Positions 1 through 64,000 of a stretch of DNA of 64,000 bases are shown here, piece after piece. This DNA comes from Thiomicrorhabdus chilensis DSM 12352 (GTDB lineage Bacteria > Pseudomonadota > Gammaproteobacteria > Thiomicrospirales > Thiomicrospiraceae): assembly GCF_000483485.1 (NCBI RefSeq), contig NZ_KI519609.1:541026-605025 (forward strand), read 5' to 3'. The notes beneath the pieces are model-generated. The model did not search any database, was not told the DNA's origin, and saw nothing but the letters and a program-made list of their open reading frames with translations. The number at the start of each line of letters is the position of its first letter. The first letter of the stretch is position 1. The position numbers and the translations under genes are program-made.

Positions 1-2
1 AT

Positions 3-611
3 ATTAATAAGCTCTATACGGTTTATACCAATATCATGCTTTACGATCATAAGGGCAAGGTTCTGGCTGTTTCCAATCCGGCTGAATCCGAGTTGGTCGG
101 TACTTTATTACCACGGCCGAATGATACGGCGCGCTGTTTGTCTTTGTCGGATACCCAGGCTTATGTGGTTTCTGATTTTCATCAAACCGATTTGTATAGT
201 GGAAGGCACACTTATATTTACCATGCGGCGGTCAAGGAGTGGGGTAACCTGCAGAAAAACGTGGGTGGGATCGCTTTGGTGTTTGATAGTGAGCCGGAAT
301 TCGCGGCAATGCTTGAAGAGACACAGCCCAAGTATATTAATAATTTGATAAATGATACGACGTTCAGTGTGTTTGTGGACAGGAGCGGTTTGGTCATTTC
401 CTCTACTTTGCCGGATTTATCGGTTGGCACTCAGTTTGAGGTTCCTGCGGAGGTGTTGGAAGCCGAATCAGGGCAAAATGATACTGTTTACTGGGAGTGG
501 CGTAGTCAGCCCTATTTGGTGGGCTACCGTGTGAGTGAAGGGTATCGTGAGTACAAGAATGGCGACGGCTATGAAAACGACGTTATTGCTTTGGTGTTAA
601 CCGGTATTTAA
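3..611 (+). CDS. C-terminal part of a Cache-like sensor protein (5' end outside window)
   Basis: The frame is open back to the window edge, so the true start lies upstream and only about 202 residues are visible. The visible part looks like an extracytoplasmic ligand-sensing fold of the Cache/PAS type: a segment reading LYDHKGKVLAVSNP near the start and a second, similar strand pair around FSVFVDRSGLVISS, which would fit a tandem (dCache-like) repeat. No transmembrane helix, methyl-accepting, kinase or GGDEF domain follows; the protein simply ends after VIALVLTGI. Any output domain must therefore lie N-terminal, outside the window. A terminator follows directly, so it is probably not co-transcribed with the ABC genes downstream. 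The family assignment rests on pattern only. Confidence 0.5.
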   Translation: MNKLYTVYTNIMLYDHKGKVLAVSNPAESELVGTLLPRPNDTARCLSLSDTQAYVVSDFHQTDLYSGRHTYIYHAAVKEWGNLQKNVGGIALVFDSEPEFAAMLEETQPKYINNLINDTTFSVFVDRSGLVISSTLPDLSVGTQFEVPAEVLEAESGQNDTVYWEWRSQPYLVGYRVSEGYREYKNGDGYENDVIALVLTGI

Positions 612-679
612 AGCGAAGGTGCAAGGCCTTTCTGTTTTGGTGCGTTTGTTTATTTATTGGATCATTAATTGTTGTTAAG

Positions 680-701
680 GACCCGTTTAAACGGGTCTTT
701 T
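680..701 (+). terminator. Rho-independent terminator
   Basis: A perfect 18-nt palindrome (GACCCG...CGGGTC, 680-697) is followed by TTTT. It separates the sensor gene from the guanidine regulon. Confidence 0.75.
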
Positions 702-739
702 CGTGATAACTATATGAATTATATTGATTAATAGTTTTT

Positions 740-756
740 TGGACTGCATTAAGCTT
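740..756 (+). promoter_or_regulatory. Candidate sigma-54 promoter of the permease operon
   Basis: TTGGACT around the -24 position and TTAAGCTT around -12 give the diagnostic GG (741-742)-N10-GC (753-754) spacing. A start about 12 bases after GC falls near 766, 35 bases before the permease ATG and inside the inverted repeat at 761-788. Sigma-54 control would suit a nitrogen-scavenging operon. The match is by eye and the -24 box differs from TGGCAC at two positions. Confidence 0.5.
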
Positions 757-759
757 ATG

Positions 760-789
760 TTTATTACGTTTTTATAAAATTGTAATAAA
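760..789 (+). promoter_or_regulatory. Operator-like inverted repeat, copy 1
   Basis: TTATTAC (761-767) and its exact reverse complement GTAATAA (782-788) are separated by 14 bases; one more pair (T760/A789) extends each half-site to 8 bp. The same half-sites at the same spacing occur at 14013-14040. Widely spaced half-sites are how NikR-type ribbon-helix-helix regulators bind (E. coli NikR: GTATGA-N16-TCATAC), so the regulator at 2715-3191 is the obvious candidate. The site would overlap the predicted transcription start, which fits repression. Confidence 0.65.
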
Positions 790-800
790 TAGGCGGAAAG

Positions 801-1766
801 ATGCAGTTGCTACCTAAATCCTGGCTCACGCCGCGTGTGCCTTTAGACACACATTCAAACTACTCTTTGGTTATCGCAAGTTTTTTGCTCCCTTTGTTGC
901 TTTGGTCTTTGATTAGTTATGTGCCGCAGATATGGCACCCTAAAATTGAAATCACCGATTCAGGCGATGCGGGTTACCTGCGTGTGGGCATGTTGGTCGA
1001 CAAAGAGATCTTCTATAAGGAAGTCGACAAAAAGCTCGCCGAAGAAAAATTGCCGCCACAAGGTACATCTTCCAACCCTGTTTATCTTCCCGCCCCTCAT
1101 GAAGTTGGCGTGGCTCTGTATACCGCCTTTACCACTCCGCCTAAACGTAGTAATGAACCTTGGCTGCACGAGAGCTTGCTGCACAGTATCCAAATCATCG
1201 CACTGGGCTTCTTTTGGGCGGTCATTATAGGTGTGCCGCTCGGTATTCTGGCCGGGTCTTACGAATCTATTTCCAAATTGGTAGAGCCTTTTACCGAATT
1301 CTTCCGATATTTACCCGCTCCGGCATTCGGAGCCTTGGCCGTTGCGATTCTGGGGATCTATGATGCGCCTAAGGTGGCCATCATCTTTATCGGAACGGTG
1401 TTTCAGATGATACTCATCGTCGCCAACACCACCCGAAAACTCAGTCCCGCTCTGATCGAAGCCGGTTTGACGTTGGGCTGTAATGGCTTGTCCATGTTGA
1501 AACGCATCATTGTGCCAGGGGTTTTGCCGGACCTATATCGGGATATGCGAATCCTGCTTGGATGGGCCTGGACCTATTTGATTGTGGCCGAGCTTATCGG
1601 TACCAGTTCGGGGATTACCTGGTTTATCACCCAGCAGGCGCGTTACAAGAATTTTGACAATGTGTTTGCCGCCATTTTAATTATCGGAATCATCGGTCTG
1701 CTGACCGACCTGATTCTGGCTTGGTTGGGCAGAAGGCTCTTTCCTTGGCACAGCAGTAATCAGTAA
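801..1766 (+). CDS. ABC transporter permease, SsuC/TauC type, guanidine (urea carboxylase) cluster
   Basis: Inner-membrane permease of 321 residues with one N-terminal helix (about 24-46), a soluble loop of about 80 residues, then a five-helix BPD_transp_1 core. The EAA coupling loop is visible as EAGLTLGCNGLSMLKRII at about 213-230. Start ATG 801 follows the Shine-Dalgarno-like AGGCGGAAAG. The ATPase gene begins 17 bases after the stop, so the two are one transporter; its likely solute-binding protein is encoded 12 kb away at 14059-15036. In other bacteria this permease class sits beside urea (guanidine) carboxylase, so guanidine or a related cation is the inferred substrate. The extra loop between helix 1 and the core is longer than in SsuC/TauC. 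Confidence 0.85.
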   Translation: MQLLPKSWLTPRVPLDTHSNYSLVIASFLLPLLLWSLISYVPQIWHPKIEITDSGDAGYLRVGMLVDKEIFYKEVDKKLAEEKLPPQGTSSNPVYLPAPHEVGVALYTAFTTPPKRSNEPWLHESLLHSIQIIALGFFWAVIIGVPLGILAGSYESISKLVEPFTEFFRYLPAPAFGALAVAILGIYDAPKVAIIFIGTVFQMILIVANTTRKLSPALIEAGLTLGCNGLSMLKRIIVPGVLPDLYRDMRILLGWAWTYLIVAELIGTSSGITWFITQQARYKNFDNVFAAILIIGIIGLLTDLILAWLGRRLFPWHSSNQ

Positions 1767-1783
1767 GGGGATCATGAAGACTT

Positions 1784-2713
1784 ATGGAACAGAAAACTTT
1801 AAATAATTCCGAGGCGCATCCTTTGGATGGTTTTTATACCCCTGAGATTCAAGAGCGTTTTGAAAGAATAGAGAAGCGCCCTTTGGCAATAGAGGTTCAG
1901 GATCTCCAAAAAAGTTTTGCCCATAAAGGACAGGTTAATCAGGTTCTGGGCGGCATTAATTTTGATGAGTATCAACGTGAATTTATGTGTGTGGTGGGGC
2001 CTTCCGGGTGCGGAAAGTCAACTTTGGCGCGCACCATTGCCGGCTTGGAAAGTGCGGACAGTGGTGTCATGGTGGTAGCCGGGTCTGAAGTCAAAGGGCC
2101 GGGGCCGGATCGTGGCATGGTGTTCCAACGTTATACGTTGTTTCCATGGATGACCGTGAAACGAAATGTGATGTTCGGACTGACGCAAAATGGAATGGAA
2201 AAACCGGATGCCGAGAAGGAAGCCGCGCAATGGATTGACTTGGTGGGCTTATCCAAGTATGAGGAGTCCTATCCGCATCAGTTGTCCGGGGGGATGCAGC
2301 AGCGTGTTGCCATTGCCCGTGCACTGGCCACACAGCCCAAGGTGTTGTTGATGGATGAACCTTTTTCGGCTTTGGATCCACAAAATCGCGCCAAAATGCA
2401 ACAGTATCTGCTCGAAATCTGGCAGAACATCGATATCACCATTTTATTCATTACGCATGATTTAGACGAGGCGGTGTATCTGTCCGATCGTATTTTGGTG
2501 TTGGACGCGCATCCGGGAAGAGTCAGAGAAGTTTTGAAAGTGCCTTTGCCGCGCCCGCGTCCGTTAGACATTATGTTAAGCGAACCGTTTTTAGCCACAA
2601 AACACTATTTAGAAACGTTGGTTCATCCGCCTATTACCGATCTGGATATTGAGGAAAAGCTCAGTATGGTGCAGATGGTGCCGGTGGATTCCGCCGTTCC
2701 GGATATTTTTTAA
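1784..2713 (+). CDS. ABC transporter ATP-binding protein, SsuB/TauB type
   Basis: Cytoplasmic ATPase of 309 residues. Walker A GPSGCGKST at about 72-80, signature LSGGMQQR at about 166-173, Walker B VLLMDEP at about 187-193 followed by the D-loop SALD, and the switch histidine in FITHD near residue 225. About 40 residues precede the ATPase core, and a C-terminal tail of about 40 residues follows the usual end, as in nitrate/sulfonate/taurine importers. It pairs with the permease 17 bases upstream; the regulator gene starts one base after its stop, so all three are co-transcribed. Confidence 0.9.
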   Translation: MEQKTLNNSEAHPLDGFYTPEIQERFERIEKRPLAIEVQDLQKSFAHKGQVNQVLGGINFDEYQREFMCVVGPSGCGKSTLARTIAGLESADSGVMVVAGSEVKGPGPDRGMVFQRYTLFPWMTVKRNVMFGLTQNGMEKPDAEKEAAQWIDLVGLSKYEESYPHQLSGGMQQRVAIARALATQPKVLLMDEPFSALDPQNRAKMQQYLLEIWQNIDITILFITHDLDEAVYLSDRILVLDAHPGRVREVLKVPLPRPRPLDIMLSEPFLATKHYLETLVHPPITDLDIEEKLSMVQMVPVDSAVPDIF

Positions 2714-2714
2714 G

Positions 2715-3191
2715 ATGAATAAGACCAACTTAGTCAGAGTCAGTGCCTCCATGCCATCCAAGGTATTGGAGGATTTGGATAACCTGGTGCGTCGCAGAGG
2801 TTTCAATAACCGTTCCGCTTTGTTGATGGAGATGATTCAGAAAGAAGTGGCTTTGCAAAACCAAAAGCACAGCAACGAAGTCATGGCCGGTACTGTGACC
2901 TTGTTTTATGACCACACGGTTAATGGATTGCAACATCGTTTGAATGGGATTAAGCATAAATATGTGGCTGAAATCATCTCATCGACTCAGATTCAACTGG
3001 TGGATCAACACACCTTGGAGGTCAATCTTTTACAAGGACCGGCACAGCAGTTGCAGCTGATTGCCGATGAAATGATTTCAAACCGGGGGGTTAAGACCGG
3101 GAATTTCTATTTGGTAAATTCCGCTTTGCCTCCCATTTACAGTAAAAACTCGATACGTTCAAACGTATTTGATGAAAGTAAAGAAGGGTGA
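2715..3191 (+). CDS. NikR-like ribbon-helix-helix transcriptional regulator without the nickel ligands
   Basis: 158 residues. The N-terminal ribbon-helix-helix (about 5-45, RVSASMPSKVLEDLDNLV) is followed by an ACT-like C-terminal domain ending ADEMISNRGVKTG, which aligns with ADDVIAQRGVRHG of E. coli NikR. Aligned by eye on that anchor, NikR His76 is kept but His87, His89 and Cys95 become Gln, Gln and Thr, so the square-planar nickel site is absent. The start ATG 2715 lies one base after the ATPase stop; an upstream in-frame start would overlap the ATPase. Its place inside the operon suggests it regulates guanidine genes in response to a ligand other than nickel. The inverted repeats at 760-789 and 14010-14043 are its candidate targets. 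Confidence 0.8.
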   Translation: MNKTNLVRVSASMPSKVLEDLDNLVRRRGFNNRSALLMEMIQKEVALQNQKHSNEVMAGTVTLFYDHTVNGLQHRLNGIKHKYVAEIISSTQIQLVDQHTLEVNLLQGPAQQLQLIADEMISNRGVKTGNFYLVNSALPPIYSKNSIRSNVFDESKEG

Positions 3192-3193
3192 TT

Positions 3194-3937
3194 ATGAGTG
3201 ATCAAAAACCGATTATCTGGTCAGAGCAGCTCCCGGGAGGCGCGCACTGGTCAGGTGTGATGCGCCGTGGTTCCATTTTGAGAGTCAAGGATCTGGACGG
3301 CGGAGCCAATGTCTCGATGTTGATGTTCAATCTGGAGGTTCCAAGTGAACGTTACAACATGCCAGACACGCTTAAAGGCCAGAAGACCGCATTTCTAACC
3401 CGTCCAAACGTCTGTTATTCGGATATGGGTAGGGTGATGTGTTCGATTGTTGACGATACTTGCGGCTGGCATGACACCATCGGCGGCATATCCGATGCCG
3501 AGATGGTTAAGGCCAAATATGGGGAAGCGGATTATCAGCAAGCTCACAATGATTACCACAAGAATGGCTATGACAGCCTGATCAATGAATTGGAGAAGTG
3601 GGGGTTGGATGCCAAAGACTTGGTGCCGAATGTGAACTTGTTTTCTAAAATTCGCGTGGAGCTGGATGGCGACATGACTTATGTGGCGGATAACAGTCAG
3701 GCGGGCGATTACGTGGATTTGCGTTTTGAAATGGATTGCATTGTGGTGCTGGCAACCGCTCAGCACCCTTTGGATTCCAACCCGGACTATGCTCCCCAAC
3801 CGATTGAATTAACCGCCATGAAAGCGGAGCCGGTGCAGAGTGACGATGCCTGTCTAAGGCATAAACCAGAAAACGAACGCGCTTTTTACAATACAGCGAT
3901 TTATTACGGAGAGAAACCTTATGACTTTAGCAACTGA
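3194..3937 (+). CDS. cgdA: Carboxyguanidine deiminase subunit (DUF1989, urea carboxylase-associated protein)
   Basis: 247 residues of the DUF1989/urea-carboxylase-associated family. Members of this family from guanidine-degrading bacteria form a two-subunit carboxyguanidine deiminase that converts carboxyguanidine to allophanate plus ammonia. The conserved metal-binding block [12 protein letters not shown] is present at about 88-99 and is shared with the next gene ([12 protein letters not shown]), so the pair are paralogues. ATG 3194 is chosen because GAAGGG precedes it; a GTG two codons upstream is less likely. It overlaps the stop of the regulator gene by nothing and is read into cgdB with a 17-base overlap. 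The A/B letters follow gene order and may be swapped relative to published use. Confidence 0.85.
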
Positions 3938-4562
3938 GCAGATATCGGACAACCAGATCGTTCATCGTGAAGTGGTTAAAGCCGGTGATCCATGGATGCA
4001 TGTTGTCAAAGCCGGCCAAAAATTTCGTATTGTCGATTTGGAAGGCAACCAAGCGGTGGACACGCTGTTTTATAACGCCAACGATACCGAAGAGCGTTAC
4101 AGCGCCACGGATACCATCAAAGGCCAGGGCAACATCTACCTGACCACCGGGTCGGTTTTACGTTCTAACTTGAACAATCCGATGCTGACGATTACAGAGG
4201 ATACCTGCGGGCGTCACGACACCTTGGGTGGAGCCTGTTCTGCAGAGAGTAACACGGTGCGCTATTCCATCGATAAACGCCATATGCATTCTTGTCGCGA
4301 CAGTTTTCTCACCGCCTTGAGCAAGTGGGATTACGGAATGAGCAAACGAGACTTGTCCAGTAACATCAACTTTTTCATGAACGTGCCGGTTTCACCGGAG
4401 GGTCATCTGGATTTTGATGACGGCATTTCCGCCCCGGGACGTTATGTGGAAATGACGGCGCATATGGACACCTTGGTGCTGGTTTCAAACTGCCCGCAAT
4501 TGAACAACCCCTGTAATGGTTACAACCCGACCCCGGTCGAAATGGTGATTTGGGAAGAATGA
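3921..4562 (+). CDS. cgdB: Carboxyguanidine deiminase subunit (DUF1989), smaller paralogue
   Basis: 213 residues, the same DUF1989 fold as the preceding gene, with the metal-binding block [15 protein letters not shown] at about 93-107. Start ATG 3921 has GGAGAG seven bases upstream and overlaps the end of cgdA by 17 bases, typical of translational coupling for an obligate heteromer. Together with the carboxylase and allophanate hydrolase downstream it completes the route guanidine to carboxyguanidine to allophanate to ammonia and carbon dioxide. A riboswitch candidate lies in the 134-base gap before the next gene. Confidence 0.85.
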
Positions 4563-4603
4563 GCAGGCCTGTCATCGGCCGAAGCAATTGCACTCAGGAT
4601 AGC

Positions 4604-4668
4604 ATCGGGACGACCCGGAAGAGCGCATTCTTTTGAGTGTGATGTTGAATTAAGTGGGACGACTCACT
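4604..4668 (+). promoter_or_regulatory. Guanidine-II (mini-ykkC) riboswitch candidate before the carboxylase
   Basis: Two hairpins carry ACGA loops. The first is CGGG-ACGA-CCCG (4606-4617), the second AGTGGG-ACGA-CTCACT (4653-4668, one G-U pair), joined by about 35 bases. Paired ACGR-loop hairpins define the guanidine-II class, and a linker of 7-40 bases is normal. The carboxylase ATG is 28 bases downstream, which suits translational control. Pairing and context agree; ligand binding is inferred. Confidence 0.8.
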
Positions 4669-4696
4669 GCGCAAAGAAGCAAAAGAGAGAAAAACA

Positions 4697-7600
4697 ATGT
4701 TTTCAAAAGTATTGGTGGCAAACCGCGGAGCCATTGCGACACGCATTATCCGCACGCTTAAAAAGATGAATATTCGTTCGGTTGCGTTGGCCTCGGAAGT
4801 GGATCATGGATCACTGCATGTGCAATTGGCCGACGAAGTGATTTTATTGAAAGGCGCAACTGCGACCGAGACCTATTTGAATGTCCCTTTGATTTTGGAA
4901 GAAGCCAAGCTCCTGAAGGTCGACGCAATCCATCCGGGTTACGGATTCTTAAGTGAGAATGCCGGCTTTGCCGAAATGTGTGAGGCGAGCGGTATTACGT
5001 TTATCGGACCGAGTCCCAAGCATATTCGTGAGTTCGGTTTAAAACACACTGCGCGTGAACTGGCCATTGAGAGTAAGGTTCCCTTGTTGCCGGGTTCGGA
5101 CCTGTTGCAGAACAAGGAAGAGGCTCTGGAAGAGGCCGAACGCATCGGTTATCCGGTGATGCTCAAAAGTACTGCGGGCGGCGGTGGAATCGGCATGCAG
5201 AAATGCCATGATGCCCAAGAACTGGATGAGGCTTTTGAGCAAGTCGTGCGCATGAGCCAGAACGCTTTCGGTCAAAATGGCGTGTTTCTTGAGAAATTCG
5301 TCACCAATGCCCGCCATATTGAAATCCAGATTTTCGGTGACGGTCGCGGCAATGTGGTGTCGTTCGGCGAGCGTGACTGTTCGTTACAGCGTCGTAACCA
5401 GAAAGTGGTTGAAGAAACCCCTGTGGTCGACATCGACCGAAACTTGGTCGAGTCGATGGAGCGCGATGCGATCCGTTTGGGGGAGTCGGTCTCTTATCAG
5501 TCGGCCGGTACGGTCGAGTATGTGTATGACGGCGACACCAATGAATACTATTTCCTGGAAGTGAATACGCGCTTGCAGGTTGAACACGGCATTACCGAAG
5601 CGGTTCGCGATGTGGACCTGGTTCAATGGATGCTTGAAATCGCCTATAGCCACCAGTTCCCGGAGGCCGTCAAACCAGCCAAAGGGCATGCCATTGAGGT
5701 GCGGGTTTATGCTGAAGATCCGGCCAAGAATTTCCAGCCAAGTAGCGATAAAGTCACCAAGTGGCAGATGCCACAAGGCATTCGAGTCGATACCTGGGTT
5801 TCCGGGGGGCAGGAAGTCAGTTCTTATTATGATCCGATGTTGGCTAAAATCATCGTACTTGAACCGACGCGTGAGCAAGCCACCGCAAAACTTCAGGAGG
5901 CATTGGAGCAAACTAAAATTTACGGTTTCGAGACCAACGTACGATATCTGTCCGCCTTGTCGAAAGATGCTCAATTTCTCAGCGGTAAAGATTTGTACAC
6001 CAAATACCTCTCCGGTTTCGCCCCTGCCCCTTCTACCATTGAGGTGCTGAATCCGGGAACGCATTCGATGATTGTCAGCTATCCGGGGCGCGTTGGATTC
6101 TGGGATATCGGGGTGCCGCCATCGGGGCCGATGGATGCTTTGGCGCATCGTTTGGCGAACCGGGCACTGGGCAATGAAGAGGAAGCCTCTACCATCGAGA
6201 TGACCGTTTCCGGTGTGAGTCTGAAGTTCAACCAAGATACGGTGATCTGTTTGAGCGGTGCCGATGTTAAGCCGACGTTGGACAAAGAGCCGATTGCTAT
6301 GTGGGAACCAGTCGCGGTCAAAGCGGGTCAGGTCTTAAAGTCAAAAGTGATTAAAGAGGCCGGACAGCGCGCTTACCTAGCGGTGCAGGGCGGATTCGAT
6401 GTGCCGGATTATATGGGCAGTCAAACCACCTTCTCCTTGGGTGGTTTCGGTGGTCACGGCGGGCGCTTATTGCGTGCCGGTGATGTCTTGCCGATTCATG
6501 AATTGGAGATGAATGCTGAATTTGCGGCCATCCCTCTTGAGTTGGTGCCTCAGTACGGAAATGAATACGAGATCGCAGTCACTTACGGGCCTCAGGGTGC
6601 GCCGGATTTTTTCACCGACGAAGACATCGAAACCTTCTTTTCAACTGAGTGGGAAGTGCACTATAACTCAAGCCGCACCGGTATCCGTTTGATCGGCCCT
6701 AAGCCGAATTGGGCACGTAAGGACGGTGGCGAGGCCGGATTGCATCCGTCCAACATCCACGACAATCCTTATGCGATTGGAGCCATCGATTTCACCGGGG
6801 ACATGCCGGTTATTTTGGCGCAGGATGGTCCGAGCCTAGGGGGCTTTGTCTGTCCGGCGACTATCATTCAAGCGCAGCAGTGGAAAATGGGACAGTTGCG
6901 TCCGGGCGATAAGGTTAAGTTCAAGGCGGTCTCAATCGAAACGGCTGAGCAACAGCTTAAAGCGGTGGAAGGCCTCATCAACGAATTTGAGTTATTGCCT
7001 GACTTGGCCTTCCTGAAAGAGCCTACTGAAAAATCCTGCATCTTGCTGGAGTTGGACGATACCCAGCATGAAGTCGGTATCCGTTACCGCCGTTCCGGCG
7101 ACAGCAACCTGCTGATTGAATTCGGAAAGATGGAGCTGGATATCGCATTGCGTTTTAGAGCTCAGGTACTGTATGAAAAACTCAAAGGGCTTGAATGGCC
7201 ATACATCATCGATTTGACGCCGGGGATTCGAAGCTTGCAGGTGCATTACGATGCCAAGCAGGTCGGCCAGTTGGATCTTGTAAAACAGATTCATGAAGTC
7301 GAATCCGGACTTTCAAGCGGCAGCGATATGGTGGTGAAGAGCCGTATCGTGCATTTACCCTTGTCTTGGGACGACCCAAGCACCCAGTTGGCGATCGACA
7401 AATATACCCAATCCGTTCGTCCTGACGCGCCTTGGTGTCCGAGCAATATCGAGTTCATTCGCCGTATTAACGGGTTGGACTCAATCGAAGAAGTGAAAAA
7501 GATCGTTTTTGACGCCAACTATCTGGTCATGGGTCTGGGTGATGTTTATCTGGGCGCGCCGGTGGCGACGCCTTTGGATCCTCGTCACCGTCTGGTGACC

Positions 7601-8305
7601 ACCAAATACAACCCGGCACGAACTTGGACGCCGGAAAACGCCGTGGGTATCGGTGGGGCCTATATGTGTATTTACGGCATGGAAGGGCCGGGCGGTTATC
7701 AGTTTGTCGGCCGTACCATCCAAGTTTGGAACGCTTACCATCAGACGCCGTTTTTCAATACCGAAAAGCCTTGGTTGTTGCAGTTCTTCGATCAAATCAA
7801 GTTCTACCCAGTTTCCCATGATGAATTGACGCAGGCTCGTCAGGACTTTCCGTTGGGGCGTTTTGATATCAAAATCGAAGAGACCGAACTGTCATTGACG
7901 GACTACCAGGCGTTTTTGGCAAAAGAGTCTTCGTCGATCGAATCTTTCCAGGCCAAGCAGCAGCAGGCCTTTCAGGAAGAGCGTCAGCGTTGGGAAGAGA
8001 ACGGTCAGGCGAATTATGAATCCGGTAGCGGTCAGGAGGAAGTCGCCAGCGAACCGCAAGCGGAAATCCCAGACGGATTCGAAGCGGCGCTTTCACCGAT
8101 TACCGGCAGTGTCTGGAAGATTCCAGTCCGTCCGGGCGACCAGGTCAAAGAGGGCGACATCATCGCCAGTTTGGAAACCATGAAAATTGAAATACATATC
8201 GAAGCCGAAGTGGATGGCACAGTCACCGAAATTCTGGTGAACGAAGGGGATTTGATTCAGAACGGCCAGCGTTTGATGGTACTGGAGTTGCAAAATGAGT
8301 CTTAA
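4697..8305 (+). CDS. Guanidine carboxylase (annotated in databases as urea carboxylase), biotin-dependent
   Basis: 1202 residues in three parts: biotin carboxylase with ATP-grasp fold (about 1-450; GYGFLSENAGF, glycine-rich GGGGIGM at about 161-167), a central carboxyltransferase region of KipA/KipI type (about 455-1000; FWDIGVPPSGPMD), and a C-terminal biotinyl domain (about 1130-1202) with ETMKIE, biotin lysine at about residue 1163. The enzyme carboxylates guanidine (urea as poor alternative) with ATP and bicarbonate. The adjacent DUF1989 deiminase genes and the riboswitch upstream favour guanidine over urea as physiological substrate. Length and domain order match the full bacterial/fungal urea carboxylase family. 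It overlaps the allophanate hydrolase gene by 11 bases. Confidence 0.92.
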   Translation: MFSKVLVANRGAIATRIIRTLKKMNIRSVALASEVDHGSLHVQLADEVILLKGATATETYLNVPLILEEAKLLKVDAIHPGYGFLSENAGFAEMCEASGITFIGPSPKHIREFGLKHTARELAIESKVPLLPGSDLLQNKEEALEEAERIGYPVMLKSTAGGGGIGMQKCHDAQELDEAFEQVVRMSQNAFGQNGVFLEKFVTNARHIEIQIFGDGRGNVVSFGERDCSLQRRNQKVVEETPVVDIDRNLVESMERDAIRLGESVSYQSAGTVEYVYDGDTNEYYFLEVNTRLQVEHGITEAVRDVDLVQWMLEIAYSHQFPEAVKPAKGHAIEVRVYAEDPAKNFQPSSDKVTKWQMPQGIRVDTWVSGGQEVSSYYDPMLAKIIVLEPTREQATAKLQEALEQTKIYGFETNVRYLSALSKDAQFLSGKDLYTKYLSGFAPAPSTIEVLNPGTHSMIVSYPGRVGFWDIGVPPSGPMDALAHRLANRALGNEEEASTIEMTVSGVSLKFNQDTVICLSGADVKPTLDKEPIAMWEPVAVKAGQVLKSKVIKEAGQRAYLAVQGGFDVPDYMGSQTTFSLGGFGGHGGRLLRAGDVLPIHELEMNAEFAAIPLELVPQYGNEYEIAVTYGPQGAPDFFTDEDIETFFSTEWEVHYNSSRTGIRLIGPKPNWARKDGGEAGLHPSNIHDNPYAIGAIDFTGDMPVILAQDGPSLGGFVCPATIIQAQQWKMGQLRPGDKVKFKAVSIETAEQQLKAVEGLINEFELLPDLAFLKEPTEKSCILLELDDTQHEVGIRYRRSGDSNLLIEFGKMELDIALRFRAQVLYEKLKGLEWPYIIDLTPGIRSLQVHYDAKQVGQLDLVKQIHEVESGLSSGSDMVVKSRIVHLPLSWDDPSTQLAIDKYTQSVRPDAPWCPSNIEFIRRINGLDSIEEVKKIVFDANYLVMGLGDVYLGAPVATPLDPRHRLVTTKYNPARTWTPENAVGIGGAYMCIYGMEGPGGYQFVGRTIQVWNAYHQTPFFNTEKPWLLQFFDQIKFYPVSHDELTQARQDFPLGRFDIKIEETELSLTDYQAFLAKESSSIESFQAKQQQAFQEERQRWEENGQANYESGSGQEEVASEPQAEIPDGFEAALSPITGSVWKIPVRPGDQVKEGDIIASLETMKIEIHIEAEVDGTVTEILVNEGDLIQNGQRLMVLELQNES

Positions 8306-10115
8306 TGCCAAAGCGCAAAAGCGTTATTTCTTGAATATAGAACAGATTCACGGCTATTACGCTCGCGGAGATGTGAGCCCGGAAGTGTTGTTTGAGTTTT
8401 TGCACCAGCAAGCCGAGTCCATGGCCGAATACAATATTTGGATAGAGCTGTTGCCGTTGCAAAAAATTCGAGGTTATCTGGAAAATCTGGGAGAGTTTGA
8501 CCTGGACAGCAAGCCTTTGTGGGGCATTCCTTTTGCGGTCAAAGACAATATCGATTTGGCTGGGGTGCCGACTTCGGCGGCCTGCCCATCTTATGCTTAT
8601 ACCCCACAAGAAGATGCGGAAGTGGTTCGCCTATTGATTGAGGCCGGGGCGGTGCCTTTAGGGAAAACCAACCTGGATCAATTCGCGACCGGTTTGGTGG
8701 GAACACGTTCGCCTTATGGGGTCTGTCACAACAGTTTTGATTTCGAAACCATTTCCGGCGGTTCCAGTTCCGGCTCCGCAGTGTCGGTGGCGATGGGTTT
8801 GTGCAGTTTTTCGCTGGGGACGGATACAGCCGGCTCCGGACGGGTTCCAGCCGCTTTCAATAATTTGATAGGACTCAAACCCAGTAAAGGAATTTTGAGT
8901 ACACGGGGCGTGGTGCCGGCCGTCAGGTCACAGGATGTGGTGTCGATTTTTGCGTTGGACAGCGTGGATGCCGAAAAGGTGTTTGATGTGGTGGCCAAAC
9001 AGGATCCTGACGATGCCTTTAGTCGCAAACAGTCTGAGTTGAACGTCCCGGCCTGGGGTGAAAAACCAGTCATCGGTATTCCGGACGAAGCCGGGCGGAT
9101 GTTTTACGGTGATGCTCAGGCACAGGCCAATTTTGAAAAGAGTGTGGCGCAACTGCAAGAGATGGGCTATGAGGTCAAAGAGCTGGATTTTTCTGCGTGG
9201 CTGGAAACGGCGAAATTGCTTTATGGCGGAGCCTGGGTGGCGGAACGTTATGCGGCCATCGCCGAGTTCATAGAATCGACTCCCAAAGATATGGATCCGA
9301 CGGTGGAGGGCATTATCCGTTCAGCCACCGATTTGAGTGCGGTCGATGCCTATCGGGGCGCTTATCAGCTGCAAGACGCTATTCGACAAACCGAATCGAT
9401 TTGGCAGGAGGTTGATTGTTTTGTCACGCCGACGACACCGAGCATCTTCAAAATCGCTGAGGTGGAGAAAGAGCCGGTTGCACTGAACAGCGCCTTGGGA
9501 ACCTATACCAATTTCATGAACTTGTTGGATTACTCTGCGGTGGCCATGCCTAGCGGATTCCGTGAGGATGGCCGGCCATGCGGCATTACCTTGTTTGCTC
9601 CGGCGGGCAGTGATTGCAAGTTGTTGAACCTGACCAAACAGTGGCACCCGAAATTTGTCGAGTTTGCGGCGGTCAATCGCAGCCCAATCCAGAAAGGGCA
9701 AATAACGGCCGATCACCATGCCATTCCATTGGCTGTGGTGGGCGCACACCTCACCGGGTTTCCGCTAAACTCACAGCTGTTGGAGCGCGGTGCAAAATTG
9801 CTCAAATTGACGCAGACCGCGTCCAAATATAAGTTTTATGAATTGAGCAGCCGTCCTCTGCTGAAGCCGGGTTTGCTTAAGGTGGACGATTCTTCTGGAG
9901 CCTCCATTGAAGTGGAAGTATGGTCGATGCCCAAAGAGCATCTGGGGAGTTTTCTGGCGTTGATTCCCTCGCCACTTGGTTTGGGCAAGGTCGAACTGAT
10001 TGACGGAAGCGAGGTGGTCGGATTCATTTGCGAGCCTAACGGACTGCACGGTGCGGTGGACATTACCGAGCACGGCGGTTGGCGTAACTGGATGAAAGCC
10101 CGCGCCGAAACCTGA
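8295..10115 (+). CDS. atzF: Allophanate hydrolase
   Basis: 606 residues: an amidase-signature domain (about 60-440) with GKTNLDQFATG (catalytic Lys in the N-terminal half is likely in the preceding PFAVKDNID) and the GGSSSGSAVSVAMG loop holding the catalytic serines, then the C-terminal allophanate hydrolase domain (about 450-606). It hydrolyses allophanate to ammonia and carbon dioxide in the cytoplasm, the last step of the guanidine pathway. Start ATG 8295 has GGAG 7 bases upstream and overlaps the carboxylase stop, so the two are translationally coupled. Two CAGGCCTG palindromes follow the stop, then the second riboswitch. Confidence 0.92.
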   Translation: MSLNAKAQKRYFLNIEQIHGYYARGDVSPEVLFEFLHQQAESMAEYNIWIELLPLQKIRGYLENLGEFDLDSKPLWGIPFAVKDNIDLAGVPTSAACPSYAYTPQEDAEVVRLLIEAGAVPLGKTNLDQFATGLVGTRSPYGVCHNSFDFETISGGSSSGSAVSVAMGLCSFSLGTDTAGSGRVPAAFNNLIGLKPSKGILSTRGVVPAVRSQDVVSIFALDSVDAEKVFDVVAKQDPDDAFSRKQSELNVPAWGEKPVIGIPDEAGRMFYGDAQAQANFEKSVAQLQEMGYEVKELDFSAWLETAKLLYGGAWVAERYAAIAEFIESTPKDMDPTVEGIIRSATDLSAVDAYRGAYQLQDAIRQTESIWQEVDCFVTPTTPSIFKIAEVEKEPVALNSALGTYTNFMNLLDYSAVAMPSGFREDGRPCGITLFAPAGSDCKLLNLTKQWHPKFVEFAAVNRSPIQKGQITADHHAIPLAVVGAHLTGFPLNSQLLERGAKLLKLTQTASKYKFYELSSRPLLKPGLLKVDDSSGASIEVEVWSMPKEHLGSFLALIPSPLGLGKVELIDGSEVVGFICEPNGLHGAVDITEHGGWRNWMKARAET

Positions 10116-10142
10116 CAGGCCTGTTCATTTCTGGCAGGCCTG
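10116..10142. repeat. Two copies of the iterated palindrome CAGGCCTG
   Basis: CAGGCCTG occurs at 10116-10123 and 10135-10142. The same 8-mer starts at 4564, 12293, 15842, 25499, 26879, 30134, 40632, 43318, 44048, 45360, 47538, 48100, 49364, 50573, 51470, 56363 and 57705, in genes and gaps alike. At least 19 copies in 64 kb compares with about one expected by chance. The role is unknown; HIP1-like iterated palindromes and DNA-uptake motifs behave this way. Confidence 0.8.
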
Positions 10143-10199
10143 CTCAATTTCAAAATGATTTTCAGAGAGTGGCGCTTGAAGGTTTACTCAAGCTCTATC

Positions 10200-10249
10200 C
10201 GCAATCCGGGACGACCCGGATTGTGTCTTTCCAACGCAGGACGGCCTGC
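10200..10249 (+). promoter_or_regulatory. Guanidine-II (mini-ykkC) riboswitch before the desaturase operon
   Basis: Hairpin one is CAATCCGGG-ACGA-CCCGGATTG (10202-10223, nine unbroken pairs, extendable by two). Hairpin two is GCAGG-ACGG-CCTGC (10236-10249). Both loops fit ACGR and the linker is about 12 bases, the textbook layout of the class. The desaturase ATG lies 50 bases downstream with its ribosome site at about 10284-10290. This is a better match than the copy at 4604-4668. Confidence 0.88.
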
Positions 10250-10298
10250 ATAAGAAAGCTTGGTTTTTCGGCTAATTTTGTGCACAGAGGTTTGCTTT

Positions 10299-11318
10299 AT
10301 GACTGCCCGCAATACGTTTTCGATATGGCGCTATGAGGACTCGATGCTCCCCAACTTATTGGCTTTGAGTTATATTGTGCTGGCTTACGGTTTAGGTCTT
10401 TACGGTATCTTGTCGCCATTGCTTTGGTTGAATTTATTGGCGGTACCTTTGTTGGCGCACAGCATGGTGATGGCCGCGTATTTCATTCACGAGTGCGCCC
10501 ATGAGAGCGTGTTTAAGGATCGCCGCCATAATCGTTGGCTCAGCGAGTTGCTGTTGTGGGTGTGCGGCTCCAGTTACAGCGATTTCGATGACATCAAACG
10601 CAAGCACAACCGTCATCACAGTGATCGTGCCGATATTGTCTCGTTCGATTTCCGCCCTCGTTTAATGGCTTATCCGAAAACGCTGAAATTCATTCAGGCG
10701 TTGGAGTGGGCTTACATACCCGCTCTGGAAGTGTTGATGCACGCTTTGGTGATTGTGTTGCCGTTTGTAAAGACAAGCCGCAAGTCGCGTCGTGCTCGCG
10801 TGGTGTTGTTTGTTCTGTTGCGCGCCCTGTTTTTCATCGGTTTGGCTTCTGTCTCCTGGAAAGTGTTGCTGTTCTATCCCATTGCTTACCTGCTGTTCCT
10901 GACGGTGATGCGTTTTATGGACGTGCATCAGCATACCTATGAATTGTTTGAAACGCTGGATCAAAAGCGCGGACCGGAGGCTCGACTTAGGGATCGCGAA
11001 TTCGAACATCACAATACCTATTCGAATCTGCTGTCGGAACGTCATCCTTGGCTGAACCTGTTGGTGCTGAATTTCTGCTATCACAATGTCCATCACGACC
11101 AGCAGGCACAGCCGTGGTATCGGTTACGTCGCCTGCATGAGCAGATTTATGGCGATGATGAACGCCAGGTATTGACCTTCAGACATTTGATTAAAAGTTA
11201 TCACCGTTACCGGGTGCCGAGAATCTTGAATTCCGATCCGATCAATATGGACGTTAAACAGCATGAAGGTGAGACCTTTATCGGCGTGGACGGCGTCTCT
11301 TTTCTGACAGCTCATTAA
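10299..11318 (+). CDS. Membrane desaturase/hydroxylase family protein (three-histidine-box diiron enzyme)
   Basis: 339 residues with hydrophobic stretches at about 20-60 and 140-205. Histidine boxes HECAHE (64-69), HNRHH (103-107) and HNVHH (262-266), with extra His pairs in VHQHTYE and EFEHHNTY, define the membrane fatty-acid desaturase/alkane hydroxylase superfamily. These enzymes use a diiron centre and oxygen to oxidise C-H bonds. Start ATG 10299 has ACAGAGG eight bases upstream. A guanidine riboswitch controls it, and it heads an operon of an MBL hydrolase, a TIM-barrel protein and an EamA transporter. The substrate is therefore more likely a guanidino compound (for example oxidative release of guanidine from an N-alkylguanidine) than a membrane lipid, though that is inference. 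Confidence 0.8.
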   Translation: MTARNTFSIWRYEDSMLPNLLALSYIVLAYGLGLYGILSPLLWLNLLAVPLLAHSMVMAAYFIHECAHESVFKDRRHNRWLSELLLWVCGSSYSDFDDIKRKHNRHHSDRADIVSFDFRPRLMAYPKTLKFIQALEWAYIPALEVLMHALVIVLPFVKTSRKSRRARVVLFVLLRALFFIGLASVSWKVLLFYPIAYLLFLTVMRFMDVHQHTYELFETLDQKRGPEARLRDREFEHHNTYSNLLSERHPWLNLLVLNFCYHNVHHDQQAQPWYRLRRLHEQIYGDDERQVLTFRHLIKSYHRYRVPRILNSDPINMDVKQHEGETFIGVDGVSFLTAH

Positions 11319-11353
11319 GTAAGCGGCTCTAAATACGTTAAAGGAATCAAATT

Positions 11354-12136
11354 ATGACTCAGGTAAAAAAATTCTGGCCGATTCTAACCGGCACACATCA
11401 TTACGAAAAAACCCTTTCAACGCGTAATCAGGGTAAGGGCACTTTTATTGACGCACCGATTTTGGCCTACCTGATTGAGACCAATAACGGCCGCATATTG
11501 TTTGATGTGGGCTGTGATTACCACAAGATCAAACAGGCCGAACAGCGTAAATTCTATTACGAGAATGAGGCTTTTCCATTTGGGCCGCCGGAGATGACTG
11601 AGGAGCAGAGGCTGCCGAACAAACTCGAAATTCTGGGGTTGTCGCCGTTGGATGTGGATTTGGTGTTTTGCAGTCACCTGCATTTTGATCATGCAGGAGG
11701 TTTGTGTGAATTCTGTCATGCCGAAGTACATGTGCATCAGAGTGAGTTGCAAGCCGCGAAACAGCCCGCAGACGACGCCTATTTTGCCGAAGACTTTTCC
11801 ATGCCGTTGAACTGGAAAATCCAGACCGGTGAATACGATTTGATTGACGGCGTGCGTGCGATCGAAACGCCGGGCCATACGGCAGGACACATGTCGATGT
11901 TAGTCGAATTGCCCAAGGGAGCGCCGATTTTACTGGCCGGGGATGCGGCCGATTTGACTGAAAATCTGGAGCAGGAAATCGCCCCGGGTTTGTGTTGGCA
12001 GGATCGTGATGATTTGGCGATTGAAAGCATTCAGAAACTCAAACGGCTTAGTCGGGAAACCGGTGCGGCCCTTTGGCCGAATCACGATATGGAATTCTTC
12101 AAAAAACATAACGTTTTCCCCAGTTTTTTCGAGTAA
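11354..12136 (+). CDS. Metallo-beta-lactamase-fold hydrolase (N-acyl-homoserine-lactonase-like)
   Basis: 260 residues with the complete dinuclear zinc site of the superfamily: HLHFDH at 108-113, His at about 175 in ETPGHTAGH, Asp at about 197 in LAGDAAD and a final His in WPNHD near 249. Overall layout resembles lactonases of the AiiA/AttM group, but the same fold hydrolyses many amide and ester bonds. It lies 35 bases after the desaturase gene, has AAAGGA before its ATG and is followed after 6 bases by the TIM-barrel gene. The riboswitch-controlled context points to a step in breakdown of a guanidino compound. Confidence 0.8.
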   Translation: MTQVKKFWPILTGTHHYEKTLSTRNQGKGTFIDAPILAYLIETNNGRILFDVGCDYHKIKQAEQRKFYYENEAFPFGPPEMTEEQRLPNKLEILGLSPLDVDLVFCSHLHFDHAGGLCEFCHAEVHVHQSELQAAKQPADDAYFAEDFSMPLNWKIQTGEYDLIDGVRAIETPGHTAGHMSMLVELPKGAPILLAGDAADLTENLEQEIAPGLCWQDRDDLAIESIQKLKRLSRETGAALWPNHDMEFFKKHNVFPSFFE

Positions 12137-12142
12137 TGGAAT

Positions 12143-12982
12143 ATGAAACTCAAAATTTTTAAAGCCTTGTGGGGCTGCGATTTACCCATTGAACAGGCGG
12201 TTGCGCAAGCGGTGCATGCTGGTTTTCAGGGAATCGAGGGGCGTGCTCCACAGGATTCACGAGAGCAGAAAAAATGGTCGGCACTATTTGAGCAGGCCTG
12301 TCTGGATTACGTGGCGGAAATTGTAACCGGCGGGGATTATGTGCCCCATGCCAGCGCTACTCCGGAACAGCATTTGGCCGATTTGAAGTTAGGGCTGGAA
12401 AACAGCATGCCGTTGAATCCCAAGTTCGCAACCTGTATTACGGGTTACGATGCCTGGCCGGAAAGCGAAAGCATCGACTTTTTCAAAGCGGCGATTGAAT
12501 TAGCCCAAACCTATGGCCTGCCCATTAACTTCGAGACTCATCGCAGCCGCTCGCTATTCAATCCTTGGGTCACGCGGCGAATCGCTGAAGCGATTCCTGA
12601 GATGCGTTTGACCCTGGACATCAGCCATTGGTGTGTGGTGTGTGAACGCCTGATGGATTCCGAAATCTCTGTACTTGAGAGCTTTCTGCCTCAAGTCAGG
12701 CATATTCACGCGCGAGTGGGATATGATCAAGGGCCTCAGGTTCCGCACCCTGCCGCACCCGAGTATGCTGCGGCTCTGCTTTCCCATCAAACGATATGGG
12801 CGCGGGTTTGGCAATTGCAAAAACAGTCTGGTCAAACCTGCACCAGTATGACGCCGGAATTTGGCCCGGATGGTTATTTGCACCGTCTGCCTTTTACGCA
12901 AGCACCCATTGCCGATCTTTGGGAAATCAACCAGTGGATGGCTGAAACCGAACGAGCGCACTTCCAACGTTTTTCAAACTAG
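12143..12982 (+). CDS. Xylose isomerase-like TIM-barrel protein
   Basis: 279 residues of the sugar phosphate isomerase/epimerase (AP endonuclease 2) superfamily. Candidate metal ligands come in the usual order: Glu in NFETHRSRS, Asp in LTLDISHW, His in HIHARVGYDQG and Glu in TPEFGPDGY. The motif GPQVPHP after the third ligand recurs in uncharacterised members of the family. Exact reaction unknown: isomerase, epimerase, dehydratase and hydrolase members exist. It is tightly packed between the MBL hydrolase (6 bases) and the EamA transporter (39 bases), so it shares the guanidine-II-controlled transcript. Confidence 0.75.
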   Translation: MKLKIFKALWGCDLPIEQAVAQAVHAGFQGIEGRAPQDSREQKKWSALFEQACLDYVAEIVTGGDYVPHASATPEQHLADLKLGLENSMPLNPKFATCITGYDAWPESESIDFFKAAIELAQTYGLPINFETHRSRSLFNPWVTRRIAEAIPEMRLTLDISHWCVVCERLMDSEISVLESFLPQVRHIHARVGYDQGPQVPHPAAPEYAAALLSHQTIWARVWQLQKQSGQTCTSMTPEFGPDGYLHRLPFTQAPIADLWEINQWMAETERAHFQRFSN

Positions 12983-13021
12983 AACCCTCGCCATTCTGGC
13001 GCACTTTTAAGGATAGATTTT

Positions 13022-13876
13022 ATGCAAACCGTAGCGGTTTCGGTGCTTTTCGCGGCCTCCATTTTATGGGGGTTAAGTTGGCTTCCTCTTAAATATCTCA
13101 ATGAACTGGGGTTTGACGGCCTGCCGTTGACTTTGTTTTTGTACCTGTTGATGTTTGTGATGATGTTGCCGGTGATTTGGTCACAGCGTCAGTACATCCC
13201 AACGTCGTGGCGCATGCTGTTGTTGATCGCACTTTTGGGGGGAGGGGCCCAATTGGCCTTTAATACCGCCTTGATTTACGGGGAGGTGATTCGGGTGATG
13301 GTGTTGTTTTATCTGGTACCGTTATGGGGGGTGCTGGGAGGACGGATTTTTCTTAAGGAGCCTATTGATCGGATACGGTGGCTGGGAATGGGCTTGTCGA
13401 TTATCGGTGCGTTTCTAATTGTAGGGGGCATGAATGCCTTCATTGCTCCGCCCTCGTGGATTGATGGTCTGGCGTTGCTTTCCGGATTCTTGTTTGCGAT
13501 GAATAATATCGCTTTCAGGCTGACGCAGGCGGTACCGGTCAAGATCAAGTTGGCATCGATGTTTATGGGGGCTTTCCTATTGGCTTCTTTCGGTCTTGCA
13601 TTGCAGGGCCAGTCTGTGAATCTTGAGTTGGGGTGGACGGCATGGACGGCCCTGTTTGCCTATGGGGCCATTTGGATGATGATCGCCAACTTTGGTACCC
13701 AATGGGCGGTGACTCATCTTGAGGCCGGACGCTCTTCGATCATTGTCATCATGGAGTTGGTCACGGCGGTGATCTCCGCCAGTTTGATTTTGGGGGAAAC
13801 CATGAGCAGTTTGGAAAAGGTGGGCGGCGTTATGATTTTATTGGCGGCGTTTATTGAGGCCAGAAAGGCCCGTTAA
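13022..13876 (+). CDS. EamA/DMT family transporter
   Basis: 284 residues, about ten predicted membrane helices arranged as two EamA repeats (about 1-135 and 145-284); a conserved acidic residue sits in VTAVISASLILGE of the second repeat. Members export small metabolites, amino acids or cations. AAGGA precedes the ATG. As the last gene of the riboswitch operon it may move a guanidino compound or its product across the inner membrane; guanidine exporters known so far (SugE/Gdx) are four-helix relatives in the wider DMT superfamily. The AT-rich gap that follows holds the promoter of the next operon. Confidence 0.8.
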   Translation: MQTVAVSVLFAASILWGLSWLPLKYLNELGFDGLPLTLFLYLLMFVMMLPVIWSQRQYIPTSWRMLLLIALLGGGAQLAFNTALIYGEVIRVMVLFYLVPLWGVLGGRIFLKEPIDRIRWLGMGLSIIGAFLIVGGMNAFIAPPSWIDGLALLSGFLFAMNNIAFRLTQAVPVKIKLASMFMGAFLLASFGLALQGQSVNLELGWTAWTALFAYGAIWMMIANFGTQWAVTHLEAGRSSIIVIMELVTAVISASLILGETMSSLEKVGGVMILLAAFIEARKAR

Positions 13877-13990
13877 TTTGCACCATAATGAACTTTTGAA
13901 CCAAAAAAGACGAAATATACCCATATAAAAATATCACCCAAGACGTAATTAATTATTAACTAATTGTAATTAAAGGCATTTATTTATTTA

Positions 13991-14007
13991 TGGTACGCAT
14001 CGTGATT
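13991..14007 (+). promoter_or_regulatory. Imperfect sigma-54-like element before the solute-binding-protein operon
   Basis: TGGTACG matches the -24 box well, but the -12 position reads GG-N10-GA instead of GG-N10-GC. It stands 21 bases before the TTATTAC half-site; the better element at 741 stands 20 bases before its copy. The shared geometry is the main support. Confidence 0.35.
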
Positions 14008-14009
14008 AT

Positions 14010-14043
14010 TAATTATTACTAATTTAATAAATCGTAATAATTA
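14010..14043 (+). promoter_or_regulatory. Operator-like inverted repeat, copy 2
   Basis: TAATTATTAC (14010-14019) and GTAATAATTA (14034-14043) are perfect 10-bp inverted half-sites with a 14-base spacer. The core TTATTAC-N14-GTAATAA is identical to copy 1 at 761-788. The spacers do not match each other, so only the half-sites are conserved. It ends 15 bases before the start codon. Confidence 0.68.
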
Positions 14044-14058
14044 TTTGGAGGTACGGTT

Positions 14059-15036
14059 ATGTTAGGTAGCAAAAAAGTATTGGGTGCATTGGCGGGTTTG
14101 TTTCTTTCGGCTCAAGCGATGTCTGTAAATGCAGAACCTTTGAAGATTGGATACAGCGACTGGCCTGGCTGGGTGGCTTGGGAAGTGGCCATTGAAAAGA
14201 AATGGTTTGCGGAAGAAGGGGTGGACGTCAAATTCGAGTGGTTTGACTATGTGGCTTCTATGGATGCGTTTGCCGCCGGCCAGTTGGATGCAGTGGGCAT
14301 GACCAATGGGGATGCATTGGTAACCGGTGCGACCGGTGCCAAGAGTGTCATGGCGATTATCAATGATTACAGTGACGGTAATGACATGTTGATTGGTGGT
14401 CCTGGCATCGCTTCGGTTAAAGACCTGAAAGGCAAGAAGGTTGGCGTTGAAGTTGGATTTGTCGGACACCTTCTGTTGTTGAATGCCTTGGAAAAGAATG
14501 GTTTGACTGAGTCGGATGTGGAGTTGGTGAATGTACCTACCAGCGAAACTCCGCAAGTTTTGGCTTCAGGTCAGGTGGATGCGATTGTCGCATGGCAGCC
14601 GAGTTCTGGTTCAGCGTTGCAGTTGGTTCCCGGATCTACTGCAATCTACACCAGTGCGGATGAGCCTGGTTTGATTTACGATGTCTTGGCGGTTGCACCG
14701 AGCAGTTATGCTAATAATCGTGACGAATGGGAGAAGGTGGCTAAGGTTTGGTATAAGGCTGTGGATTATATAAAAGATCCTAAAACGACCGACGATGCCG
14801 TTTCCATTATGGCTTCTCGTGTTGGTTTGTCTGCCGATGAATATAAGAAATTTATCAACGGAACAAATATCCTGACGTTGGAAGAGGCGAAAAAGCATTT
14901 CAAGAAAGCGGACGGCTTCAAGTCACTTTACGGATCAACCAAAATCTCGGATGATTTCAACATCAATAACAAGGTTTACGATGAACCGCAAGATGTTGAT
15001 TCTTATATCGATCCTTCATTAACAGAAGGTCTGTAA
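14059..15036 (+). CDS. ABC transporter periplasmic solute-binding protein, guanidine (urea carboxylase) region
   Basis: 325 residues with a signal peptide (about 1-25, cleavage near VNA-E). The NMT1/TauA/SsuA-like fold follows: [17 protein letters not shown] near the mature N-terminus, and the hinge region [22 protein letters not shown]. It is the kind of binding protein found beside urea (guanidine) carboxylase and should deliver substrate to the permease/ATPase at 801-2713, although it lies on a separate transcript. The shared inverted repeat upstream supports joint control. GGAGG precedes the ATG at good distance, predicting strong translation, as usual for binding proteins. Confidence 0.88.
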
Positions 15037-15087
15037 TTACTCTCTTGTAAACTATGATTGCTTAGTTGCAGTCAATTTTAATCCAGT

Positions 15088-15106
15088 CGTCATGGTTCTC
15101 ATGACG
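15088..15106 (+). other. Intergenic hairpin
   Basis: CGTCATG and CATGACG pair around a 5-base loop in the 180-base gap between the binding protein and the creatininase-family gene. No T-run follows, so it is more likely a stabilising or processing hairpin that keeps the binding-protein message abundant than a terminator. Confidence 0.45.
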
Positions 15107-15216
15107 GCTTACTCCTATAAACCCCACAGAACAGTGCATGCCCGAACCTCTCAATTTAAGGTTGGATTGGCTGTGTCCTGATTTTATTGCTCAGTAGGAT
15201 GAGCGGGGAGAACGCT

Positions 15217-15990
15217 ATGAATCAATGGCATCACATGACTTGGGAGGAGATCGGGCATCTGTCCGGCTCCTCCATGGACGCTGCGTTGTTGCCAGTCGGC
15301 GCAACAGAACAGCATGGTCCGCACTTGGGGTGCGGCATGGACTCCGAGATTGCACAACAGCTGGGCTTTCAAGTCGCCCAAAACACTCAAGTCGCTTTAT
15401 TGCCGACCTTGCCTTACGGCTGCTCACTCGGACATTCTCAACGATGGCCGGGCACCATCGCCTTACAGCCCAAGACATTGATCGATGTGGTCAAGGAAAT
15501 CGGCGACTGGGTTTATGCGTCCGGTTTCAAACGTTTATTTATCCTCAATAGCCATGTCTCAAATTTTGCGCCATTACGCTGTGCTTTAGAGATGTTGAGG
15601 GCCGAACATGACGGCTTTATGGTGGCGATTGTCAATTCGGCGACGATCAGCGAGCGGGTTAAAAAAAGGCATTTTGAGGATGCCGATGACTGGCATGCCA
15701 ATGAAGCCGAAACATCTTTGATGATGGCGGTTGCGCCTCAGCTGGTCAGGGAGGAGCGTTTGAATGACAGTGACGACCCGGATCGTACACGAGAATGTGT
15801 GTTTTCACATCCGGTGAACCGCACCAGTCTCAATGGCGTGACAGGCCTGCCCAGTTTGGCAAGCGCGGAAAAGGGTGAAGAGTTGTTTGCCTGGATGGTT
15901 GAGGATTTGAGTGAGTTGGTGAAAAAAGGCCTGCGTGAAGAGGCCCCTTTGTCACATGGTTATTTCGACAAAGTTAATAATGAAAATTAA
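15217..15990 (+). CDS. Creatininase-family amidohydrolase
   Basis: 257 residues. Metal ligands typical of the creatininase/MftE/ArfB family are visible: Glu and His in GATEQHGPHLG (about 30-40), Asp in GCGMDSEIA, His in ILNSHVSNF and Glu in ANEAETSLM. The family cleaves cyclic or linear amides (creatinine, formamidopyrimidines). Start ATG 15217 is chosen for the GGGGAG just upstream; the longer frame lacks one. It lies between the binding protein and a glutamine-synthetase-like ligase, suggesting release of ammonia or an amine from an imported nitrogen compound. True creatinine hydrolysis is possible but unproved. Confidence 0.82.
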   Translation: MNQWHHMTWEEIGHLSGSSMDAALLPVGATEQHGPHLGCGMDSEIAQQLGFQVAQNTQVALLPTLPYGCSLGHSQRWPGTIALQPKTLIDVVKEIGDWVYASGFKRLFILNSHVSNFAPLRCALEMLRAEHDGFMVAIVNSATISERVKKRHFEDADDWHANEAETSLMMAVAPQLVREERLNDSDDPDRTRECVFSHPVNRTSLNGVTGLPSLASAEKGEELFAWMVEDLSELVKKGLREEAPLSHGYFDKVNNEN

Positions 15991-16005
15991 GAGTGGAAGA
16001 GTGAT

Positions 16006-17367
16006 ATGAACAGTCAATTTGATGTAGAAGATTTAAAGAGAAAATTGCAAGCCTCAGGAGTAAAGTACTGTATTGGGGCCTATGTGGATATTCATGGGGT
16101 GCCTAAAGGTAAGTTTGTACCTATTGAGCATCTGGATCATATGGTGAAGGGATCCGAACTATACACTGGTTATGCCTTGGACGGTTTGGGGCAGAAACCC
16201 AATGAGGATGAAATTGCATCGATACCGGACTTGAACAGTCTGATTCAGTTGCCTTGGCAGCCGGAAGTTGCCTGGATGGCGGCGGACAATACCTTGCATG
16301 GTGAGCCCTATGAGATTAACACGCGCGTTGCTCTGAAAAAGGTATTGGCACAGGCCGAAGAGATGGGCTTTGGTTTTAACCTGGGGATTGAATGTGAGTT
16401 ATTCGTTCTCAAAGAGGAGGAAGATGGTTCTCTGTCGGTGCCGGATAAAGACGATAAGTTGATCAAGCCATGCTATGACGTGCGCAGTTTCATGAACCGT
16501 TTCACCTGGCTGGACAAAATGGCCACCACGATCAACGATTTGGGCTGGGATCTGTATTCGTTGGATCATGAAGATGCCAACGGGCAGTATGAATTCGACT
16601 TCCAGTACAGCGATGCCTTGACCATGTGCGATCGCTTTATCTTCTTCCGCTACATGGCCAAGCATTATGCTCAGGAAGAAGGGTTGCTGGCGACCTTCAT
16701 GCCGAAACCTTTTGCCGACAAGACCGGTAATGGCGCACATTTCAACATGTCGCTTTTCGATAAAGAAACCGGTGAGAATGTCTTTAAGTGTGATCCTAAA
16801 GACGATCCACGCGGTTTGGGCTTGACCGAGTTGGGTTATCAGTTCATCGGTGGGGTTTTAAAGCACGGTCCGGCATTGTGTGCGGTCTTCTCCCCAACGG
16901 TCAACAGTTATAAGCGATTGGTCAGGCAGGGAGCCATGGCGACGTTTTCCTGGGCACCGGTGTTTAATTCGTTCGGTTCCAATAACCGAACCAACTCGGT
17001 GAGGGTGCCGATGGGCGGCGGACGTTTTGAGTCCCGAAATGCCGACGGTGCGGTCAACCCCTATCTGGCAGCGGCCTTGGTATTGGGGGCAGGACTTCAG
17101 GGGATTCGCGAGAAGTTGGATCCGGGCCAGCCTCAGGAAGAGAACTTGTATGAATACAGTGAAGAACAGCTGTCGGAGAAAGGAATTGAATTTCTGCCTC
17201 AGAACCTTGCGGAAGCGGTTGAAGCGTTCGACAGCGATCCGTTTGTCGAAGAGGTGCTGGGTAAAGGTCTTAAAGACGAGTTCGTCAAGTACAAAACCAT
17301 GGAGTGGGAAGAATATCACCGGACGATTTCTGAGTGGGAGATCAAGAGATACAGCCATATGTTCTAA
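16006..17367 (+). CDS. Glutamine synthetase family ligase (GlnT/gamma-glutamylmethylamide synthetase-like)
   Basis: 453 residues covering the N-terminal beta-grasp and the whole catalytic domain. GS signatures are present: GIECELFVL (metal Glu), [32 protein letters not shown] in place of the usual loop, and the C-terminal [29 protein letters not shown] region that binds ATP and glutamate. This subgroup includes GlnT and gamma-glutamylmethylamide synthetase, which joins glutamate to ammonia or methylamine. In this operon it would capture ammonia or a small amine released by the creatininase-family enzyme. It starts 15 bases after that gene and ends at a strong terminator. Housekeeping GlnA is larger in residue count and elsewhere. 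Confidence 0.85.
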
Positions 17368-17391
17368 GAGCACTTTAGCTTTCGACTGCTG

Positions 17392-17420
17392 AAAAGCGGC
17401 CTTTATGGCCGCTTTTTTTT
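17392..17420 (+). terminator. Strong rho-independent terminator of the binding-protein operon
   Basis: AGCGGCC, a 5-base loop, then GGCCGCT and a run of eight Ts; flanking A/T pairs extend the stem. Confidence 0.92.
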
Positions 17421-17642
17421 GAGTTTTAGTTTCTTATGTCGGTAGGCATTCCGAGTTTGTTTTTAAATGACTGCTTGGATTTTTATTGTTTATTTGTGTT
17501 AGAGGCGAGTTTTTAGGTTAAGCTAAGTAAATGAGAATTTCTCTGTCATTCATCACGTTTTTGTCATAAAACTATAAGCAAGTTTGGGGTGAGCTTGAAT
17601 GATATCTAGTTTACAATATTAGTTACTTTAAGGTTATGCATA

Positions 17643-18530
17643 ATGAATCCGTCTGCTTCTATGGTCAATTTGGTTTCCTCTCTTCAAGCGTTTGTACACA
17701 ACCCCTCTCTAGCAAAATGGACGACGTATTTCATGCTGGTGCTATTGGCATGGCAGGTTGGTGTACTTGCTACTTCACGATTGAACGTGGTTGAGAAGCC
17801 CGCATTGCCTCAGATTTCTGTTGTTTCCCAAAAGGCGGTAAAGGTTCGTGATGAGGAATTTTTGCTTTTCGGTAAGCCTGAAGTGAATTCGGCGCAGCCT
17901 GCAGATTTAGCTGATGACGGTTTGTCGCCTTCCGAGGTGGATGCCAGTCGTCTACGCTTGAAACTGGTCGGGGCGATTGCGACGGAAGGCAAGGGTGTGG
18001 CAATTATCGAGTCCTCGGGTGAGACGCTGGTGATAGGCGAAGGTGAAGAGGTCCTCAAAGGCGTTGACTTGCTTAAGGTGTATTCGGATCAGGTTATTAT
18101 CCTTAATCGCGGAAAACGCGAGAAATTGATGATGGAAGAAGGTGGTTCGGATCTGTTCGAGAAAGCGGGGTCGTCGACAAAAGAACCTCAAGGCTCTGCA
18201 GATATAAGTCCGGAACATAAGGCAACCTTGAGACAAATCGGTGAGAATCTGCGTAGCAACCCGGTCAGTATTTCCAAATACATCCGTTTCCAACCGATCA
18301 ATAAAGATGGTAAATGGGTGGCGGTAAAAGTTTGGCCAAAATCAGAGCCAGAACTTTTCAAGACAATTGGTTTTGAGGCAGGAGATTTGCTTAAATCGGT
18401 GAACGGGCGATCCATTGAAGAGATGGCGCAGGAACCGAGCCTTTGGCAAGCCTTTTTGAATGAGAGTCAGTTCGACCTCACGGTAGAGCGTGACGGGCGA
18501 ATGGTTGATCTTTCGGTGGATTTGAATTGA
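17643..18530 (+). CDS. gspC: Type II secretion system protein GspC
   Basis: 295 residues. One N-terminal membrane helix (about 26-44) is followed by the GspC homology region (LFGKPEV at about 77 to about 165, with LRLKLVGAIATEGKGVAII) and a C-terminal PDZ-like domain (about 205-290, ISKYIRFQPI). GspC links the inner-membrane platform to the secretin and helps select cargo. It should precede gspD directly, but 16.2 kb separate the two here, filled by a minus-strand copper-enzyme block. The 270-base gap upstream follows a strong terminator and must hold the T2SS promoter. Confidence 0.93.
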   Translation: MNPSASMVNLVSSLQAFVHNPSLAKWTTYFMLVLLAWQVGVLATSRLNVVEKPALPQISVVSQKAVKVRDEEFLLFGKPEVNSAQPADLADDGLSPSEVDASRLRLKLVGAIATEGKGVAIIESSGETLVIGEGEEVLKGVDLLKVYSDQVIILNRGKREKLMMEEGGSDLFEKAGSSTKEPQGSADISPEHKATLRQIGENLRSNPVSISKYIRFQPINKDGKWVAVKVWPKSEPELFKTIGFEAGDLLKSVNGRSIEEMAQEPSLWQAFLNESQFDLTVERDGRMVDLSVDLN

Positions 18531-19024
18531 TTCGGTTTTTTGCGTCGAGCGATGACGAAATGAATTAAGAATGATCGTGATATCTTTTGGGCATGCTGAG
18601 CACGTGTATCCATTGGCCATGATAAATTCAAACTAAGTAAGTGATCCAGGAAGTTCCAGCCAATATGGCAAGGTATTCATTGTTTCTCTCATGTTCTGGC
18701 CACAAGTTGGTTGCCTATTCTGTCCTGAAAGATAATCAATGAATCAGTATTGAGATTCCCCTTCCTAATATGAACACATAAGTGTGAAAGCAAAATTCTC
18801 TGCCTTATAGGTTTGGATATTGGAGGCAGCTCCTCATTTATACTTTTCCGTTCTTCAATTGAAAGCTGTAGAAAACTCGAAGCACAATGTTTGAAAGTTG
18901 AGAACGCAACGGGGATCATGTTTATTATCAACATAACAGCATGCAAAGACGCAAAAAGTATCTAGCATTTTAGCTCTGATACAGGCTCAATGAATTTGGA
19001 AATTGCGAGTATATCATTGAGTAT
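18531..19024. other. Gene-free junction between gspC and the copper-enzyme block
   Basis: 494 bases, AT-rich, directly after the gspC stop. One minus-strand frame (18689-18946, 85 codons) is open but has no recognisable motif or convincing ribosome site, so I do not call it. No inverted terminal repeats, transposase fragment or tRNA was recognised at this edge. Confidence 0.5.
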
Positions 19025-20638
19025 TCAGGGTAGAATCCAGGTTGCATTTTCAGTATCTGTGCGACCATCTAAAAGCTCTAGCAGGTAGCCTCCTTTTGTG
19101 AGAAACCGTTGATCTGGACCAATGGTGGCTCGTGGGTGGACAGGTACATAGGCCGCGAGTCCTTGAGCGTGGTCCAATGAATCAAGCATATAGTCTCTCA
19201 ATAGGTAGCGCCGTACATGGTAGAGTGCGTCATTGGTTGCAAAGCAGGCAAAGAAAGCCTCAGATTGAATTCGGGGGTAGCGAATGTCGATGTCACGTGT
19301 TCGAGCCCAGACTTTGAAGCGTTCCATTGCGGAGTCAGGTTGACCGGGTAAATAATAGGGGTGAGCTATTAATGTTTTTTTGGATGTTGAAATAGGTAGA
19401 TTAACTAGATTGCGCTCTAGCAGCGTTGAGGAAAGGTAGAGTCGCTGGGTGGGAAATACATGCTTAAACCTTGCAAGCTGTTCACGATTTAGCCAAAGTA
19501 TGACAGCGGTCTTCAACGAATCAAACTCCTGCAATTTTAACTTTGTTAAAGGAAGAGGGTCTTTGCAAGAAAAAAGATGGTTTTCTACACTCATTTTTTT
19601 TCGTAGGAATGTTGAGCGCAGATTATTTGCTGCTATTTCGGATGCCTCTGTGCAGTATATTTGGACGACTTGTGATATGGGGTGTGTAGCGAGGTGTTCG
19701 GCGATTAGACTTGCTTCAAGGTCGAGACCTTGCGAGAAATAATGAGTATAAAAGTCTGTCGGATCAGCATCGGCTAGGTCAGTAGACGGGAATAGGCAGG
19801 GTATATTATGTCGTTCGCAGAAGCGGCCAATCGGTCTCCAGGAACCTGAGTTTAATCCGCTCATCATGGCAAAAACGGGGTTGTTTTTATATCTGTTTTC
19901 TAGCTGTTTGCTCCAGCTGGAACTTGGTCCCTTAAGGTTCCAGATATCGAGCATCCATTCTCGATATAAAGTAGGTAACTTGCTTGCAGGCGTTTTTCCT
20001 CGATTCCAGCGCAGACTCTCCAGACGTGTCTGTCTATTTTTTTCATCAACATAAGTTTGTAGCACTGAGAGAAATGCATCGCGCTTATGTTCATCAACTT
20101 CGTCAGTGATTACCGTAGCTAATCGAATCACCTTGTCATCTACCCCTGGAGGAGGTGTGCTGGATAATTTTTGTAAATAAGATGCAAGAGCGGTTACTTC
20201 ATCGTCGGAAAATTTATAACGAGGCATCAATGGATCAAGTTTGCGACCTGCAGGATTTATTCCAGTGCGAAGGGCTCTTGCAAAGCTTTGCTCATCATAG
20301 GCTGGACGCGGAGGTTGAATGGAGTCAGAGAAAAGGAAGCGGCCTGCAATAGGGAGAACTTGGTAGGAGCCTTCGGAAGTTCCCATACCGCTTCGACCAT
20401 GGCAGTTATGACAGCTAAATTGGCTGCCGGATACACTGACATCTCCAGTAACAATGGCCGTTATGGGATCGCCGGAAGGGCGAATCCCCTGTCTGTAAAT
20501 GCGCTGCCCATCTTCTATTCGTTCTAGACCTTCAACGGAGGCTGGAAAAGACATATGAAGTAAGCCGCTCCCAAGAAGGGTGACGGCAATGAGTGCACTG
20601 AAGCTGACACTCAATGATGAGCGAATATTGATCCTCAA
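19025..20638 (-). CDS. Cytochrome c fused to a periplasmic-binding-protein-like domain
   Basis: About 537 residues. A signal anchor (SLSVSFSALIAVTLLGSGLL) leads to a class I cytochrome c domain with haem motif CHNCH and a distal Met in LMPRYKFSD. A second domain of about 350 residues resembles type 1 periplasmic binding proteins (Peripla_BP_6). I place the start at a TTG whose TTGA overlaps the stop of the SCO1-like gene; an ATG at 20707 would overlap that gene by 73 bases. It is the last gene of a seven-gene minus-strand run. A ligand-gated or ligand-carrying electron acceptor for the copper oxidase is a plausible role, not shown by sequence. Confidence 0.75.
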   Translation of the reverse strand: MRINIRSSLSVSFSALIAVTLLGSGLLHMSFPASVEGLERIEDGQRIYRQGIRPSGDPITAIVTGDVSVSGSQFSCHNCHGRSGMGTSEGSYQVLPIAGRFLFSDSIQPPRPAYDEQSFARALRTGINPAGRKLDPLMPRYKFSDDEVTALASYLQKLSSTPPPGVDDKVIRLATVITDEVDEHKRDAFLSVLQTYVDEKNRQTRLESLRWNRGKTPASKLPTLYREWMLDIWNLKGPSSSWSKQLENRYKNNPVFAMMSGLNSGSWRPIGRFCERHNIPCLFPSTDLADADPTDFYTHYFSQGLDLEASLIAEHLATHPISQVVQIYCTEASEIAANNLRSTFLRKKMSVENHLFSCKDPLPLTKLKLQEFDSLKTAVILWLNREQLARFKHVFPTQRLYLSSTLLERNLVNLPISTSKKTLIAHPYYLPGQPDSAMERFKVWARTRDIDIRYPRIQSEAFFACFATNDALYHVRRYLLRDYMLDSLDHAQGLAAYVPVHPRATIGPDQRFLTKGGYLLELLDGRTDTENATWILP

Positions 20639-21351
20639 TTTAGTAGTCTCGTGGTGATTTCTTTTGCTAAATCCGTACTGCTGGCGAGTCCGTCTATGCG
20701 AATCCATTGGGTGCTTGTGGGGTGTTTAAGGAGTGTTAATGGTCTGTGATTCATTTTTGAACCGCTGAGGGCATCAAAATTGTTGAGTACCCGAGAAATA
20801 TCTTTGCTGTCACCAGTGAGGAAAGTCCAATTCGAGCCCGCATTAAAAAGTTTTGCGTACTTGTTGAGAACCTTGGGCCTGTCATATTCTGGATCGATTG
20901 AAATGGAAATTAACTTGAGATTTGATCCGGATTCGCCCAACTGCTTTTGCATTTGAGCAAAGGTTGCGGTCATGACCGGGCAAATCGTATTGCAAGTTGT
21001 GAAAATGAAGTTGAGGGCAATTGGGTCGTCCGCGTCAAGTAGGCTATTCAGTGATACATTTGAATTAAATTCGTCGATCAACGTCACTTCAGGCACTTTA
21101 TATTGTTGTGTTGTGACTGAGTAGCTTGGGTTTTCCATTGCTGCACGGTGTGCTGCATGTTCGTCCATCCCCATATGATTGCTATGATGGTTCATGTGTT
21201 GGTGATGTTGCGAGTGTTCACTCACCTCACTGCTCCAGACCGGAATGGTGCTTGTCAATATGAAGATTATGCAAGCTCCCAGGCCTCCATGCCAGCGTGA
21301 TCTTAATAGGGCTTTACGCTTTGAATTCTGCTTGGTGTATGGGTTATTCAT
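20635..21351 (-). CDS. SCO1/SenC/PrrC-family copper chaperone or thiol reductase
   Basis: 238 residues. A membrane anchor (about 20-38) is followed by a His/Met-rich linker (EHSQHHQHMNHH... to about 70) likely to bind copper, then a thioredoxin fold with CNTIC (CxxxC) and the distal His in MNHRPL. SCO proteins load copper into oxidases in the periplasm. ATG 21351 has GAGGA seven bases upstream, better than an ATG 12 codons earlier. Its location amid copper oxidase genes suggests it metallates these rather than cytochrome oxidase; no cox genes are near. Confidence 0.88.
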   Translation of the reverse strand: MNNPYTKQNSKRKALLRSRWHGGLGACIIFILTSTIPVWSSEVSEHSQHHQHMNHHSNHMGMDEHAAHRAAMENPSYSVTTQQYKVPEVTLIDEFNSNVSLNSLLDADDPIALNFIFTTCNTICPVMTATFAQMQKQLGESGSNLKLISISIDPEYDRPKVLNKYAKLFNAGSNWTFLTGDSKDISRVLNNFDALSGSKMNHRPLTLLKHPTSTQWIRIDGLASSTDLAKEITTRLLN

Positions 21352-21472
21352 GGACTTATCCTCAAAGCTTATGATTAATTGTCCCATCGACTAACACATC
21401 AAAGGTTACTGGCTAGTCGTCACGGACTCGAGTTTGGAATCTTGTCAACACTCTCAATTTGGACTGTCTTCA

Positions 21473-22258
21473 CTACCTTACAGAAGCCATGTTTATGGAG
21501 GGCATTGCGAAATGATTATCGTCAAGTTTAGGGTTGACCTGAAGGTTCTCGACAGTCAGGAAGTGAGATTGTTGATCGCCCTCAGTCTGTGTTTCCTGAC
21601 GGCCTGCGATTAATAATCCCTCCATATCTTTCCAGTCATGGTAAAAGGTCTCAACTCGTAACTTTCTTGTTCCTACCTCACGCAGACCTTCGACTTTAAC
21701 TTCGAGCGACGTTTCACTATCAAGATAAATCCAACGTACATCACCACTCGATAAGGTAACTTTAAGTTTAAATGTGTCTGTGTCGGCAACCTTTTCTTTA
21801 CCGAGAAGTTCTATTTTATGTCCACGTGTCTTGTAGTCGTAAAGTAGCCCATAGAGCTCAGAAGTGTCTGCCGCTATGCGCAATTCGTTTTCGCTCATGG
21901 GTTCAGGGTTTCTTCGCCCTAAGAAGGGCAATAGTTTCCAACCTGTTGTACCGTCAAAGGCCTGTATGGCTGTTTCGCCATCAAAAACGAATTCAAGACG
22001 CATTTTGTCTGGGCGTTTTTGCTCAAGAGTGTAGGGCAGATTCATACCTTGGCCAACATCCATGCGGCCTTGGAGTTGCAGAGAAGATACCGCATCCCAT
22101 TTTTTTTCACCACCGCGCGCTTCAATGTTTTGGTCGACAAGTTTAGCGACTTCACGATCCGCTTTTTGCTCTGTTGAAAAATAATAGTAGGGAGAGAAAT
22201 AGAGTGCCGTTAGCCCAAATAGGACGATGATTGTAAGAAAGGGTAATTTTTTTGACAT
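21473..22258 (-). CDS. Exported LolA/outer-membrane-lipoprotein-sorting-like protein
   Basis: 261 residues with an N-terminal membrane helix (FLTIIVLFGLTALYFSPYYYF). The rest is a beta-rich fold with repeats of the type FDGTTGWKLLPF and FKLKVTLSSGDVRWIYLDSETSLEVKVE, as seen in periplasmic lipid-carrier proteins of the LolA/LppX class (outer membrane lipoprotein-sorting protein). Start ATG 22258 follows GAGGAG. It lies in the copper oxidase block, 11 bases after the preceding small gene. It might help deliver a block product to the outer membrane. No cysteine or histidine cluster suggests copper binding. Confidence 0.65.
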   Translation of the reverse strand: MSKKLPFLTIIVLFGLTALYFSPYYYFSTEQKADREVAKLVDQNIEARGGEKKWDAVSSLQLQGRMDVGQGMNLPYTLEQKRPDKMRLEFVFDGETAIQAFDGTTGWKLLPFLGRRNPEPMSENELRIAADTSELYGLLYDYKTRGHKIELLGKEKVADTDTFKLKVTLSSGDVRWIYLDSETSLEVKVEGLREVGTRKLRVETFYHDWKDMEGLLIAGRQETQTEGDQQSHFLTVENLQVNPKLDDNHFAMPSINMASVR

Positions 22259-22269
22259 TAGAATTCTCC

Positions 22270-22824
22270 TCAAGAGTCTTCTTGCACGGTGAGTTGCTTG
22301 GCAATAAATTCACCAATTTGAATATTGACGTGTGCACCTGGCTTGATTAACTGGCCAGGGTTGGCAAAGAACATCCAATAGGTGTGGTTAGCCAGTGGTG
22401 GATCGGAGTTTCGTAGTGCACCCGTTTTGGCTGGAGTGGGTACGATGAATGTTGAGCCGCTTTCAATGTGCGTCAGTTGTGGTTTAGTTTGGCGTTCAAA
22501 CAGCGGTTTAGCTTTGTCTGGATCGAGAACCTTGTAACGGAATTCAAGCATGTAACCCGCTGCGGTGGTGCGTACATAAAGGATTTCGACGCCCCATTGA
22601 CGTTTCATGTAGGTTTTTTCACGAGGGTGGGTTGCTACCTTTTGTGTAGATATGCTTGCCATAATAGAGTCGCTAGTATTTGCAACAGAAAATCCTGACT
22701 CTGCAACAGACGTTCCGCAGATGGGGAGCAGAAGAAGACTGCACAATAGCTTTATAAAACGACTTCTTAATAGCGGCTTGTTTTCGTTAAGAGGCCTTTT
22801 TGTTATCTTAAAATGTTGTTGCAT
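22270..22824 (-). CDS. Exported protein of unknown function in the copper oxidase block
   Basis: 184 residues. A basic N-terminus leads to a signal peptide ending near CGTSVAES, then a compact soluble domain with RQWGVEILYVRTTAAGYMLEFRYKVLD and a proline-rich C-terminal half. I do not recognise the family. Ribosome site GAGGTAAG precedes the ATG. It is sandwiched between the giant gene (113 bases) and the LolA-like gene (11 bases) on the same strand, so it is probably an accessory periplasmic factor for the secreted oxidase. Confidence 0.7.
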   Translation of the reverse strand: MQQHFKITKRPLNENKPLLRSRFIKLLCSLLLLPICGTSVAESGFSVANTSDSIMASISTQKVATHPREKTYMKRQWGVEILYVRTTAAGYMLEFRYKVLDPDKAKPLFERQTKPQLTHIESGSTFIVPTPAKTGALRNSDPPLANHTYWMFFANPGQLIKPGAHVNIQIGEFIAKQLTVQEDS

Positions 22825-22936
22825 TCTGCTTACCTCGTTTTCTACTTATTGGGGCTGAAGCATCACGGTTTGCAGAATACTCCGCAAACCGTATGATTGC
22901 TTTTAACCTTTTCACTAGATGTTATGGCTCACCTCA

Positions 22937-25900
22937 TTACAACGCTCTCTCGTCGGCACCACGATCAAATCGAGCACCTTGTGGTCTGGTGTCACCGTCA
23001 AAGTCGAGTGCTGAACGAGGTTTTGTACCGTTCAAGTTTTGAATTCGTTGGGCGTTATTCAAGCCTGCTGAGGCAGCACCAATGTGGTAATTCCAGATAG
23101 TTGGTGTAGATGCCCATGGTGTTGCAGCTTCTTGGGTTAGCGGGCCAAAACGAATATCTAACATATTGCCGCCTTCACCAAAGGCTGGCGTTAAACGTAT
23201 TGGTCCAGGGGTACTCAAAGTTCTATCTCCATTACAGTATTCAGATATAAAGTCTGGATTTCCTGTAAGGTTTGAACGGTGATAACCTCCCGCAAGCGTG
23301 GTTAGGATGGATCTTCTTGGATTAAGTTTTAGGTCACCAGCCAAAGGAACTTGCGGTTCACCCAGAACACCAATATCCCAATAGTTAGCTCCTGTTGGGC
23401 AGTTTCCAGCTGAAGTTGGAGTTAGAACTGGTTGTAAAACGGAACCATCAAAAGAGAAGGCTCTGTTGTGCCAGATGATGTTATTAATCAATTGCAATGG
23501 GTTTGAGAACCCATTCGTTTCATTGAGTGCCGCTGCTAAGGATAGACTGTAACGTTCAGCAGAAATACCCGCTGGTTGAGGTGCTGTTGCGCCTCCTACA
23601 ATAAGGCCACCCACCGTTGCTGTACTGTCGTTGTTAGCAATCGTATTGTTATTGATAACGGCTCGTACAGTGTCTTGTAGAGAGATTCCTCCACCCGAGT
23701 AACCGGCTACATTGTTGACAATGATGTTGTTGGTAAATCGCAATAACCAAGGTTTCCTAGATTTGTTGTTGGTTTGAGTGAATCCGATTTCGCTACCATT
23801 GACAAATTGGGTACGAATACCACCACCGTGCCCACTACCAGCCTGGTTCCCTTGGATTAGGTTGCCGTTGACTTTGACATTCCCCGTTCCGAGTGAAAGT
23901 GCTGGCGGTTCTGATGGTTCACCACCAATAAAGATACCACCACCAGATGGATTCGCAGTCGGATCAAACGACTGGTTAAATAGAATCTGGTTGTGCTCAA
24001 TCATGCCAGAATGACTCTGACCTAAGTGTGCGATACCGGCACCGTCACCACTGGCATAGTTACCACAGATAAAGTTGTTTGCTACCGTATAGTTGTAACT
24101 ACCCGTTGCGAGCGCAAGCCCACCACCGATACTTTGTTCACCTATAGCACCATTTAGAGTGATTGCGTTATTGTGGATATTCAGATTTCTATTAAACGCA
24201 ATGATACCGTTGGCATTGGCTTGCTGATCTACATTGGGCAAGAATGGATGGCCGACACGGATACCGCCGTGCAAGAATCCAGAGTTACCGGTTATGTTAT
24301 TGTTAGAGATCTCTAGTTTGTGGGCATAGCCGTTGACAAATATACCACCACCACTGTCTGCATCTGTGATGGTGAATCCATCAATACGTGCAGGGTGAAT
24401 AACAAATCGGTTCGGGCCATTACGTTTTGCGAGTACCGTGATACCAGCACCGCGTTCGGTTGGTAGGCCAGCAAGTTGTCCTGGTAATAAGTCAACGATA
24501 CCACTGTTTACAAGTTCATTAACTTTATCAGACCAGGCCTGTAACTTCTCTGTAGGACGCTGGATTGCATTGATAATCGTATCAGAACCAGAACCTTGCA
24601 GGCGAACGGGTTTCGACATAATGACAAACTCATTGTAGTTACCAGGTTCAACCAAAATCAGAGCGCCATTAGTTGCCGAGTCAATCGCTGCTTGTATTGA
24701 ATCTCCGGCGGCAACACGGATAGGCGTTTCAGTGTCAACCGTAACGGTAACGCTATTGATAGATGCGTTTCCGCTGTCACCGCGAGTAACTAAAAGTTCA
24801 CCTGTCATGGGTGTTGCAGGTGCAACAGCGCGGATTTCATCAGGTCCCCATGCTTGTATAGATAAAGCGTGTTTGATGCCGTTTGCATCAATAAGTTCTA
24901 CGCTACCTGTTCCAGAACCGAAGCTTAGATCTCTCAGAACAGTGGGTTCATTGTAAGGAGCTGTGGCAAATGGACCCTCATAGGTTGGATTGGGAACTTC
25001 TGCGGCCGTTCCTGCTGAACGAATCGCAATCGTTTCACCTGGAGCGACAAGTGGTCCAAAAGCTCCTGATGTCGCGTTGCTAACTGAAGTAATGACTGGC
25101 GTTCCTTTGACAGCCGCACAATCTACAGGGTTGAAACCTCCAGCAAATGCCGCTTTTGGTAATACTGGGGTATCTAGATAGGTTGTTGCCCCAGGCATGA
25201 ATTGTGCCGTGTAACACGCCGTACCATAGGTGGATAATTTGAGCGGGTCTGATTGACCATCACCACCATCATTCATACAGGCAATTAACATCGCAGGGGA
25301 GTAACCACTAGGGATTGGTATGTTTGCGGTGTATGTTGATGGTAAAAGCCCATTGTATCGACCGAAAGAGTCACCATAAGAGCGGTATACTTCACGTCCT
25401 GTCCAGTCGCGCAGTGAAACGGGCAGATTAGCAGGGCTCCATTTTTCACCAAAACCTGGCGAAGCTGGATTACTTTCGTTGGAAATATCGTCTGTTATCA
25501 GGCCTGTAAACTGCGCTGCAACGGGCGTTGTCGTAAATAGATGGAAGTCTGCCGCCGCTTGACCCTGGTCAGAAAGGGTGACTTTTTTACGGTTACACAA
25601 TGGTCTTAGTGCCGTGGCAAATGGAGCAGGTTCTGCAGCATTCGGGAATAAGCTCATGATTTCAGGAACCTCGCGCAAATCACCCACACAAGGGGGTTGA
25701 GCGATGCCTGGCTCTGGAGCTAATGCCGCTGCAACAGTGGCTGCATCAGGGAAGGTAAATACCCCTGGTCCACCCGCTGGAGGAGAGACTGAAACGGTTG
25801 AGAAAATATCACCAAAACCAACGTTGACGTCTTCTTCTTTAATCAGTTCATAACCAGGGGGAGGTACAATTTCTACCACGTAACTACCTGCAGGTATGTC

Positions 25901-28900
25901 GTTGAAGGCATAGCCACCATCAAATACCCCAGGTCTTGCTTGGTTCCAGTTACGGAAGCCATCGTAGCATTTGTCAATATTTGCAACACCAAGTGTTTGA
26001 ATGGCGAACTCAGACTGAGGATCTTCACCAGGGCAACCTTCAGGTAGAGATCTATCCCAACTGTCGGTGGTCGTTTCTGCAACTAATGTTAAAGCAGAAT
26101 CCGTCGTTAATTCCAGGCGTACGTCATCGAACAGTACCCAGGCACTAGATGAAGTATTGGAGGCAACAAGTCTAATGACCAGTGGAAGCCCTAGGCTAGG
26201 ATCTTCTGCTGTCGCCGTATAAGTCACTGTCGAAGTCAAGTACTCTTGGTCTGGACTCAAGCTGTCATTATCTTCGGCAAGCAACACAAATGTGCTTCCC
26301 TGCATAACCCCAAGCTGTACTTGGTAGTCTGCAATTGTAATGGAGTTAGATCCTTGATCACCTACAGCTACACTGAGGTTGTAAGAACCTTCCTTCAATA
26401 CTTCACCGAGCATTTGTTGAATGCTACCATCGCCTTGGAATTGATACATATTGGTCCCTTCGGCAACATTTGCATTATTGTATGGATTAAAGATTCGACC
26501 TGAACCGATTTTAATCCAAGCAGGCAAGGGGTTGCTATTTAAGGAACTACCATTGGTTAAAATGGGCTCTTCAAAGCTTGCGTTTGAAACGGCAATATTG
26601 AATGGCGCTTCTCTAGGGACTTCACGATAAAGTCGAACTTTGACACCTGGAATACCAGGTTCCCAAGGATCTCCAACCGTTAGACGAGGATCATTTTCAC
26701 CACGGGTTGAGCCGTAAAAGACGATTCCCGAAATACCGCCGTTTTCGCCAACCTCATAGGGTTTTTTACCCCAATTGAAGACACTGGTTTGGCCAGGAAA
26801 ACCTTGGAAAGCCTGAGTTAAAACGGGGCCTGTTTCGGTGCGTGATAATTCACCATTTGCTTGCACTTGTGGATTTAGCAGGCCTGGATATGGATTGTCA
26901 GGAAGGTTAACGTCACCACCCCCATCAACAGTGGCAGTCATGCCCGTCGCTTTAAAACGAGTGTAGTCAACCTCTAACACTTGCCATGAAAAGAATGGGA
27001 ATGTTTGGTCGAAAGACACATATCCTTCTAGATCCGTTGGAAATGACTGGTTGACGGTACCATCACGCCAGCGAAGGTTGATGGCCTGTTCAGACAGTGG
27101 TGATTCACCATTATCGAGAATACCGTTTTCATTCATATCCATGAATACATTATGTTCAGTACGGGTGAACCAAGCATTTACTGCAATGGGGGCACTCAGT
27201 TCAACATTGCTGTCAACGACATCAACCAATTGATAAGCAATAATCTGGTCTAGATAATCGTCCCAAACAACAAGTTGATAATTACCATTGGGGATGCCAT
27301 CGAGCATAAAACTGCCGTCTGGTTCAGCATGTACGGTACGAATATTGGCACCGTCGCCTGAATTATCATTTAGTCCAACCCACGCTCGAGTAAATCCAAG
27401 CGCATCGTAAGATCCGGTTTCGACAGAGCCTAAAACTCCGGGTGGACGGGGGTCATGAAGAAGAGTAACCTGACCACTGATGCTGTTGCTTCCGGAGACC
27501 GGTGGCTGTGTTGTCTCAGGGTCAACGAAACCAATAAATGCATGTTGCATTTGTCCCCCAAACTCTAGAAAAAATTCAGGTTCGTTCGCTTTTACCCAAG
27601 CATCGATAACTTTTGAGCCTTCAATGGTTGAGGTCTGTACCCAGTCTGGGCCGCCAGAAGGTTTAACTGCAATTACCCCATATTTTCCAGGAGGTAGGTC
27701 TTTAATTAATGCACTACCATCAGGGCAAGTCACAATGATGCCTGTAGCCGCTGCAGGAGCACAAGGCAGCCAGTTTTTTAGCGGAGTGCCAAAGGCATCT
27801 TGGCTCATGGTGCCGCCAGACATGCCGTAACGCCCACCTGCATCTTCAAGAATAATCTGAAACCCCTCTAAGCCAGGTTCATTGGCATCTGGAGCACCAT
27901 TAGTTGGGAAGTTGTCATTAAATACCAATACGCTGATTTGAGCAGTGGGTATGGGTTGTTTATTTACATATACAGTAACGGCACTAGAACCCGGAGGGAT
28001 TTGTGCACCACCAATTGAGTGCCCATTAACATTGGCTCCATCGTCGGGTAAAACGGATACGTAATAGTGTTTACTTGGGTCAAGTGCGACCTCTGAAAAC
28101 TCTCCTGCTCCGCTACCTTGTGCCACTATTGGCATATAGCTTTTATGGAAATTAAGCGACTGTTGATTAATAAGAGCATCGGGAGCATTTGGATCGTGGT
28201 GGAAGGTTGCATCTTCTTGTACCAACCAGCGGTAATCTGTAAGTGCAACACCATCAGGATCTTGTACACTTAGAGCAATGTTGGCGACAGGATTAAAGTT
28301 TAAGGTAACCGTTGTTGGCTGATTTCCAGTCGAGTTTGGATCGCTATCACTTTGTAATGAACCATCAAAAGCAAAGTATGAGAAGGTTGCAGGAGTGCCT
28401 TGTGCATTACCCGTGTAGGTAAAGGAACCATCAGCATTGAGTGTGAGCCCGGCAGGTGGTGTGCCATCAAGTACTGCTGTTAGCGTATCTCCATCGGGGT
28501 CGGCATCGTTGCCAAGCACGCCTGCAGCAGCTGCAACGGTTATTGTTGTTCCTGTAGAGTTGGTGTAAGGCCCATCTACCGAAGCCATTGGCGCATCATT
28601 AACAAAGGACACATTTAGAGTGACTTGGGCTGGATAACTGTTTCCATCACTTGTGCTCGCACTGTAAGTGAAGCCATCTGGCCCTGAGTAATTTTCATTT
28701 GGAGTGTAAGTAAAGGTACCATTACTATTTAAATTGATTGTACCGTTGGATGGACTGCTTATCATGGCTACTGTTGCATTAGATAGCATGACATCGTTGC
28801 CTAAGACACTCGTCGCATTTAGCGGAGTGTCTTCGACCACATTGTATACATCGTCAACAGCGTAAGTGGTCGCAATAGGTGCAGGAGGAGTACCTGTACC

Positions 28901-30523
28901 TACCTGTAACTGAACGAGTATTCCGCCAGCAGGTAGCGCGTCAGGATTGTCTTCTGTACCACCAGGTGCACTGATGCCGCTATTGCTCGGTGATGTTCGA
29001 TCGAAGAGTGAGAAGGTCACGTCTTGGTTAGGCATGGCTACGAGAACGTCAAGCGTTTTACCCGCTGGTAACAGTGCGTGACTTTGCTGTTTTATAAGTC
29101 CTGGATAAGGGTTACCGTCTTCCGCGATTAAGCCCATATCTGGCCCAATAATCGCTGGAGTATGTGAGCGCAAGCCTGCATTGAGAAAACGAAACAGTAC
29201 ATTATCACCTGGCCGACCGGCAGCCATTGCAGCCTCGGGAGAAATGGCTCCATTTACGAGTCTATAGATAGGATTGTAATCAACGGTACAAGGATATCCA
29301 ACAGTAGCATTGGCAATGTAGTCTGCTAACGGAACACACTCCATTCCAGGAGCGCCTAAAGTTGCTGTTAATGCGGCATCGGCACGTAGGTTTTGTATAG
29401 GGTCTATTTCGCTTAATAATAATATGGCATCAGTATCGGGGGCTATACCTGGGTAGGCATTACCTGCGCCAGCATCAACTACCAGTGCTCCATAAAGCCC
29501 CATTGGTACTTGAATCGATGGATGAGTACCGCTCTGATAGAGATAGGTTCCTGGACGTAAATTAGTGAAATTATAGGTTTGGATATCGCCTCTAGCAGCC
29601 ACTTCAGTTGTGAATGACTGTACACGACTTCTTCCCAAAGAGTCCATGGCCATTACCGGGTTACCACCGTTGGCTTGGCCAGGAATGATAATAGAGGTTG
29701 GCGTGCGTAGAGCGTTTCTGAGGTGAACAGTAAGGTTTGGACCGGTTGAAGGTGCAACTACGGGAACGGCAGTAATTTCTTTAACGCGGAAAGGTGCGCC
29801 ACTAGTCGTATTTTTGATTGCTAGCGTTGTTCCCGTTGGTGTTCCATCTATCTGATAGGTAATCCAACCATGGGTGCCACCTGCATTTTCGTGTGTTGTG
29901 GGTAATGATGGTAGCGGTTCGTGAATGGGTGCGGCTGTAACGAGATTTCCATCAAGGGTCACTTCTAAAGAGGTGTTGGAATTCCCCCCTGCGCTCCATA
30001 GTGAAAACCTTTTGGGAATAATCGCGTTATCAAAATCGAAGACGGCAGTCTGGTTGGTGCCTATGTTGGCATTTGCCACACCAATCCCCTGTCTTGTGCG
30101 ACGAACACTTGCAGCTGGATTACCATTACCTAGCAGGCCTGTAATTGTGACGCCGGGGTTTCCCTGGTCGTAGAGTGTTGCGCCAGATTCGTTTGGTTGA
30201 ACACCAAAGTTTATTGTGTAAGGGTTAAGTTGAGGTCCGGGTGCGTCTTGCGTGGCTGCAGCTTGGCCGCAGTTAACAAAGCCTTGTCTACACCATTGAT
30301 ACCCCCACATAGGAACAGTTGTGTTGTTCTTCAAGGTCTTCTCGAAGGGTTGTGCCTGCAGATAAACATCAATTGCTGATGAAGTGCCACTAAATCCGGT
30401 TGCGATTAAAATCACCGTAGCAAGGATTAACAATTTTACTCTCAGTAGTAGATTATGGCCATTGCTGACATTTGGTTCTAATGTAGAGTCCTGTTTTGAA
30501 TTTTTGTGCATTGCCTGTTTCAT
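22937..30523 (-). CDS. Giant secreted protein: degenerate cupredoxin domains, cadherin-like and Cna-B/SdrD repeats, parallel beta-helix
   Basis: 2528 residues. After a signal sequence (about 30-50) come two cupredoxin-like domains homologous to protein B (30621-31937): GTYLYQSGTHPSIQVPMGLYG aligns with its YHSG region, but the copper histidines are gone. Then follow a VCBS/cadherin-like pair (DDVYNVVEDTPLNATSVLGND at about 560; VLGNDADPDGDTL at about 665), several SdrD/Cna-B-like domains with EF-hand-like loops (MDMNENGILDNGE, NDNFPTNGAPDANE), an IPT-like region, and a C-terminal right-handed beta-helix of NosD type from about 1950 (NNNITGNSG, NNFICGNYASG). Three CAGGCCTG palindromes lie inside. 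It looks like an extracellular scaffold or anchor for the oxidases and a probable T2SS cargo. Confidence 0.8.
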   Translation of the reverse strand: MKQAMHKNSKQDSTLEPNVSNGHNLLLRVKLLILATVILIATGFSGTSSAIDVYLQAQPFEKTLKNNTTVPMWGYQWCRQGFVNCGQAAATQDAPGPQLNPYTINFGVQPNESGATLYDQGNPGVTITGLLGNGNPAASVRRTRQGIGVANANIGTNQTAVFDFDNAIIPKRFSLWSAGGNSNTSLEVTLDGNLVTAAPIHEPLPSLPTTHENAGGTHGWITYQIDGTPTGTTLAIKNTTSGAPFRVKEITAVPVVAPSTGPNLTVHLRNALRTPTSIIIPGQANGGNPVMAMDSLGRSRVQSFTTEVAARGDIQTYNFTNLRPGTYLYQSGTHPSIQVPMGLYGALVVDAGAGNAYPGIAPDTDAILLLSEIDPIQNLRADAALTATLGAPGMECVPLADYIANATVGYPCTVDYNPIYRLVNGAISPEAAMAAGRPGDNVLFRFLNAGLRSHTPAIIGPDMGLIAEDGNPYPGLIKQQSHALLPAGKTLDVLVAMPNQDVTFSLFDRTSPSNSGISAPGGTEDNPDALPAGGILVQLQVGTGTPPAPIATTYAVDDVYNVVEDTPLNATSVLGNDVMLSNATVAMISSPSNGTINLNSNGTFTYTPNENYSGPDGFTYSASTSDGNSYPAQVTLNVSFVNDAPMASVDGPYTNSTGTTITVAAAAGVLGNDADPDGDTLTAVLDGTPPAGLTLNADGSFTYTGNAQGTPATFSYFAFDGSLQSDSDPNSTGNQPTTVTLNFNPVANIALSVQDPDGVALTDYRWLVQEDATFHHDPNAPDALINQQSLNFHKSYMPIVAQGSGAGEFSEVALDPSKHYYVSVLPDDGANVNGHSIGGAQIPPGSSAVTVYVNKQPIPTAQISVLVFNDNFPTNGAPDANEPGLEGFQIILEDAGGRYGMSGGTMSQDAFGTPLKNWLPCAPAAATGIIVTCPDGSALIKDLPPGKYGVIAVKPSGGPDWVQTSTIEGSKVIDAWVKANEPEFFLEFGGQMQHAFIGFVDPETTQPPVSGSNSISGQVTLLHDPRPPGVLGSVETGSYDALGFTRAWVGLNDNSGDGANIRTVHAEPDGSFMLDGIPNGNYQLVVWDDYLDQIIAYQLVDVVDSNVELSAPIAVNAWFTRTEHNVFMDMNENGILDNGESPLSEQAINLRWRDGTVNQSFPTDLEGYVSFDQTFPFFSWQVLEVDYTRFKATGMTATVDGGGDVNLPDNPYPGLLNPQVQANGELSRTETGPVLTQAFQGFPGQTSVFNWGKKPYEVGENGGISGIVFYGSTRGENDPRLTVGDPWEPGIPGVKVRLYREVPREAPFNIAVSNASFEEPILTNGSSLNSNPLPAWIKIGSGRIFNPYNNANVAEGTNMYQFQGDGSIQQMLGEVLKEGSYNLSVAVGDQGSNSITIADYQVQLGVMQGSTFVLLAEDNDSLSPDQEYLTSTVTYTATAEDPSLGLPLVIRLVASNTSSSAWVLFDDVRLELTTDSALTLVAETTTDSWDRSLPEGCPGEDPQSEFAIQTLGVANIDKCYDGFRNWNQARPGVFDGGYAFNDIPAGSYVVEIVPPPGYELIKEEDVNVGFGDIFSTVSVSPPAGGPGVFTFPDAATVAAALAPEPGIAQPPCVGDLREVPEIMSLFPNAAEPAPFATALRPLCNRKKVTLSDQGQAAADFHLFTTTPVAAQFTGLITDDISNESNPASPGFGEKWSPANLPVSLRDWTGREVYRSYGDSFGRYNGLLPSTYTANIPIPSGYSPAMLIACMNDGGDGQSDPLKLSTYGTACYTAQFMPGATTYLDTPVLPKAAFAGGFNPVDCAAVKGTPVITSVSNATSGAFGPLVAPGETIAIRSAGTAAEVPNPTYEGPFATAPYNEPTVLRDLSFGSGTGSVELIDANGIKHALSIQAWGPDEIRAVAPATPMTGELLVTRGDSGNASINSVTVTVDTETPIRVAAGDSIQAAIDSATNGALILVEPGNYNEFVIMSKPVRLQGSGSDTIINAIQRPTEKLQAWSDKVNELVNSGIVDLLPGQLAGLPTERGAGITVLAKRNGPNRFVIHPARIDGFTITDADSGGGIFVNGYAHKLEISNNNITGNSGFLHGGIRVGHPFLPNVDQQANANGIIAFNRNLNIHNNAITLNGAIGEQSIGGGLALATGSYNYTVANNFICGNYASGDGAGIAHLGQSHSGMIEHNQILFNQSFDPTANPSGGGIFIGGEPSEPPALSLGTGNVKVNGNLIQGNQAGSGHGGGIRTQFVNGSEIGFTQTNNKSRKPWLLRFTNNIIVNNVAGYSGGGISLQDTVRAVINNNTIANNDSTATVGGLIVGGATAPQPAGISAERYSLSLAAALNETNGFSNPLQLINNIIWHNRAFSFDGSVLQPVLTPTSAGNCPTGANYWDIGVLGEPQVPLAGDLKLNPRRSILTTLAGGYHRSNLTGNPDFISEYCNGDRTLSTPGPIRLTPAFGEGGNMLDIRFGPLTQEAATPWASTPTIWNYHIGAASAGLNNAQRIQNLNGTKPRSALDFDGDTRPQGARFDRGADERAL

Positions 30524-30620
30524 TGCTCTCTCTCCTCAATTGAGAGTTACCTATTCGATTAGGTAGTGCTCAGAATGTGCTTTTGTGACTGATTAAATTG
30601 TATTTTTTTATTTCAGTCTT

Positions 30621-31937
30621 TTATTCGGTTATAACCACGCTAGGCGCTTCTATGATTAGCATGGTCATCATTCCACCTGGAAATACGTCGTTGTTTACCA
30701 TTTCACGTTCAGTATGTGAGTGCCACATATATGCATAACCAGCATTGGGGTTAAGGCCGCCTTCTCCCGGGGGCAAACTTCCCATTGCGCCAAGGAAAGG
30801 ACTTCCGCTGTAGAAACCACCGAACGCCATTGAACTTAAGCTGGGTAATTCAACGGGGATCGGTTTGCCGTGGTCTGGGGCCCATTCGTGTTCTTCCATT
30901 GGATCGGATGGCTTGTGACCATAAATATCCCAACCAAGATCTTTTCCTGTCCATCCAAAGATGGCATCAACCGTTCCGCCAGGCGCGGCAGGGATAGTAA
31001 ACAGTAATGGACCTGCAAGCTGGCTTGAATCTGTTGCGCTTAATAGCAAACGACCATCTCGAGCAAGTACTTGGGAGTGGTTTCCGTGGGTGTGGAATGG
31101 ATGCATGTCTCGTCCAGCTCCGACTACACGCAACAGTATTTTTTCACCAGGATGCATGCGAGTCATCGCATTATAGGGTTGGTTTGGTAGTAAACTCGTG
31201 CCAGCAGAAGCCATAGTGTCAGGTGCGGCTCGTCCGTTTAATAGCCAGTATTCTGGATGAAATGGTCCCGATCCAACATCAATTGGCCCTGGTCCTGTTG
31301 CCTGCTGTTGGGCTGCTTCATGAATATCTATGTCGATTTCACTCAGAAGGTATAAATATTCACGGTCGTAGCAAGTTTTTGGGTGATCGTAAGCAGAAGC
31401 TACACTACACCCCACGGCTGGTGAGGACGGCCGGACGATAATAGCGCCATATAATCCCATCTCAATTTGAAGGTCTGGTCGAGTGCCGCTGTGGTATTGA
31501 TAGGTTCCTGGCGTATTGGCGACAAAACTGTAGGTAACCGATCCACCAACGGGTGCTTCCTGGGTTATTTGGCCAGCAACACCAGAGCTGGTTGTGACCT
31601 GATGACCCGGAAATACAATCGATGTGTTTCCAGCCGCTGCAGGCAAGTTGTTATTGAGAGTAATCGTTACTGTGGTCCCTTGGTCTACGATTAGTGTTGG
31701 GCCAGGAAGTTGCATGGTTCCGTTATTGCTGTAACCCCAAGAGTATATTGAACCACCATCTGCAATTGAGATATAACCTTCGCTAGCGGTTAGGTTGAAA
31801 TGACTTCCGGTTTCACCAATGATCATGGCGCGCACTGTGGCTGGGGCCAATAAGGTTACAGATAGCACCAATACAACAATGGCTGAGAAGAAATCGGGTA
31901 ATTTCCTATTACTAATGCTTTTCTTGAAAATAGTCAT
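30621..31937 (-). CDS. Cupredoxin oxidase B: C-terminal copper domain intact, N-terminal domain degenerate
   Basis: 438 residues with signal peptide (about 15-37). Domain 1 keeps the fold but not the ligands: SIVFPGHQV replaces the usual HWHG, and YHSG (148-151) replaces HSH. Domain 2 has HPFHTHG (279-285) and WHSHTERE (HSH at 406-408), both typical trinuclear-cluster histidine pairs, but serine replaces the type 1 copper cysteine between the last two histidines. So B alone cannot be a complete multicopper oxidase. It lies 10 bases downstream of protein A, which has exactly the missing motifs. GGAGA precedes the ATG. Confidence 0.85.
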   Translation of the reverse strand: MTIFKKSISNRKLPDFFSAIVVLVLSVTLLAPATVRAMIIGETGSHFNLTASEGYISIADGGSIYSWGYSNNGTMQLPGPTLIVDQGTTVTITLNNNLPAAAGNTSIVFPGHQVTTSSGVAGQITQEAPVGGSVTYSFVANTPGTYQYHSGTRPDLQIEMGLYGAIIVRPSSPAVGCSVASAYDHPKTCYDREYLYLLSEIDIDIHEAAQQQATGPGPIDVGSGPFHPEYWLLNGRAAPDTMASAGTSLLPNQPYNAMTRMHPGEKILLRVVGAGRDMHPFHTHGNHSQVLARDGRLLLSATDSSQLAGPLLFTIPAAPGGTVDAIFGWTGKDLGWDIYGHKPSDPMEEHEWAPDHGKPIPVELPSLSSMAFGGFYSGSPFLGAMGSLPPGEGGLNPNAGYAYMWHSHTEREMVNNDVFPGGMMTMLIIEAPSVVITE

Positions 31938-31947
31938 TGCCGTTCTC

Positions 31948-33249
31948 CTAATTGATCCGTATCTCGGTCATCATGCCGCCGAAATTTTCTGCATCGTTGG
32001 CGAGTTGATCAAGATTCTTGGTGTAAAGGAAATAGGTTCCAGCAGTCGCTGGAGTTGTGATGATGACATCTGCAGATTGACCACCGCCAAGGGTTAATGA
32101 ATTCGTTTGATAATTCATGTTGTTTCCGGCACCATCGCGTAATAATCGAGCATCAAGTCCTACCACGTTCATCGTCAGGCCACTGGTTCCGATTGTGTAG
32201 AATTGAGTCACGCTTAGATTTGATATTCTGAGTAGAATGCGCTGACCGGGAGATGCGGAGATCAGGCTAGAGATGGGTTGGGAAACTTGAGTATTGCCAA
32301 GGGGGTCTACCGTGCTGAGCGCATTGGGATTTACCGTGTCCGGGTATCCTCGGCCATTCAATAAAAAGTAACGATCACGCATGCCAGCAAAAGGCAGAGG
32401 TTGTACATTGAAGCTGGCATCATGGAAGTCGGGGTCAAAAGAACCAATCTGGATAGGGTACTCCACATCGTAACGGGTTGATCCGTCGCCATCATTGTAG
32501 GCATAAGTACTGACACCGCTGATGTGCCCATCTGGACAAATGCCACCCGGTATCGAAGAATCGTTAATTGTGTCGCAACGATTCTGGCGAGGTCTTACGA
32601 ACAAGTTCCCTAACATGCCCATCTGCATGTGTTCAGCCGCTTCCACGTGACAGTGGTACATATAGGTTCCGGCATCCTTGGCCTGGTAGTAGTAAGTTAA
32701 GGTTGCCCCCATATTGATTGATATTGAAGCATCCGGTACACCATCAAAAAGTGCAGAAGCTTCAGCAAACCCGTGCCAGTGAATGGTGTGCGGGTCAAAT
32801 AGGTCGGGTCGCATCGCCATGCCGACATTGGTCATAGACAAAAAGAGCTCGTCATCTTCATCAATCGCAATCGTTGGTGCTGGCGCGTTCGCTGCCAACA
32901 TCCCTTGATCCATCACCCAGCCTGGGTAGTCACCGCTATTTTCTGTTGGTGCACCGTCTACTCCGGGAAGGGGGAGTTCGGCAAAGCTGAAGACATACAT
33001 CGGTTTACCAGCACCAGTATTCTGGTAATTGTCGGCCATGGTTACCATTCCGTCGCCGGCGGCAAGATGCATGCATTTAATACCCGGGTTGTTTGCTCCA
33101 GGGTGGATGAGAGTTCCTGTCCCTTTAGGGCACTGTACGTTGATGCTGCTTTCCTGTGCACTTACACCGAGTGTTATGAATAGCAGTAAGAAGATTGTCG
33201 AGCTCAAGTTGATCACAGAGTTCATCGATATATTTCGTTGAAGTTTCAT
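31948..33249 (-). CDS. Cupredoxin oxidase A: N-terminal copper domain intact, C-terminal domain degenerate
   Basis: 433 residues with signal peptide (about 10-31). Domain 1 has HWHG (157-160) and YHCHVEAAEHMQMGM (HCH 199-201, His207, Met212), giving half a trinuclear cluster plus a full type 1 copper site in the first domain, as in two-domain oxidases and NirK-type nitrite reductase. In domain 2 the expected HPxHxHG and HCH motifs are replaced by QFYTIGTSG and FLYTKNLDQ. First gene of the minus-strand block; GGAG lies six bases before the ATG. Substrate unknown: metal ions (manganese, iron, copper) or phenolics are possible. Confidence 0.85.
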   Translation of the reverse strand: MKLQRNISMNSVINLSSTIFLLLFITLGVSAQESSINVQCPKGTGTLIHPGANNPGIKCMHLAAGDGMVTMADNYQNTGAGKPMYVFSFAELPLPGVDGAPTENSGDYPGWVMDQGMLAANAPAPTIAIDEDDELFLSMTNVGMAMRPDLFDPHTIHWHGFAEASALFDGVPDASISINMGATLTYYYQAKDAGTYMYHCHVEAAEHMQMGMLGNLFVRPRQNRCDTINDSSIPGGICPDGHISGVSTYAYNDGDGSTRYDVEYPIQIGSFDPDFHDASFNVQPLPFAGMRDRYFLLNGRGYPDTVNPNALSTVDPLGNTQVSQPISSLISASPGQRILLRISNLSVTQFYTIGTSGLTMNVVGLDARLLRDGAGNNMNYQTNSLTLGGGQSADVIITTPATAGTYFLYTKNLDQLANDAENFGGMMTEIRIN

Positions 33250-34698
33250 TTCGATCTCCTTGGCTAGAAATTGATTTGTTTAAATCCCTTACTGCCAGAT
33301 TGATTGAGGCGAAACTATATAAAATAGATCTGTAAGGGGGGTATGTCTTTTTTGGTATTTGGCATTTGTAGTCGTAATTTTGGTTAATTTAAATTTATTT
33401 CGTTATAAAGATGTATCGGTCATTAGGTAGGATAAAGTTTAATTTTCTAATAGAAAAAATCCGCAGTTCAATTAGTCGTAAATTTAGCCAAATTGGATGG
33501 AAAATGAACTTTGTAATTTGAAGGACAAAATTCTTTCTAGTTTTTTAAGCTTTGGTTACCATGACTTGCTTTAATCTTGTTAAGTTTGATTCTATCTCTA
33601 AGTATTTGATAAACATAATCAAAATAATCTATATTGATTGTTGTAAATTTTAAATATAATCAAAGACTTATCTTCTTTTTTTGGACGTTTCCCCTTTGTT
33701 TTAAGGGATTTCTTGAGATATTTAAATAATCCTGTGCACTGAATTTGGGTGATGAATTGTCGTAAGCGATAAGTGTAGATGGTTCAAGAAGAGACAAATG
33801 TGTACATATTGAAATTGAGTTTAAACATCAAATCACTGCCGCTTTTTCAGTCGCCGACGAATCAAGTCGCTATGCTGATCGATAGAGTGAGCCAGCAGGA
33901 AGAGGTCAAGCTACTTTGTGACTTATTTCTACTGTCCTGAGCCTAGAGAAGAAAATGCAGGCACAATCTAACTGTGGCACCGGATTTATTTGTTCGCCCG
34001 TTTGCTGGCTAGATGATGTCGAAAAACTGGGTGCGCAACCTGCGGTTAACCTTTAGGATTACGCTGATGAGAAGTGTGGGAGGCAAAAAAAAGCTTGATG
34101 TTCTTCTTTGGCTTGGGAGTACTGGGGGTACAATGCAGTGGTAATCAATATCGCCAACGGGTCTGATGGTGGCGGATTGAGCGGAGCATTTGTCGTCGTA
34201 GCAATTGGTTAACGGATTCAGGTTCTTACGTTCATTGCCTGTTTAATTTGGCTGTTTAATACAAATTTGTGGAGTACAAAGAGGGCCGCCATTAAATTCA
34301 ATTGCCAATACAACGTTAATTGAATCACCCTGGCATTTTATTATCTTTATTCTTTTTTTACATTTATGTTTAATGTTTTGTACAAAATAGGTGGCCTGCT
34401 GGAATAATTGTTATTAGGCTATATAATGTCATCAGTTGCTTTGATAGTGGAATACCGAATTTTTTGTAGATTTGAGTGTCAATAACATTCAGAAATTTTC
34501 GGCCTCTTGTTTATTTGTTTCTATTAGCATTGTTGATCTAGTATGTGGGATTTCAGCTAGCAAGTGCTTCCGGAAAAAAATTCTGTGCTATTGATCGGAT
34601 GGCAGGAGTTGTTACACAGAAGTTGCTTAAAATTGATTGTAAAATGTGACGGACAAGAATTCCGTATGTCTGTTCAGATAGATAACTAAGGAAGTTAT
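33250..34698. other. 1.45-kb gene-free region between oxidase A and gspD
   Basis: AT-rich with no convincing gene. It must carry the promoter of the minus-strand copper block near 33250 and a promoter for gspD. Within 33779-34220 the base composition rises and short open stretches occur (for example 33779-33940, 53 codons), interrupted by stops in every frame, which looks like decayed coding sequence of unrecognised origin. No transposase motif was recognised. Confidence 0.5.
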
Positions 34699-36822
34699 AT
34701 GGCGTTTTTTCCACATCTCTCGAAAACAAAAACTGCGCAGGTGAAAGCTTCAAGCTCATTGAGTTGGATAGTGAGTATGGCCTTCTTATTTGCATTAGTG
34801 TTCTCTTCGCAGTTGAAAGCAGAGGGAGGGTTGAAGCAAAATTTCAAACAGGCGGATATCACGACAGTGATTGAATCAGTCGCCAAAATCACCGGCAAAA
34901 ACTTTATTATCGATCCCAGGGTAAAAGGTAAGGTCACCTTTATTGCTCCAGAAGGGATGGAGCCAGAAGCACTATATGATTCCTTGTTGGCGGTATTGAA
35001 TGTACACGGCTATGTTGCGGTTCCTGGCGATGGCATAATTAAAGTGGTTCCAAGTAATTTGGCACGAGATCAAATACCTTACCGTACCAGCAGTGAACTT
35101 TATGAGCAGTGGATTACGGAAGTGATCTCTATTCAACATGTTAATGCCAGTAAGTTGGTAGCCGTCTTGCGACCATTGGTTGCGAGAGAAGGGCATTTAG
35201 TCGCCCTGGCGGAAAGCAATAAGTTGATTGTTACGGATACGGTCTCAAATATTAAGCGAATCAAGAGTATCTTAAAACGAGTGGATGTCGACGTGGCCGG
35301 TGCCTTTGAAGTCATCCCAGTCAAGCATACTTCTGTTGTGGACTTGTCGAAAACTCTGAAATCTGTAATCCCAAAAGGTCAATCCGGGGTGGATGTTAAT
35401 GTCGGTTTTGATGAACGTAGCAATCGTCTGATTTTAAGTGGTGATGAACTGAAGCGTATGATGATTCGTGCTTTAGTGGCGGATTTAGACCAGCCGGTTG
35501 ATGCAGAAGGAGGCGCGCAGGTCGTTTATTTACGTTACGCCAAGGCGGCGGATATGGTTGAGGTTCTAAAAAAAGTAGCAGGGAATAGAATTTTCCAGAC
35601 TACAGAACCAGAAAAAGGTGGCAATACACCAAGTGCGGTGACTGAAGCCACGCCAAACAACACTGAAAACAATGCTGTCTCTATTGCTGTTCAGGATCAG
35701 AAAGAGATCGACAGTCAGATCAGTATTGAAGCGGATGAACGGATGAACGCGCTGATTATTAGTGCGCCAACCAATGTTTTGAACGGATTGAAGCGTGTCA
35801 TCAAACAGCTCGATATCCGCCGAGCTCAGGTACTGATTGAAGCCATTTTTGTTGAGATTTCAGCGGATAAAGCTGCAGAACTTGGGGTCGAATGGGGTTT
35901 GAGCGGCACCGGTGCTGCGGGCATAGTGAATTTTTCTGGTGCAATTCCAGCCCTTATTGGTAATGCTGGTAACGCCCTTGCCCAGTCACAAATTATTGGT
36001 CGAGGTATTACTTTGGGTGGCGGTGATATTAGTTCTGATGGAACTGGTTGGGGGGCCTTATTGCGTGCTTTAAACACGAGTTCTTATTCCAATATCTTAG
36101 CGACACCGTCTATTTTGACGTTGGACAATGAAGAAGCTGAAATTTTGGTAGGTAGGGAGGTCCCTTTTCAAACAGGCTCTTACGCCAGTACGACTACAAC
36201 GGTTACGAATCCCTTCACTACCATTGAGCGTAAAAATGTTGGATTGAAACTCAAAGTAAAGCCGCAAATTAATGAGGGGAATGAGGTCTATTTGGAGATT
36301 GATCAGGAAGTCTCTGATGTTATTGATAAGGGACAGGCGGTTGATATTCAGACCTCTAAACGACAAATCAAAACCCGGGTAATTGTCGGTGATGGCAATA
36401 TGGTTGTACTTGGTGGCTTAATAAATGAAAAAGAGTCACGTTCAAGATCCAAAGTGCCGGGGCTTGGCGATTTACCAGGAATTGGCGGTTTGTTTAGTTC
36501 TTCAGAGGATACACGTGAAAAAGTGAATTTAATGGTTTTTTTGCGTCCTGTCATTATCAGAAATAATGAAATGAGCGATTACTACAGTAATAAAAAGTAC
36601 AACTATGTGTATGAGCAACAAGACGAGATGTTGCATAAACCAGAGGGGCAGTTATTGGAAGGTTTGCGTCCCAGATTGCCAACGATAGAGCAGTGGAAAA
36701 AACAAGAACAAGCCACGCCTTTTCAACCGAAAGTGGAAACAAAAACGGATGATAAAGCAAAGCTAGACTCGGGTGAAAAACAAACATCGGATTTTGATCC
36801 GTTGCTTGAGAGAGATTTATGA
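34699..36822 (+). CDS. gspD: Type II secretion system secretin GspD
   Basis: 707 residues. Signal peptide (about 20-40) is followed by the N0 domain (FKQADITTVIESVAKITGKNF), N1-N3 repeats (VIPVKHTSVVDLSKTL; VVYLRYAKAADMVEVLKKV) and the outer-membrane secretin domain from about 370 (QVLIEAIFVEIS). The C-terminal gate motif VPGLGDLPGIGGLFSS is present, then a short S-like tail. It forms the multimeric outer-membrane channel. The stop overlaps the gspE start (ATGA). TAAGGAAG precedes the ATG. It is separated from gspC by 16.2 kb, so it needs its own promoter. Confidence 0.96.
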   Translation: MAFFPHLSKTKTAQVKASSSLSWIVSMAFLFALVFSSQLKAEGGLKQNFKQADITTVIESVAKITGKNFIIDPRVKGKVTFIAPEGMEPEALYDSLLAVLNVHGYVAVPGDGIIKVVPSNLARDQIPYRTSSELYEQWITEVISIQHVNASKLVAVLRPLVAREGHLVALAESNKLIVTDTVSNIKRIKSILKRVDVDVAGAFEVIPVKHTSVVDLSKTLKSVIPKGQSGVDVNVGFDERSNRLILSGDELKRMMIRALVADLDQPVDAEGGAQVVYLRYAKAADMVEVLKKVAGNRIFQTTEPEKGGNTPSAVTEATPNNTENNAVSIAVQDQKEIDSQISIEADERMNALIISAPTNVLNGLKRVIKQLDIRRAQVLIEAIFVEISADKAAELGVEWGLSGTGAAGIVNFSGAIPALIGNAGNALAQSQIIGRGITLGGGDISSDGTGWGALLRALNTSSYSNILATPSILTLDNEEAEILVGREVPFQTGSYASTTTTVTNPFTTIERKNVGLKLKVKPQINEGNEVYLEIDQEVSDVIDKGQAVDIQTSKRQIKTRVIVGDGNMVVLGGLINEKESRSRSKVPGLGDLPGIGGLFSSSEDTREKVNLMVFLRPVIIRNNEMSDYYSNKKYNYVYEQQDEMLHKPEGQLLEGLRPRLPTIEQWKKQEQATPFQPKVETKTDDKAKLDSGEKQTSDFDPLLERDL

Positions 36823-38294
36823 ATACCGAGCTGGCTTTCGCGTTTGCACGCACCAATGAAGTTGTAATGACGCCCTTGGAAGACGGTAAAGTGGGGGTGT
36901 TTTATACTCAGAAAACCCCGACCTCGGCTTTATTGGAGTTGCAGCGTAAAATTGAGCAGGTAGAGAAAGTTGAGCAAAGTGGAATTGTTTTTCAACAGTT
37001 AGACGAACAGACGTTCGAGCGTAAAATCCAGACAGCCTATGCCGGTAGCGGCCAGAGTTCTATTGAGACATTCGATGAGTTTGAAAGTGAGGATTTGGCC
37101 AGTGTGGTCGCTGAGTTAGGTGAGCCCGAAGATTTGCTTAACAGTGCCGATGACGCTCCCGTGATAAAATTGCTTAATGCGATTTTGGCGGAGGCGATTC
37201 GTGCCAATGCTTCTGACATACATATCGAACCGTTTGAGACCCAGCTGCGCATCCGTTTCCGCATCGACGGACGTTTAAGCACGATGTTGGCCCCCAAGCC
37301 AGGTATCGGCAGCATGTTGGTGTCTCGTATAAAAGTTATGGCACGTTTGGATATCGCCGAAAAACGCCTGCCGCAAGACGGACGTATTGCCCTAAAGCTA
37401 GGGGGGCGTGCGGTCGATTTGCGTGTCTCCACTATACCGTCCAGTTTTGGCGAAAGGGTGGTGTTACGATTGCTTGATAAAAGCGCAGGTCGTCTGAACC
37501 TGAATGAATTAGGCCTTGCGGAACCGATTTATGCCGGCATTCAGAAGTTACTGAATAAGCCGCACGGAATTTTTCTAGTAACGGGGCCCACCGGTTCTGG
37601 TAAAACCACGACGCTGTATGCAGGTTTAAGTCGTTTGAATGATACCCAGCGTAACATTATGACGGTCGAAGACCCGGTGGAATACAATATTGATGGCATC
37701 AGCCAGACACAGGTCAACAGCAAAGCCAATATGACATTTGCGAAGGGACTTAGAGCAATTTTACGTCAAGATCCGGACGTGGTGATGATTGGTGAGATTC
37801 GAGATATCGAGACTGCAGAAATCGCGGTTCAGGCGTCATTGACCGGACACTTGGTTTTGTCTACCTTACATACCAATACGGCTGTAGGAGCCATCACCCG
37901 TTTGCGTGATATGGGGATTGAGCCATTTTTGCTATCATCAAGCTTGATTGGTGTTCTGGCTCAGCGTTTGGTCAGAAAATTGTGCCCGCACTGCAAGCAG
38001 GAGCATCATGCCGATGCGGCGGAATGCGAAACCTTAGGGGTTGATCAGGCCTTGATTTACCAGCATGTCGGTTGCGATTACTGTCAGCACACAGGCTACC
38101 AGGGACGTATGGGATTGTATGAGTTGGTCATGGTCGATGAAAAGGTACGTCAGATGATTCATGAGGATGAATCCGAATTGGAGATTGAGCGTTATGTTCA
38201 TAAGGATTCAAAATCTCTTGTACAGAGTGGATTGCAAAAGGTTCTGGCAGGCGAGACCTCTCTGGAAGAAGTCTTGCGAGTTACCCAGAATTAA
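36819..38294 (+). CDS. gspE: Type II secretion ATPase GspE
   Basis: 491 residues. N1E-like domain (1-110), then the PilT/VirB11-type ATPase: Walker A GPTGSGKTT at about 256-264, Asp box DPDVVMIGEIRD at about 318-329, His box TGHLVLSTLHTN, and the zinc-binding tetracysteine CPHC...CDYC at about 389-426. It drives pseudopilus assembly from the cytoplasm. Overlaps gspD by four bases. A complete, normal family member. Confidence 0.96.
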   Translation: MNTELAFAFARTNEVVMTPLEDGKVGVFYTQKTPTSALLELQRKIEQVEKVEQSGIVFQQLDEQTFERKIQTAYAGSGQSSIETFDEFESEDLASVVAELGEPEDLLNSADDAPVIKLLNAILAEAIRANASDIHIEPFETQLRIRFRIDGRLSTMLAPKPGIGSMLVSRIKVMARLDIAEKRLPQDGRIALKLGGRAVDLRVSTIPSSFGERVVLRLLDKSAGRLNLNELGLAEPIYAGIQKLLNKPHGIFLVTGPTGSGKTTTLYAGLSRLNDTQRNIMTVEDPVEYNIDGISQTQVNSKANMTFAKGLRAILRQDPDVVMIGEIRDIETAEIAVQASLTGHLVLSTLHTNTAVGAITRLRDMGIEPFLLSSSLIGVLAQRLVRKLCPHCKQEHHADAAECETLGVDQALIYQHVGCDYCQHTGYQGRMGLYELVMVDEKVRQMIHEDESELEIERYVHKDSKSLVQSGLQKVLAGETSLEEVLRVTQN

Positions 38295-38331
38295 CTCTTT
38301 TTGAAGACAGATAGAGAGATAGAAATCGCCC

Positions 38332-39555
38332 ATGGCTGCATTTGAATACAAAGCGATGACCCCGACGGGGCAGATGAAGAAAGGCCTGATGGAGGGGGAT
38401 TCTGAGCGTCAGGTTCGTCAAATGCTGCGTGAACAGAATTTGACTCCGGTGGAGCTGAAATCCATTGAGCAGAAAAAGAGCACTTCTAAAGGCGCATCAG
38501 TACAGTCCTTCTTCGCGCCGAAAATTCAAACTTCTGATTTGGCCTTAGCGACTCGTCAACTGTTTACCTTGTTGGATGCGGGCACGCCGTTGACGCAGGC
38601 GCTGCAATCGATTTCCCAACAGGCCGAATCCAAACTGATGCAGCGCTTTCTAGCGAATTTGCATAGCCGGGTTTCCGAAGGTTACTCTTTGGCGCAAGCT
38701 TTGGAAAAATCGAACTACCGTGTCGGTCAGGATTTTGTCGCCACCATTCGTGCCGGTGAGGAAAGTGGCCATTTGGATAAGGTCTTGTCGCGTTTGGCGG
38801 ATGCGATTGAGCAGCGAGACCAGCTCAATAAAAAGATGAAAACCGCCCTGATCTATCCGATCTTGATGGTGGTGGTGGCGGTCATCATCGTGTTCTTTTT
38901 GATGATGTTTGTGGTGCCCAAAGTAGTCGGCGTCTTTGACAATATGAATCAGACCCTGCCGCCGCTGACTCAGGGTTTGCTCAGTGTCAGCGAATTCATT
39001 CAGGCTCAATGGGGCTGGTTGCTGGCGCTGTTAGTATTGATTTGGCTGGGGTTCAAAATATTGATGAAACAACCCAAGTGGCGTTATAAAGTGCACCAGT
39101 TACTTATGCGCTTGCCTGCGGTCAAACGTTTTGTGATCTATTCGGCCACCGCCCGTTGGTCGCGAACCGTGGGTATGCTCTTGTCCAGCGGGGTCACGGC
39201 GACCGATGCTTTGAAGATTTCGGCGGAAGTCATGAATCTCGATCCGATGAAACAGGCGGTCGAAAAGATGGTGGTGCAAGTCAAGGAAGGTAAAAAAATC
39301 AGTGTGGCGATGCAACAAGCGGGCTTCTTCCCGCTTTTGCTGCTCAATCTGGTACAGACTGGAGAGGGCGGCGGTGAATTGGACAACATGTTGCTCAAAG
39401 GGGCGGTGCATTACGAACAGGCCGTTGAGAACGCCGCCAGTACCCTGGTGAGTGTTCTCGAGCCGATGCTGATTATTATCATGGGGGGCGTGGTGCTGAC
39501 GATTGTGTTGGCCATCATGATGCCGATCTTTGAAATGAACCAGATGGTAGGTTAG
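38332..39555 (+). CDS. gspF: Type II secretion inner-membrane platform protein GspF
   Basis: 407 residues with the two T2SSF repeats (about 70-195 and 275-400) and three membrane helices (about 175-200, 225-243, 375-400). The N-terminal AFEYKAMTPTGQMKKGLMEGD is characteristic. It couples the ATPase to pseudopilin assembly. 37 bases after gspE. Confidence 0.95.
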   Translation: MAAFEYKAMTPTGQMKKGLMEGDSERQVRQMLREQNLTPVELKSIEQKKSTSKGASVQSFFAPKIQTSDLALATRQLFTLLDAGTPLTQALQSISQQAESKLMQRFLANLHSRVSEGYSLAQALEKSNYRVGQDFVATIRAGEESGHLDKVLSRLADAIEQRDQLNKKMKTALIYPILMVVVAVIIVFFLMMFVVPKVVGVFDNMNQTLPPLTQGLLSVSEFIQAQWGWLLALLVLIWLGFKILMKQPKWRYKVHQLLMRLPAVKRFVIYSATARWSRTVGMLLSSGVTATDALKISAEVMNLDPMKQAVEKMVVQVKEGKKISVAMQQAGFFPLLLLNLVQTGEGGGELDNMLLKGAVHYEQAVENAASTLVSVLEPMLIIIMGGVVLTIVLAIMMPIFEMNQMVG

Positions 39556-39627
39556 GGCTTGGCAGCTGTTTTTGGGAAATATGCAGCGGCTGACCCGATT
39601 TTAAATTTAGAAAGTTAGGAGAGAAAT

Positions 39628-40077
39628 GTGACAAAACAGAATGCAGAAAAAAGCAGAATCGGACGCCAGTCGGGTTTTACCCTGATTGAGTTGATGGTCG
39701 TGGTGGTGATCCTTGCGGTATTGGCAGCCTTTGTCGCTCCCAAACTGATGGAACGACCGGATGAGGCCCGAATCGTTAAGGCCAAACAGGACATCAGTGC
39801 CATCTCGTCTGCTTTGAAACTGTACAAGCTCGATAACTATGTGTATCCGACCACCGATCAGGGAATTGAAGCGTTGGTGACGGAACCGACCGAAGAGCCT
39901 CTACCGAAACATTGGAAAGCCTATTTGGAGCAGATGCCGATGGACCCGTGGGGCAACCCTTATCTTTACATTAGCCCTGGTGAGCATGGAGACTTTGACC
40001 TGTATACTTATGGTGCAGATGCACAGGAAGGTGGAGAAGGTGTGAATGCGACCATCGGTAACTGGAATATCCAGTAA
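39628..40077 (+). CDS. gspG: Major pseudopilin GspG
   Basis: 149 residues, prepilin cleavage motif SG/FTLIELMVVVVIL near residue 15, C-terminal calcium-site region DPWGNPYLY. Start is GTG 39628 (the ATG two bases earlier runs into a stop), with AGGAGAG just upstream. Forms the pseudopilus shaft. Length normal for the family. Confidence 0.95.
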   Translation: MTKQNAEKSRIGRQSGFTLIELMVVVVILAVLAAFVAPKLMERPDEARIVKAKQDISAISSALKLYKLDNYVYPTTDQGIEALVTEPTEEPLPKHWKAYLEQMPMDPWGNPYLYISPGEHGDFDLYTYGADAQEGGEGVNATIGNWNIQ

Positions 40078-40103
40078 TCCATTCAAATCACATTGACTTG
40101 AAT

Positions 40104-40625
40104 ATGCACACTCGAGCCACCGCCCAATCCGGATTCACCTTGATTGAATTGATGGTGGTGGTGGTGATTATGGCGGTGGTGGTATCGGTAGGCATGATGT
40201 CGCTGGGTTCGAACGAGCAGGCCACCTTGAGAGCACAGGATCGCAGCGTAAAAAGCCTTTTGATGGCGGTTCGCGATCAAGCCGCACTTAAGCAGCGACT
40301 CTATCTGGTTGGAGTCGACGAAACCGGGCTCACCACCTTTTCACAAACGCGCGGCGAATGGCTGGTGGATGAAAAAATAAACCTGCTGAAGTGGCCGGAA
40401 AGTTTGCTGGTGGAATGGAAAATCGATAATCAAACCTTTGTTCAGCAGCAGAGTTTGCCGCAGGAAGGTTGGGTGTTTTGGCCAAGTGGAGATGTTTTGG
40501 CCGGATCGATTATATTGAGGAATTTGGATAATCAATCCTTCGATCGTGGTCAAGAGACGACCGAGTATATAATTCGATGGAACGGATTGTTGCAATTTGA
40601 AAAAGAGTCGGATGATGCCCTTTAA
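40104..40625 (+). CDS. gspH: Minor pseudopilin GspH
   Basis: 173 residues with prepilin motif SG/FTLIELMVVVVIM near residue 10 and the GspH C-terminal beta domain. ATG 40104 is preferred; a TTG two codons upstream is possible, and neither has a good ribosome site, so coupling to gspG is likely. It overlaps the beginning of gspI. Confidence 0.88.
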   Translation: MHTRATAQSGFTLIELMVVVVIMAVVVSVGMMSLGSNEQATLRAQDRSVKSLLMAVRDQAALKQRLYLVGVDETGLTTFSQTRGEWLVDEKINLLKWPESLLVEWKIDNQTFVQQQSLPQEGWVFWPSGDVLAGSIILRNLDNQSFDRGQETTEYIIRWNGLLQFEKESDDAL

Positions 40626-41010
40626 AATGAACAGGCCTGCCGGTTTTTCCCGTAAAAACAAGGCGCAAGCCGGATTTACCTTGATTGAGGTGATGGTGGC
40701 ACTGGCGGTGGTTTCCATTGCTTTGGCGGCTCTGTCGAGAGCGATGGGATTAACGGTGAGTAACCACAGCGCTTTGGATGAACGCATCATTGCCACCTGG
40801 GTGGCGGAAGACGAGTTGGTGAAAATGCAGGTGATGCCTGACAGTCGGGAAGAGGCCAAGCAGGAGGTCATGATGCTTAACCGTAGCTGGACGACCGAAT
40901 TGAGCACCGAGGATACGATGATACCAGACATCAAAAAAGCCACCCTGTCCGTCATGCCGACCGGCCAGGAAAAACCCGTCGCCAGTTTGGTGACGGTGGT
41001 TGGCCCATAG
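40612..41010 (+). CDS. gspI: Minor pseudopilin GspI
   Basis: About 132 residues with prepilin motif AG/FTLIEVMVALAVVSIAL. The start overlaps gspH; ATG 40612 or the adjacent ATG 40615 has AAAGAG upstream, and ATG 40627 is also possible. GspI nucleates the tip complex with GspJ and GspK. Confidence 0.88.
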   Translation: MMPFKMNRPAGFSRKNKAQAGFTLIEVMVALAVVSIALAALSRAMGLTVSNHSALDERIIATWVAEDELVKMQVMPDSREEAKQEVMMLNRSWTTELSTEDTMIPDIKKATLSVMPTGQEKPVASLVTVVGP

Positions 41011-41073
41011 GGTTTGGTGGTGACTATTCAATCGTCGCTTGACCAGTTGGAGTCCTCGGAGCGAGCAGCTCGA

Positions 41074-41757
41074 ATGCTTCAGGTCAGGCCCGATGGTTTG
41101 CGCAGCACGCAGTCGGGTTTTACGCTGATCGAACTTTTGATTGCCTTGGCGATTTCTGCGGTGATTGCGGTGCTGGGTTATCAGGCGGTCAGCAGCGTGG
41201 TCAGCGTGCAGACTCGCACTGAAGCCCATGCGGCCGAGATGGAGCAGTTGCAGCGTGCGGTCTGGTGGATGGAGCAGGATTTGATACAGCTGGCACCACG
41301 CACCATTCAGGATAGTTTGGGAGCCGTTTTGCCGGCTTTTCAGTATCGCGACGATCTGGGCTTGGAGTTTACTCGTATTGCTGAATTTCCAACGCCTTAC
41401 GGTATGGGAGGATTGCTGCGCGTGGCCTACCAGTTGGACGATGGCATTCTCTATCGTCTGGTGTGGCCGGTACTGGATCGGGCACCGGATACCCAGCCGA
41501 CACGTTTGCCTGTTCTCGAAGGTGTTCAGGCTTTTGAAATTCAGTTGCTAAATGCACGTAATGAATATGTGACCAGTTGGCCTAACGAACAACAAACCTT
41601 GACCGATTTGCCAAGGCTGACGAAAGTTCGCCTGGAGATTGAAGGCATGGGTGAGATGACGCGACTGTTTATGGGAGCTGAAATGGAAACTGTGCCTCAG
41701 GCTGCGATGACCGAGACCGGGGATGCTGGAGAAATAGAAGGGGTTCCGGTGCAGTGA
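41074..41757 (+). CDS. gspJ: Minor pseudopilin GspJ
   Basis: About 227 residues with prepilin motif SG/FTLIELLIALAISAV and the GspJ core (AVWWMEQDLIQLAPRTI). ATG 41074 gives a 14-residue leader; GTG 41017/41020 or TTG 41014 would give longer leaders and cannot be excluded because no start has a clear ribosome site. It ends in GTGA, overlapping gspK. Confidence 0.85.
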   Translation: MLQVRPDGLRSTQSGFTLIELLIALAISAVIAVLGYQAVSSVVSVQTRTEAHAAEMEQLQRAVWWMEQDLIQLAPRTIQDSLGAVLPAFQYRDDLGLEFTRIAEFPTPYGMGGLLRVAYQLDDGILYRLVWPVLDRAPDTQPTRLPVLEGVQAFEIQLLNARNEYVTSWPNEQQTLTDLPRLTKVRLEIEGMGEMTRLFMGAEMETVPQAAMTETGDAGEIEGVPVQ

Positions 41758-42770
41758 AACGAGATAGGCTCAGAGAGCCCGGCTATGATTGTTTAGAGGT
41801 TAAAGCACCATCAACACAGGATGGCTTTGCGTTGCTGACGGTGATGTTGATTGTGGCTTTGGTGGCGATTTTGTCCGGGCAATTGATTTACCAGCAACAT
41901 CTTACCCTGAACCGCAGCGCCAACATGCTTCATCAGGCTCAATCTTTAGCCGTTGCGTGGGGCTTGGAAGGTTGGGTCAAGCAGGGACTGCAGCTGGACG
42001 CCAAAAACAATCAGATCGACCATCTACAAGAGATGTGGGCTCAGCCGATGCTCAGTGTGCCTTTTGAAGGGGGAGAGATTTCCGGACAGTTATACGATTT
42101 GCAGGGGCGTCTGAATCTCAATAATGTTCAAGATAGCGACCAGGCTAAACGTGAGCTTTGGCAAGCCATTATCGATCGTTGGGCTTTGCTGGTTGGCTTT
42201 GAGGTGCCGCTGGCGGAGGTTTTGACCGACTGGGTCGATGCCGATAACGAACGTCTGCCAGGCGGTGCAGAAAGCGATGCTTACTTGCTGATGCAACCGC
42301 CTTATCGTGCCGCCAACCAGTCACTGGTGATGCTTGAAGAGTTGAAGAACCTGCAAGGCCTGCAGAAGATCGAATACGAGGTTTGGCAGCGGGTTAAATC
42401 TTCGGCAACGGTTTTGCCTGGAGTGACGGCGGTCAATGTCAACACCGCACAAAAAGAGGTGTTGATGGCGCTTGCAGACTGGATGAATGAAAGCCTGGTG
42501 GATGCCTGGATTAAGCAGCGTAAGGAAACCCCGGCGGAATCGGTGGAAGCTTTTCGCGTGTTTGTCGGGCAACAGACGGGTATGGAGTCGGCTGAACTCA
42601 ACGAATCTTTGCCAGAATGGCTGCTGAGCGTCAGCAGTGATTATTTTTTATTGGTCGGCCAAGTCAATTATGGTGAGTCCCTACAGGGTTTGTCGGCGAT
42701 ATTTTATCGTCAGGATCAAAACCAGGTTAACTTAGTACAAAGGTGGTTAAGTGTTGCAGAAACACCCTGA
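41754..42770 (+). CDS. gspK: Minor pseudopilin GspK
   Basis: 338 residues. The prepilin-like N-terminus (DGFALLTVMLIVALVAIL) has the family's Ala instead of Glu at +5-type variation, followed by the helical GspK insert domain (NLNNVQDSDQAKRELW). GspK caps the pseudopilus tip. GTG start overlaps the gspJ stop. Confidence 0.9.
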   Translation: MKRDRLREPGYDCLEVKAPSTQDGFALLTVMLIVALVAILSGQLIYQQHLTLNRSANMLHQAQSLAVAWGLEGWVKQGLQLDAKNNQIDHLQEMWAQPMLSVPFEGGEISGQLYDLQGRLNLNNVQDSDQAKRELWQAIIDRWALLVGFEVPLAEVLTDWVDADNERLPGGAESDAYLLMQPPYRAANQSLVMLEELKNLQGLQKIEYEVWQRVKSSATVLPGVTAVNVNTAQKEVLMALADWMNESLVDAWIKQRKETPAESVEAFRVFVGQQTGMESAELNESLPEWLLSVSSDYFLLVGQVNYGESLQGLSAIFYRQDQNQVNLVQRWLSVAETP

Positions 42771-44046
42771 AACAAATGGCTTGCAGTCACAAGGCGAGTC
42801 ACCCAAACAAGCGGTAGCGCAGACGCTTCACGTTTTGCAGGCCCAATTTGACTTGAGCGGAAAACTGCTGTTCGAAACTCAGCCGGGTATCTGGGATGAG
42901 GCCGCTTTATGGCTCCAGTCGCATGACCGGAACGAAGAGCGCGATCAGGTTAAACGTGCTTTGAAAGCGCTTTCGGTGGTGTGGGTGCCGTCCGAGCAAA
43001 TCACGCTGGTTGAGCGTTTTGTACCGGGCAAACGCCGGGCGGATTGGCAAAGCGCTTTGCCTTTCGCTTTGGAAGAGTCGCTTGCCGAACCGGTTGAAAC
43101 CTTGCATTTTGTGCCGCTAAACCGCAATGCCGAAGGTCTGGTGTCGGTGGCGATTGTGACGCTTGAACGCATGCGCATGTGGCATGAACAATTGCAGCAG
43201 ATTGGATTAGTACAGGCATTTTTGGTGGCGGACTGTTTTCGCATTCCGCCTGCGCAACAGGCGACGGATTTGGAGCAGGCACCGGATAATGGCCATGCCG
43301 TCGAAAACCAAAACCAGCAGGCCTGGTCTGTTTTTCAGCAAAGTGAGCAGCGTATTTTGGTTCGCAGTGGTGAATATCTTGGATTTGCGGCGAGCCCACA
43401 ATGGTTCGAACAAATGAAACAGTTGAGCAGTCAGCAACAGGGAGATGTTAAGATCTTGCCCGTTGATGCGAGTCAGCTGTCAGGCACTTGCGTACTCAGT
43501 CAGTCGGTTACGCGTAATCCTTGCGCAGCCTTGAACCTGCTGACCGGTGAATTCCAAATCAAATCCCAAAGTTCGGCCTATTGGAAGCTCTGGCAATGGC
43601 CGGCTGTGGCTCTGTTGGCCTTGGTCGTGGTGTATCTGTTAGGAACATTTATGCAAACGCAGCAACACCGAGAACAGGCGCTAGCCTATCAGAAACAGAC
43701 CGAAAGACTTTTTAAAGAGCGCTTTCCGGATGTGAAGCGCATCATCAACATCCGCGCTCAAGCCAAAAGTGGCTTTCAGCAAAGTGGTGGCTTGTCCGCC
43801 AGCATCGGGCCGGGGCAATTAGCAAAAAAACTGGAAACGGCGTTTGCTCAATATGACAAAGTGCAGATTCTACGTCTCGATTGGCGCGCATCCAGCCGCC
43901 AATTGTCAATTCAGATGCAGGCCCCTCAAGTGAATGATTTACAAAATTTGGCGCAGGCCGTCAGTGCCATTCAAAGCAGTGAGCTCAAAGTCAAAAACGT
44001 CTCGCAAACCCAGGCGGAAGGAGTCTTGTATGTGGATGCAAATTAA
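42751..44046 (+). CDS. gspL: Type II secretion protein GspL
   Basis: 431 residues: cytoplasmic actin-like domain (about 30-260), one membrane helix (about 276-293, WPAVALLALVVVYLL) and periplasmic ferredoxin-like domain. It anchors GspE to the membrane and pairs with GspM. GTG 42751 start overlaps gspK by 20 bases. Confidence 0.9.
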   Translation: MLQKHPETNGLQSQGESPKQAVAQTLHVLQAQFDLSGKLLFETQPGIWDEAALWLQSHDRNEERDQVKRALKALSVVWVPSEQITLVERFVPGKRRADWQSALPFALEESLAEPVETLHFVPLNRNAEGLVSVAIVTLERMRMWHEQLQQIGLVQAFLVADCFRIPPAQQATDLEQAPDNGHAVENQNQQAWSVFQQSEQRILVRSGEYLGFAASPQWFEQMKQLSSQQQGDVKILPVDASQLSGTCVLSQSVTRNPCAALNLLTGEFQIKSQSSAYWKLWQWPAVALLALVVVYLLGTFMQTQQHREQALAYQKQTERLFKERFPDVKRIINIRAQAKSGFQQSGGLSASIGPGQLAKKLETAFAQYDKVQILRLDWRASSRQLSIQMQAPQVNDLQNLAQAVSAIQSSELKVKNVSQTQAEGVLYVDAN

Positions 44047-44518
44047 GCAGGCCTGGTCGCAATTGGCGCAACGTGAACAGCAGATGCTGCTGGCTCTGGG
44101 CGTGTTTCTGGTCGGGGTTTTGCTCTATTTGATGATCTGGTCGCCGATTCATTCCGGCTATACACAAGCCAAACAGTTTGAACAAAAAAGCCTTGCGGAT
44201 TGGCAATGGCTCAGCGAACAAGTGAAGAAATATCCCATGCAACAAAGCGGCCAGCAGACTTTGCAGTTTGCCTCGCAATCGCAGTTGATGGGCAGCATTC
44301 AGAAAACCCTGCGCGATGAAAACCTGCTGGGGTTCATGCAAAGTATTACTCCCAGCGCCAAGGCCATCAAAGTCAGTTTTAACGAAGTCCCAGCTCCGCG
44401 CTTTTTCCGCTGGTTGTCTTCATTGGAAAAACAAGGGCTGGTGAGCAGTCAGTTGCAGGTGAGTCCGGTTAAGACCGGGATTATTCAAGTCAGTGTCAGT
44501 TTTGAGGTGGTTAACTGA
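44030..44518 (+). CDS. gspM: Type II secretion protein GspM
   Basis: 162 residues, one N-terminal helix (MLLALGVFLVGVLLYLMIW) and a periplasmic ferredoxin-like domain. ATG 44030 with GGAAGGAG seven bases upstream is chosen over a much longer frame that would overlap gspL by 113 bases. Ends in TGATG shared with gspN. Confidence 0.9.
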   Translation: MWMQIKQAWSQLAQREQQMLLALGVFLVGVLLYLMIWSPIHSGYTQAKQFEQKSLADWQWLSEQVKKYPMQQSGQQTLQFASQSQLMGSIQKTLRDENLLGFMQSITPSAKAIKVSFNEVPAPRFFRWLSSLEKQGLVSSQLQVSPVKTGIIQVSVSFEVVN

Positions 44519-45318
44519 TGCCAGCGAAACCTCTTTTTATTTCCAAGCTGTGGCTAGCTCTGGCATTTGTAGCCGTTATGTTGATCTCTTTTGTCTATCA
44601 TCTTCCGGCAAGCTGGGCTTTGCAGCAATTGCCTGCGCAAGCCAAGCAGCAACTTGAACAAAAAATGTTTATCAGTGAAGTCCAAGGCAGTCTCTGGAAC
44701 GGGCAGTTGTCGCTTGGTCTGAATCAGGCGAAACAGAATGTCCCATTGGGCACTTTTAGTTGGCAACTCAATCCTTGGGCCTTGTTGGCGATGAACCTTA
44801 ATGCGGACATGCAGATGGTTCCCGTTGAGGGAGCCGGCGGGCTTGACTGGCAGCTGTCGACCGGTTTGCTCAATCAACAGAATGTTGAGTTGACCGATTT
44901 GAATGGAGAATTGGATCTGCGCAACTTGCAAGCGCTTTTGCCGGCGGGAATCCAAAACCTGGGTGAGTTGAAAGGCCAGTTGAGTTTCCAGCAAATTAAC
45001 CTGGCCTGGGACACTCAGTTACGCTGGGCCACTCAATTGTCGGGAGACGTGAAGGTGGCGCAACTGGACGTGATGGGCGCACAGATTCCGCACTTGAGTT
45101 TGACCCCTAGCTTGAAAGACAAACAGGTTCAGGTGGCCGCCCAGGGCGGTGATAAAGCATGGCAGCTTAAAGGTTCGAGCCTGTTGAATGCCAAGAGTTT
45201 TCAGCATAACTTCACAATCAAGGCAGATGGGGCCAACAATATGCCGCCTTGGGTTGACTTGGTAATGCGCAAAAAGACGCCAACCTTGGCGACGTTCAAT
45301 CAAAAAGGACGCTGGTAA
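44518..45318 (+). CDS. gspN: Type II secretion protein GspN
   Basis: 266 residues, N-terminal helix (about 8-28) and a beta-rich periplasmic domain (AQLDVMGAQIPHLSLTPSL). GspN is an accessory found in a subset of T2SS operons. Its start overlaps the gspM stop; the protease gene begins one base after its stop. Confidence 0.85.
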   Translation: MPAKPLFISKLWLALAFVAVMLISFVYHLPASWALQQLPAQAKQQLEQKMFISEVQGSLWNGQLSLGLNQAKQNVPLGTFSWQLNPWALLAMNLNADMQMVPVEGAGGLDWQLSTGLLNQQNVELTDLNGELDLRNLQALLPAGIQNLGELKGQLSFQQINLAWDTQLRWATQLSGDVKVAQLDVMGAQIPHLSLTPSLKDKQVQVAAQGGDKAWQLKGSSLLNAKSFQHNFTIKADGANNMPPWVDLVMRKKTPTLATFNQKGRW

Positions 45319-45319
45319 G

Positions 45320-47485
45320 ATGAAGAGTAGAGTCGGTTTTGTCGTTTTCTTGTTTCTGACAGGCCTGCTCAGCAGTTGCGGCGGCGGAGGTGGAAGCGAT
45401 CCGGTCAGCAATCCGGTGACTGCGATTGCCCAAGATGATATTTTCAATACCGAGCAAGGCGTTGCCCTCAGCGGGGATGTGAGCTCAAATGATGAAACCA
45501 ATGGTGACGTGACCTTTACTTGGGAACTGGTAACGCCACCCGCTCATGGTGACTTGTCTTTTGCAGTTGATGGAAGCTTTGATTATGTTCCCGATGCTTC
45601 TTTCTTTGGACAAGATGTTTTCTATTACCGAATCCTGGATTCAAACGATAGTCCTTTGACTTCCGCTAAAGTCAGCATCAACGTACTGCCGTCAGAGTTG
45701 ATTCAAGATACCTTTATGCTGCATCAGTGGTATCTGTACAACTACGGACAGGCTGCACTTACGGTCAGTGAAGAGGGTGGCCAAGTGAATAGCGAAGGGA
45801 CTTATGCCGATATACGTGTGTTTGACGGCACAAACTCAGTTGATGCTTACGCACAAGGATTTACTGGTAATGGGGTGCAGCTTGCCATTATTGACAATGG
45901 GGTGGACATCGGACATGAAGACTTGGCTTCCAATGTGTTGCCCAATGCTTCTTATAATTTTTTCTCGGACATCAATGGCAAGACGCTACTGGATCCCACA
46001 CCGCCAAGCAGTGTCAGCAATCCCGACGGATATCATGGTGTGGCGGTCGCCGGTTTGGCGGCGGCGAGAGGCGGCAATGAGTTGGGCATTTGGGGAACCG
46101 CACCCAGCGCAGAACTGGCGGGTTACAACTTGCTCTATTCCGGTTTTGACCTGGGCATGGAATTGGCGGCATTGGGTGAAGCCGATGCGTTGACCAATCA
46201 CCCACAATTGTCCAGTGCCGACAGCGATATCTTTAATATGAGTTATGGGCGCAACCCCTACCAGGGAACCAATGAAAATGATTACTATACCTCGGAAATT
46301 CTTGCAGGGTTGGAGGCTGGGACGGATAGCCTGAGAGAAGGCAAAGGTGCACTTTACCTGAAAGCAGGCGGTAATGAATACCGAGGCGGCGCGGCTTTTA
46401 GTGACGAGTGCCAACAGGCCATTAATTATGGGGTGACCTGCTACAACGTTAATATGGAAGATGAAAACGTCACGCCCTATCTGATGGTGATCGGCGGGTT
46501 CAACGCCGATGACAAACGTGCAAGCTATTCCAATACCGGGTCCGCCTTATGGATGGTGGGGCCGGCTGGGGAATATGGGGTCAATGATCCGGCCTTAATC
46601 ACCACCGACATGAGTGGTTGTACCTACGGTTACAGCCAGAACCAATCCAGCGCCGGGATTTTCGCTTATTTGCCATTCAATTCGGATTTTAATACCGGTG
46701 CGATTGGAACCGAAAACGAGAGCTGCCATTATTTCTCGGCCTTCAACGGCACTTCCTCCTCCACGCCGTTGATGAGCGGCATTGTCGCTTTGTTATTGGA
46801 GGCCAACCCCAATCTGAGCTGGCGCGACGTCAAGCATATTCTGGCCACGACCGCACGTCAGCTTGATCCGGATTTGGCGAATAATAGCGCTTCAATCGGT
46901 GGCCAATCGGTTCTATTGGAGTCCGGCTGGGTTGCCAATCAGGCCGGTTATGCTTTTAGTAACGCCTATGGATTCGGCGCGCCCGATACCATTGCCGCGA
47001 TTGATATGGCGCTGGATTGGAAAACCAACGGCACGACATTGGATAGCTTGCAGGTGAGTGCGCCTGTATCGGGCAATGTGCCTATTCCGGATGCGATTCC
47101 CGATGCCAATTCGACAGGCCTTTCTGCTACGGTGAATGTGGCGGCGGATTTGATCACAGAGAGTGTTGAACTGGTGGTGAGCATCGAAGGTTTGAACGAT
47201 GCCGTTGATGACGGGGTGGACAATAAAATCGATATGAGCGATTACCAGATTGTATTACGCTCGCCAGCCGGCACCGAAAGCGTCTTGCTGACTCCTTTCA
47301 ATGCCTACCAGTCCGGTTATGATATGGTGGAGTTGAATCTGATCAGTCACGCTTTCTATGGCGAAGCCAGTCAGGGCAACTGGACTTTGATTGTGCGCGA
47401 TCTGGATGGATCGACCGATAACCAGATCAATCATGCCGGCGAAGGCAAATTGACCGGCTGGTCTTTGAAGTTTTATGGCCATTGA
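45320..47485 (+). CDS. Secreted subtilisin/kexin-like serine protease (lipobox, P-domain), likely T2SS cargo
   Basis: 721 residues. Lipoprotein-type signal with LLSSC (Cys20) and a Gly linker; a cadherin-like domain (about 35-122, AQDDIFNTEQGVALSGDVSSND); then a peptidase S8 domain (about 130-560) with the triad Asp192 (IIDNGVD), His239 (GYHGVAVAG) and Ser479 (NGTSSSTP). A C-terminal proprotein-convertase P-domain (about 585-721) follows, ending GKLTGWSLKFYG. There is no inhibitor-I9 propeptide in front of the catalytic domain. The gene starts one base after gspN and so belongs to the T2SS operon. Confidence 0.9.
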   Translation: MKSRVGFVVFLFLTGLLSSCGGGGGSDPVSNPVTAIAQDDIFNTEQGVALSGDVSSNDETNGDVTFTWELVTPPAHGDLSFAVDGSFDYVPDASFFGQDVFYYRILDSNDSPLTSAKVSINVLPSELIQDTFMLHQWYLYNYGQAALTVSEEGGQVNSEGTYADIRVFDGTNSVDAYAQGFTGNGVQLAIIDNGVDIGHEDLASNVLPNASYNFFSDINGKTLLDPTPPSSVSNPDGYHGVAVAGLAAARGGNELGIWGTAPSAELAGYNLLYSGFDLGMELAALGEADALTNHPQLSSADSDIFNMSYGRNPYQGTNENDYYTSEILAGLEAGTDSLREGKGALYLKAGGNEYRGGAAFSDECQQAINYGVTCYNVNMEDENVTPYLMVIGGFNADDKRASYSNTGSALWMVGPAGEYGVNDPALITTDMSGCTYGYSQNQSSAGIFAYLPFNSDFNTGAIGTENESCHYFSAFNGTSSSTPLMSGIVALLLEANPNLSWRDVKHILATTARQLDPDLANNSASIGGQSVLLESGWVANQAGYAFSNAYGFGAPDTIAAIDMALDWKTNGTTLDSLQVSAPVSGNVPIPDAIPDANSTGLSATVNVAADLITESVELVVSIEGLNDAVDDGVDNKIDMSDYQIVLRSPAGTESVLLTPFNAYQSGYDMVELNLISHAFYGEASQGNWTLIVRDLDGSTDNQINHAGEGKLTGWSLKFYGH

Positions 47486-47497
47486 TCCCTAACCCTA

Positions 47498-48082
47498 ATG
47501 AATAAAATGAGTGTAAAAATGAAAAAAATAATTTGGGCAGGCCTGGTACTGGGTATTTCTTTCATCACGTCACAGCAAGCGGCGGCGTTTACCGGACCTT
47601 GCCAATTGGTGGCCAAAATGGCAGGACCGGCTTATGAGACCAAAGCATTGCGTGTCGCGAGTTTTACCGCAGAATCGGCTATGCCGCAGGCATTTGAACT
47701 CTCGTTTTTGGAGCAGAACGGAGGTTGGTTCATTTACCAGACGCAACAGAGCTGGTTTGATAAAGAGAGCTGTGCCCCTTTGGTGAAGTGGCATGAAAAC
47801 AAAGCCATCGAATTTGCTCCGGTGCTGTTCAATACCTCCACCGGGCGCAATGCGGTTGTCACCCCGAGCTTTCTCATCAAAACCTACAATAAAGACGACA
47901 TCGACAAGATGGCCGGACGCTATGGGTTTAAGTTATTGACCCATTTGCCCAGAGGCAGTTCGGCGATTTTTGATGTGACGGGGGTAACATCTTACGACCG
48001 CATGCTTGAAGAGTTGGATCGCGACAAAGACGTTCAGGTGGCGGCACCGGTATTATCGGAGCCACGTTACCGTTTGCGTTGA
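47498..48082 (+). CDS. Probable separate protease propeptide/chaperone (ORF2-like)
   Basis: 194 residues with signal peptide (about 8-31, ending AAAF). The C-terminal half reads like the propeptide domain of secreted subtilases: KTYNKDDIDKMAGRYGF, then KLLTHLPRGSSAIFDV and LEELDRDKDVQVAAPVLSEP, matching the pattern '(A/G)xxYGxxxxxxLP...VFxVxxxxxxxxxxxLxxxxxVxxAxP'. The upstream protease lacks such a domain. In Aeromonas sobria the P-domain protease ASP needs a chaperone encoded directly downstream (ORF2). The gene is 12 bases after the protease stop. Function by analogy. Confidence 0.65.
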   Translation: MNKMSVKMKKIIWAGLVLGISFITSQQAAAFTGPCQLVAKMAGPAYETKALRVASFTAESAMPQAFELSFLEQNGGWFIYQTQQSWFDKESCAPLVKWHENKAIEFAPVLFNTSTGRNAVVTPSFLIKTYNKDDIDKMAGRYGFKLLTHLPRGSSAIFDVTGVTSYDRMLEELDRDKDVQVAAPVLSEPRYRLR

Positions 48083-48166
48083 TGTGAATTGAATCTAAGC
48101 AGGCCTGCTCAGATTATTATCGGTTTGTTTATCGGTGCTAGGGCAACTCTGATTCAATCAGGGGGT

Positions 48167-48199
48167 TCTAGCCCAAATTCATGAAATATTCGGGCTAGA
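48167..48199. other. Inverted repeat between convergent genes
   Basis: TCTAGCCC and GGGCTAGA pair across a 17-base loop and overlap the stop of the thioredoxin-fold gene. It may end transcription from either side, but there is no clear T-run. Confidence 0.35.
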
Positions 48200-48716
48200 G
48201 GCCGTCGCTTTCTTCCACCAGCTTGTAGATGTCCAAACGTTTCGGATTGCCCAGTTTTTCCAACGCCTGGTTGATGCGTTTTTCCAGATTGGCCGGATAG
48301 TGTTCTTCCAGCGTCAGGCCGATAATCGGTTCAGCGATCTGTTCGCCCCGGCTGTTGAAAAACAGCGTGGTGGGGGCGACCTTAACGCCCAGTTGCGGGC
48401 CGTAGGTTTTCATTTCGATGTCGTTGCCGGCAAAGTCCTTCATCATCCAGTGAGACTTGTCCAACAGCATCTGCTGAAATTGGGCGTATTCCTCAATCGG
48501 GGTGGTTTCCAATAAAGGCGTCAGAATGTTCTCTTCGAGTTTCTTACAGTAATTGCACCAGGTGGCGGTGACGAAAATCACCACCGGAACTCGATGCTTT
48601 TCTGCAACCTTTCCGGTCTTTTGCAGGTCAACGGCCAGCGGCAGAATCTCACCCGCTTGGCTCGGTAAAGGCATGAGCAGGCTGATAGAAAACAGTAAGG
48701 TAAAAATCGATTTCAT
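48195..48716 (-). CDS. Periplasmic thioredoxin-fold protein
   Basis: 173 residues with signal peptide (about 1-21, PSQA-G). Thioredoxin fold with active site WCNYC (about 53-57) and the cis-proline region VAPTTLFF. The family includes SoxW/DsbD-gamma-like reductases. The CxxC spacing is redox-competent. It is convergent with the T2SS operon and followed upstream by a lipoprotein gene on the same strand. Partner unknown. Confidence 0.82.
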   Translation of the reverse strand: MKSIFTLLFSISLLMPLPSQAGEILPLAVDLQKTGKVAEKHRVPVVIFVTATWCNYCKKLEENILTPLLETTPIEEYAQFQQMLLDKSHWMMKDFAGNDIEMKTYGPQLGVKVAPTTLFFNSRGEQIAEPIIGLTLEEHYPANLEKRINQALEKLGNPKRLDIYKLVEESDGL

Positions 48717-48748
48717 TGGGTTCTCCAGTTGTCCACAGTCTGTTAAAT

Positions 48749-49399
48749 CTATCGGTAACGACGACTGTGGCAGTTTGAGTTTTGTTCTTGAACAAAAATC
48801 TTCAGGTTGTTTAAGGCTTCATAACTTGAAAAGGCAAAGCTTTTGCGGCTGCTGGAACCGCAGGCCCAGTGACCATCTCGTAATACGGCGATGTAATCAC
48901 GATTATAGTCACTGGGACGTGTCATATAAAGATAAAGACCGGTGCCTTCGACATTATATTTCAGATAGGCGCGTTCTGTATTGGAACGTCGTTTGGCATC
49001 GCGCATCACCAGTTCGATCTGTTTGGTTTCGCCTCGCGCAAGCAGGGTCGAAAAGGGTTGAATCGAGTAGCTTTTTTTATGACTCCGATATTCGCCGCCC
49101 AACAAATTGACCATGATGACGTTGCCGCCAACCGGATCGCTGTAAAGTTTGTTCAAGCGTTCTTCTTGCTTAAGCTTTAGGGCCATCTCAAGCTCTTGCT
49201 GTTTGGCGTTGGCTTTGATCTGCTCGAGTCGCTGGGTCTCGCGGAACTCCTGGTGTTTAACCAAGAGCACTTGGCGTTCTTGCGGGGAGAGCTTTTGCCA
49301 TTGCTCTTCATTCATGTCGAGCGGATAGGGGCTGCTTGCGCATGAAACCAGCAGGGTTGTGAACAGGCCTGCTGATATTGCTGTGAACAATCTTTTCAT
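48749..49399 (-). CDS. Lipoprotein of unknown function
   Basis: 216 residues, lipobox LLVSC (Cys20). A helical, charged segment rich in Glu/Gln/Lys (about 30-90, EEQWQKLSPQERQVLLVKHQ) is followed by a beta-rich C-terminal domain (YLKYNVEGTGLYLYM). I do not recognise the family. GGAG precedes the ATG. It lies 32 bases before the thioredoxin-fold gene on the same strand. Confidence 0.75.
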   Translation of the reverse strand: MKRLFTAISAGLFTTLLVSCASSPYPLDMNEEQWQKLSPQERQVLLVKHQEFRETQRLEQIKANAKQQELEMALKLKQEERLNKLYSDPVGGNVIMVNLLGGEYRSHKKSYSIQPFSTLLARGETKQIELVMRDAKRRSNTERAYLKYNVEGTGLYLYMTRPSDYNRDYIAVLRDGHWACGSSSRKSFAFSSYEALNNLKIFVQEQNSNCHSRRYR

Positions 49400-49483
49400 G
49401 GCCTCTCCTTAGCCTAATAGATATATAGCGTCATAGCTTGAGTTTTGGATGTGTGGACACCTTGTTCGAGTCTCTCAGAGTCA

Positions 49484-51097
49484 TTATTTTCGGATAATAA
49501 AATAACTACCGAGAGCCAACAGCCCTAACTGCATCCAGCTGTCATACAAAATCTCAACCGGTAAAAACAACCCCAGCAGTATCAGGCCCAAACCGATGGC
49601 ACGCTGACGCTGCTGACGGTTTTGGGTGCGGATTTCAGTCTGCAGTGAAATCATCTGTTGAGATTGCACATTGAGGTCGTTATGCGCCAGCTTATTGAGT
49701 GTGCTGTGCAACAATCCCGGCATCTGCGGGGCCTGTTCAATCCAAAATGGCAGGTTGGCCTTGATGTTCTTAATCAGGCTCTGCGGGCCGACCCGTTCCT
49801 GCATCCACTCTTCCAGGAACGGTTTAGCAGTATCCCACAAATCCAGTTCGTCATCCAGCTGACGCCCCAAACCTTCAATGTTTAGTAAGGTTTTCTGCAA
49901 CAACACCAATTGTGGCTGCACTTCCATGCCGAAACGACGCGCAGTCTGGAAAAGTCGCATCAGAAAGAGCCCGAATGAGATCTCTTTGAGCGGGCGATCC
50001 CAAATCGGTTCGCACACCGCACGGATGGCCGATTCCAGTTCATTGACGCGGGTATCGGAGGGCACCCATTCCGATTCGATGTGCAGTTCCGATACCTTGA
50101 GGTAGTCGCGGTTGAAAAACGCCAGGAAGTTTTCCGCCAGGTAGCGCTGGTCTTCCGGAGTCAGGGTGCCCATGATGCCGAAATCGATCGCCGCATAGCG
50201 GCCGTCCGGCAGCACGAAGATGTTGCCCGGGTGCATGTCGGCGTGAAAGAAGTTGTGTTTGAACACCTGGGTAAAGAAAATGGTCACGCCTTTGGCGGAC
50301 AGGTCAGTCAGGTCGATGCCCTGTTCAATCAGTTTTTCGGTTTCACTGATGCGTGTGCCGTAGATGCGTTCCATGGTCATGACATTGTCGTTGGTGTGCG
50401 ACCAGTAGATTTCCGGCACATAAAGCAGGTCGGAATCCTCGAAATTACGGCGTAGCTGAGTGGCATTGGCGGCCTCGCGCATCATGTCGAGTTCGTCCAA
50501 GATGGTTTTCTCGAATTCCGACACCACTTCCACAGGATGCAGACGGCGCGCTTCTTTTACCGCTTTTTCCAGCAGGCCTGCCAGGCTGAACATGATGCCC
50601 ACATCCTGTTCGATGACCGGCTTGATATTGGGGCGCACCACCTTGACCACCACATCGGTACCGTTATGCAGGGTGGCGGCATGCACCTGAGCGATGGACG
50701 CGGAAGCCATCGGTACCGGATCGAAACTGGCAAACGCCTCTTCCACCGGCTGTTTGAGCGCCAGCTCGATAATCTGTTTAGAGTGTGCTTCGTCAAACGG
50801 TGGACAGTCGTCTTGCAGTTTGGTCAACTCCACGGAAATATCCTGCGGCAACAGATCCTTACGAGTGGACAAGGCCTGCCCGAGTTTAATGAAAATTGGC
50901 CCCAATTCCTCTAGCGCGAAACGGATGCGTTCGCCACGACTGGCCGAAGACTTGCGGCTCCAGTTCCACGGCAGCAGTTGGTTCAGTAAAATCAGCCAGG
51001 CGTATTTCGTGTTGGCGAGCACCATGCGGTCAATCTGATAGTGACTGAGCACGCGGTTGATTTTGATCATTCGAAAAAGTTGTTTCAGTAATTTCAT
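49484..51097 (-). CDS. ubiB: Ubiquinone biosynthesis ADCK/ABC1-family protein UbiB
   Basis: 537 residues: the UbiB kinase-like domain with KxGQ-type motif (FIKLGQALSTRKDLLP near 70-85), Ala-rich loop SASIAQVHAA, catalytic region HADMHPGNIFV and DFG-equivalent IDFGIMG, then two C-terminal membrane helices. It supports ubiquinone assembly at the membrane. 12 bases after ubiJ. A standard member. Confidence 0.93.
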   Translation of the reverse strand: MKLLKQLFRMIKINRVLSHYQIDRMVLANTKYAWLILLNQLLPWNWSRKSSASRGERIRFALEELGPIFIKLGQALSTRKDLLPQDISVELTKLQDDCPPFDEAHSKQIIELALKQPVEEAFASFDPVPMASASIAQVHAATLHNGTDVVVKVVRPNIKPVIEQDVGIMFSLAGLLEKAVKEARRLHPVEVVSEFEKTILDELDMMREAANATQLRRNFEDSDLLYVPEIYWSHTNDNVMTMERIYGTRISETEKLIEQGIDLTDLSAKGVTIFFTQVFKHNFFHADMHPGNIFVLPDGRYAAIDFGIMGTLTPEDQRYLAENFLAFFNRDYLKVSELHIESEWVPSDTRVNELESAIRAVCEPIWDRPLKEISFGLFLMRLFQTARRFGMEVQPQLVLLQKTLLNIEGLGRQLDDELDLWDTAKPFLEEWMQERVGPQSLIKNIKANLPFWIEQAPQMPGLLHSTLNKLAHNDLNVQSQQMISLQTEIRTQNRQQRQRAIGLGLILLGLFLPVEILYDSWMQLGLLALGSYFIIRK

Positions 51098-51109
51098 TGA
51101 GGTTGGCTT

Positions 51110-51715
51110 CTATTTTGAAGGTGAGGCGGGCTGCTGTGAGAGTTGTTGGCTTAAGGCATCGATGCGATTTTCCAGTGCCTCCACGTCTTTTTGGGTTTGA
51201 AGCACCTGCTTGCCGAAGCGTTGAACCTGCGAGTGGGTGGGCAGGGCATTGAGTTCAAATTGCAGGTACTCTTTCAAAGTATCGCCGATCTGCTGCTTGA
51301 CGGCGGTTTTGCTCTGCATCATAGAGCGCGCCGCGTGGCCGATTTTGAAGGCGATGAGGTCGCCGGTGTAATGCGAAAGATGTTCTTCCCAGTCGATTTC
51401 CACAGAACCCAAGGCGTTCACAAACGTTTCCGCCAAGGCTTCGTCCGTTTGATAGGTCGCGTGTTTGAGCAGGCCTGTCTGCGCAAACGCCAGTAGATCG
51501 GTCAAGGTGGTTTCGATTTTCGCGTCGGCTTCGCCTTGCAAGGTGTTTTGTACGCTGATGCCATAGTCGGTGAACAATATATACAAGGTGGTGTTCAAGT
51601 CATTCAGCTGCAGGGCGATGACCTTGTCGTTTAAAGGCTGGAAGACCTGCCCTTGCTGTTCGTCCAGACGCACCGCTTGATTGAGCGCGAATTCAAAGAC
51701 TTGGCTTAAGATCAT
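51110..51715 (-). CDS. ubiJ: Ubiquinone biosynthesis accessory factor UbiJ (SCP2 domain)
   Basis: About 201 residues: SCP2 lipid-binding domain (about 10-105) and a C-terminal coiled coil (QVLQTQKDVEALENRIDALSQQL). ATG 51715 overlaps the ubiE stop (TGATG); a GTG four codons upstream is possible. It scaffolds the soluble ubiquinone-synthesis complex. Confidence 0.88.
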   Translation of the reverse strand: MILSQVFEFALNQAVRLDEQQGQVFQPLNDKVIALQLNDLNTTLYILFTDYGISVQNTLQGEADAKIETTLTDLLAFAQTGLLKHATYQTDEALAETFVNALGSVEIDWEEHLSHYTGDLIAFKIGHAARSMMQSKTAVKQQIGDTLKEYLQFELNALPTHSQVQRFGKQVLQTQKDVEALENRIDALSQQLSQQPASPSK

Positions 51716-52467
51716 CAGTATTTCCACCCGCGATGCAAGGCGACAATGCCTTCACTCATGTTCAGATAGTCGGCTTTATCGAAACCGGCGTCCAACATCA
51801 TCTGCTTTAAGGTCTCCTGATCCGGGTGCATGCGGATCGATTCCGCCAGGTACTGGTAACTGGCCTCGTCATCGGCGATCAGTTTGCCCATTTTCGGCAG
51901 GATGTTGAACGAGTAGAAGTCATAGGCTTTGGCCAGCAAGGGCTGGGTGACCTTGGAGAATTCCAGCACCATCAGCTGTCCGCCCGGCTTCAAGACCCGA
52001 TAGAGCTCCTCCAGCGCCTTGTCTTTGTTGGTGACGTTGCGCAAACCGAAAGCGATGGTCGCCAAGTCGAAGGTATTGTCCGGAAAGCCCAAGGCTTCGG
52101 CGTTGGTAATAGTGTAATCGACATTTCCAGCGATGCCTTGGTTGATGAGGCGGTCGCGCCCGACGCGCACCATGCTCTCGTTGATGTCTGCGAGCACCAC
52201 CCGACCGGTTTTGCCGACCCGTTTGGCAAATTCTTTGGTCAAGTCGCCGGTGCCGCCCGCCAGATCCAGTACCGCATTGCCTGGGCGGATGCCGCTGAGT
52301 TCGATGGTGTGGCGTTTCCACAGTCGGTGAATACCGAGTGACATGACGTCGTTCATCACATCGTAATTATCGGCTACCGAGTCGAACACGCCTTTGACTT
52401 TTTTGACCTTCTCCTCAAGAGGAACTTCGCTGAATCCAAAATCGATGGTTTTTTTGTGCTGACTCAT
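51715..52467 (-). CDS. ubiE: Ubiquinone/menaquinone biosynthesis C-methyltransferase UbiE
   Basis: 250 residues: class I SAM methyltransferase with [16 protein letters not shown] (SAM loop), and UbiE signatures [18 protein letters not shown] and [15 protein letters not shown]. First of ubiE-ubiJ-ubiB, all overlapping or near-overlapping. Confidence 0.95.
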
Positions 52468-52506
52468 AATGGCTGCCTATGTGGAAATGAGAGAGGGGTT
52501 ATCAGG

Positions 52507-52887
52507 TTATCGGTTCTGCGCTTTGAGGCGCTGTAAATCTTCGTGGTCGTGACCGGCGCGCATCAGTCTGCGCAAATAGTCTGTCCAGTAATCCGTTTGG
52601 TGTTTGCCCAGGTCGTAGAGACGCTCCCAAGTGTAGAGGCCGGTGTCGTGACCGTCGTCGAAATGCAGTTTGACCGCATAGTTGCCCACCGGTGTGATGT
52701 TTTCGATGTTGACGTTCTGCTTATCCACTTGCAAGACTTCCTGTCCGGGCGCGTGCCCGGTTACCTCGGCCGACTGCGAGTATACCCGCAGATATTCACA
52801 GGGCAATTCAAAGGTCTCGCCATTGTCGAATGTCACTTCAAGCTTTCTGGAAACTTGATGTAATTTGATGTCGGTCGGGTGCGGCAT
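52507..52887 (-). CDS. DUF971 protein (gamma-butyrobetaine hydroxylase-like N-terminal domain)
   Basis: 126 residues, single DUF971/GBBH-like zinc-free beta domain: LPCEYLRVYSQSAEV and VKLHFDDGHDTGLYTWERLYDLG. In gammaproteobacteria this small protein is commonly encoded next to hslVU and ubiE, as here. Role unknown. Confidence 0.88.
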   Translation of the reverse strand: MPHPTDIKLHQVSRKLEVTFDNGETFELPCEYLRVYSQSAEVTGHAPGQEVLQVDKQNVNIENITPVGNYAVKLHFDDGHDTGLYTWERLYDLGKHQTDYWTDYLRRLMRAGHDHEDLQRLKAQNR

Positions 52888-52915
52888 GTTTTATCCTATG
52901 GAGGTATAGATGACA

Positions 52916-54235
52916 TTACAGAATGTACTGCGACAAATCCTGATCCTGAGCCAGTTCGCCAAGGCGTTCCTCAACGAACTCCGGGGTAATCTCGATTTTG
53001 CTGCCGGGTTTTTCCGGCGCATCAAAAGAGATTTCTTCCAGTAGACGTTCCAGTACCGTGTGCAGGCGACGTGCGCCGATGTTTTCGGTGGTTTCGTTGA
53101 CCTGAAAGGCGATCTCGGCCAATCGCTGAATGCCGCCATTGGTGAAACTCAAATCGACCCCTTCGGTTTTCATCAGGGCAATCGCCTGGGTGGTCAAGGC
53201 CGCTTTGGGTTCGGTGAGGATGCGCACGAAATCTTCGACCTTTAGCGATTGCAGCTCCACACGAATCGGTAGACGCCCTTGCAGTTCAGGAATCAGGTCA
53301 GACGGTTTGGAGAGGTGGAAAGCCCCGGAGGCGATAAACAGAATGTGATCGGTTTTGATCATGCCGTATTTGGTGGACACGGTAGAACCTTCAATCAACG
53401 GCAACAAATCGCGCTGAACCCCTTCGCGGGAAACGTCACCGCCACTGGCTTCCTGGCGTTTAGCGACCTTGTCGATTTCATCGATAAACACAATGCCGTC
53501 CTGTTCCACAGCGTTGACCGCTTGGGTTTTGATGTCCTCCTCATTCACCAGGCGTTGCGCTTCTTCGTCTGTCAGGGCTTTCAGGGCGTTTTTGATCGGC
53601 ATCTTACGCTTCTCTTTTTTACCCTGGTTCATGCCTTCGAACATGCTTTGCAGTTGTTGAGTCATGTCTTCCAAACCGGGCGCTCCCATGATTTCCACTT
53701 GAGGTTGGACTGCGCTGACATTGACTTCGATTTCCTTGTCGTCCAGCGAACCTTCACGCAGGCGTTTGCGGAACTTCTGACGGGTTTCCGCCATATTGTC
53801 ATAACTCTCCTCCTCACGTCCGCGGGCGGGCGGTAACAGAATGTCGAGAATGCGTTCTTCGGCGGCGTCCTCGGCTTGACGCTGAACTTTTTGCATGGCC
53901 TGTTCGCGTGTCATCTTGATGGCGTTTTCCATCAAATCGCGAATGATCGAATCCACATCACGTCCCACATAGCCCACCTCGGTGAACTTGGTGGCTTCAA
54001 TCTTGAGAAAAGGCGCGTTGGCCAATTTTGCGAGACGACGTGCAATCTCGGTTTTTCCGACCCCGGTCGGACCAATCATCAGAATATTTTTGGGGGTGAC
54101 TTCCTGACGCAGTTCTTCAGAAAGCTGCGATCGACGCCAGCGGTTGCGTAAAGCAATGGCGACGGCGCGCTTGGCTTCACTCTGTCCAACAATGTGAGTG
54201 TCTAAACTGTGAACAATCTCTTTTGGGGTCATCAT
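52916..54235 (-). CDS. hslU: ATP-dependent unfoldase HslU (ClpY)
   Basis: 439 residues: Walker [10 protein letters not shown] (about 53-61), I-domain (about 105-240), Walker B FIDEIDK and C-terminal tip ending LSQYIL that docks on HslV. It unfolds substrates for the HslV peptidase. Unusually, hslV is not adjacent: it lies 3.6 kb away on the other strand (57808-58350). Divergent from dapF across 139 bases. Confidence 0.96.
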
Positions 54236-54374
54236 CTGTCAAATCTGTCCTTAATCGAATAATGGGAAACATTATAAAGGAAATTCCAAGGGTTTGCGTA
54301 TTCCCTGTGCGCGTGATAGATTTGAGTTTTAATCACTTTAGCATAGTGACGTAGATTAAGGACGAAGACACGGA

Positions 54375-55211
54375 ATGGGTGTGAAATTCACAAAAATGCA
54401 CGGTTTGGGGAACGACTTTATGGTGATTGACGCCATTAACCAGTCGGTTGAATTGGGTTCTGAGCAAGTGCGACTCTGGTCGAATCGGAATTTCGGCATC
54501 GGTTTTGATCAGCTGTTACTGGTGGAGTCGACCCAGACTCCGGGTGTCGATTTCCGTTATCGGATTTTCAATGCCGACGGCTCAGAGGTTCAACAGTGCG
54601 GTAATGGTGCCCGCTGTTTCGCCAAGTTTGTCTATGACAAAGGCTTGACCGACAAGACCGAAATCACGGTGGAGACCGCGTCGGGAATCATTGTGCTTTA
54701 TGTCGAAGACAATGGCTGGATTCGTGTCAATATGGGGCCGCCAAATTTTCTGCCACATAGTTTGCCTTTGTCTGTCCCGAGTGAGCAGGAGACTTACGAG
54801 CTCAAGGTGGATGGCGAATCCTTTGAAGTGGGCGCGGTCTCTATGGGCAATCCGCATGCAGTGTTGCGCGTAACCGATATCCGTCAGGCTCCGGTCAACC
54901 AGTATGGCCCCGCGCTGGAATCCCACGCGCTGTTTCCCGAACGTGTTAATGTCGGTTTTGCCGAACGGGTGGACGACACCCATATCAAATTGCGAGTTTA
55001 TGAACGCGGAGCCGCCGAAACCCTGGCGTGCGGTACCGGAGCCTGTGCGGCCATGGTCGTCTACCGCAACTGGAACGAGGTGGCGGATGAAGTGACGGTC
55101 TCCTTGCCCGGAGGTGACTTGATTGTATCGTGGAGTGGAGACCGATCCGAGCCCGTATGGATGACCGGGCCCGCCATCACCGTGTTTGAGGGGGAAACGA
55201 CCGATGTCTAG
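54375..55211 (+). CDS. dapF: Diaminopimelate epimerase
   Basis: 278 residues, two DAP-epimerase halves; catalytic cysteines in VQQCGNGARC (about 77) and TLACGTGACA (about 221); N-terminal FTKMHGLGNDFMVID. Makes meso-diaminopimelate for lysine and peptidoglycan. Overlaps the DUF484 gene by eight bases. Confidence 0.97.
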   Translation: MGVKFTKMHGLGNDFMVIDAINQSVELGSEQVRLWSNRNFGIGFDQLLLVESTQTPGVDFRYRIFNADGSEVQQCGNGARCFAKFVYDKGLTDKTEITVETASGIIVLYVEDNGWIRVNMGPPNFLPHSLPLSVPSEQETYELKVDGESFEVGAVSMGNPHAVLRVTDIRQAPVNQYGPALESHALFPERVNVGFAERVDDTHIKLRVYERGAAETLACGTGACAAMVVYRNWNEVADEVTVSLPGGDLIVSWSGDRSEPVWMTGPAITVFEGETTDV

Positions 55212-55881
55212 TTTGCTCAATGATATCCATGAAGAGGATGTCGCCAATTTCCTGAACCGTAACCGTGAATTCTTCCATGTGTTTCCCAATCTTTTGGATG
55301 AGTTGAGCATTCCGCATCCCGAGACCGGCAAGGCGGTTTCCCTGTTGGAGCGCCAGATTTACCAATTGCGCAAACAGCGTGATGAACTGCAGGTGGAAGT
55401 CGATACTTTGATTAATATCGCCGGTGAAAACGGCCAGCTGTTTCATAAGGTTAAGGAGTTCACCAAAAGCTTGATGGCGTGCCGGACTGAGCAGGCGGCG
55501 GTGAACTGCATCATCCAAGAGATGAACCAGCGCTTTGACGTCGAGGAGGTCGCCTTGGTTTCCTGGGAGGTGCCAAGTCAAAGTTTGCATGGCATCACTC
55601 AACTGGGTATCAGTCAGACCTGGGTGGAAACGCTTAAAGCGACTTTGCAGCCCCAAGAGCCTGCTTGCGGATTACTTGAGGACGAATGGCAAAAAGGTTT
55701 GTTTCACAGTCATGAACCGATGCAATCGGTATGTTTGCTGCCACTGGGTGAAAAGCGGGTCTGGGGTGTGCTTGCATTGGGCAGCACCACCGATCGCTTT
55801 CATCCGAACCTGGGCACCTATTTCTTGAAAATCATGGCAGAGATGGTCACGGCACGCCTATGTCACCTTTTCAATGATTGA
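55204..55881 (+). CDS. DUF484 family protein (GAF-like)
   Basis: 225 residues. N-terminal DUF484 signature (DVANFLNRNREFFHVFPNLLDEL), coiled coil (LLERQIYQLRKQRDELQVEV) and GAF-like C-terminus. Almost always between dapF and xerC in gammaproteobacteria; role unknown. ATG 55204 is chosen because the family begins just before this signature. Confidence 0.93.
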   Translation: MSSLLNDIHEEDVANFLNRNREFFHVFPNLLDELSIPHPETGKAVSLLERQIYQLRKQRDELQVEVDTLINIAGENGQLFHKVKEFTKSLMACRTEQAAVNCIIQEMNQRFDVEEVALVSWEVPSQSLHGITQLGISQTWVETLKATLQPQEPACGLLEDEWQKGLFHSHEPMQSVCLLPLGEKRVWGVLALGSTTDRFHPNLGTYFLKIMAEMVTARLCHLFND

Positions 55882-55899
55882 AAAGACACGGGGCTCCAA

Positions 55900-56835
55900 A
55901 TGCAGGCGTTGAAACAGTTTTTACACAGTTTGTCGGTGCAAAACCGATCTGCGCACACGATTTCAAACTACCGGCGTGATGTGGAGATGTTTTTGGCGTT
56001 TTATCTGACCGGAGAAACCGAGGTCAAACGCACAGGAGAACAAGCCGAGCGGTTAAGTCAGTTCAACGGTTGGTCGACGATTCCTTCAGACGCCATACGT
56101 TCGTTTTTGGGCGACCGGGTGCAGCAAGGCATCAGCGCGCGTACTTTGGCCCGCCAACTTTCCGCCATCCGCTCGTTTTATGATTTTTTGCTGTTGGAGG
56201 ACAAGGTCACAAAAAATCCGGCAAAGGGAATCAGAGCCCCCAAACAACCCCAGCCTTTACCTAAAAGTCTTGATGTGGATTGGACCCGTAAACTATTGGA
56301 ACAGCCATTGAATAGTTGGCAAGATGTGCGCGATCAGGCAATTTTTGAACTGCTCTATTCGGCAGGCCTGCGTGTTTCCGAATGCACTGACCTGGATTTG
56401 ACGCCCGGCCTGGATCAGCTCGATTCTGGCTGGGTGAGGGTAATGGGGAAAGGCCAGAAGGCGCGATTGGCTCCGGTGGGTTCCAAGGCTCAGGAGGCGA
56501 TTCATCATTGGTTGGATATCCGCAAAGATTACGCCCAAGCCGACGAGCGGTCGGTATTCGTAAACCGTCAGGGTGAGCGTTTAAGTGTGCGCAGTGTGCA
56601 AAAACGCCTCGATCAACGCACACTTCAAGCCGGTCTGCCCACCAAAATGTCGCCGCATCGTTTGCGTCATGCCTGCGCCACCCATGTGTTGGAATCCAGT
56701 GGCGACTTGCGCGCTGTACAGGAGATGCTTGGTCACGCCAACCTTTCGACTACACAAATCTACACCAAACTTGACCTACAGCACCTCGCCCAGGTTTACG
56801 ACCAGGCGCATCCCCGAGCCAAAAAAGGCAAATAG
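55900..56835 (+). CDS. xerC: Site-specific tyrosine recombinase XerC
   Basis: 311 residues: SAM-like N-terminal core-binding domain (about 1-110) and catalytic domain with Arg in SAGLRVSE, HRLRHACATH, HANLSTTQIY (catalytic Tyr about 287) all intact. With XerD it resolves chromosome dimers at dif. A 160-bp MITE-like element abuts its TAG stop. Confidence 0.96.
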   Translation: MQALKQFLHSLSVQNRSAHTISNYRRDVEMFLAFYLTGETEVKRTGEQAERLSQFNGWSTIPSDAIRSFLGDRVQQGISARTLARQLSAIRSFYDFLLLEDKVTKNPAKGIRAPKQPQPLPKSLDVDWTRKLLEQPLNSWQDVRDQAIFELLYSAGLRVSECTDLDLTPGLDQLDSGWVRVMGKGQKARLAPVGSKAQEAIHHWLDIRKDYAQADERSVFVNRQGERLSVRSVQKRLDQRTLQAGLPTKMSPHRLRHACATHVLESSGDLRAVQEMLGHANLSTTQIYTKLDLQHLAQVYDQAHPRAKKGK

Positions 56836-56994
56836 AGAGCTTTGCACGAGGTGAATCCACAGCTAAAAATGGCTAAAATTCGTCTACTCTGCGTTGAAAA
56901 ACTTGCCAATAGCTGGCTATTGACTGCGTTTTTCGCCTCAATCAACCAATTTTTTCCTCATTTTTCTTTCGCGCCCCACTCGTGCAAAGCTCTC
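56835..56994. mobile_element. MITE-like element with 16-bp terminal inverted repeats
   Basis: GAGAGCTTTGCACGAG (56835-56850) and its perfect reverse complement (56979-56994) bound a 160-bp non-coding unit. The pentamer AAATA flanks both ends (56830-56834, 56995-56999), a likely target-site duplication. An inner palindrome CAATAGC/GCTATTG lies at the centre. No transposase is encoded. The element begins at the last base of the xerC stop codon, leaving the protein intact. Confidence 0.7.
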
Positions 56995-57128
56995 AAATAA
57001 GATTTTTAGCTTAAATTTAGTCTTTAAAATTCATTGTCTTAGTTAATTTTTTAGGTTTGATCGGTCTTTTATTGGATTTTTAAATATGTTAAATTGCGTA
57101 TTAGGTTTATCCAAAGAGAGGGTAGGTT

Positions 57129-57650
57129 ATGCGCAAGACTCAGTCTGGATTCACTCTGGTGGAGTTGGCGATGGTTTTGGTGATTGTGTCGCTGTTGTTG
57201 GGGTCGGTTATCAAGGTACGTTCGATGATTGACAACGGCCGCATCAAAGCCGATATCAAGGCGCTTAAGGAATTTTGGGTGATGTCGATGCTCTATCGTG
57301 ACCGCTATCACCGTTTGCCTGGCGAAGACCTAAATCATCCTGGACGGTTTAAAACCGTTCTGTCTACGGATTCAGCGGCCAGTGAAGGTCTGTTTTACGA
57401 TTTGCATCAGGCCGGTTTTGCCAAAATGCTGTCGCCGAAACCGGCAATCGGTTCGGCATTCAAAGCCACATGGGGTGGCAGCAGTGGCGCTAACTACGGA
57501 TTGATTGCCGGTCAAAATCAAGTCTGCATTACCCAGATCGAGGTCGACCTCGCCGAATCGATTGAAAGACAGTTGGACGAAGGCGATCGCTCTCAAGGCG
57601 ATGTTGAATACACCTTGAACGGCTCACAGCTTTGTATGGCTATGAACTGA
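57129..57650 (+). CDS. Type IV prepilin-like protein
   Basis: 173 residues with short leader MRKTQSG and prepilin motif G/FTLVELAMVLVIVSLLLGSV. The soluble part has two cysteines near the C-terminus (QVCITQ, QLCMAMN) that could form a pilin D-loop. It is distinct from the T2SS pseudopilins, and 10-20 kb from them, so its machine is unknown. It sits between xerC and hslV, where no pilin is usual. AAAGAGAGGG precedes the ATG. Confidence 0.82.
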   Translation: MRKTQSGFTLVELAMVLVIVSLLLGSVIKVRSMIDNGRIKADIKALKEFWVMSMLYRDRYHRLPGEDLNHPGRFKTVLSTDSAASEGLFYDLHQAGFAKMLSPKPAIGSAFKATWGGSSGANYGLIAGQNQVCITQIEVDLAESIERQLDEGDRSQGDVEYTLNGSQLCMAMN

Positions 57651-57807
57651 TTGCTGAAGAAGTAAATCCGTCACGGCGTTGCTTCCTATCAGGTTTTAAA
57701 CCAGCAGGCCTGTCTATTTTCTGTGATGGCACTTGGGTAAATGTTTTATCTCTTGTCAGGTTTTCATTTAGAATAGCGTGCATTACGCAAGACAAAAGGA
57801 TTGGACT

Positions 57808-58350
57808 ATGTCATTTAGAGGAACAACGATTTTATGTGCAAAACGCCATGGCGAAATGGTGATTGGTGGTGATGGACAGGTTACCCTGGGTCATGTCGTC
57901 ATGAAAGGCAATGCGCGTAAGGTTCGCCGTCTCTATAACGGACAGGTTTTGGCGGGTTTCGCCGGAGCGACCGCGGATGCCTTTACCCTGTTTGAACGTT
58001 TTGAAGGACGTTTGCAGACACATAATGGTCAGCTGATGCGTGCTGCTGTGGAGATGGCCAAGGATTGGCGCACCGACCGCGCATTGCGCAAACTTGAAGC
58101 GATGATGCTGGTGGCGGATGAAGAGAACATGTTGTTGATCTCCGGTACCGGGGATGTCATTGAACCGCAGGACGATTTTATCGCCATCGGCTCGGGTGGC
58201 AGTTACGCACACTCGGCCGCCCAGGCGTTGATGGAAAATACTGAACTGTCCGCTCTGGATGTGGTGGAGAAGTCCCTGCATATTGCGGCGGACTTGTGTA
58301 TCTATACCAATCATAATTTGACCATTGAGTCGCTGGGTTCTAAAAAATAG
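57808..58350 (+). CDS. hslV: ATP-dependent protease peptidase subunit HslV (ClpQ)
   Basis: 180 residues; N-terminal threonine active site in [12 protein letters not shown] (mature protein starts at TTILC), and the [14 protein letters not shown] proteasome-like motif. ATG 57808 gives the short propeptide expected for the family; the longer frame from 57778 does not. Partner gene hslU is on the opposite strand at 52916-54235. Confidence 0.95.
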
Positions 58351-58357
58351 AACCCAG
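58333..58357 (+). terminator. Hairpin at the hslV stop
   Basis: CTGGGTTCTA and TAGAACCCAG form a 10-bp stem with an AAAAA loop over the hslV stop codon. No T-run follows, so it may only weaken read-through into the next gene, 28 bases on. Confidence 0.4.
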
Positions 58358-58384
58358 AAACCATAATACTTTAGGAGTTTAAGC

Positions 58385-58948
58385 ATGGAAAACAAACCTG
58401 TGGAACCTTGTTCAACCGAAGAGCACAAGCCGAGTAAGGCGGAAGTCTATTTTGAAGCGGCTTTGTGGAATAGCCGTTTTGTGGTGTTGGTCGCCGTCAT
58501 CGCCAGCTTGATCACCGCCTTTGGGGTCTTTTACCTGACTTCGGTGGACATCTTCTATACGATTTCGCATCTGACCCATTACCACGAGTTGGACGACGCT
58601 GGACGCGCTATGCTAAAAGCGCAAACGGTCGCGCATGTGGTCGGGTCGGTCGACGGCTTCTTGTTGGGCGCAATCCTGTTGATTTTCTCTTTGGGTCTGT
58701 ACGAACTCTTTATTTCCAAAATCGACATTGCCGGCACCAAACACGGAGCCAGCAATATTTTGTTTATCAACTCGCTGGATGACTTGAAAGACCGTTTGGC
58801 CAAAGTGATTGTGCTGATTCTGATCGTAATGTTTTTCGAACAGGCCATTTTCCTCAAGCCGACCGAGCCGCTGGAGTTGTTGTATTACTCCTTGGCAATC
58901 ATGCTGGTGGCTCTGGCTTTGTACCTTTCTCATAAAGCCTACCACTAA
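58385..58948 (+). CDS. YqhA/UPF0114-family membrane protein
   Basis: 187 residues with about four membrane helices (about 30-52, 83-106, 130-150, 160-180). The segments DGFLLGAILLIFSLGLYELFISK and LKDRLAKVIVLILIVMFFE are typical of UPF0114. Function unknown. AGGAG precedes the ATG. Confidence 0.85.
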   Translation: MENKPVEPCSTEEHKPSKAEVYFEAALWNSRFVVLVAVIASLITAFGVFYLTSVDIFYTISHLTHYHELDDAGRAMLKAQTVAHVVGSVDGFLLGAILLIFSLGLYELFISKIDIAGTKHGASNILFINSLDDLKDRLAKVIVLILIVMFFEQAIFLKPTEPLELLYYSLAIMLVALALYLSHKAYH

Positions 58949-58973
58949 CCGGCTCGATTGACCGAGTTTCTAT

Positions 58974-58997
58974 AAGCCCCTTGAATGGGGCTTTTTT
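58974..58997 (+). terminator. Rho-independent terminator
   Basis: AAGCCCC, loop TTGAAT, GGGGCTT and a T-run, 26 bases after the YqhA-like gene. Confidence 0.9.
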
Positions 58998-59109
58998 AAT
59001 GCCTGTCGAATAAGACATTGTTGTTCACCAATTATATCGTTTTCGGGTTGTAAATATTCGATGCTAAAGGGAGCGCTTAAACCCAAAATGTTTTATCCAT
59101 TAAACTTTA

Positions 59110-59127
59110 TGTACAATCTGCTGTACA
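59110..59127 (+). promoter_or_regulatory. yefM-yoeB: YefM-type paired operator
   Basis: Two TGTACA palindromes (59110-59115, 59122-59127) have centres 12 bp apart. This is the arrangement known for the YefM/YoeB autoregulatory operator of E. coli. It ends 42 bases before the antitoxin start. Confidence 0.78.
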
Positions 59128-59169
59128 TGTAGGATAATGGCATTTTAATTCAATATTAGGGGTACCCTA

Positions 59170-59424
59170 ATGCAAGTCGTAAGCTATACCGATGCTAGGA
59201 ACAGTTTAAAAACCGTTTTAGATTCCGTTGTTGAAAATGCCGATTTCACCATTATCACGCGCAGAGATGCCGAAAACGCCGTTGTCATGTCCCAAGATTA
59301 CTTTGATAGTTTGATGGAGACGGTACACTTACTGAAATCCCCAGCTAATGCTGCCCACCTGAAGGAATCGATTGAACAGTACCGTTCAGGAAAAATGATT
59401 CAAAAAGGGCTCATTGATGATTGA
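59170..59424 (+). CDS. yefM: Antitoxin YefM (Phd/YefM family)
   Basis: 84 residues. The Phd/YefM N-terminal DNA-binding fold starts VVSYTDARNSLKTVLDSV and continues NAVVMSQDYFDSLMET; the C-terminal tail (EQYRSGKMIQKGLID) wraps the toxin. AGGGG precedes the ATG. Overlaps the toxin gene by eight bases; autoregulation likely through the TGTACA pair upstream. Confidence 0.93.
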   Translation: MQVVSYTDARNSLKTVLDSVVENADFTIITRRDAENAVVMSQDYFDSLMETVHLLKSPANAAHLKESIEQYRSGKMIQKGLIDD

Positions 59425-59677
59425 GCTACTGGCTTGGACTGAGAAAGCTTGGATTGATTATGAGTATTGGCAAACACAAGATAAAAAGACTTTGAAGCGG
59501 ATAAATAAACTCATTCGAGACATTATGCGTTCTCCATCTGAGGGAATAGGCAAGCCTGAACCGCTCAAAGAAAACCTTTCTGGGCTTTGGTCAAGGCGTA
59601 TTGATGAAACTAATCGGTTGGTCTATGCGATAGATAGCAGTCAAATAACCATTATCTCTTGCCGCTATCATTATTAG
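59417..59677 (+). CDS. yoeB: Toxin YoeB (RelE-superfamily mRNA interferase)
   Basis: 86 residues: WIDYEYWQTQDKKTLKRINKLI, PEPLKENLSGLWSRRI and the C-terminal ISCRYHY with the conserved Arg/His/Tyr catalytic end of YoeB. Cleaves mRNA in the ribosomal A site. ATG 59417 overlaps the antitoxin stop. Confidence 0.93.
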   Translation: MIELLAWTEKAWIDYEYWQTQDKKTLKRINKLIRDIMRSPSEGIGKPEPLKENLSGLWSRRIDETNRLVYAIDSSQITIISCRYHY

Positions 59678-59688
59678 AATTAGCTGGT

Positions 59689-59885
59689 TTAATCCAGAAT
59701 TGATTGGATTTCATGCATTAACTTTGGGAGCACGCCGCTGTTTTTCTCAAAGGCTTGCTGCGCTTTCTTTCCTTGCGAAATTTGTTTTTCTGGATTGTTT
59801 GCAAAGTCGATTAAGGTGTCTGCAGGCGTATTGCTATTTTCGACAACGTTCAGGGCATCATCCTGAATGAAGGTCTGCCCCTTTT
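59689..59885 (-). pseudogene. waaA: C-terminal remnant of a 3-deoxy-D-manno-octulosonate transferase gene (waaA/kdtA)
   Basis: A 60-odd-codon minus-strand frame without a start ends GVLPKLMHEIQSILD-stop. It resembles the extreme C-terminus of WaaA (for example QNQGALQRLLQLLE in E. coli). The N-terminal part is absent; mazF stops just before it. So an insertion of the MazEF/IS segment, or a deletion, has cut the gene. Identification rests on a short stretch. Confidence 0.5.
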
Positions 59886-60236
59886 TTAAACGATTTCTAA
59901 GGCACCGATAAGCGGAAGCAGTCTTTGTAACACAGCGTTTAAAACGCCGCTCTCAGATTGGGTGATGAACTTCGCCTTGCGTTCTTTCCAAGACAGTGTT
60001 TGCACCAGACTTGAAGCAACCACTGATGGTTTGCCTAAGTTTTTGAGTGGAACCTCGGTTAATCCACCTCGAATGCTTGTACTGATAGGGCAACAAATTA
60101 GCAATCCAGTTTGTTGATTATAAGCTTTGCTAGACAGTACAAATGCAGGTCGATATTTGCCTATCTCTTTGCCTTTAGTTGGCTCAAAATCCAGCCAAAT
60201 AATATCTTCTCTATCAGGAATGTAGTGGTCACTCAT
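59886..60236 (-). CDS. mazF: Toxin MazF (mRNA interferase)
   Basis: 116 residues of the MazF/PemK family: N-terminal GDIIWL-type strand (REDIIWLDFEP), KYRPAFVLSS, LLICCPISTSIRGGLTEVPL with conserved Arg/Ser/Thr active residues, and SLVQTLSW. Overlaps mazE by four bases. Confidence 0.92.
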   Translation of the reverse strand: MSDHYIPDREDIIWLDFEPTKGKEIGKYRPAFVLSSKAYNQQTGLLICCPISTSIRGGLTEVPLKNLGKPSVVASSLVQTLSWKERKAKFITQSESGVLNAVLQRLLPLIGALEIV

Positions 60237-60499
60237 TCAGTCCACTCGCTTTCCAAAGTAACGGGTACTAAGTCGCTGTGTGCTGTATTAGGATTCAGAC
60301 CAACAAGCAATTGCTCTTCGGTAAAAGGCAGTGGATTAATGCTTTGCTGTGCTTTTTTAACGGTAAACCCATCCTCTGAAATTTCTACGGTAACTGGTGT
60401 ATTTTCCTCAAAATGAGGAATATCTCTCATTAAGCCTGAAACCCTAAGTCCAAGCCCATTACCCCATTTTTGTATTTTAGTGTCTATTGCAATACTCAT
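60233..60499 (-). CDS. mazE: Antitoxin MazE (AbrB-type DNA-binding)
   Basis: 88 residues with the swapped-hairpin AbrB domain (IQKWGNGLGLRVSG) and acidic C-terminal tail. ATG 60499 is chosen with AGGGG nine bases upstream and because the fold begins there; the longer frame to 60529 is not needed. Confidence 0.92.
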   Translation of the reverse strand: MSIAIDTKIQKWGNGLGLRVSGLMRDIPHFEENTPVTVEISEDGFTVKKAQQSINPLPFTEEQLLVGLNPNTAHSDLVPVTLESEWTE

Positions 60500-60534
60500 A
60501 ACAACGGCCCCTATAATGTCGGCGTACATCTTTG

Positions 60535-60569
60535 TTTATACATTGTATAAATGTTTAATCTGTTAAACA
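60535..60569 (-). promoter_or_regulatory. Tandem inverted repeats upstream of mazEF
   Basis: TTTATAC-ATT-GTATAAA (60535-60551) and TGTTTAA-TCTG-TTAAACA (60552-60569) are adjacent perfect inverted repeats starting 36 bases upstream of mazE. They are probable autoregulatory operators overlapping the promoter. Confidence 0.6.
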
Positions 60570-60599
60570 AGTGCTTCTACCAACTTTTGCACAAAACGG

Positions 60600-60707
60600 G
60601 GCAGCATTAAGATTCGTCAAAACGGTGACCACTCCCCGCCCGTCGCCTAAAGGCTATGGGCGAGGCTTCTTGTTTCAACGTCCATAACAATCAAATTAAT
60701 GATTGAA
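60600..60707 (-). ncRNA. Candidate TnpB-associated omega/reRNA at the element right end
   Basis: The tract between the tnpB stop and the element edge contains the strong terminal hairpin. TnpB guide RNAs are made from the tnpB 3' end and right end, finishing with a guide copied from flanking DNA, here reading into the region before mazE. Inferred from position and hairpin only. Confidence 0.4.
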
Positions 60708-61847
60708 TTACACAGACTCCGCAAGCGAAAACGACAGTCCAGCCGCTTTAAGTTCAATCATGCCTTGCTTTAAATGGTTGATTGCCGCATTGACATCACG
60801 ATGATGGCGAGTTGAACAACTCGGACATAACCATTCACGGATATTTAGTGGCATTTCATCCATCTTATGACCACAGCATGAGCAGGTTTTAGAGCCTGCA
60901 AACCACTGCGAAAGCTTGTGCAGATAATGACCTTTGGCTTTTGCCTTATATTCCAGTTTGGAAATAAAACTATTCCATGCGGCATCACCGATTGCTTTAG
61001 CAAGATGTTTATTTTTCATCATATTCGAGGATTTCAACGTCTCGACAATGACCGCTTGGTTTTCGTCAACCAGTGTGCGAGAGAGTTTATGCTGAAAATC
61101 GTTGCGAATATTTCTGAGTTTTTCGTGAGCATTTGCCAGTACTCTTCGTGCTTTTGCACGATTGGCTGACCCCTTTTTCTTGCGTGACAACTGGCGCTGT
61201 TTACGCTTTAAGTTTCGTTCTGCACTTCTCAAATGGCGAGGATTTACCTCAACGTGACCATTTGAAGCAGTGAAGAAGTCCGTTAAACCCAAGTCCAGCC
61301 CAACGGCTGTTTTGATTGTTTGGACGGGTGCGGGTAGAGCAACACCTTCTTCTATCAAGATTGAAGCGTAATATTTGCCATTGGTTGTTTTTGATAACGT
61401 AATGCTTTTGACTTGGCCTTGGATATCACGATGGATTTTTGCTGGAATCGGTTGGCATTTAGGAATCTTAATCCAATCATCACCGACTGAAACATTGGTG
61501 CAGTGGTAGCTAGATTGCTTGCCATACTTGGATTTGAACCTTGGATAACGAGACTTTAATTTTGGATTAAAGAAGTTTTGAAACGCTTTATCAAGTTGAA
61601 TAACTCCTTGCTGCAATGCAATCGAGTCGTACTGCTTGAGCCATTGATATTTACGTGATTTTTTCGCTTTTGACAATAACGGCTTAATGTCCTTTAGTGG
61701 TTTTAAGCTAACACCTTTGACCTTATAGAAATGTGACTGAATCGCCAAACCTCGATTAAAAGCAAAACGTACCGCCCCAAACTGAGCATTTAAAAACTCA
61801 ATCTGTTCTTTGGTTGGGTAAATTCTGACTTTCGTTGCTTTTAACAT
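60708..61847 (-). CDS. tnpB: RNA-guided nuclease TnpB (IS605 OrfB)
   Basis: 379 residues. N-terminal domain (KATKVRIYPTKEQIEFLN), split RuvC with Asp in GLDLGLTDF, Glu in VIVETLKSSN and Asp in HRDVNAA, and the zinc ribbon CSCCGHK...CPSC. All catalytic residues are present, so it may be active. ATG 61847 is preferred; the longer frame overlaps the neighbouring gene. Confidence 0.92.
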   Translation of the reverse strand: MLKATKVRIYPTKEQIEFLNAQFGAVRFAFNRGLAIQSHFYKVKGVSLKPLKDIKPLLSKAKKSRKYQWLKQYDSIALQQGVIQLDKAFQNFFNPKLKSRYPRFKSKYGKQSSYHCTNVSVGDDWIKIPKCQPIPAKIHRDIQGQVKSITLSKTTNGKYYASILIEEGVALPAPVQTIKTAVGLDLGLTDFFTASNGHVEVNPRHLRSAERNLKRKQRQLSRKKKGSANRAKARRVLANAHEKLRNIRNDFQHKLSRTLVDENQAVIVETLKSSNMMKNKHLAKAIGDAAWNSFISKLEYKAKAKGHYLHKLSQWFAGSKTCSCCGHKMDEMPLNIREWLCPSCSTRHHRDVNAAINHLKQGMIELKAAGLSFSLAESV

Positions 61848-61857
61848 ACGCTTAATT

Positions 61858-62205
61858 CTATCGTTCACTCATCTGCTCAAGGCCCACCTTAAGAATACCT
61901 TGAGCTCTTCTGACCGCTCGAACATATTCAATATCTATAACATCATGATTGCAATTACATACTGCATCTTTTAGTTTTTTTGCTGTTTTTTTCTTAGGGA
62001 AAATATCAAAATCACTGCTGTTTATCCTCTCTATAAATTCATTGCAAGCCCCTTGTATATTCTCTCTCGGAGATATTTTAAGGTTTGCAGAATACATATA
62101 GCTAGTCAAAGTACCCAAATCAACTCTACCGCAATGCTCGCAAGAGAAAGTAACTCCTGGATTTCCCGTTTCTGTAAAACCTTTAATTTTAAACTGATAT
62201 TGCAT
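61858..62205 (-). CDS. Hitchhiking gene of unknown function inside the IS605 element
   Basis: 115 residues. N-terminal beta-rich part with a CxxC pair (FSCEHCGRVDLG), followed by a helical region with CNCNHDVIDIEYVRAVRRAQ. I do not recognise the family. AGGA precedes ATG 62205, and its stop is 10 bases from the tnpB start, so it is co-transcribed with tnpB and divergent from tnpA. IS605 elements normally hold only tnpA and tnpB here. Confidence 0.65.
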   Translation of the reverse strand: MQYQFKIKGFTETGNPGVTFSCEHCGRVDLGTLTSYMYSANLKISPRENIQGACNEFIERINSSDFDIFPKKKTAKKLKDAVCNCNHDVIDIEYVRAVRRAQGILKVGLEQMSER

Positions 62206-62256
62206 TATTCAGTGTTCCTGCTTAATATTCTTCATCTATAAGCTATTAAAGAGGCA

Positions 62257-62715
62257 TTGTCAAGTGAGTGTACAGGAAAATTATTAAGCGACAATTACCC
62301 TGGCCGGTCTAGCGATAATTATCTTAGAAAACATCACAGCGTGTCACATTTAGTCGTGCATTTGGTTTTTACAACAAAATATAGGAGAAAGTTGCTAGAG
62401 AGTTATATGTATCCGCAACTTGAAAATGCTTTTAAGTCATCTTGTGAAAAACTAGAGTGTGAATTAATGGAGTTTAACGGTGAATCTGACCACGTTCACT
62501 TGTTAGTTTCTTACCCACCAAAACTAGCCATTAGCGTGCTGGTAAACAATCTTAAATCGGTTTCTTCTCGAATGGTACGGCATTTTAACCCACACCTATC
62601 TCGCCAAAGCCAATCATCTGCATTATGGTCAAGATCGTACTTTGCGAGTTCAGCAGGTGGCGCAACGATTGAAACTTTGCGTAAATATGTGGAAAATCAG
62701 GCTACGCCTGATTAG
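62257..62715 (+). CDS. tnpA: IS200/IS605 transposase TnpA (Y1 HUH)
   Basis: About 152 residues. VHLVFTTKYRRK, the HUH motif DHVHLLVSY and the Tyr nucleophile in LRKYVENQ are all present. The N-terminus is uncertain: a TTG at 62257 opens the frame, with a GTG near 62340 as alternative just before SHLVVHLVF. Acts on single-stranded element ends. Confidence 0.88.
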   Translation: MSSECTGKLLSDNYPGRSSDNYLRKHHSVSHLVVHLVFTTKYRRKLLESYMYPQLENAFKSSCEKLECELMEFNGESDHVHLLVSYPPKLAISVLVNNLKSVSSRMVRHFNPHLSRQSQSSALWSRSYFASSAGGATIETLRKYVENQATPD

Positions 62716-62794
62716 CCCTTTCATCCCCACCCGCATTAGGCGAGGGTTTTCGGGCAGTTTTGCTAAATTCCAACCTCAGTTTGCAAATAGCCAT

Positions 62795-63523
62795 TTAAAT
62801 TACAGGATTGTTTTGTCCTTCTTCAAAATCACGATTGTCAATGGTCTCGATTTTACCCGCCACAATTTTAAGGATTTTGTCGCAATAGGTGAGCAGTCGC
62901 TCGTCGTGAGTGACCATGATAATCGCGACTTTTTGACTTTTGGCAATATCCCTAAGCAATTTGACCACGCTGTGTGCGCGTTCAATATCCAGTGCCGCAG
63001 TCGGCTCATCGGCTAGTATAATTTCTGGATGGGTCGCTAAGGCACGCGCAATCGCGACGCGTTGATTCTGTCCGCCCGATAAATCGCTGGGCATGGCATG
63101 TAATTTCTCTTCCAGTCCAAGATAGGTCAAAAATTCCGAACTGATTTGAGTGGCTTGCTCTTCACTCTGCTTATTGGTGAGGGGTAAAAGGCTGACATTT
63201 TCAAGTACGTTGAGAAAAGGGATGAGATAGTGTGCCTGAAAAATAAATCCAATTTTTTCTCTGCGTAAAGCGCGTGTGTCTGCTTTGCTCCAGTTATTGT
63301 CGTAGACCAGGGTATCGCCTAGCCAGATTTTACCTGAGCTGGGCTCCAGAACGCAGCCAATCATCATTAACAGGGTGCTTTTCCCGGCACCACTGGGTGC
63401 AATTAAGGCGGCCAGCTCTCCTTTTTCAACTTCAAAGCTGGCTCCTTTGATGACGCTAACGGCGTTGTCGCCCTCGCCAAACTGTTTCATTAGGTTTTCA
63501 ACGCGTATCCCACTGTGCTTCAT
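62795..63523 (-). CDS. ABC exporter ATPase (LolD/MacB type)
   Basis: 242 residues: Walker A APSGAGKST (Ala for the usual Gly at the first position), signature LSGGQNQR, Walker B IILADEP, H-loop VTHD. It pairs with the FtsX-like permease encoded one base upstream on the same strand. GGAGGG before the ATG. Lipoprotein or lipid/peptide export is the family role; substrate unknown. Confidence 0.9.
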   Translation of the reverse strand: MKHSGIRVENLMKQFGEGDNAVSVIKGASFEVEKGELAALIAPSGAGKSTLLMMIGCVLEPSSGKIWLGDTLVYDNNWSKADTRALRREKIGFIFQAHYLIPFLNVLENVSLLPLTNKQSEEQATQISSEFLTYLGLEEKLHAMPSDLSGGQNQRVAIARALATHPEIILADEPTAALDIERAHSVVKLLRDIAKSQKVAIIMVTHDERLLTYCDKILKIVAGKIETIDNRDFEEGQNNPVI

Positions 63524-63524
63524 A

Positions 63525-64000
63525 TTACCCTCCAATGGCGGCGGCTGGATCGGCTTTCATGACTTTGTAAACGCCAAACAATGACGCGAGAAAGGAGGCA
63601 AACAAAATGACAAAAAACAGCGCAATCGAATCGGGCCACAACAGCACCACGCGCTTGGGAAATTGAATATAGATTAAGTGGGCAAAGACATTGCCAAAAA
63701 CAAAGGCGATGCTGCCCAGCATTAAGGTCTCCTGCATAATCATTTGCACGACCATGCGGTTGGGAATGCCGATCAGTTTCATAATGGAAATTTCCTTCAT
63801 TTTTTCCAGCGTCATGGTGTAGATGATCAGGCCAATAATGATGCCGCTGACCAATACTAAAATGGCGGTGAACAGCCCGATTTGTTTAGAGGAACGTTCA
63901 ATGAGATTTTTACTTAAAATGGTGGTTTGTTGCTCGTGTGTGTAGGTGGTGAGGTGTTTCCATTCATTCATGTGAGCGCCGACTTTTTCCGGCAGATACC
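63525..64000 (-). CDS. FtsX-like ABC permease (N-terminal part outside window)
   Basis: The frame is open to the window edge, so only the last about 158 residues are seen. They contain three membrane helices (about LFTAILVLVSGIIIGLIIY, LGSIAFVFGNVFAHLIY, LFFVILFASFLASLFGVY) and the FtsX core with EISIMKLIGIPNRMVV. The end MKADPAAAIGG is typical of MacB/LolC-type permeases. Partner ATPase follows after one base. Confidence 0.88.
   Translation of the reverse strand, partial: YLPEKVGAHMNEWKHLTTYTHEQQTTILSKNLIERSSKQIGLFTAILVLVSGIIIGLIIYTMTLEKMKEISIMKLIGIPNRMVVQMIMQETLMLGSIAFVFGNVFAHLIYIQFPKRVVLLWPDSIALFFVILFASFLASLFGVYKVMKADPAAAIGG

Follow-up and report, generated by a model that had tools for sequence, protein, structure and literature searches.

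A Guanidine-II aptamer and a candidate oxidative guanidine-release operon beside the urea/guanidine carboxylase genes of Thiomicrorhabdus chilensis

We analysed a 64,000-nt stretch (the window) of the genome of Thiomicrorhabdus chilensis DSM 12352, order Thiomicrospirales. Four genes on its forward strand, coding for a membrane di-iron oxygenase (DES), a metallo-beta-lactamase-fold hydrolase (MBL), a xylose-isomerase-like TIM barrel (TIM) and an EamA-family transporter, are separated by 35, 6 and 39 nt and preceded by a Guanidine-II (mini-ykkC) aptamer (Table 1). A sequence-only reading had described a two-hairpin ACGR motif directly before a four-gene operon, and this was confirmed: the full RF01068 model is matched at 40.6 bits (gathering threshold 32), and the genes are assigned by Pfam. 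The conserved module exceeds these four genes, reaching upstream over 801-10115 and downstream over the binding protein (SBP), creatininase-family and glutamine synthetase genes.

Table 1. Features of the guanidine-associated module, in window coordinates
Feature	Position	Strand	Basis
ABC permease	801..1766	+	
ABC ATPase	1784..2713	+	
NikR-like regulator	2649..3191	+	
Two DUF1989 proteins, CgdA/CgdB-like carboxyguanidine deiminase subunits	3188..4562	+	
Urea/guanidine carboxylase	4697..8305	+	TIGR02712
Allophanate hydrolase (AtzF)	8295..10115	+	TIGR02713, 773.8 bits (cut-off 511)
Guanidine-II (mini-ykkC) riboswitch aptamer	10203..10249	+	Rfam RF01068, fold, covariation
DES, membrane di-iron oxygenase, fatty acid desaturase superfamily	10299..11318	+	PF00487; start ATG
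MBL, metallo-beta-lactamase-fold hydrolase	11354..12136	+	PF00753, 69 bits
TIM, xylose-isomerase-like TIM barrel	12143..12982	+	PF01261
EamA-family transporter	13022..13876	+	PF00892, 92.3 bits; conserved neighbour
SBP, NMT1/SsuA-like periplasmic binding protein	14059..15036	+	Domain match; conserved in module
Creatininase-family protein	15187..15990	+	Under true-creatininase cut-off
Type III glutamine synthetase	16006..17367	+	TIGR03105, 680 bits (cut-off 469.6)

Each of the two aptamer hairpins carries an ACGR loop (GGGACGACCC and GGACGGCC), 49 nt separate the aptamer from the DES start codon, and the genome holds no second RF01068 match. Folding of 10195-10320 recovered both hairpins, with a mildly low energy (z = -2.0; 8 of 200 shuffles equally good). 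Among 11 aptamers preceding DES relatives, compensatory changes were seen at five of nine consensus pairs, and when 45 regions upstream of DES were dinucleotide-shuffled, 8 of 13,500 shuffles gave a double ACGR hairpin under the same rule. A search of 10050-10350 for promoter or terminator patterns found none. The element shares with known Guanidine-II RNAs its sequence, its two ACGR hairpins and its position ahead of an operon, and we infer that it is a candidate guanidine-binding control element. Known targets of the class, as given in part of one source, are efflux proteins and metabolic enzymes (PMC12186494); the literature searched yielded no description of a desaturase-type gene as a target.

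The earlier reading had proposed a survey of Guanidine-II hits upstream of desaturase-MBL pairs. Outside Thiomicrospirales, a gathering-level match stands directly before DES in 10 of 17 assessable loci, with two further sub-threshold matches, whereas within the order this holds for 3 of 25 DES loci and none was detected ahead of DES in the other 22, these regions being judged by a motif script and by a genome search whose stricter filters lose weak matches. Some of the long loci of the order were also scanned with cmscan (seven loci, then L050, L051, L054, L110, L111, L060 and L063). L072 and L078 were excluded from the upstream count because their contigs start inside or just ahead of DES, and L092 and L093 were left uncounted because they duplicate L066 and L070. 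L068, with a degenerate form only, was scored as a miss. The script also found a double hairpin before DES in L070 (the same locus as L093), which was dropped because the GGACGRCC core is absent.

The genes before the aptamer point to guanidine assimilation. The carboxylase scores 1782 bits against TIGR02712 (cut-off 1303.85), a model named for urea carboxylase, and is adjoined by the DUF1989 pair and AtzF; guanidine is its likely substrate because the CgdA/CgdB-like pair is adjacent. In the NikR-like protein, three of the four positions that we take to be nickel ligands differ. The SBP presumably works with the permease and ATPase at 801-2713, and EamA is probably an exporter of guanidine or a by-product. 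The creatininase-family protein reaches 125.7 bits against TIGR04448 (cut-off 235).

Within Thiomicrospirales, TIM was present in 24 of 62 genomes, the carboxylase in 23, both in 23 and neither in 38, so that among the genomes examined no TIM-less one has the carboxylase (Fisher's test: P = 4e-16, with no correction for common ancestry or linkage). DES, MBL and EamA are present in all 24 TIM genomes of the order, and a creatininase-family gene at 12 of 23 loci. This co-occurrence, together with the riboswitches before DES in distant lineages, supports the claim that the operon genes are part of guanidine metabolism. The association has exceptions: MBL is absent beside four DES-TIM pairs (L075, L076, L094 and L096), and a search for TIM found none in five MAGs that carry DES, one of which, a Nitrosospira MAG (L079), has DES alone.

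DES matches PF00487 at 134.1 bits (cut-off 29.7), and its histidine boxes HxxxH, HxxHH and HxxHH are invariant in 28 aligned rows, which places it in that family; the invariant histidines are 54, 64, 68, 103, 106, 107, 212, 262, 265 and 266. Its AlphaFold2 model (pLDDT 87.8) resembles a chloroplast Ycf2-FtsHi complex subunit and AlkB, with no Foldseek hit under E = 0.001 (best hits 0.001 and 0.008, FtsHi-complex subunits, and 0.03, AlkB). Against FtAlkB, 253 positions were aligned (VIA Z = 11.2, rmsd = 4.9). Neither DES nor TIM has a meaningful PDB sequence match. DES thus shares His-box architecture and fold with AlkB and other PF00487 membrane di-iron oxygenases, but differs from them in its low identity (14%), its weak Foldseek E-value and the lack of a lipid or alkane context. 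We propose that DES is an N-methylguanidine hydroxylase. Against this, no PF00487 protein is known to us to act on a guanidine, small hydrophilic cations are unusual substrates for a membrane enzyme, and the operon contains no dedicated electron donor. The family name, the membrane location and the structural likeness to AlkB-type enzymes would also fit a role in lipid desaturation, adjusting the membrane in the presence of guanidine, with MBL and TIM as bystanders. We regard this as very unlikely: DES is the sole PF00487 match of its genome, yet 38 of the 62 genomes of the order do without TIM and carboxylase, and DES travels with the carboxylase and is replaced elsewhere by a soluble 2OG oxygenase.

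MBL keeps the HxHxDH motif, H175, D197 and H244 (PDB alignment to AiiA and alignment of relatives), with invariant cysteines 106, 118 and 121 beside the metal motif. Its best PDB relatives are AHL lactonases (126 bits to AiiA), which could suggest a quorum-quenching lactonase in a mixed signal or defence island unrelated to guanidine. This is extremely improbable, since MBL scores 154.8 bits against the AiiA model NF045699 (cut-off 375), has Asp200 at the position of the AiiA tyrosine, which we take to be the catalytic Tyr194, and comes after a Guanidine-I aptamer in Paraburkholderia. The 4-pyridoxolactonase model NF047925 is likewise matched below its cut-off (158.9 bits; cut-off 325). MBL therefore shares metal motif and fold family with AiiA and 4-pyridoxolactonase, but lies far under the family cut-offs, has another residue at the tyrosine position and carries the three cysteines. 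We propose for it the accessory role of hydrolysing a released one-carbon unit or an intermediate.

TIM is a xylose-isomerase-like TIM barrel by Pfam score (PF01261: 35.6 bits, cut-off 31.1), by fold (AlphaFold2 model against IolE: Foldseek E = 1.9e-9, TM = 0.68) and by E131, D159, H187 and E239, presumably the metal ligands, which are invariant in 24 rows. The fold superfamily includes lyases (IolE, C-deglycosidases), and TIM is more likely a lyase of a hydroxylated intermediate than a hydrolase. Of the earlier proposal of oxidative and hydrolytic guanidine release from an N-substituted guanidine, the comparative evidence favours the oxidative part, feeding the carboxylase; the hydrolytic step is more doubtful. 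The chemistry of TIM may exceed hemiaminal cleavage, because some TIM-2OG oxygenase pairs are found in different surroundings, with aldolase and hydroxyacid dehydrogenase genes.

In Paraburkholderia, relatives of TIM (52%) and MBL (59%) stand with a 2OG/Fe(II) oxygenase and without DES, in a cluster that holds two Guanidine-I aptamers and one Guanidine-II aptamer. Ten TIM genomes were tested for both oxygenases: nine have DES, one of these by only a partial match, and lack the 2OG oxygenase, and one has the 2OG oxygenase but no DES. The tree of TIM proteins joins the Paraburkholderia sequence to those of two DES genomes (92/87; open fork) and requires two changes for the 2OG label. The swap of DES for a 2OG/Fe(II) oxygenase is a non-orthologous exchange. 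In Acinetobacter and Novosphingobium, genes of the same 2OG oxygenase family (48-52%) overlap by 4 bp a gene for an MgdL-like protein with a D-x-R motif; in Acinetobacter, AtzF and carboxylase genes lie on the same stretch as the pair. These oxygenases appear to be related to the MgdH type, a match made by synteny and motif rather than by comparison with the Vreelandella boliviensis sequences. MgdH, a 2OG oxygenase, and MgdL of V. boliviensis were demonstrated in October 2025 to demethylate methylguanidine, and both guanidine and methylguanidine are bound by a Guanidine-II aptamer (PMC12508155). The T. chilensis genome has no relative of the Paraburkholderia oxygenase at E = 1e-20 (MgdH itself was not the query). 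At 1e-10, the Acinetobacter MgdL-like query matched 0 of 369 genomes of the class, T. chilensis included, in a search where no positive control responded; it matched three plasmid records, its own among them. In Sphingobium (L115), the hypothetical protein encoded downstream of allophanate hydrolase does not align as MgdL.

Because of the carboxylase co-occurrence, the riboswitches before DES in distant lineages and the exchange of DES for another oxygenase, we give a probability of about 0.5 to the reading that the operon is an oxidative guanidine-release module feeding the adjacent guanidine carboxylase pathway; activities, substrate, ligand binding and step order are inferred from gene content, riboswitch motif, conservation and these comparisons. 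Guanidine or methylguanidine on the Guanidine-II RNA would switch on DES translation, and the SBP/ABC importer would take up a small N-substituted guanidine, with methylguanidine as the likeliest candidate. DES would hydroxylate the carbon on the guanidine nitrogen to a hemiaminal, e.g., N-(hydroxymethyl)guanidine, which TIM, metal-dependent, would cleave to guanidine and an aldehyde. MBL would probably dispose of the one-carbon product or assist hemiaminal cleavage, and EamA would export surplus guanidine or a by-product. Guanidine would then pass through the carboxylase, carboxyguanidine deiminase and allophanate hydrolase to ammonia.

That EamA is the final gene of the riboswitch operon, and that efflux proteins are associated with Guanidine-II in part of one source (PMC12186494), would also suit detoxification, in which guanidine itself or a toxic by-product would be oxidised by DES and the oxidised compound would leave through EamA, so that the cell is protected rather than fed. 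This seems improbable given how tightly the module is bound to an assimilation pathway and importer, and given the exchange of DES for an oxygenase whose family also pairs with an MgdL-like protein. The substrate could instead be a larger or different guanidino compound (for instance an alkylguanidine, a guanidino acid or one derived from creatinine), from which the oxygenase would free guanidine, the remaining carbon part being processed by MBL, TIM and the creatininase-family protein and exported by EamA. We consider this possible, if doubtful. A lactonase-like MBL and an isomerase-like TIM suit a multi-carbon product, the creatininase-family gene recurs in the order as well as in the window, and FrmA scarcity (below) points the same way. 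Three TIM-2OG pairs, with no carboxylase in their stretches, lie with ABC genes, a class II aldolase and a 2-hydroxyacid dehydrogenase, and a gene of the arginase or ADI/DDAH family accompanies two of the pairs; however, E59, A104 and H189 of TIM, kept in 20 of 20 aligned DES-genome TIMs and in Paraburkholderia, are changed in all three. The SBP, moreover, is of the NMT1 rather than an amino-acid type, and the nearest proven analogue acts on methylguanidine (PMC12508155).

If the guanidine-release module forms free formaldehyde, the scarcity of glutathione-dependent formaldehyde dehydrogenase (FrmA) is awkward: no match was found in the T. chilensis genome, and 5 of 24 module genomes of the order have FrmA over the cut-off, the other 19 lacking it. 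FrmA was found in 9 of 35 MBL-bearing module genomes in and outside the order (outside it, in 4 of 11 at E = 1e-100, one below the cut-off), and in three of the four DES-TIM genomes whose examined stretch has no MBL (one below the cut-off). This complementarity of MBL and FrmA (Fisher's test: P = 0.08; P = 0.03 with the TIM-2OG genome G205 added) is a hint only, because several of the genomes are MAGs and MBL in the four was judged from the stretch only. A more specific scenario, which we hold to be rather unlikely, is that a demethylase of methylguanidine or N-alkylguanidine evolved independently a second time: DES would hydroxylate the methyl group, TIM would act as a new lyase of N-(hydroxymethyl)guanidine, and MBL would produce formate by hydrolysing either N-formylguanidine, formed by over-oxidation, or the one-carbon product, sparing formaldehyde in chemolithoautotrophs that lack FrmA.

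The natural source of free guanidine is described as an open question, with few guanidine-forming enzymes known (PMC12508155, introduction; part of PMC12186494). If true, the guanidine-release reading would add a new enzyme set for guanidine formation, and would mean that autotrophic sulfur oxidisers, along with several further lineages of Gammaproteobacteria, can also use substituted guanidines. It offers two clear genes to assay, DES and TIM, with MgdH and MgdL as an existing control pair. To our knowledge, neither a membrane di-iron enzyme acting on a guanidine nor a TIM barrel cleaving a guanidine hemiaminal is known elsewhere. The earlier suggestion of an undescribed pathway is to be narrowed: conversion of methylguanidine to guanidine has been published with other enzymes (PMC12508155), but the DES/TIM/MBL set, of which no description was found in the literature searched, looks undescribed.

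Compared with the guanidine carboxylase pathway, whose complete set (carboxylase, CgdA/B and AtzF) adjoins at 3188-10115 together with an ABC permease and ATPase, the DES module is an add-on that would supply guanidine. Its best reading, by analogy, is MgdH/MgdL-like logic carried out with unrelated enzymes. In both systems an oxygenase and its partner adjoin carboxylase genes, a guanidine riboswitch and an ABC importer, and in both hydroxylation is proposed to be followed by a cleavage releasing guanidine. However, the oxygenase of the window is a membrane di-iron PF00487 protein whereas MgdH is a 2OG/Fe(II) dioxygenase, its partner is a xylose-isomerase-like TIM barrel whereas MgdL is a beta-barrel, and the module has additional MBL and EamA genes and occurs in sulfur oxidisers, Arenicellales, Ectothiorhodospiraceae and Moraxellaceae.

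The Guanidine-II riboswitch that the sequence-only reading had placed before a DES-MBL-TIM-EamA operon was borne out by the aptamer score (40.6 bits vs. a gathering threshold of 32; the sole match in the strain's own genome) and by the gene order. The aptamer lies 49 nt from the ATG of DES, and the four genes are separated by gaps of 35, 6, and 39 nt. The creatininase-family and type III glutamine synthetase (GS3) genes form a recurrent pair (12 of 23 order loci), and the creatininase-family protein scores well under true creatininase. In the NikR-like regulator, three of the four nickel-ligand positions read Q-x-Q...T. An alignment of 13 loci, in which one record appears as both L031 and L053, returned QxQ in 10, NxN in two, and HxH in one, with T for Cys in all; judged from these residues, nickel is probably not the signal of this regulator, which may instead respond to guanidine.

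Features of the window and of the fetched loci (L numbers)
Locus	Positions	Feature
Window	801-10115	Upstream block: ABC permease, ATPase, NikR-like regulator, two DUF1989 proteins (CgdA/B-like), TIGR02712 carboxylase, allophanate hydrolase (AtzF)
Window	2649-3191	NikR-like regulator inside guanidine cluster
Window	10203-10249	Guanidine-II aptamer
Window	10299-11318	DES, PF00487 membrane di-iron protein
Window	11354-12136	MBL, metallo-beta-lactamase-fold hydrolase
Window	12143-12982	TIM, xylose-isomerase-like TIM barrel
Window	13022-13876	EamA transporter
Window		Downstream block: NMT1/SsuA-like binding protein (SBP), creatininase-family protein, GS3
Window	15187-17367	Creatininase-family and GS3 genes
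L061, L064, L065, L066, L067, L071, L075, L076, L094, L096		Guanidine-II 5' of DES, gathering level
L080	11884-13463	Gloeothece plasmid: distant DES relative (37%), then ectoine-synthase-like, GNAT, and halogenase genes
L081	11254-11377, 14204-14336, 15941-15988	Paraburkholderia cluster: three guanidine aptamers, two classes
L097	5600-16500	TIM-2OG oxygenase pair
L082	1-9900	TIM-2OG oxygenase pair
L083	12001-18800	TIM-2OG oxygenase pair
L084	6791-8807	Runella: remote TIM relative with a phytanoyl-CoA dioxygenase-type neighbour, a further iron oxygenase by this TIM family

Among 62 genomes of the host order, TIM was matched in 24 and the carboxylase in 23, every one of the latter among the 24; the single TIM genome without a carboxylase match (G011) is a 120-contig assembly. 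A Fisher test of the co-occurrence gives 4e-16, a value that overstates independence because linked genes are co-inherited. DES, MBL, TIM, and EamA are present in all 24 TIM genomes and lie together in the window and 21 further loci. In G010 and G015, DES-MBL-EamA-SBP-creatininase-GS3 lies about 23 and 28 kb, respectively, from TIM, which is near AtzF and the carboxylase, and a second DES (43%) adjoins TIM in G015. Module and carboxylase are on separate contigs in G012 and G024.

The finding reaches wider than the window alone shows. A scan of GTDB genomes with the DES alignment matched 28 loci. Eleven belong to the same group; the remaining 17 come from Ectothiorhodospiraceae, Arenicellales, Moraxellaceae/Fluviicoccus, unclassified Gammaproteobacteria, and MAGs of Cellvibrionales, Nitrosospira, and one labelled Pedobacter. 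Named matches put the strain close to Thiomicrorhabdus, the locus whose DES is 81% identical being that of Thiomicrorhabdus sp. ZW0627. MBL and/or TIM lies beside DES in 16 of these 17, the exception being the Nitrosospira MAG; CgdA/B or the carboxylase is within the stretch in eight, and an SBP-permease-ATPase set in one more, several of the remainder being short contigs. MBL is absent beside DES-TIM in L075, L076, L094, and L096. The sequence-only reading had suggested a survey for Guanidine-II upstream of desaturase-MBL pairs. Outside the order, 17 loci could be assessed (15 from the scan, together with L094 and L096, which the class survey supplied); in 10 of them an aptamer at gathering level directly precedes DES, with sub-threshold matches in L069 (30.8 bits) and L074 (25.8 bits) and none before DES in L068, L070, L073, L077, and L079. 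Most DES loci of the order show no such aptamer (3 of 25 have it: the window, L029, and L031); in 14 of 22 fetched DES loci of the order, SBP is directly upstream of DES instead. Guanidine-I aptamers occur in the stretches of L071, L075, L076, L081, and L096, and further Guanidine-II aptamers 5' of the carboxylase in L068, L070, L071, L073, L076, and L081.

A Paraburkholderia sprentiae plasmid carries relatives of MBL (59%) and TIM (52%) in a cluster that also contains SBP, CgdA/B, carboxylase, AtzF, and ABC genes; a Guanidine-I aptamer precedes SBP and MBL, and TIM adjoins a 2OG/Fe(II) oxygenase where DES would be. The class survey found TIM in 8 of 369 genomes. Ten TIM genomes were tested for both oxygenases. 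Nine have DES and lack such a 2OG oxygenase (in G109 the DES match is partial, spanning 125 positions); in the tenth, G205, TIM is neighboured by the 2OG oxygenase, and DES is absent. In the TIM tree (26 rows), the 2OG label requires two changes: the Paraburkholderia TIM groups with those of G010 and G015 (92/87, under the starred level; G010 was labelled DES by genome content, its DES not adjoining TIM), and the other three 2OG-partner TIMs group apart from it (100/100).

TIM residues E131, D159, H187, and E239 do not vary across 24 rows. E59, A104, and H189 are kept in all 20 aligned TIMs of DES genomes and in Paraburkholderia, but differ in three TIM-2OG pairs, those of Kozakia, Klebsiella, and G205. 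The stretches of these pairs (L097, L082, and L083) show no carboxylase; they hold ABC, class II aldolase, and 2-hydroxyacid dehydrogenase genes and, in two of the three, a gene of the arginase or ADI/DDAH family, and perhaps represent a second, uncharacterised guanidino-compound pathway. The predicted TIM model (pLDDT 89.4) is similar to IolE, to sugar epimerases, and to C-deglycosidases; lyases are among the members of this superfamily. Across 28 aligned rows, DES has ten invariant histidines (54, 64, 68, 103, 106, 107, 212, 262, 265, and 266). Structural comparison of the DES model (pLDDT 87.8, pTM 0.88) gave Z = 18.0 to a chloroplast Ycf2-FtsHi complex subunit (rmsd 4.0 over 276 aligned positions) and Z = 11.2 to FtAlkB (rmsd 4.9 over 253); the Foldseek E-values were weak, between 0.001 and 0.03. 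The rhizobitoxine desaturase RtxC is a precedent for a PF00487 enzyme acting on a small polar molecule. MBL retains the dinuclear metal motif, but its scores fall far short of the cut-offs for AiiA and 4-pyridoxolactonase, and the tyrosine of AiiA is not conserved.

Regarding formaldehyde handling, TIGR02818 (glutathione-dependent formaldehyde dehydrogenase) was unmatched in the strain's own genome and over cut-off in only 5 of 24 module genomes; therefore, unless the substrate is something other than methylguanidine, the one-carbon product must be disposed of in another way, perhaps by MBL. Of the oxidative guanidine-release pathway proposed from the sequence, the guanidine assignment stood, being well supported by comparative evidence; the reaction itself is inferred and has a published functional analogue, the methylguanidine demethylase pair MgdH (a 2OG oxygenase) and MgdL. 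The enzyme set appears new within the literature searched, which covered key subscription papers incompletely; the text of Sinn and colleagues (PMC12508155) mentions no desaturase, lactamase, xylose isomerase, EamA, TIM barrel, or Thiomicro.

An Acinetobacter plasmid carries a 2OG oxygenase gene (product 48% identical to the Paraburkholderia one) that overlaps a hypothetical protein gene by 4 bp, in a stretch that also holds an SMR transporter, SBP, AtzF, and carboxylase. Neither this protein nor its Novosphingobium relative has a Pfam match, and both conserve D-x-R, a motif described for MgdL (PMC12508155); no carboxylase is annotated in the Novosphingobium stretch. Synteny and motif suggest that these proteins are MgdH and MgdL. 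The 2OG family thus pairs with MgdL-like proteins or TIM, and TIM with the 2OG family or DES; the simplest reading is that DES would do the job of MgdH, and TIM that of MgdL.
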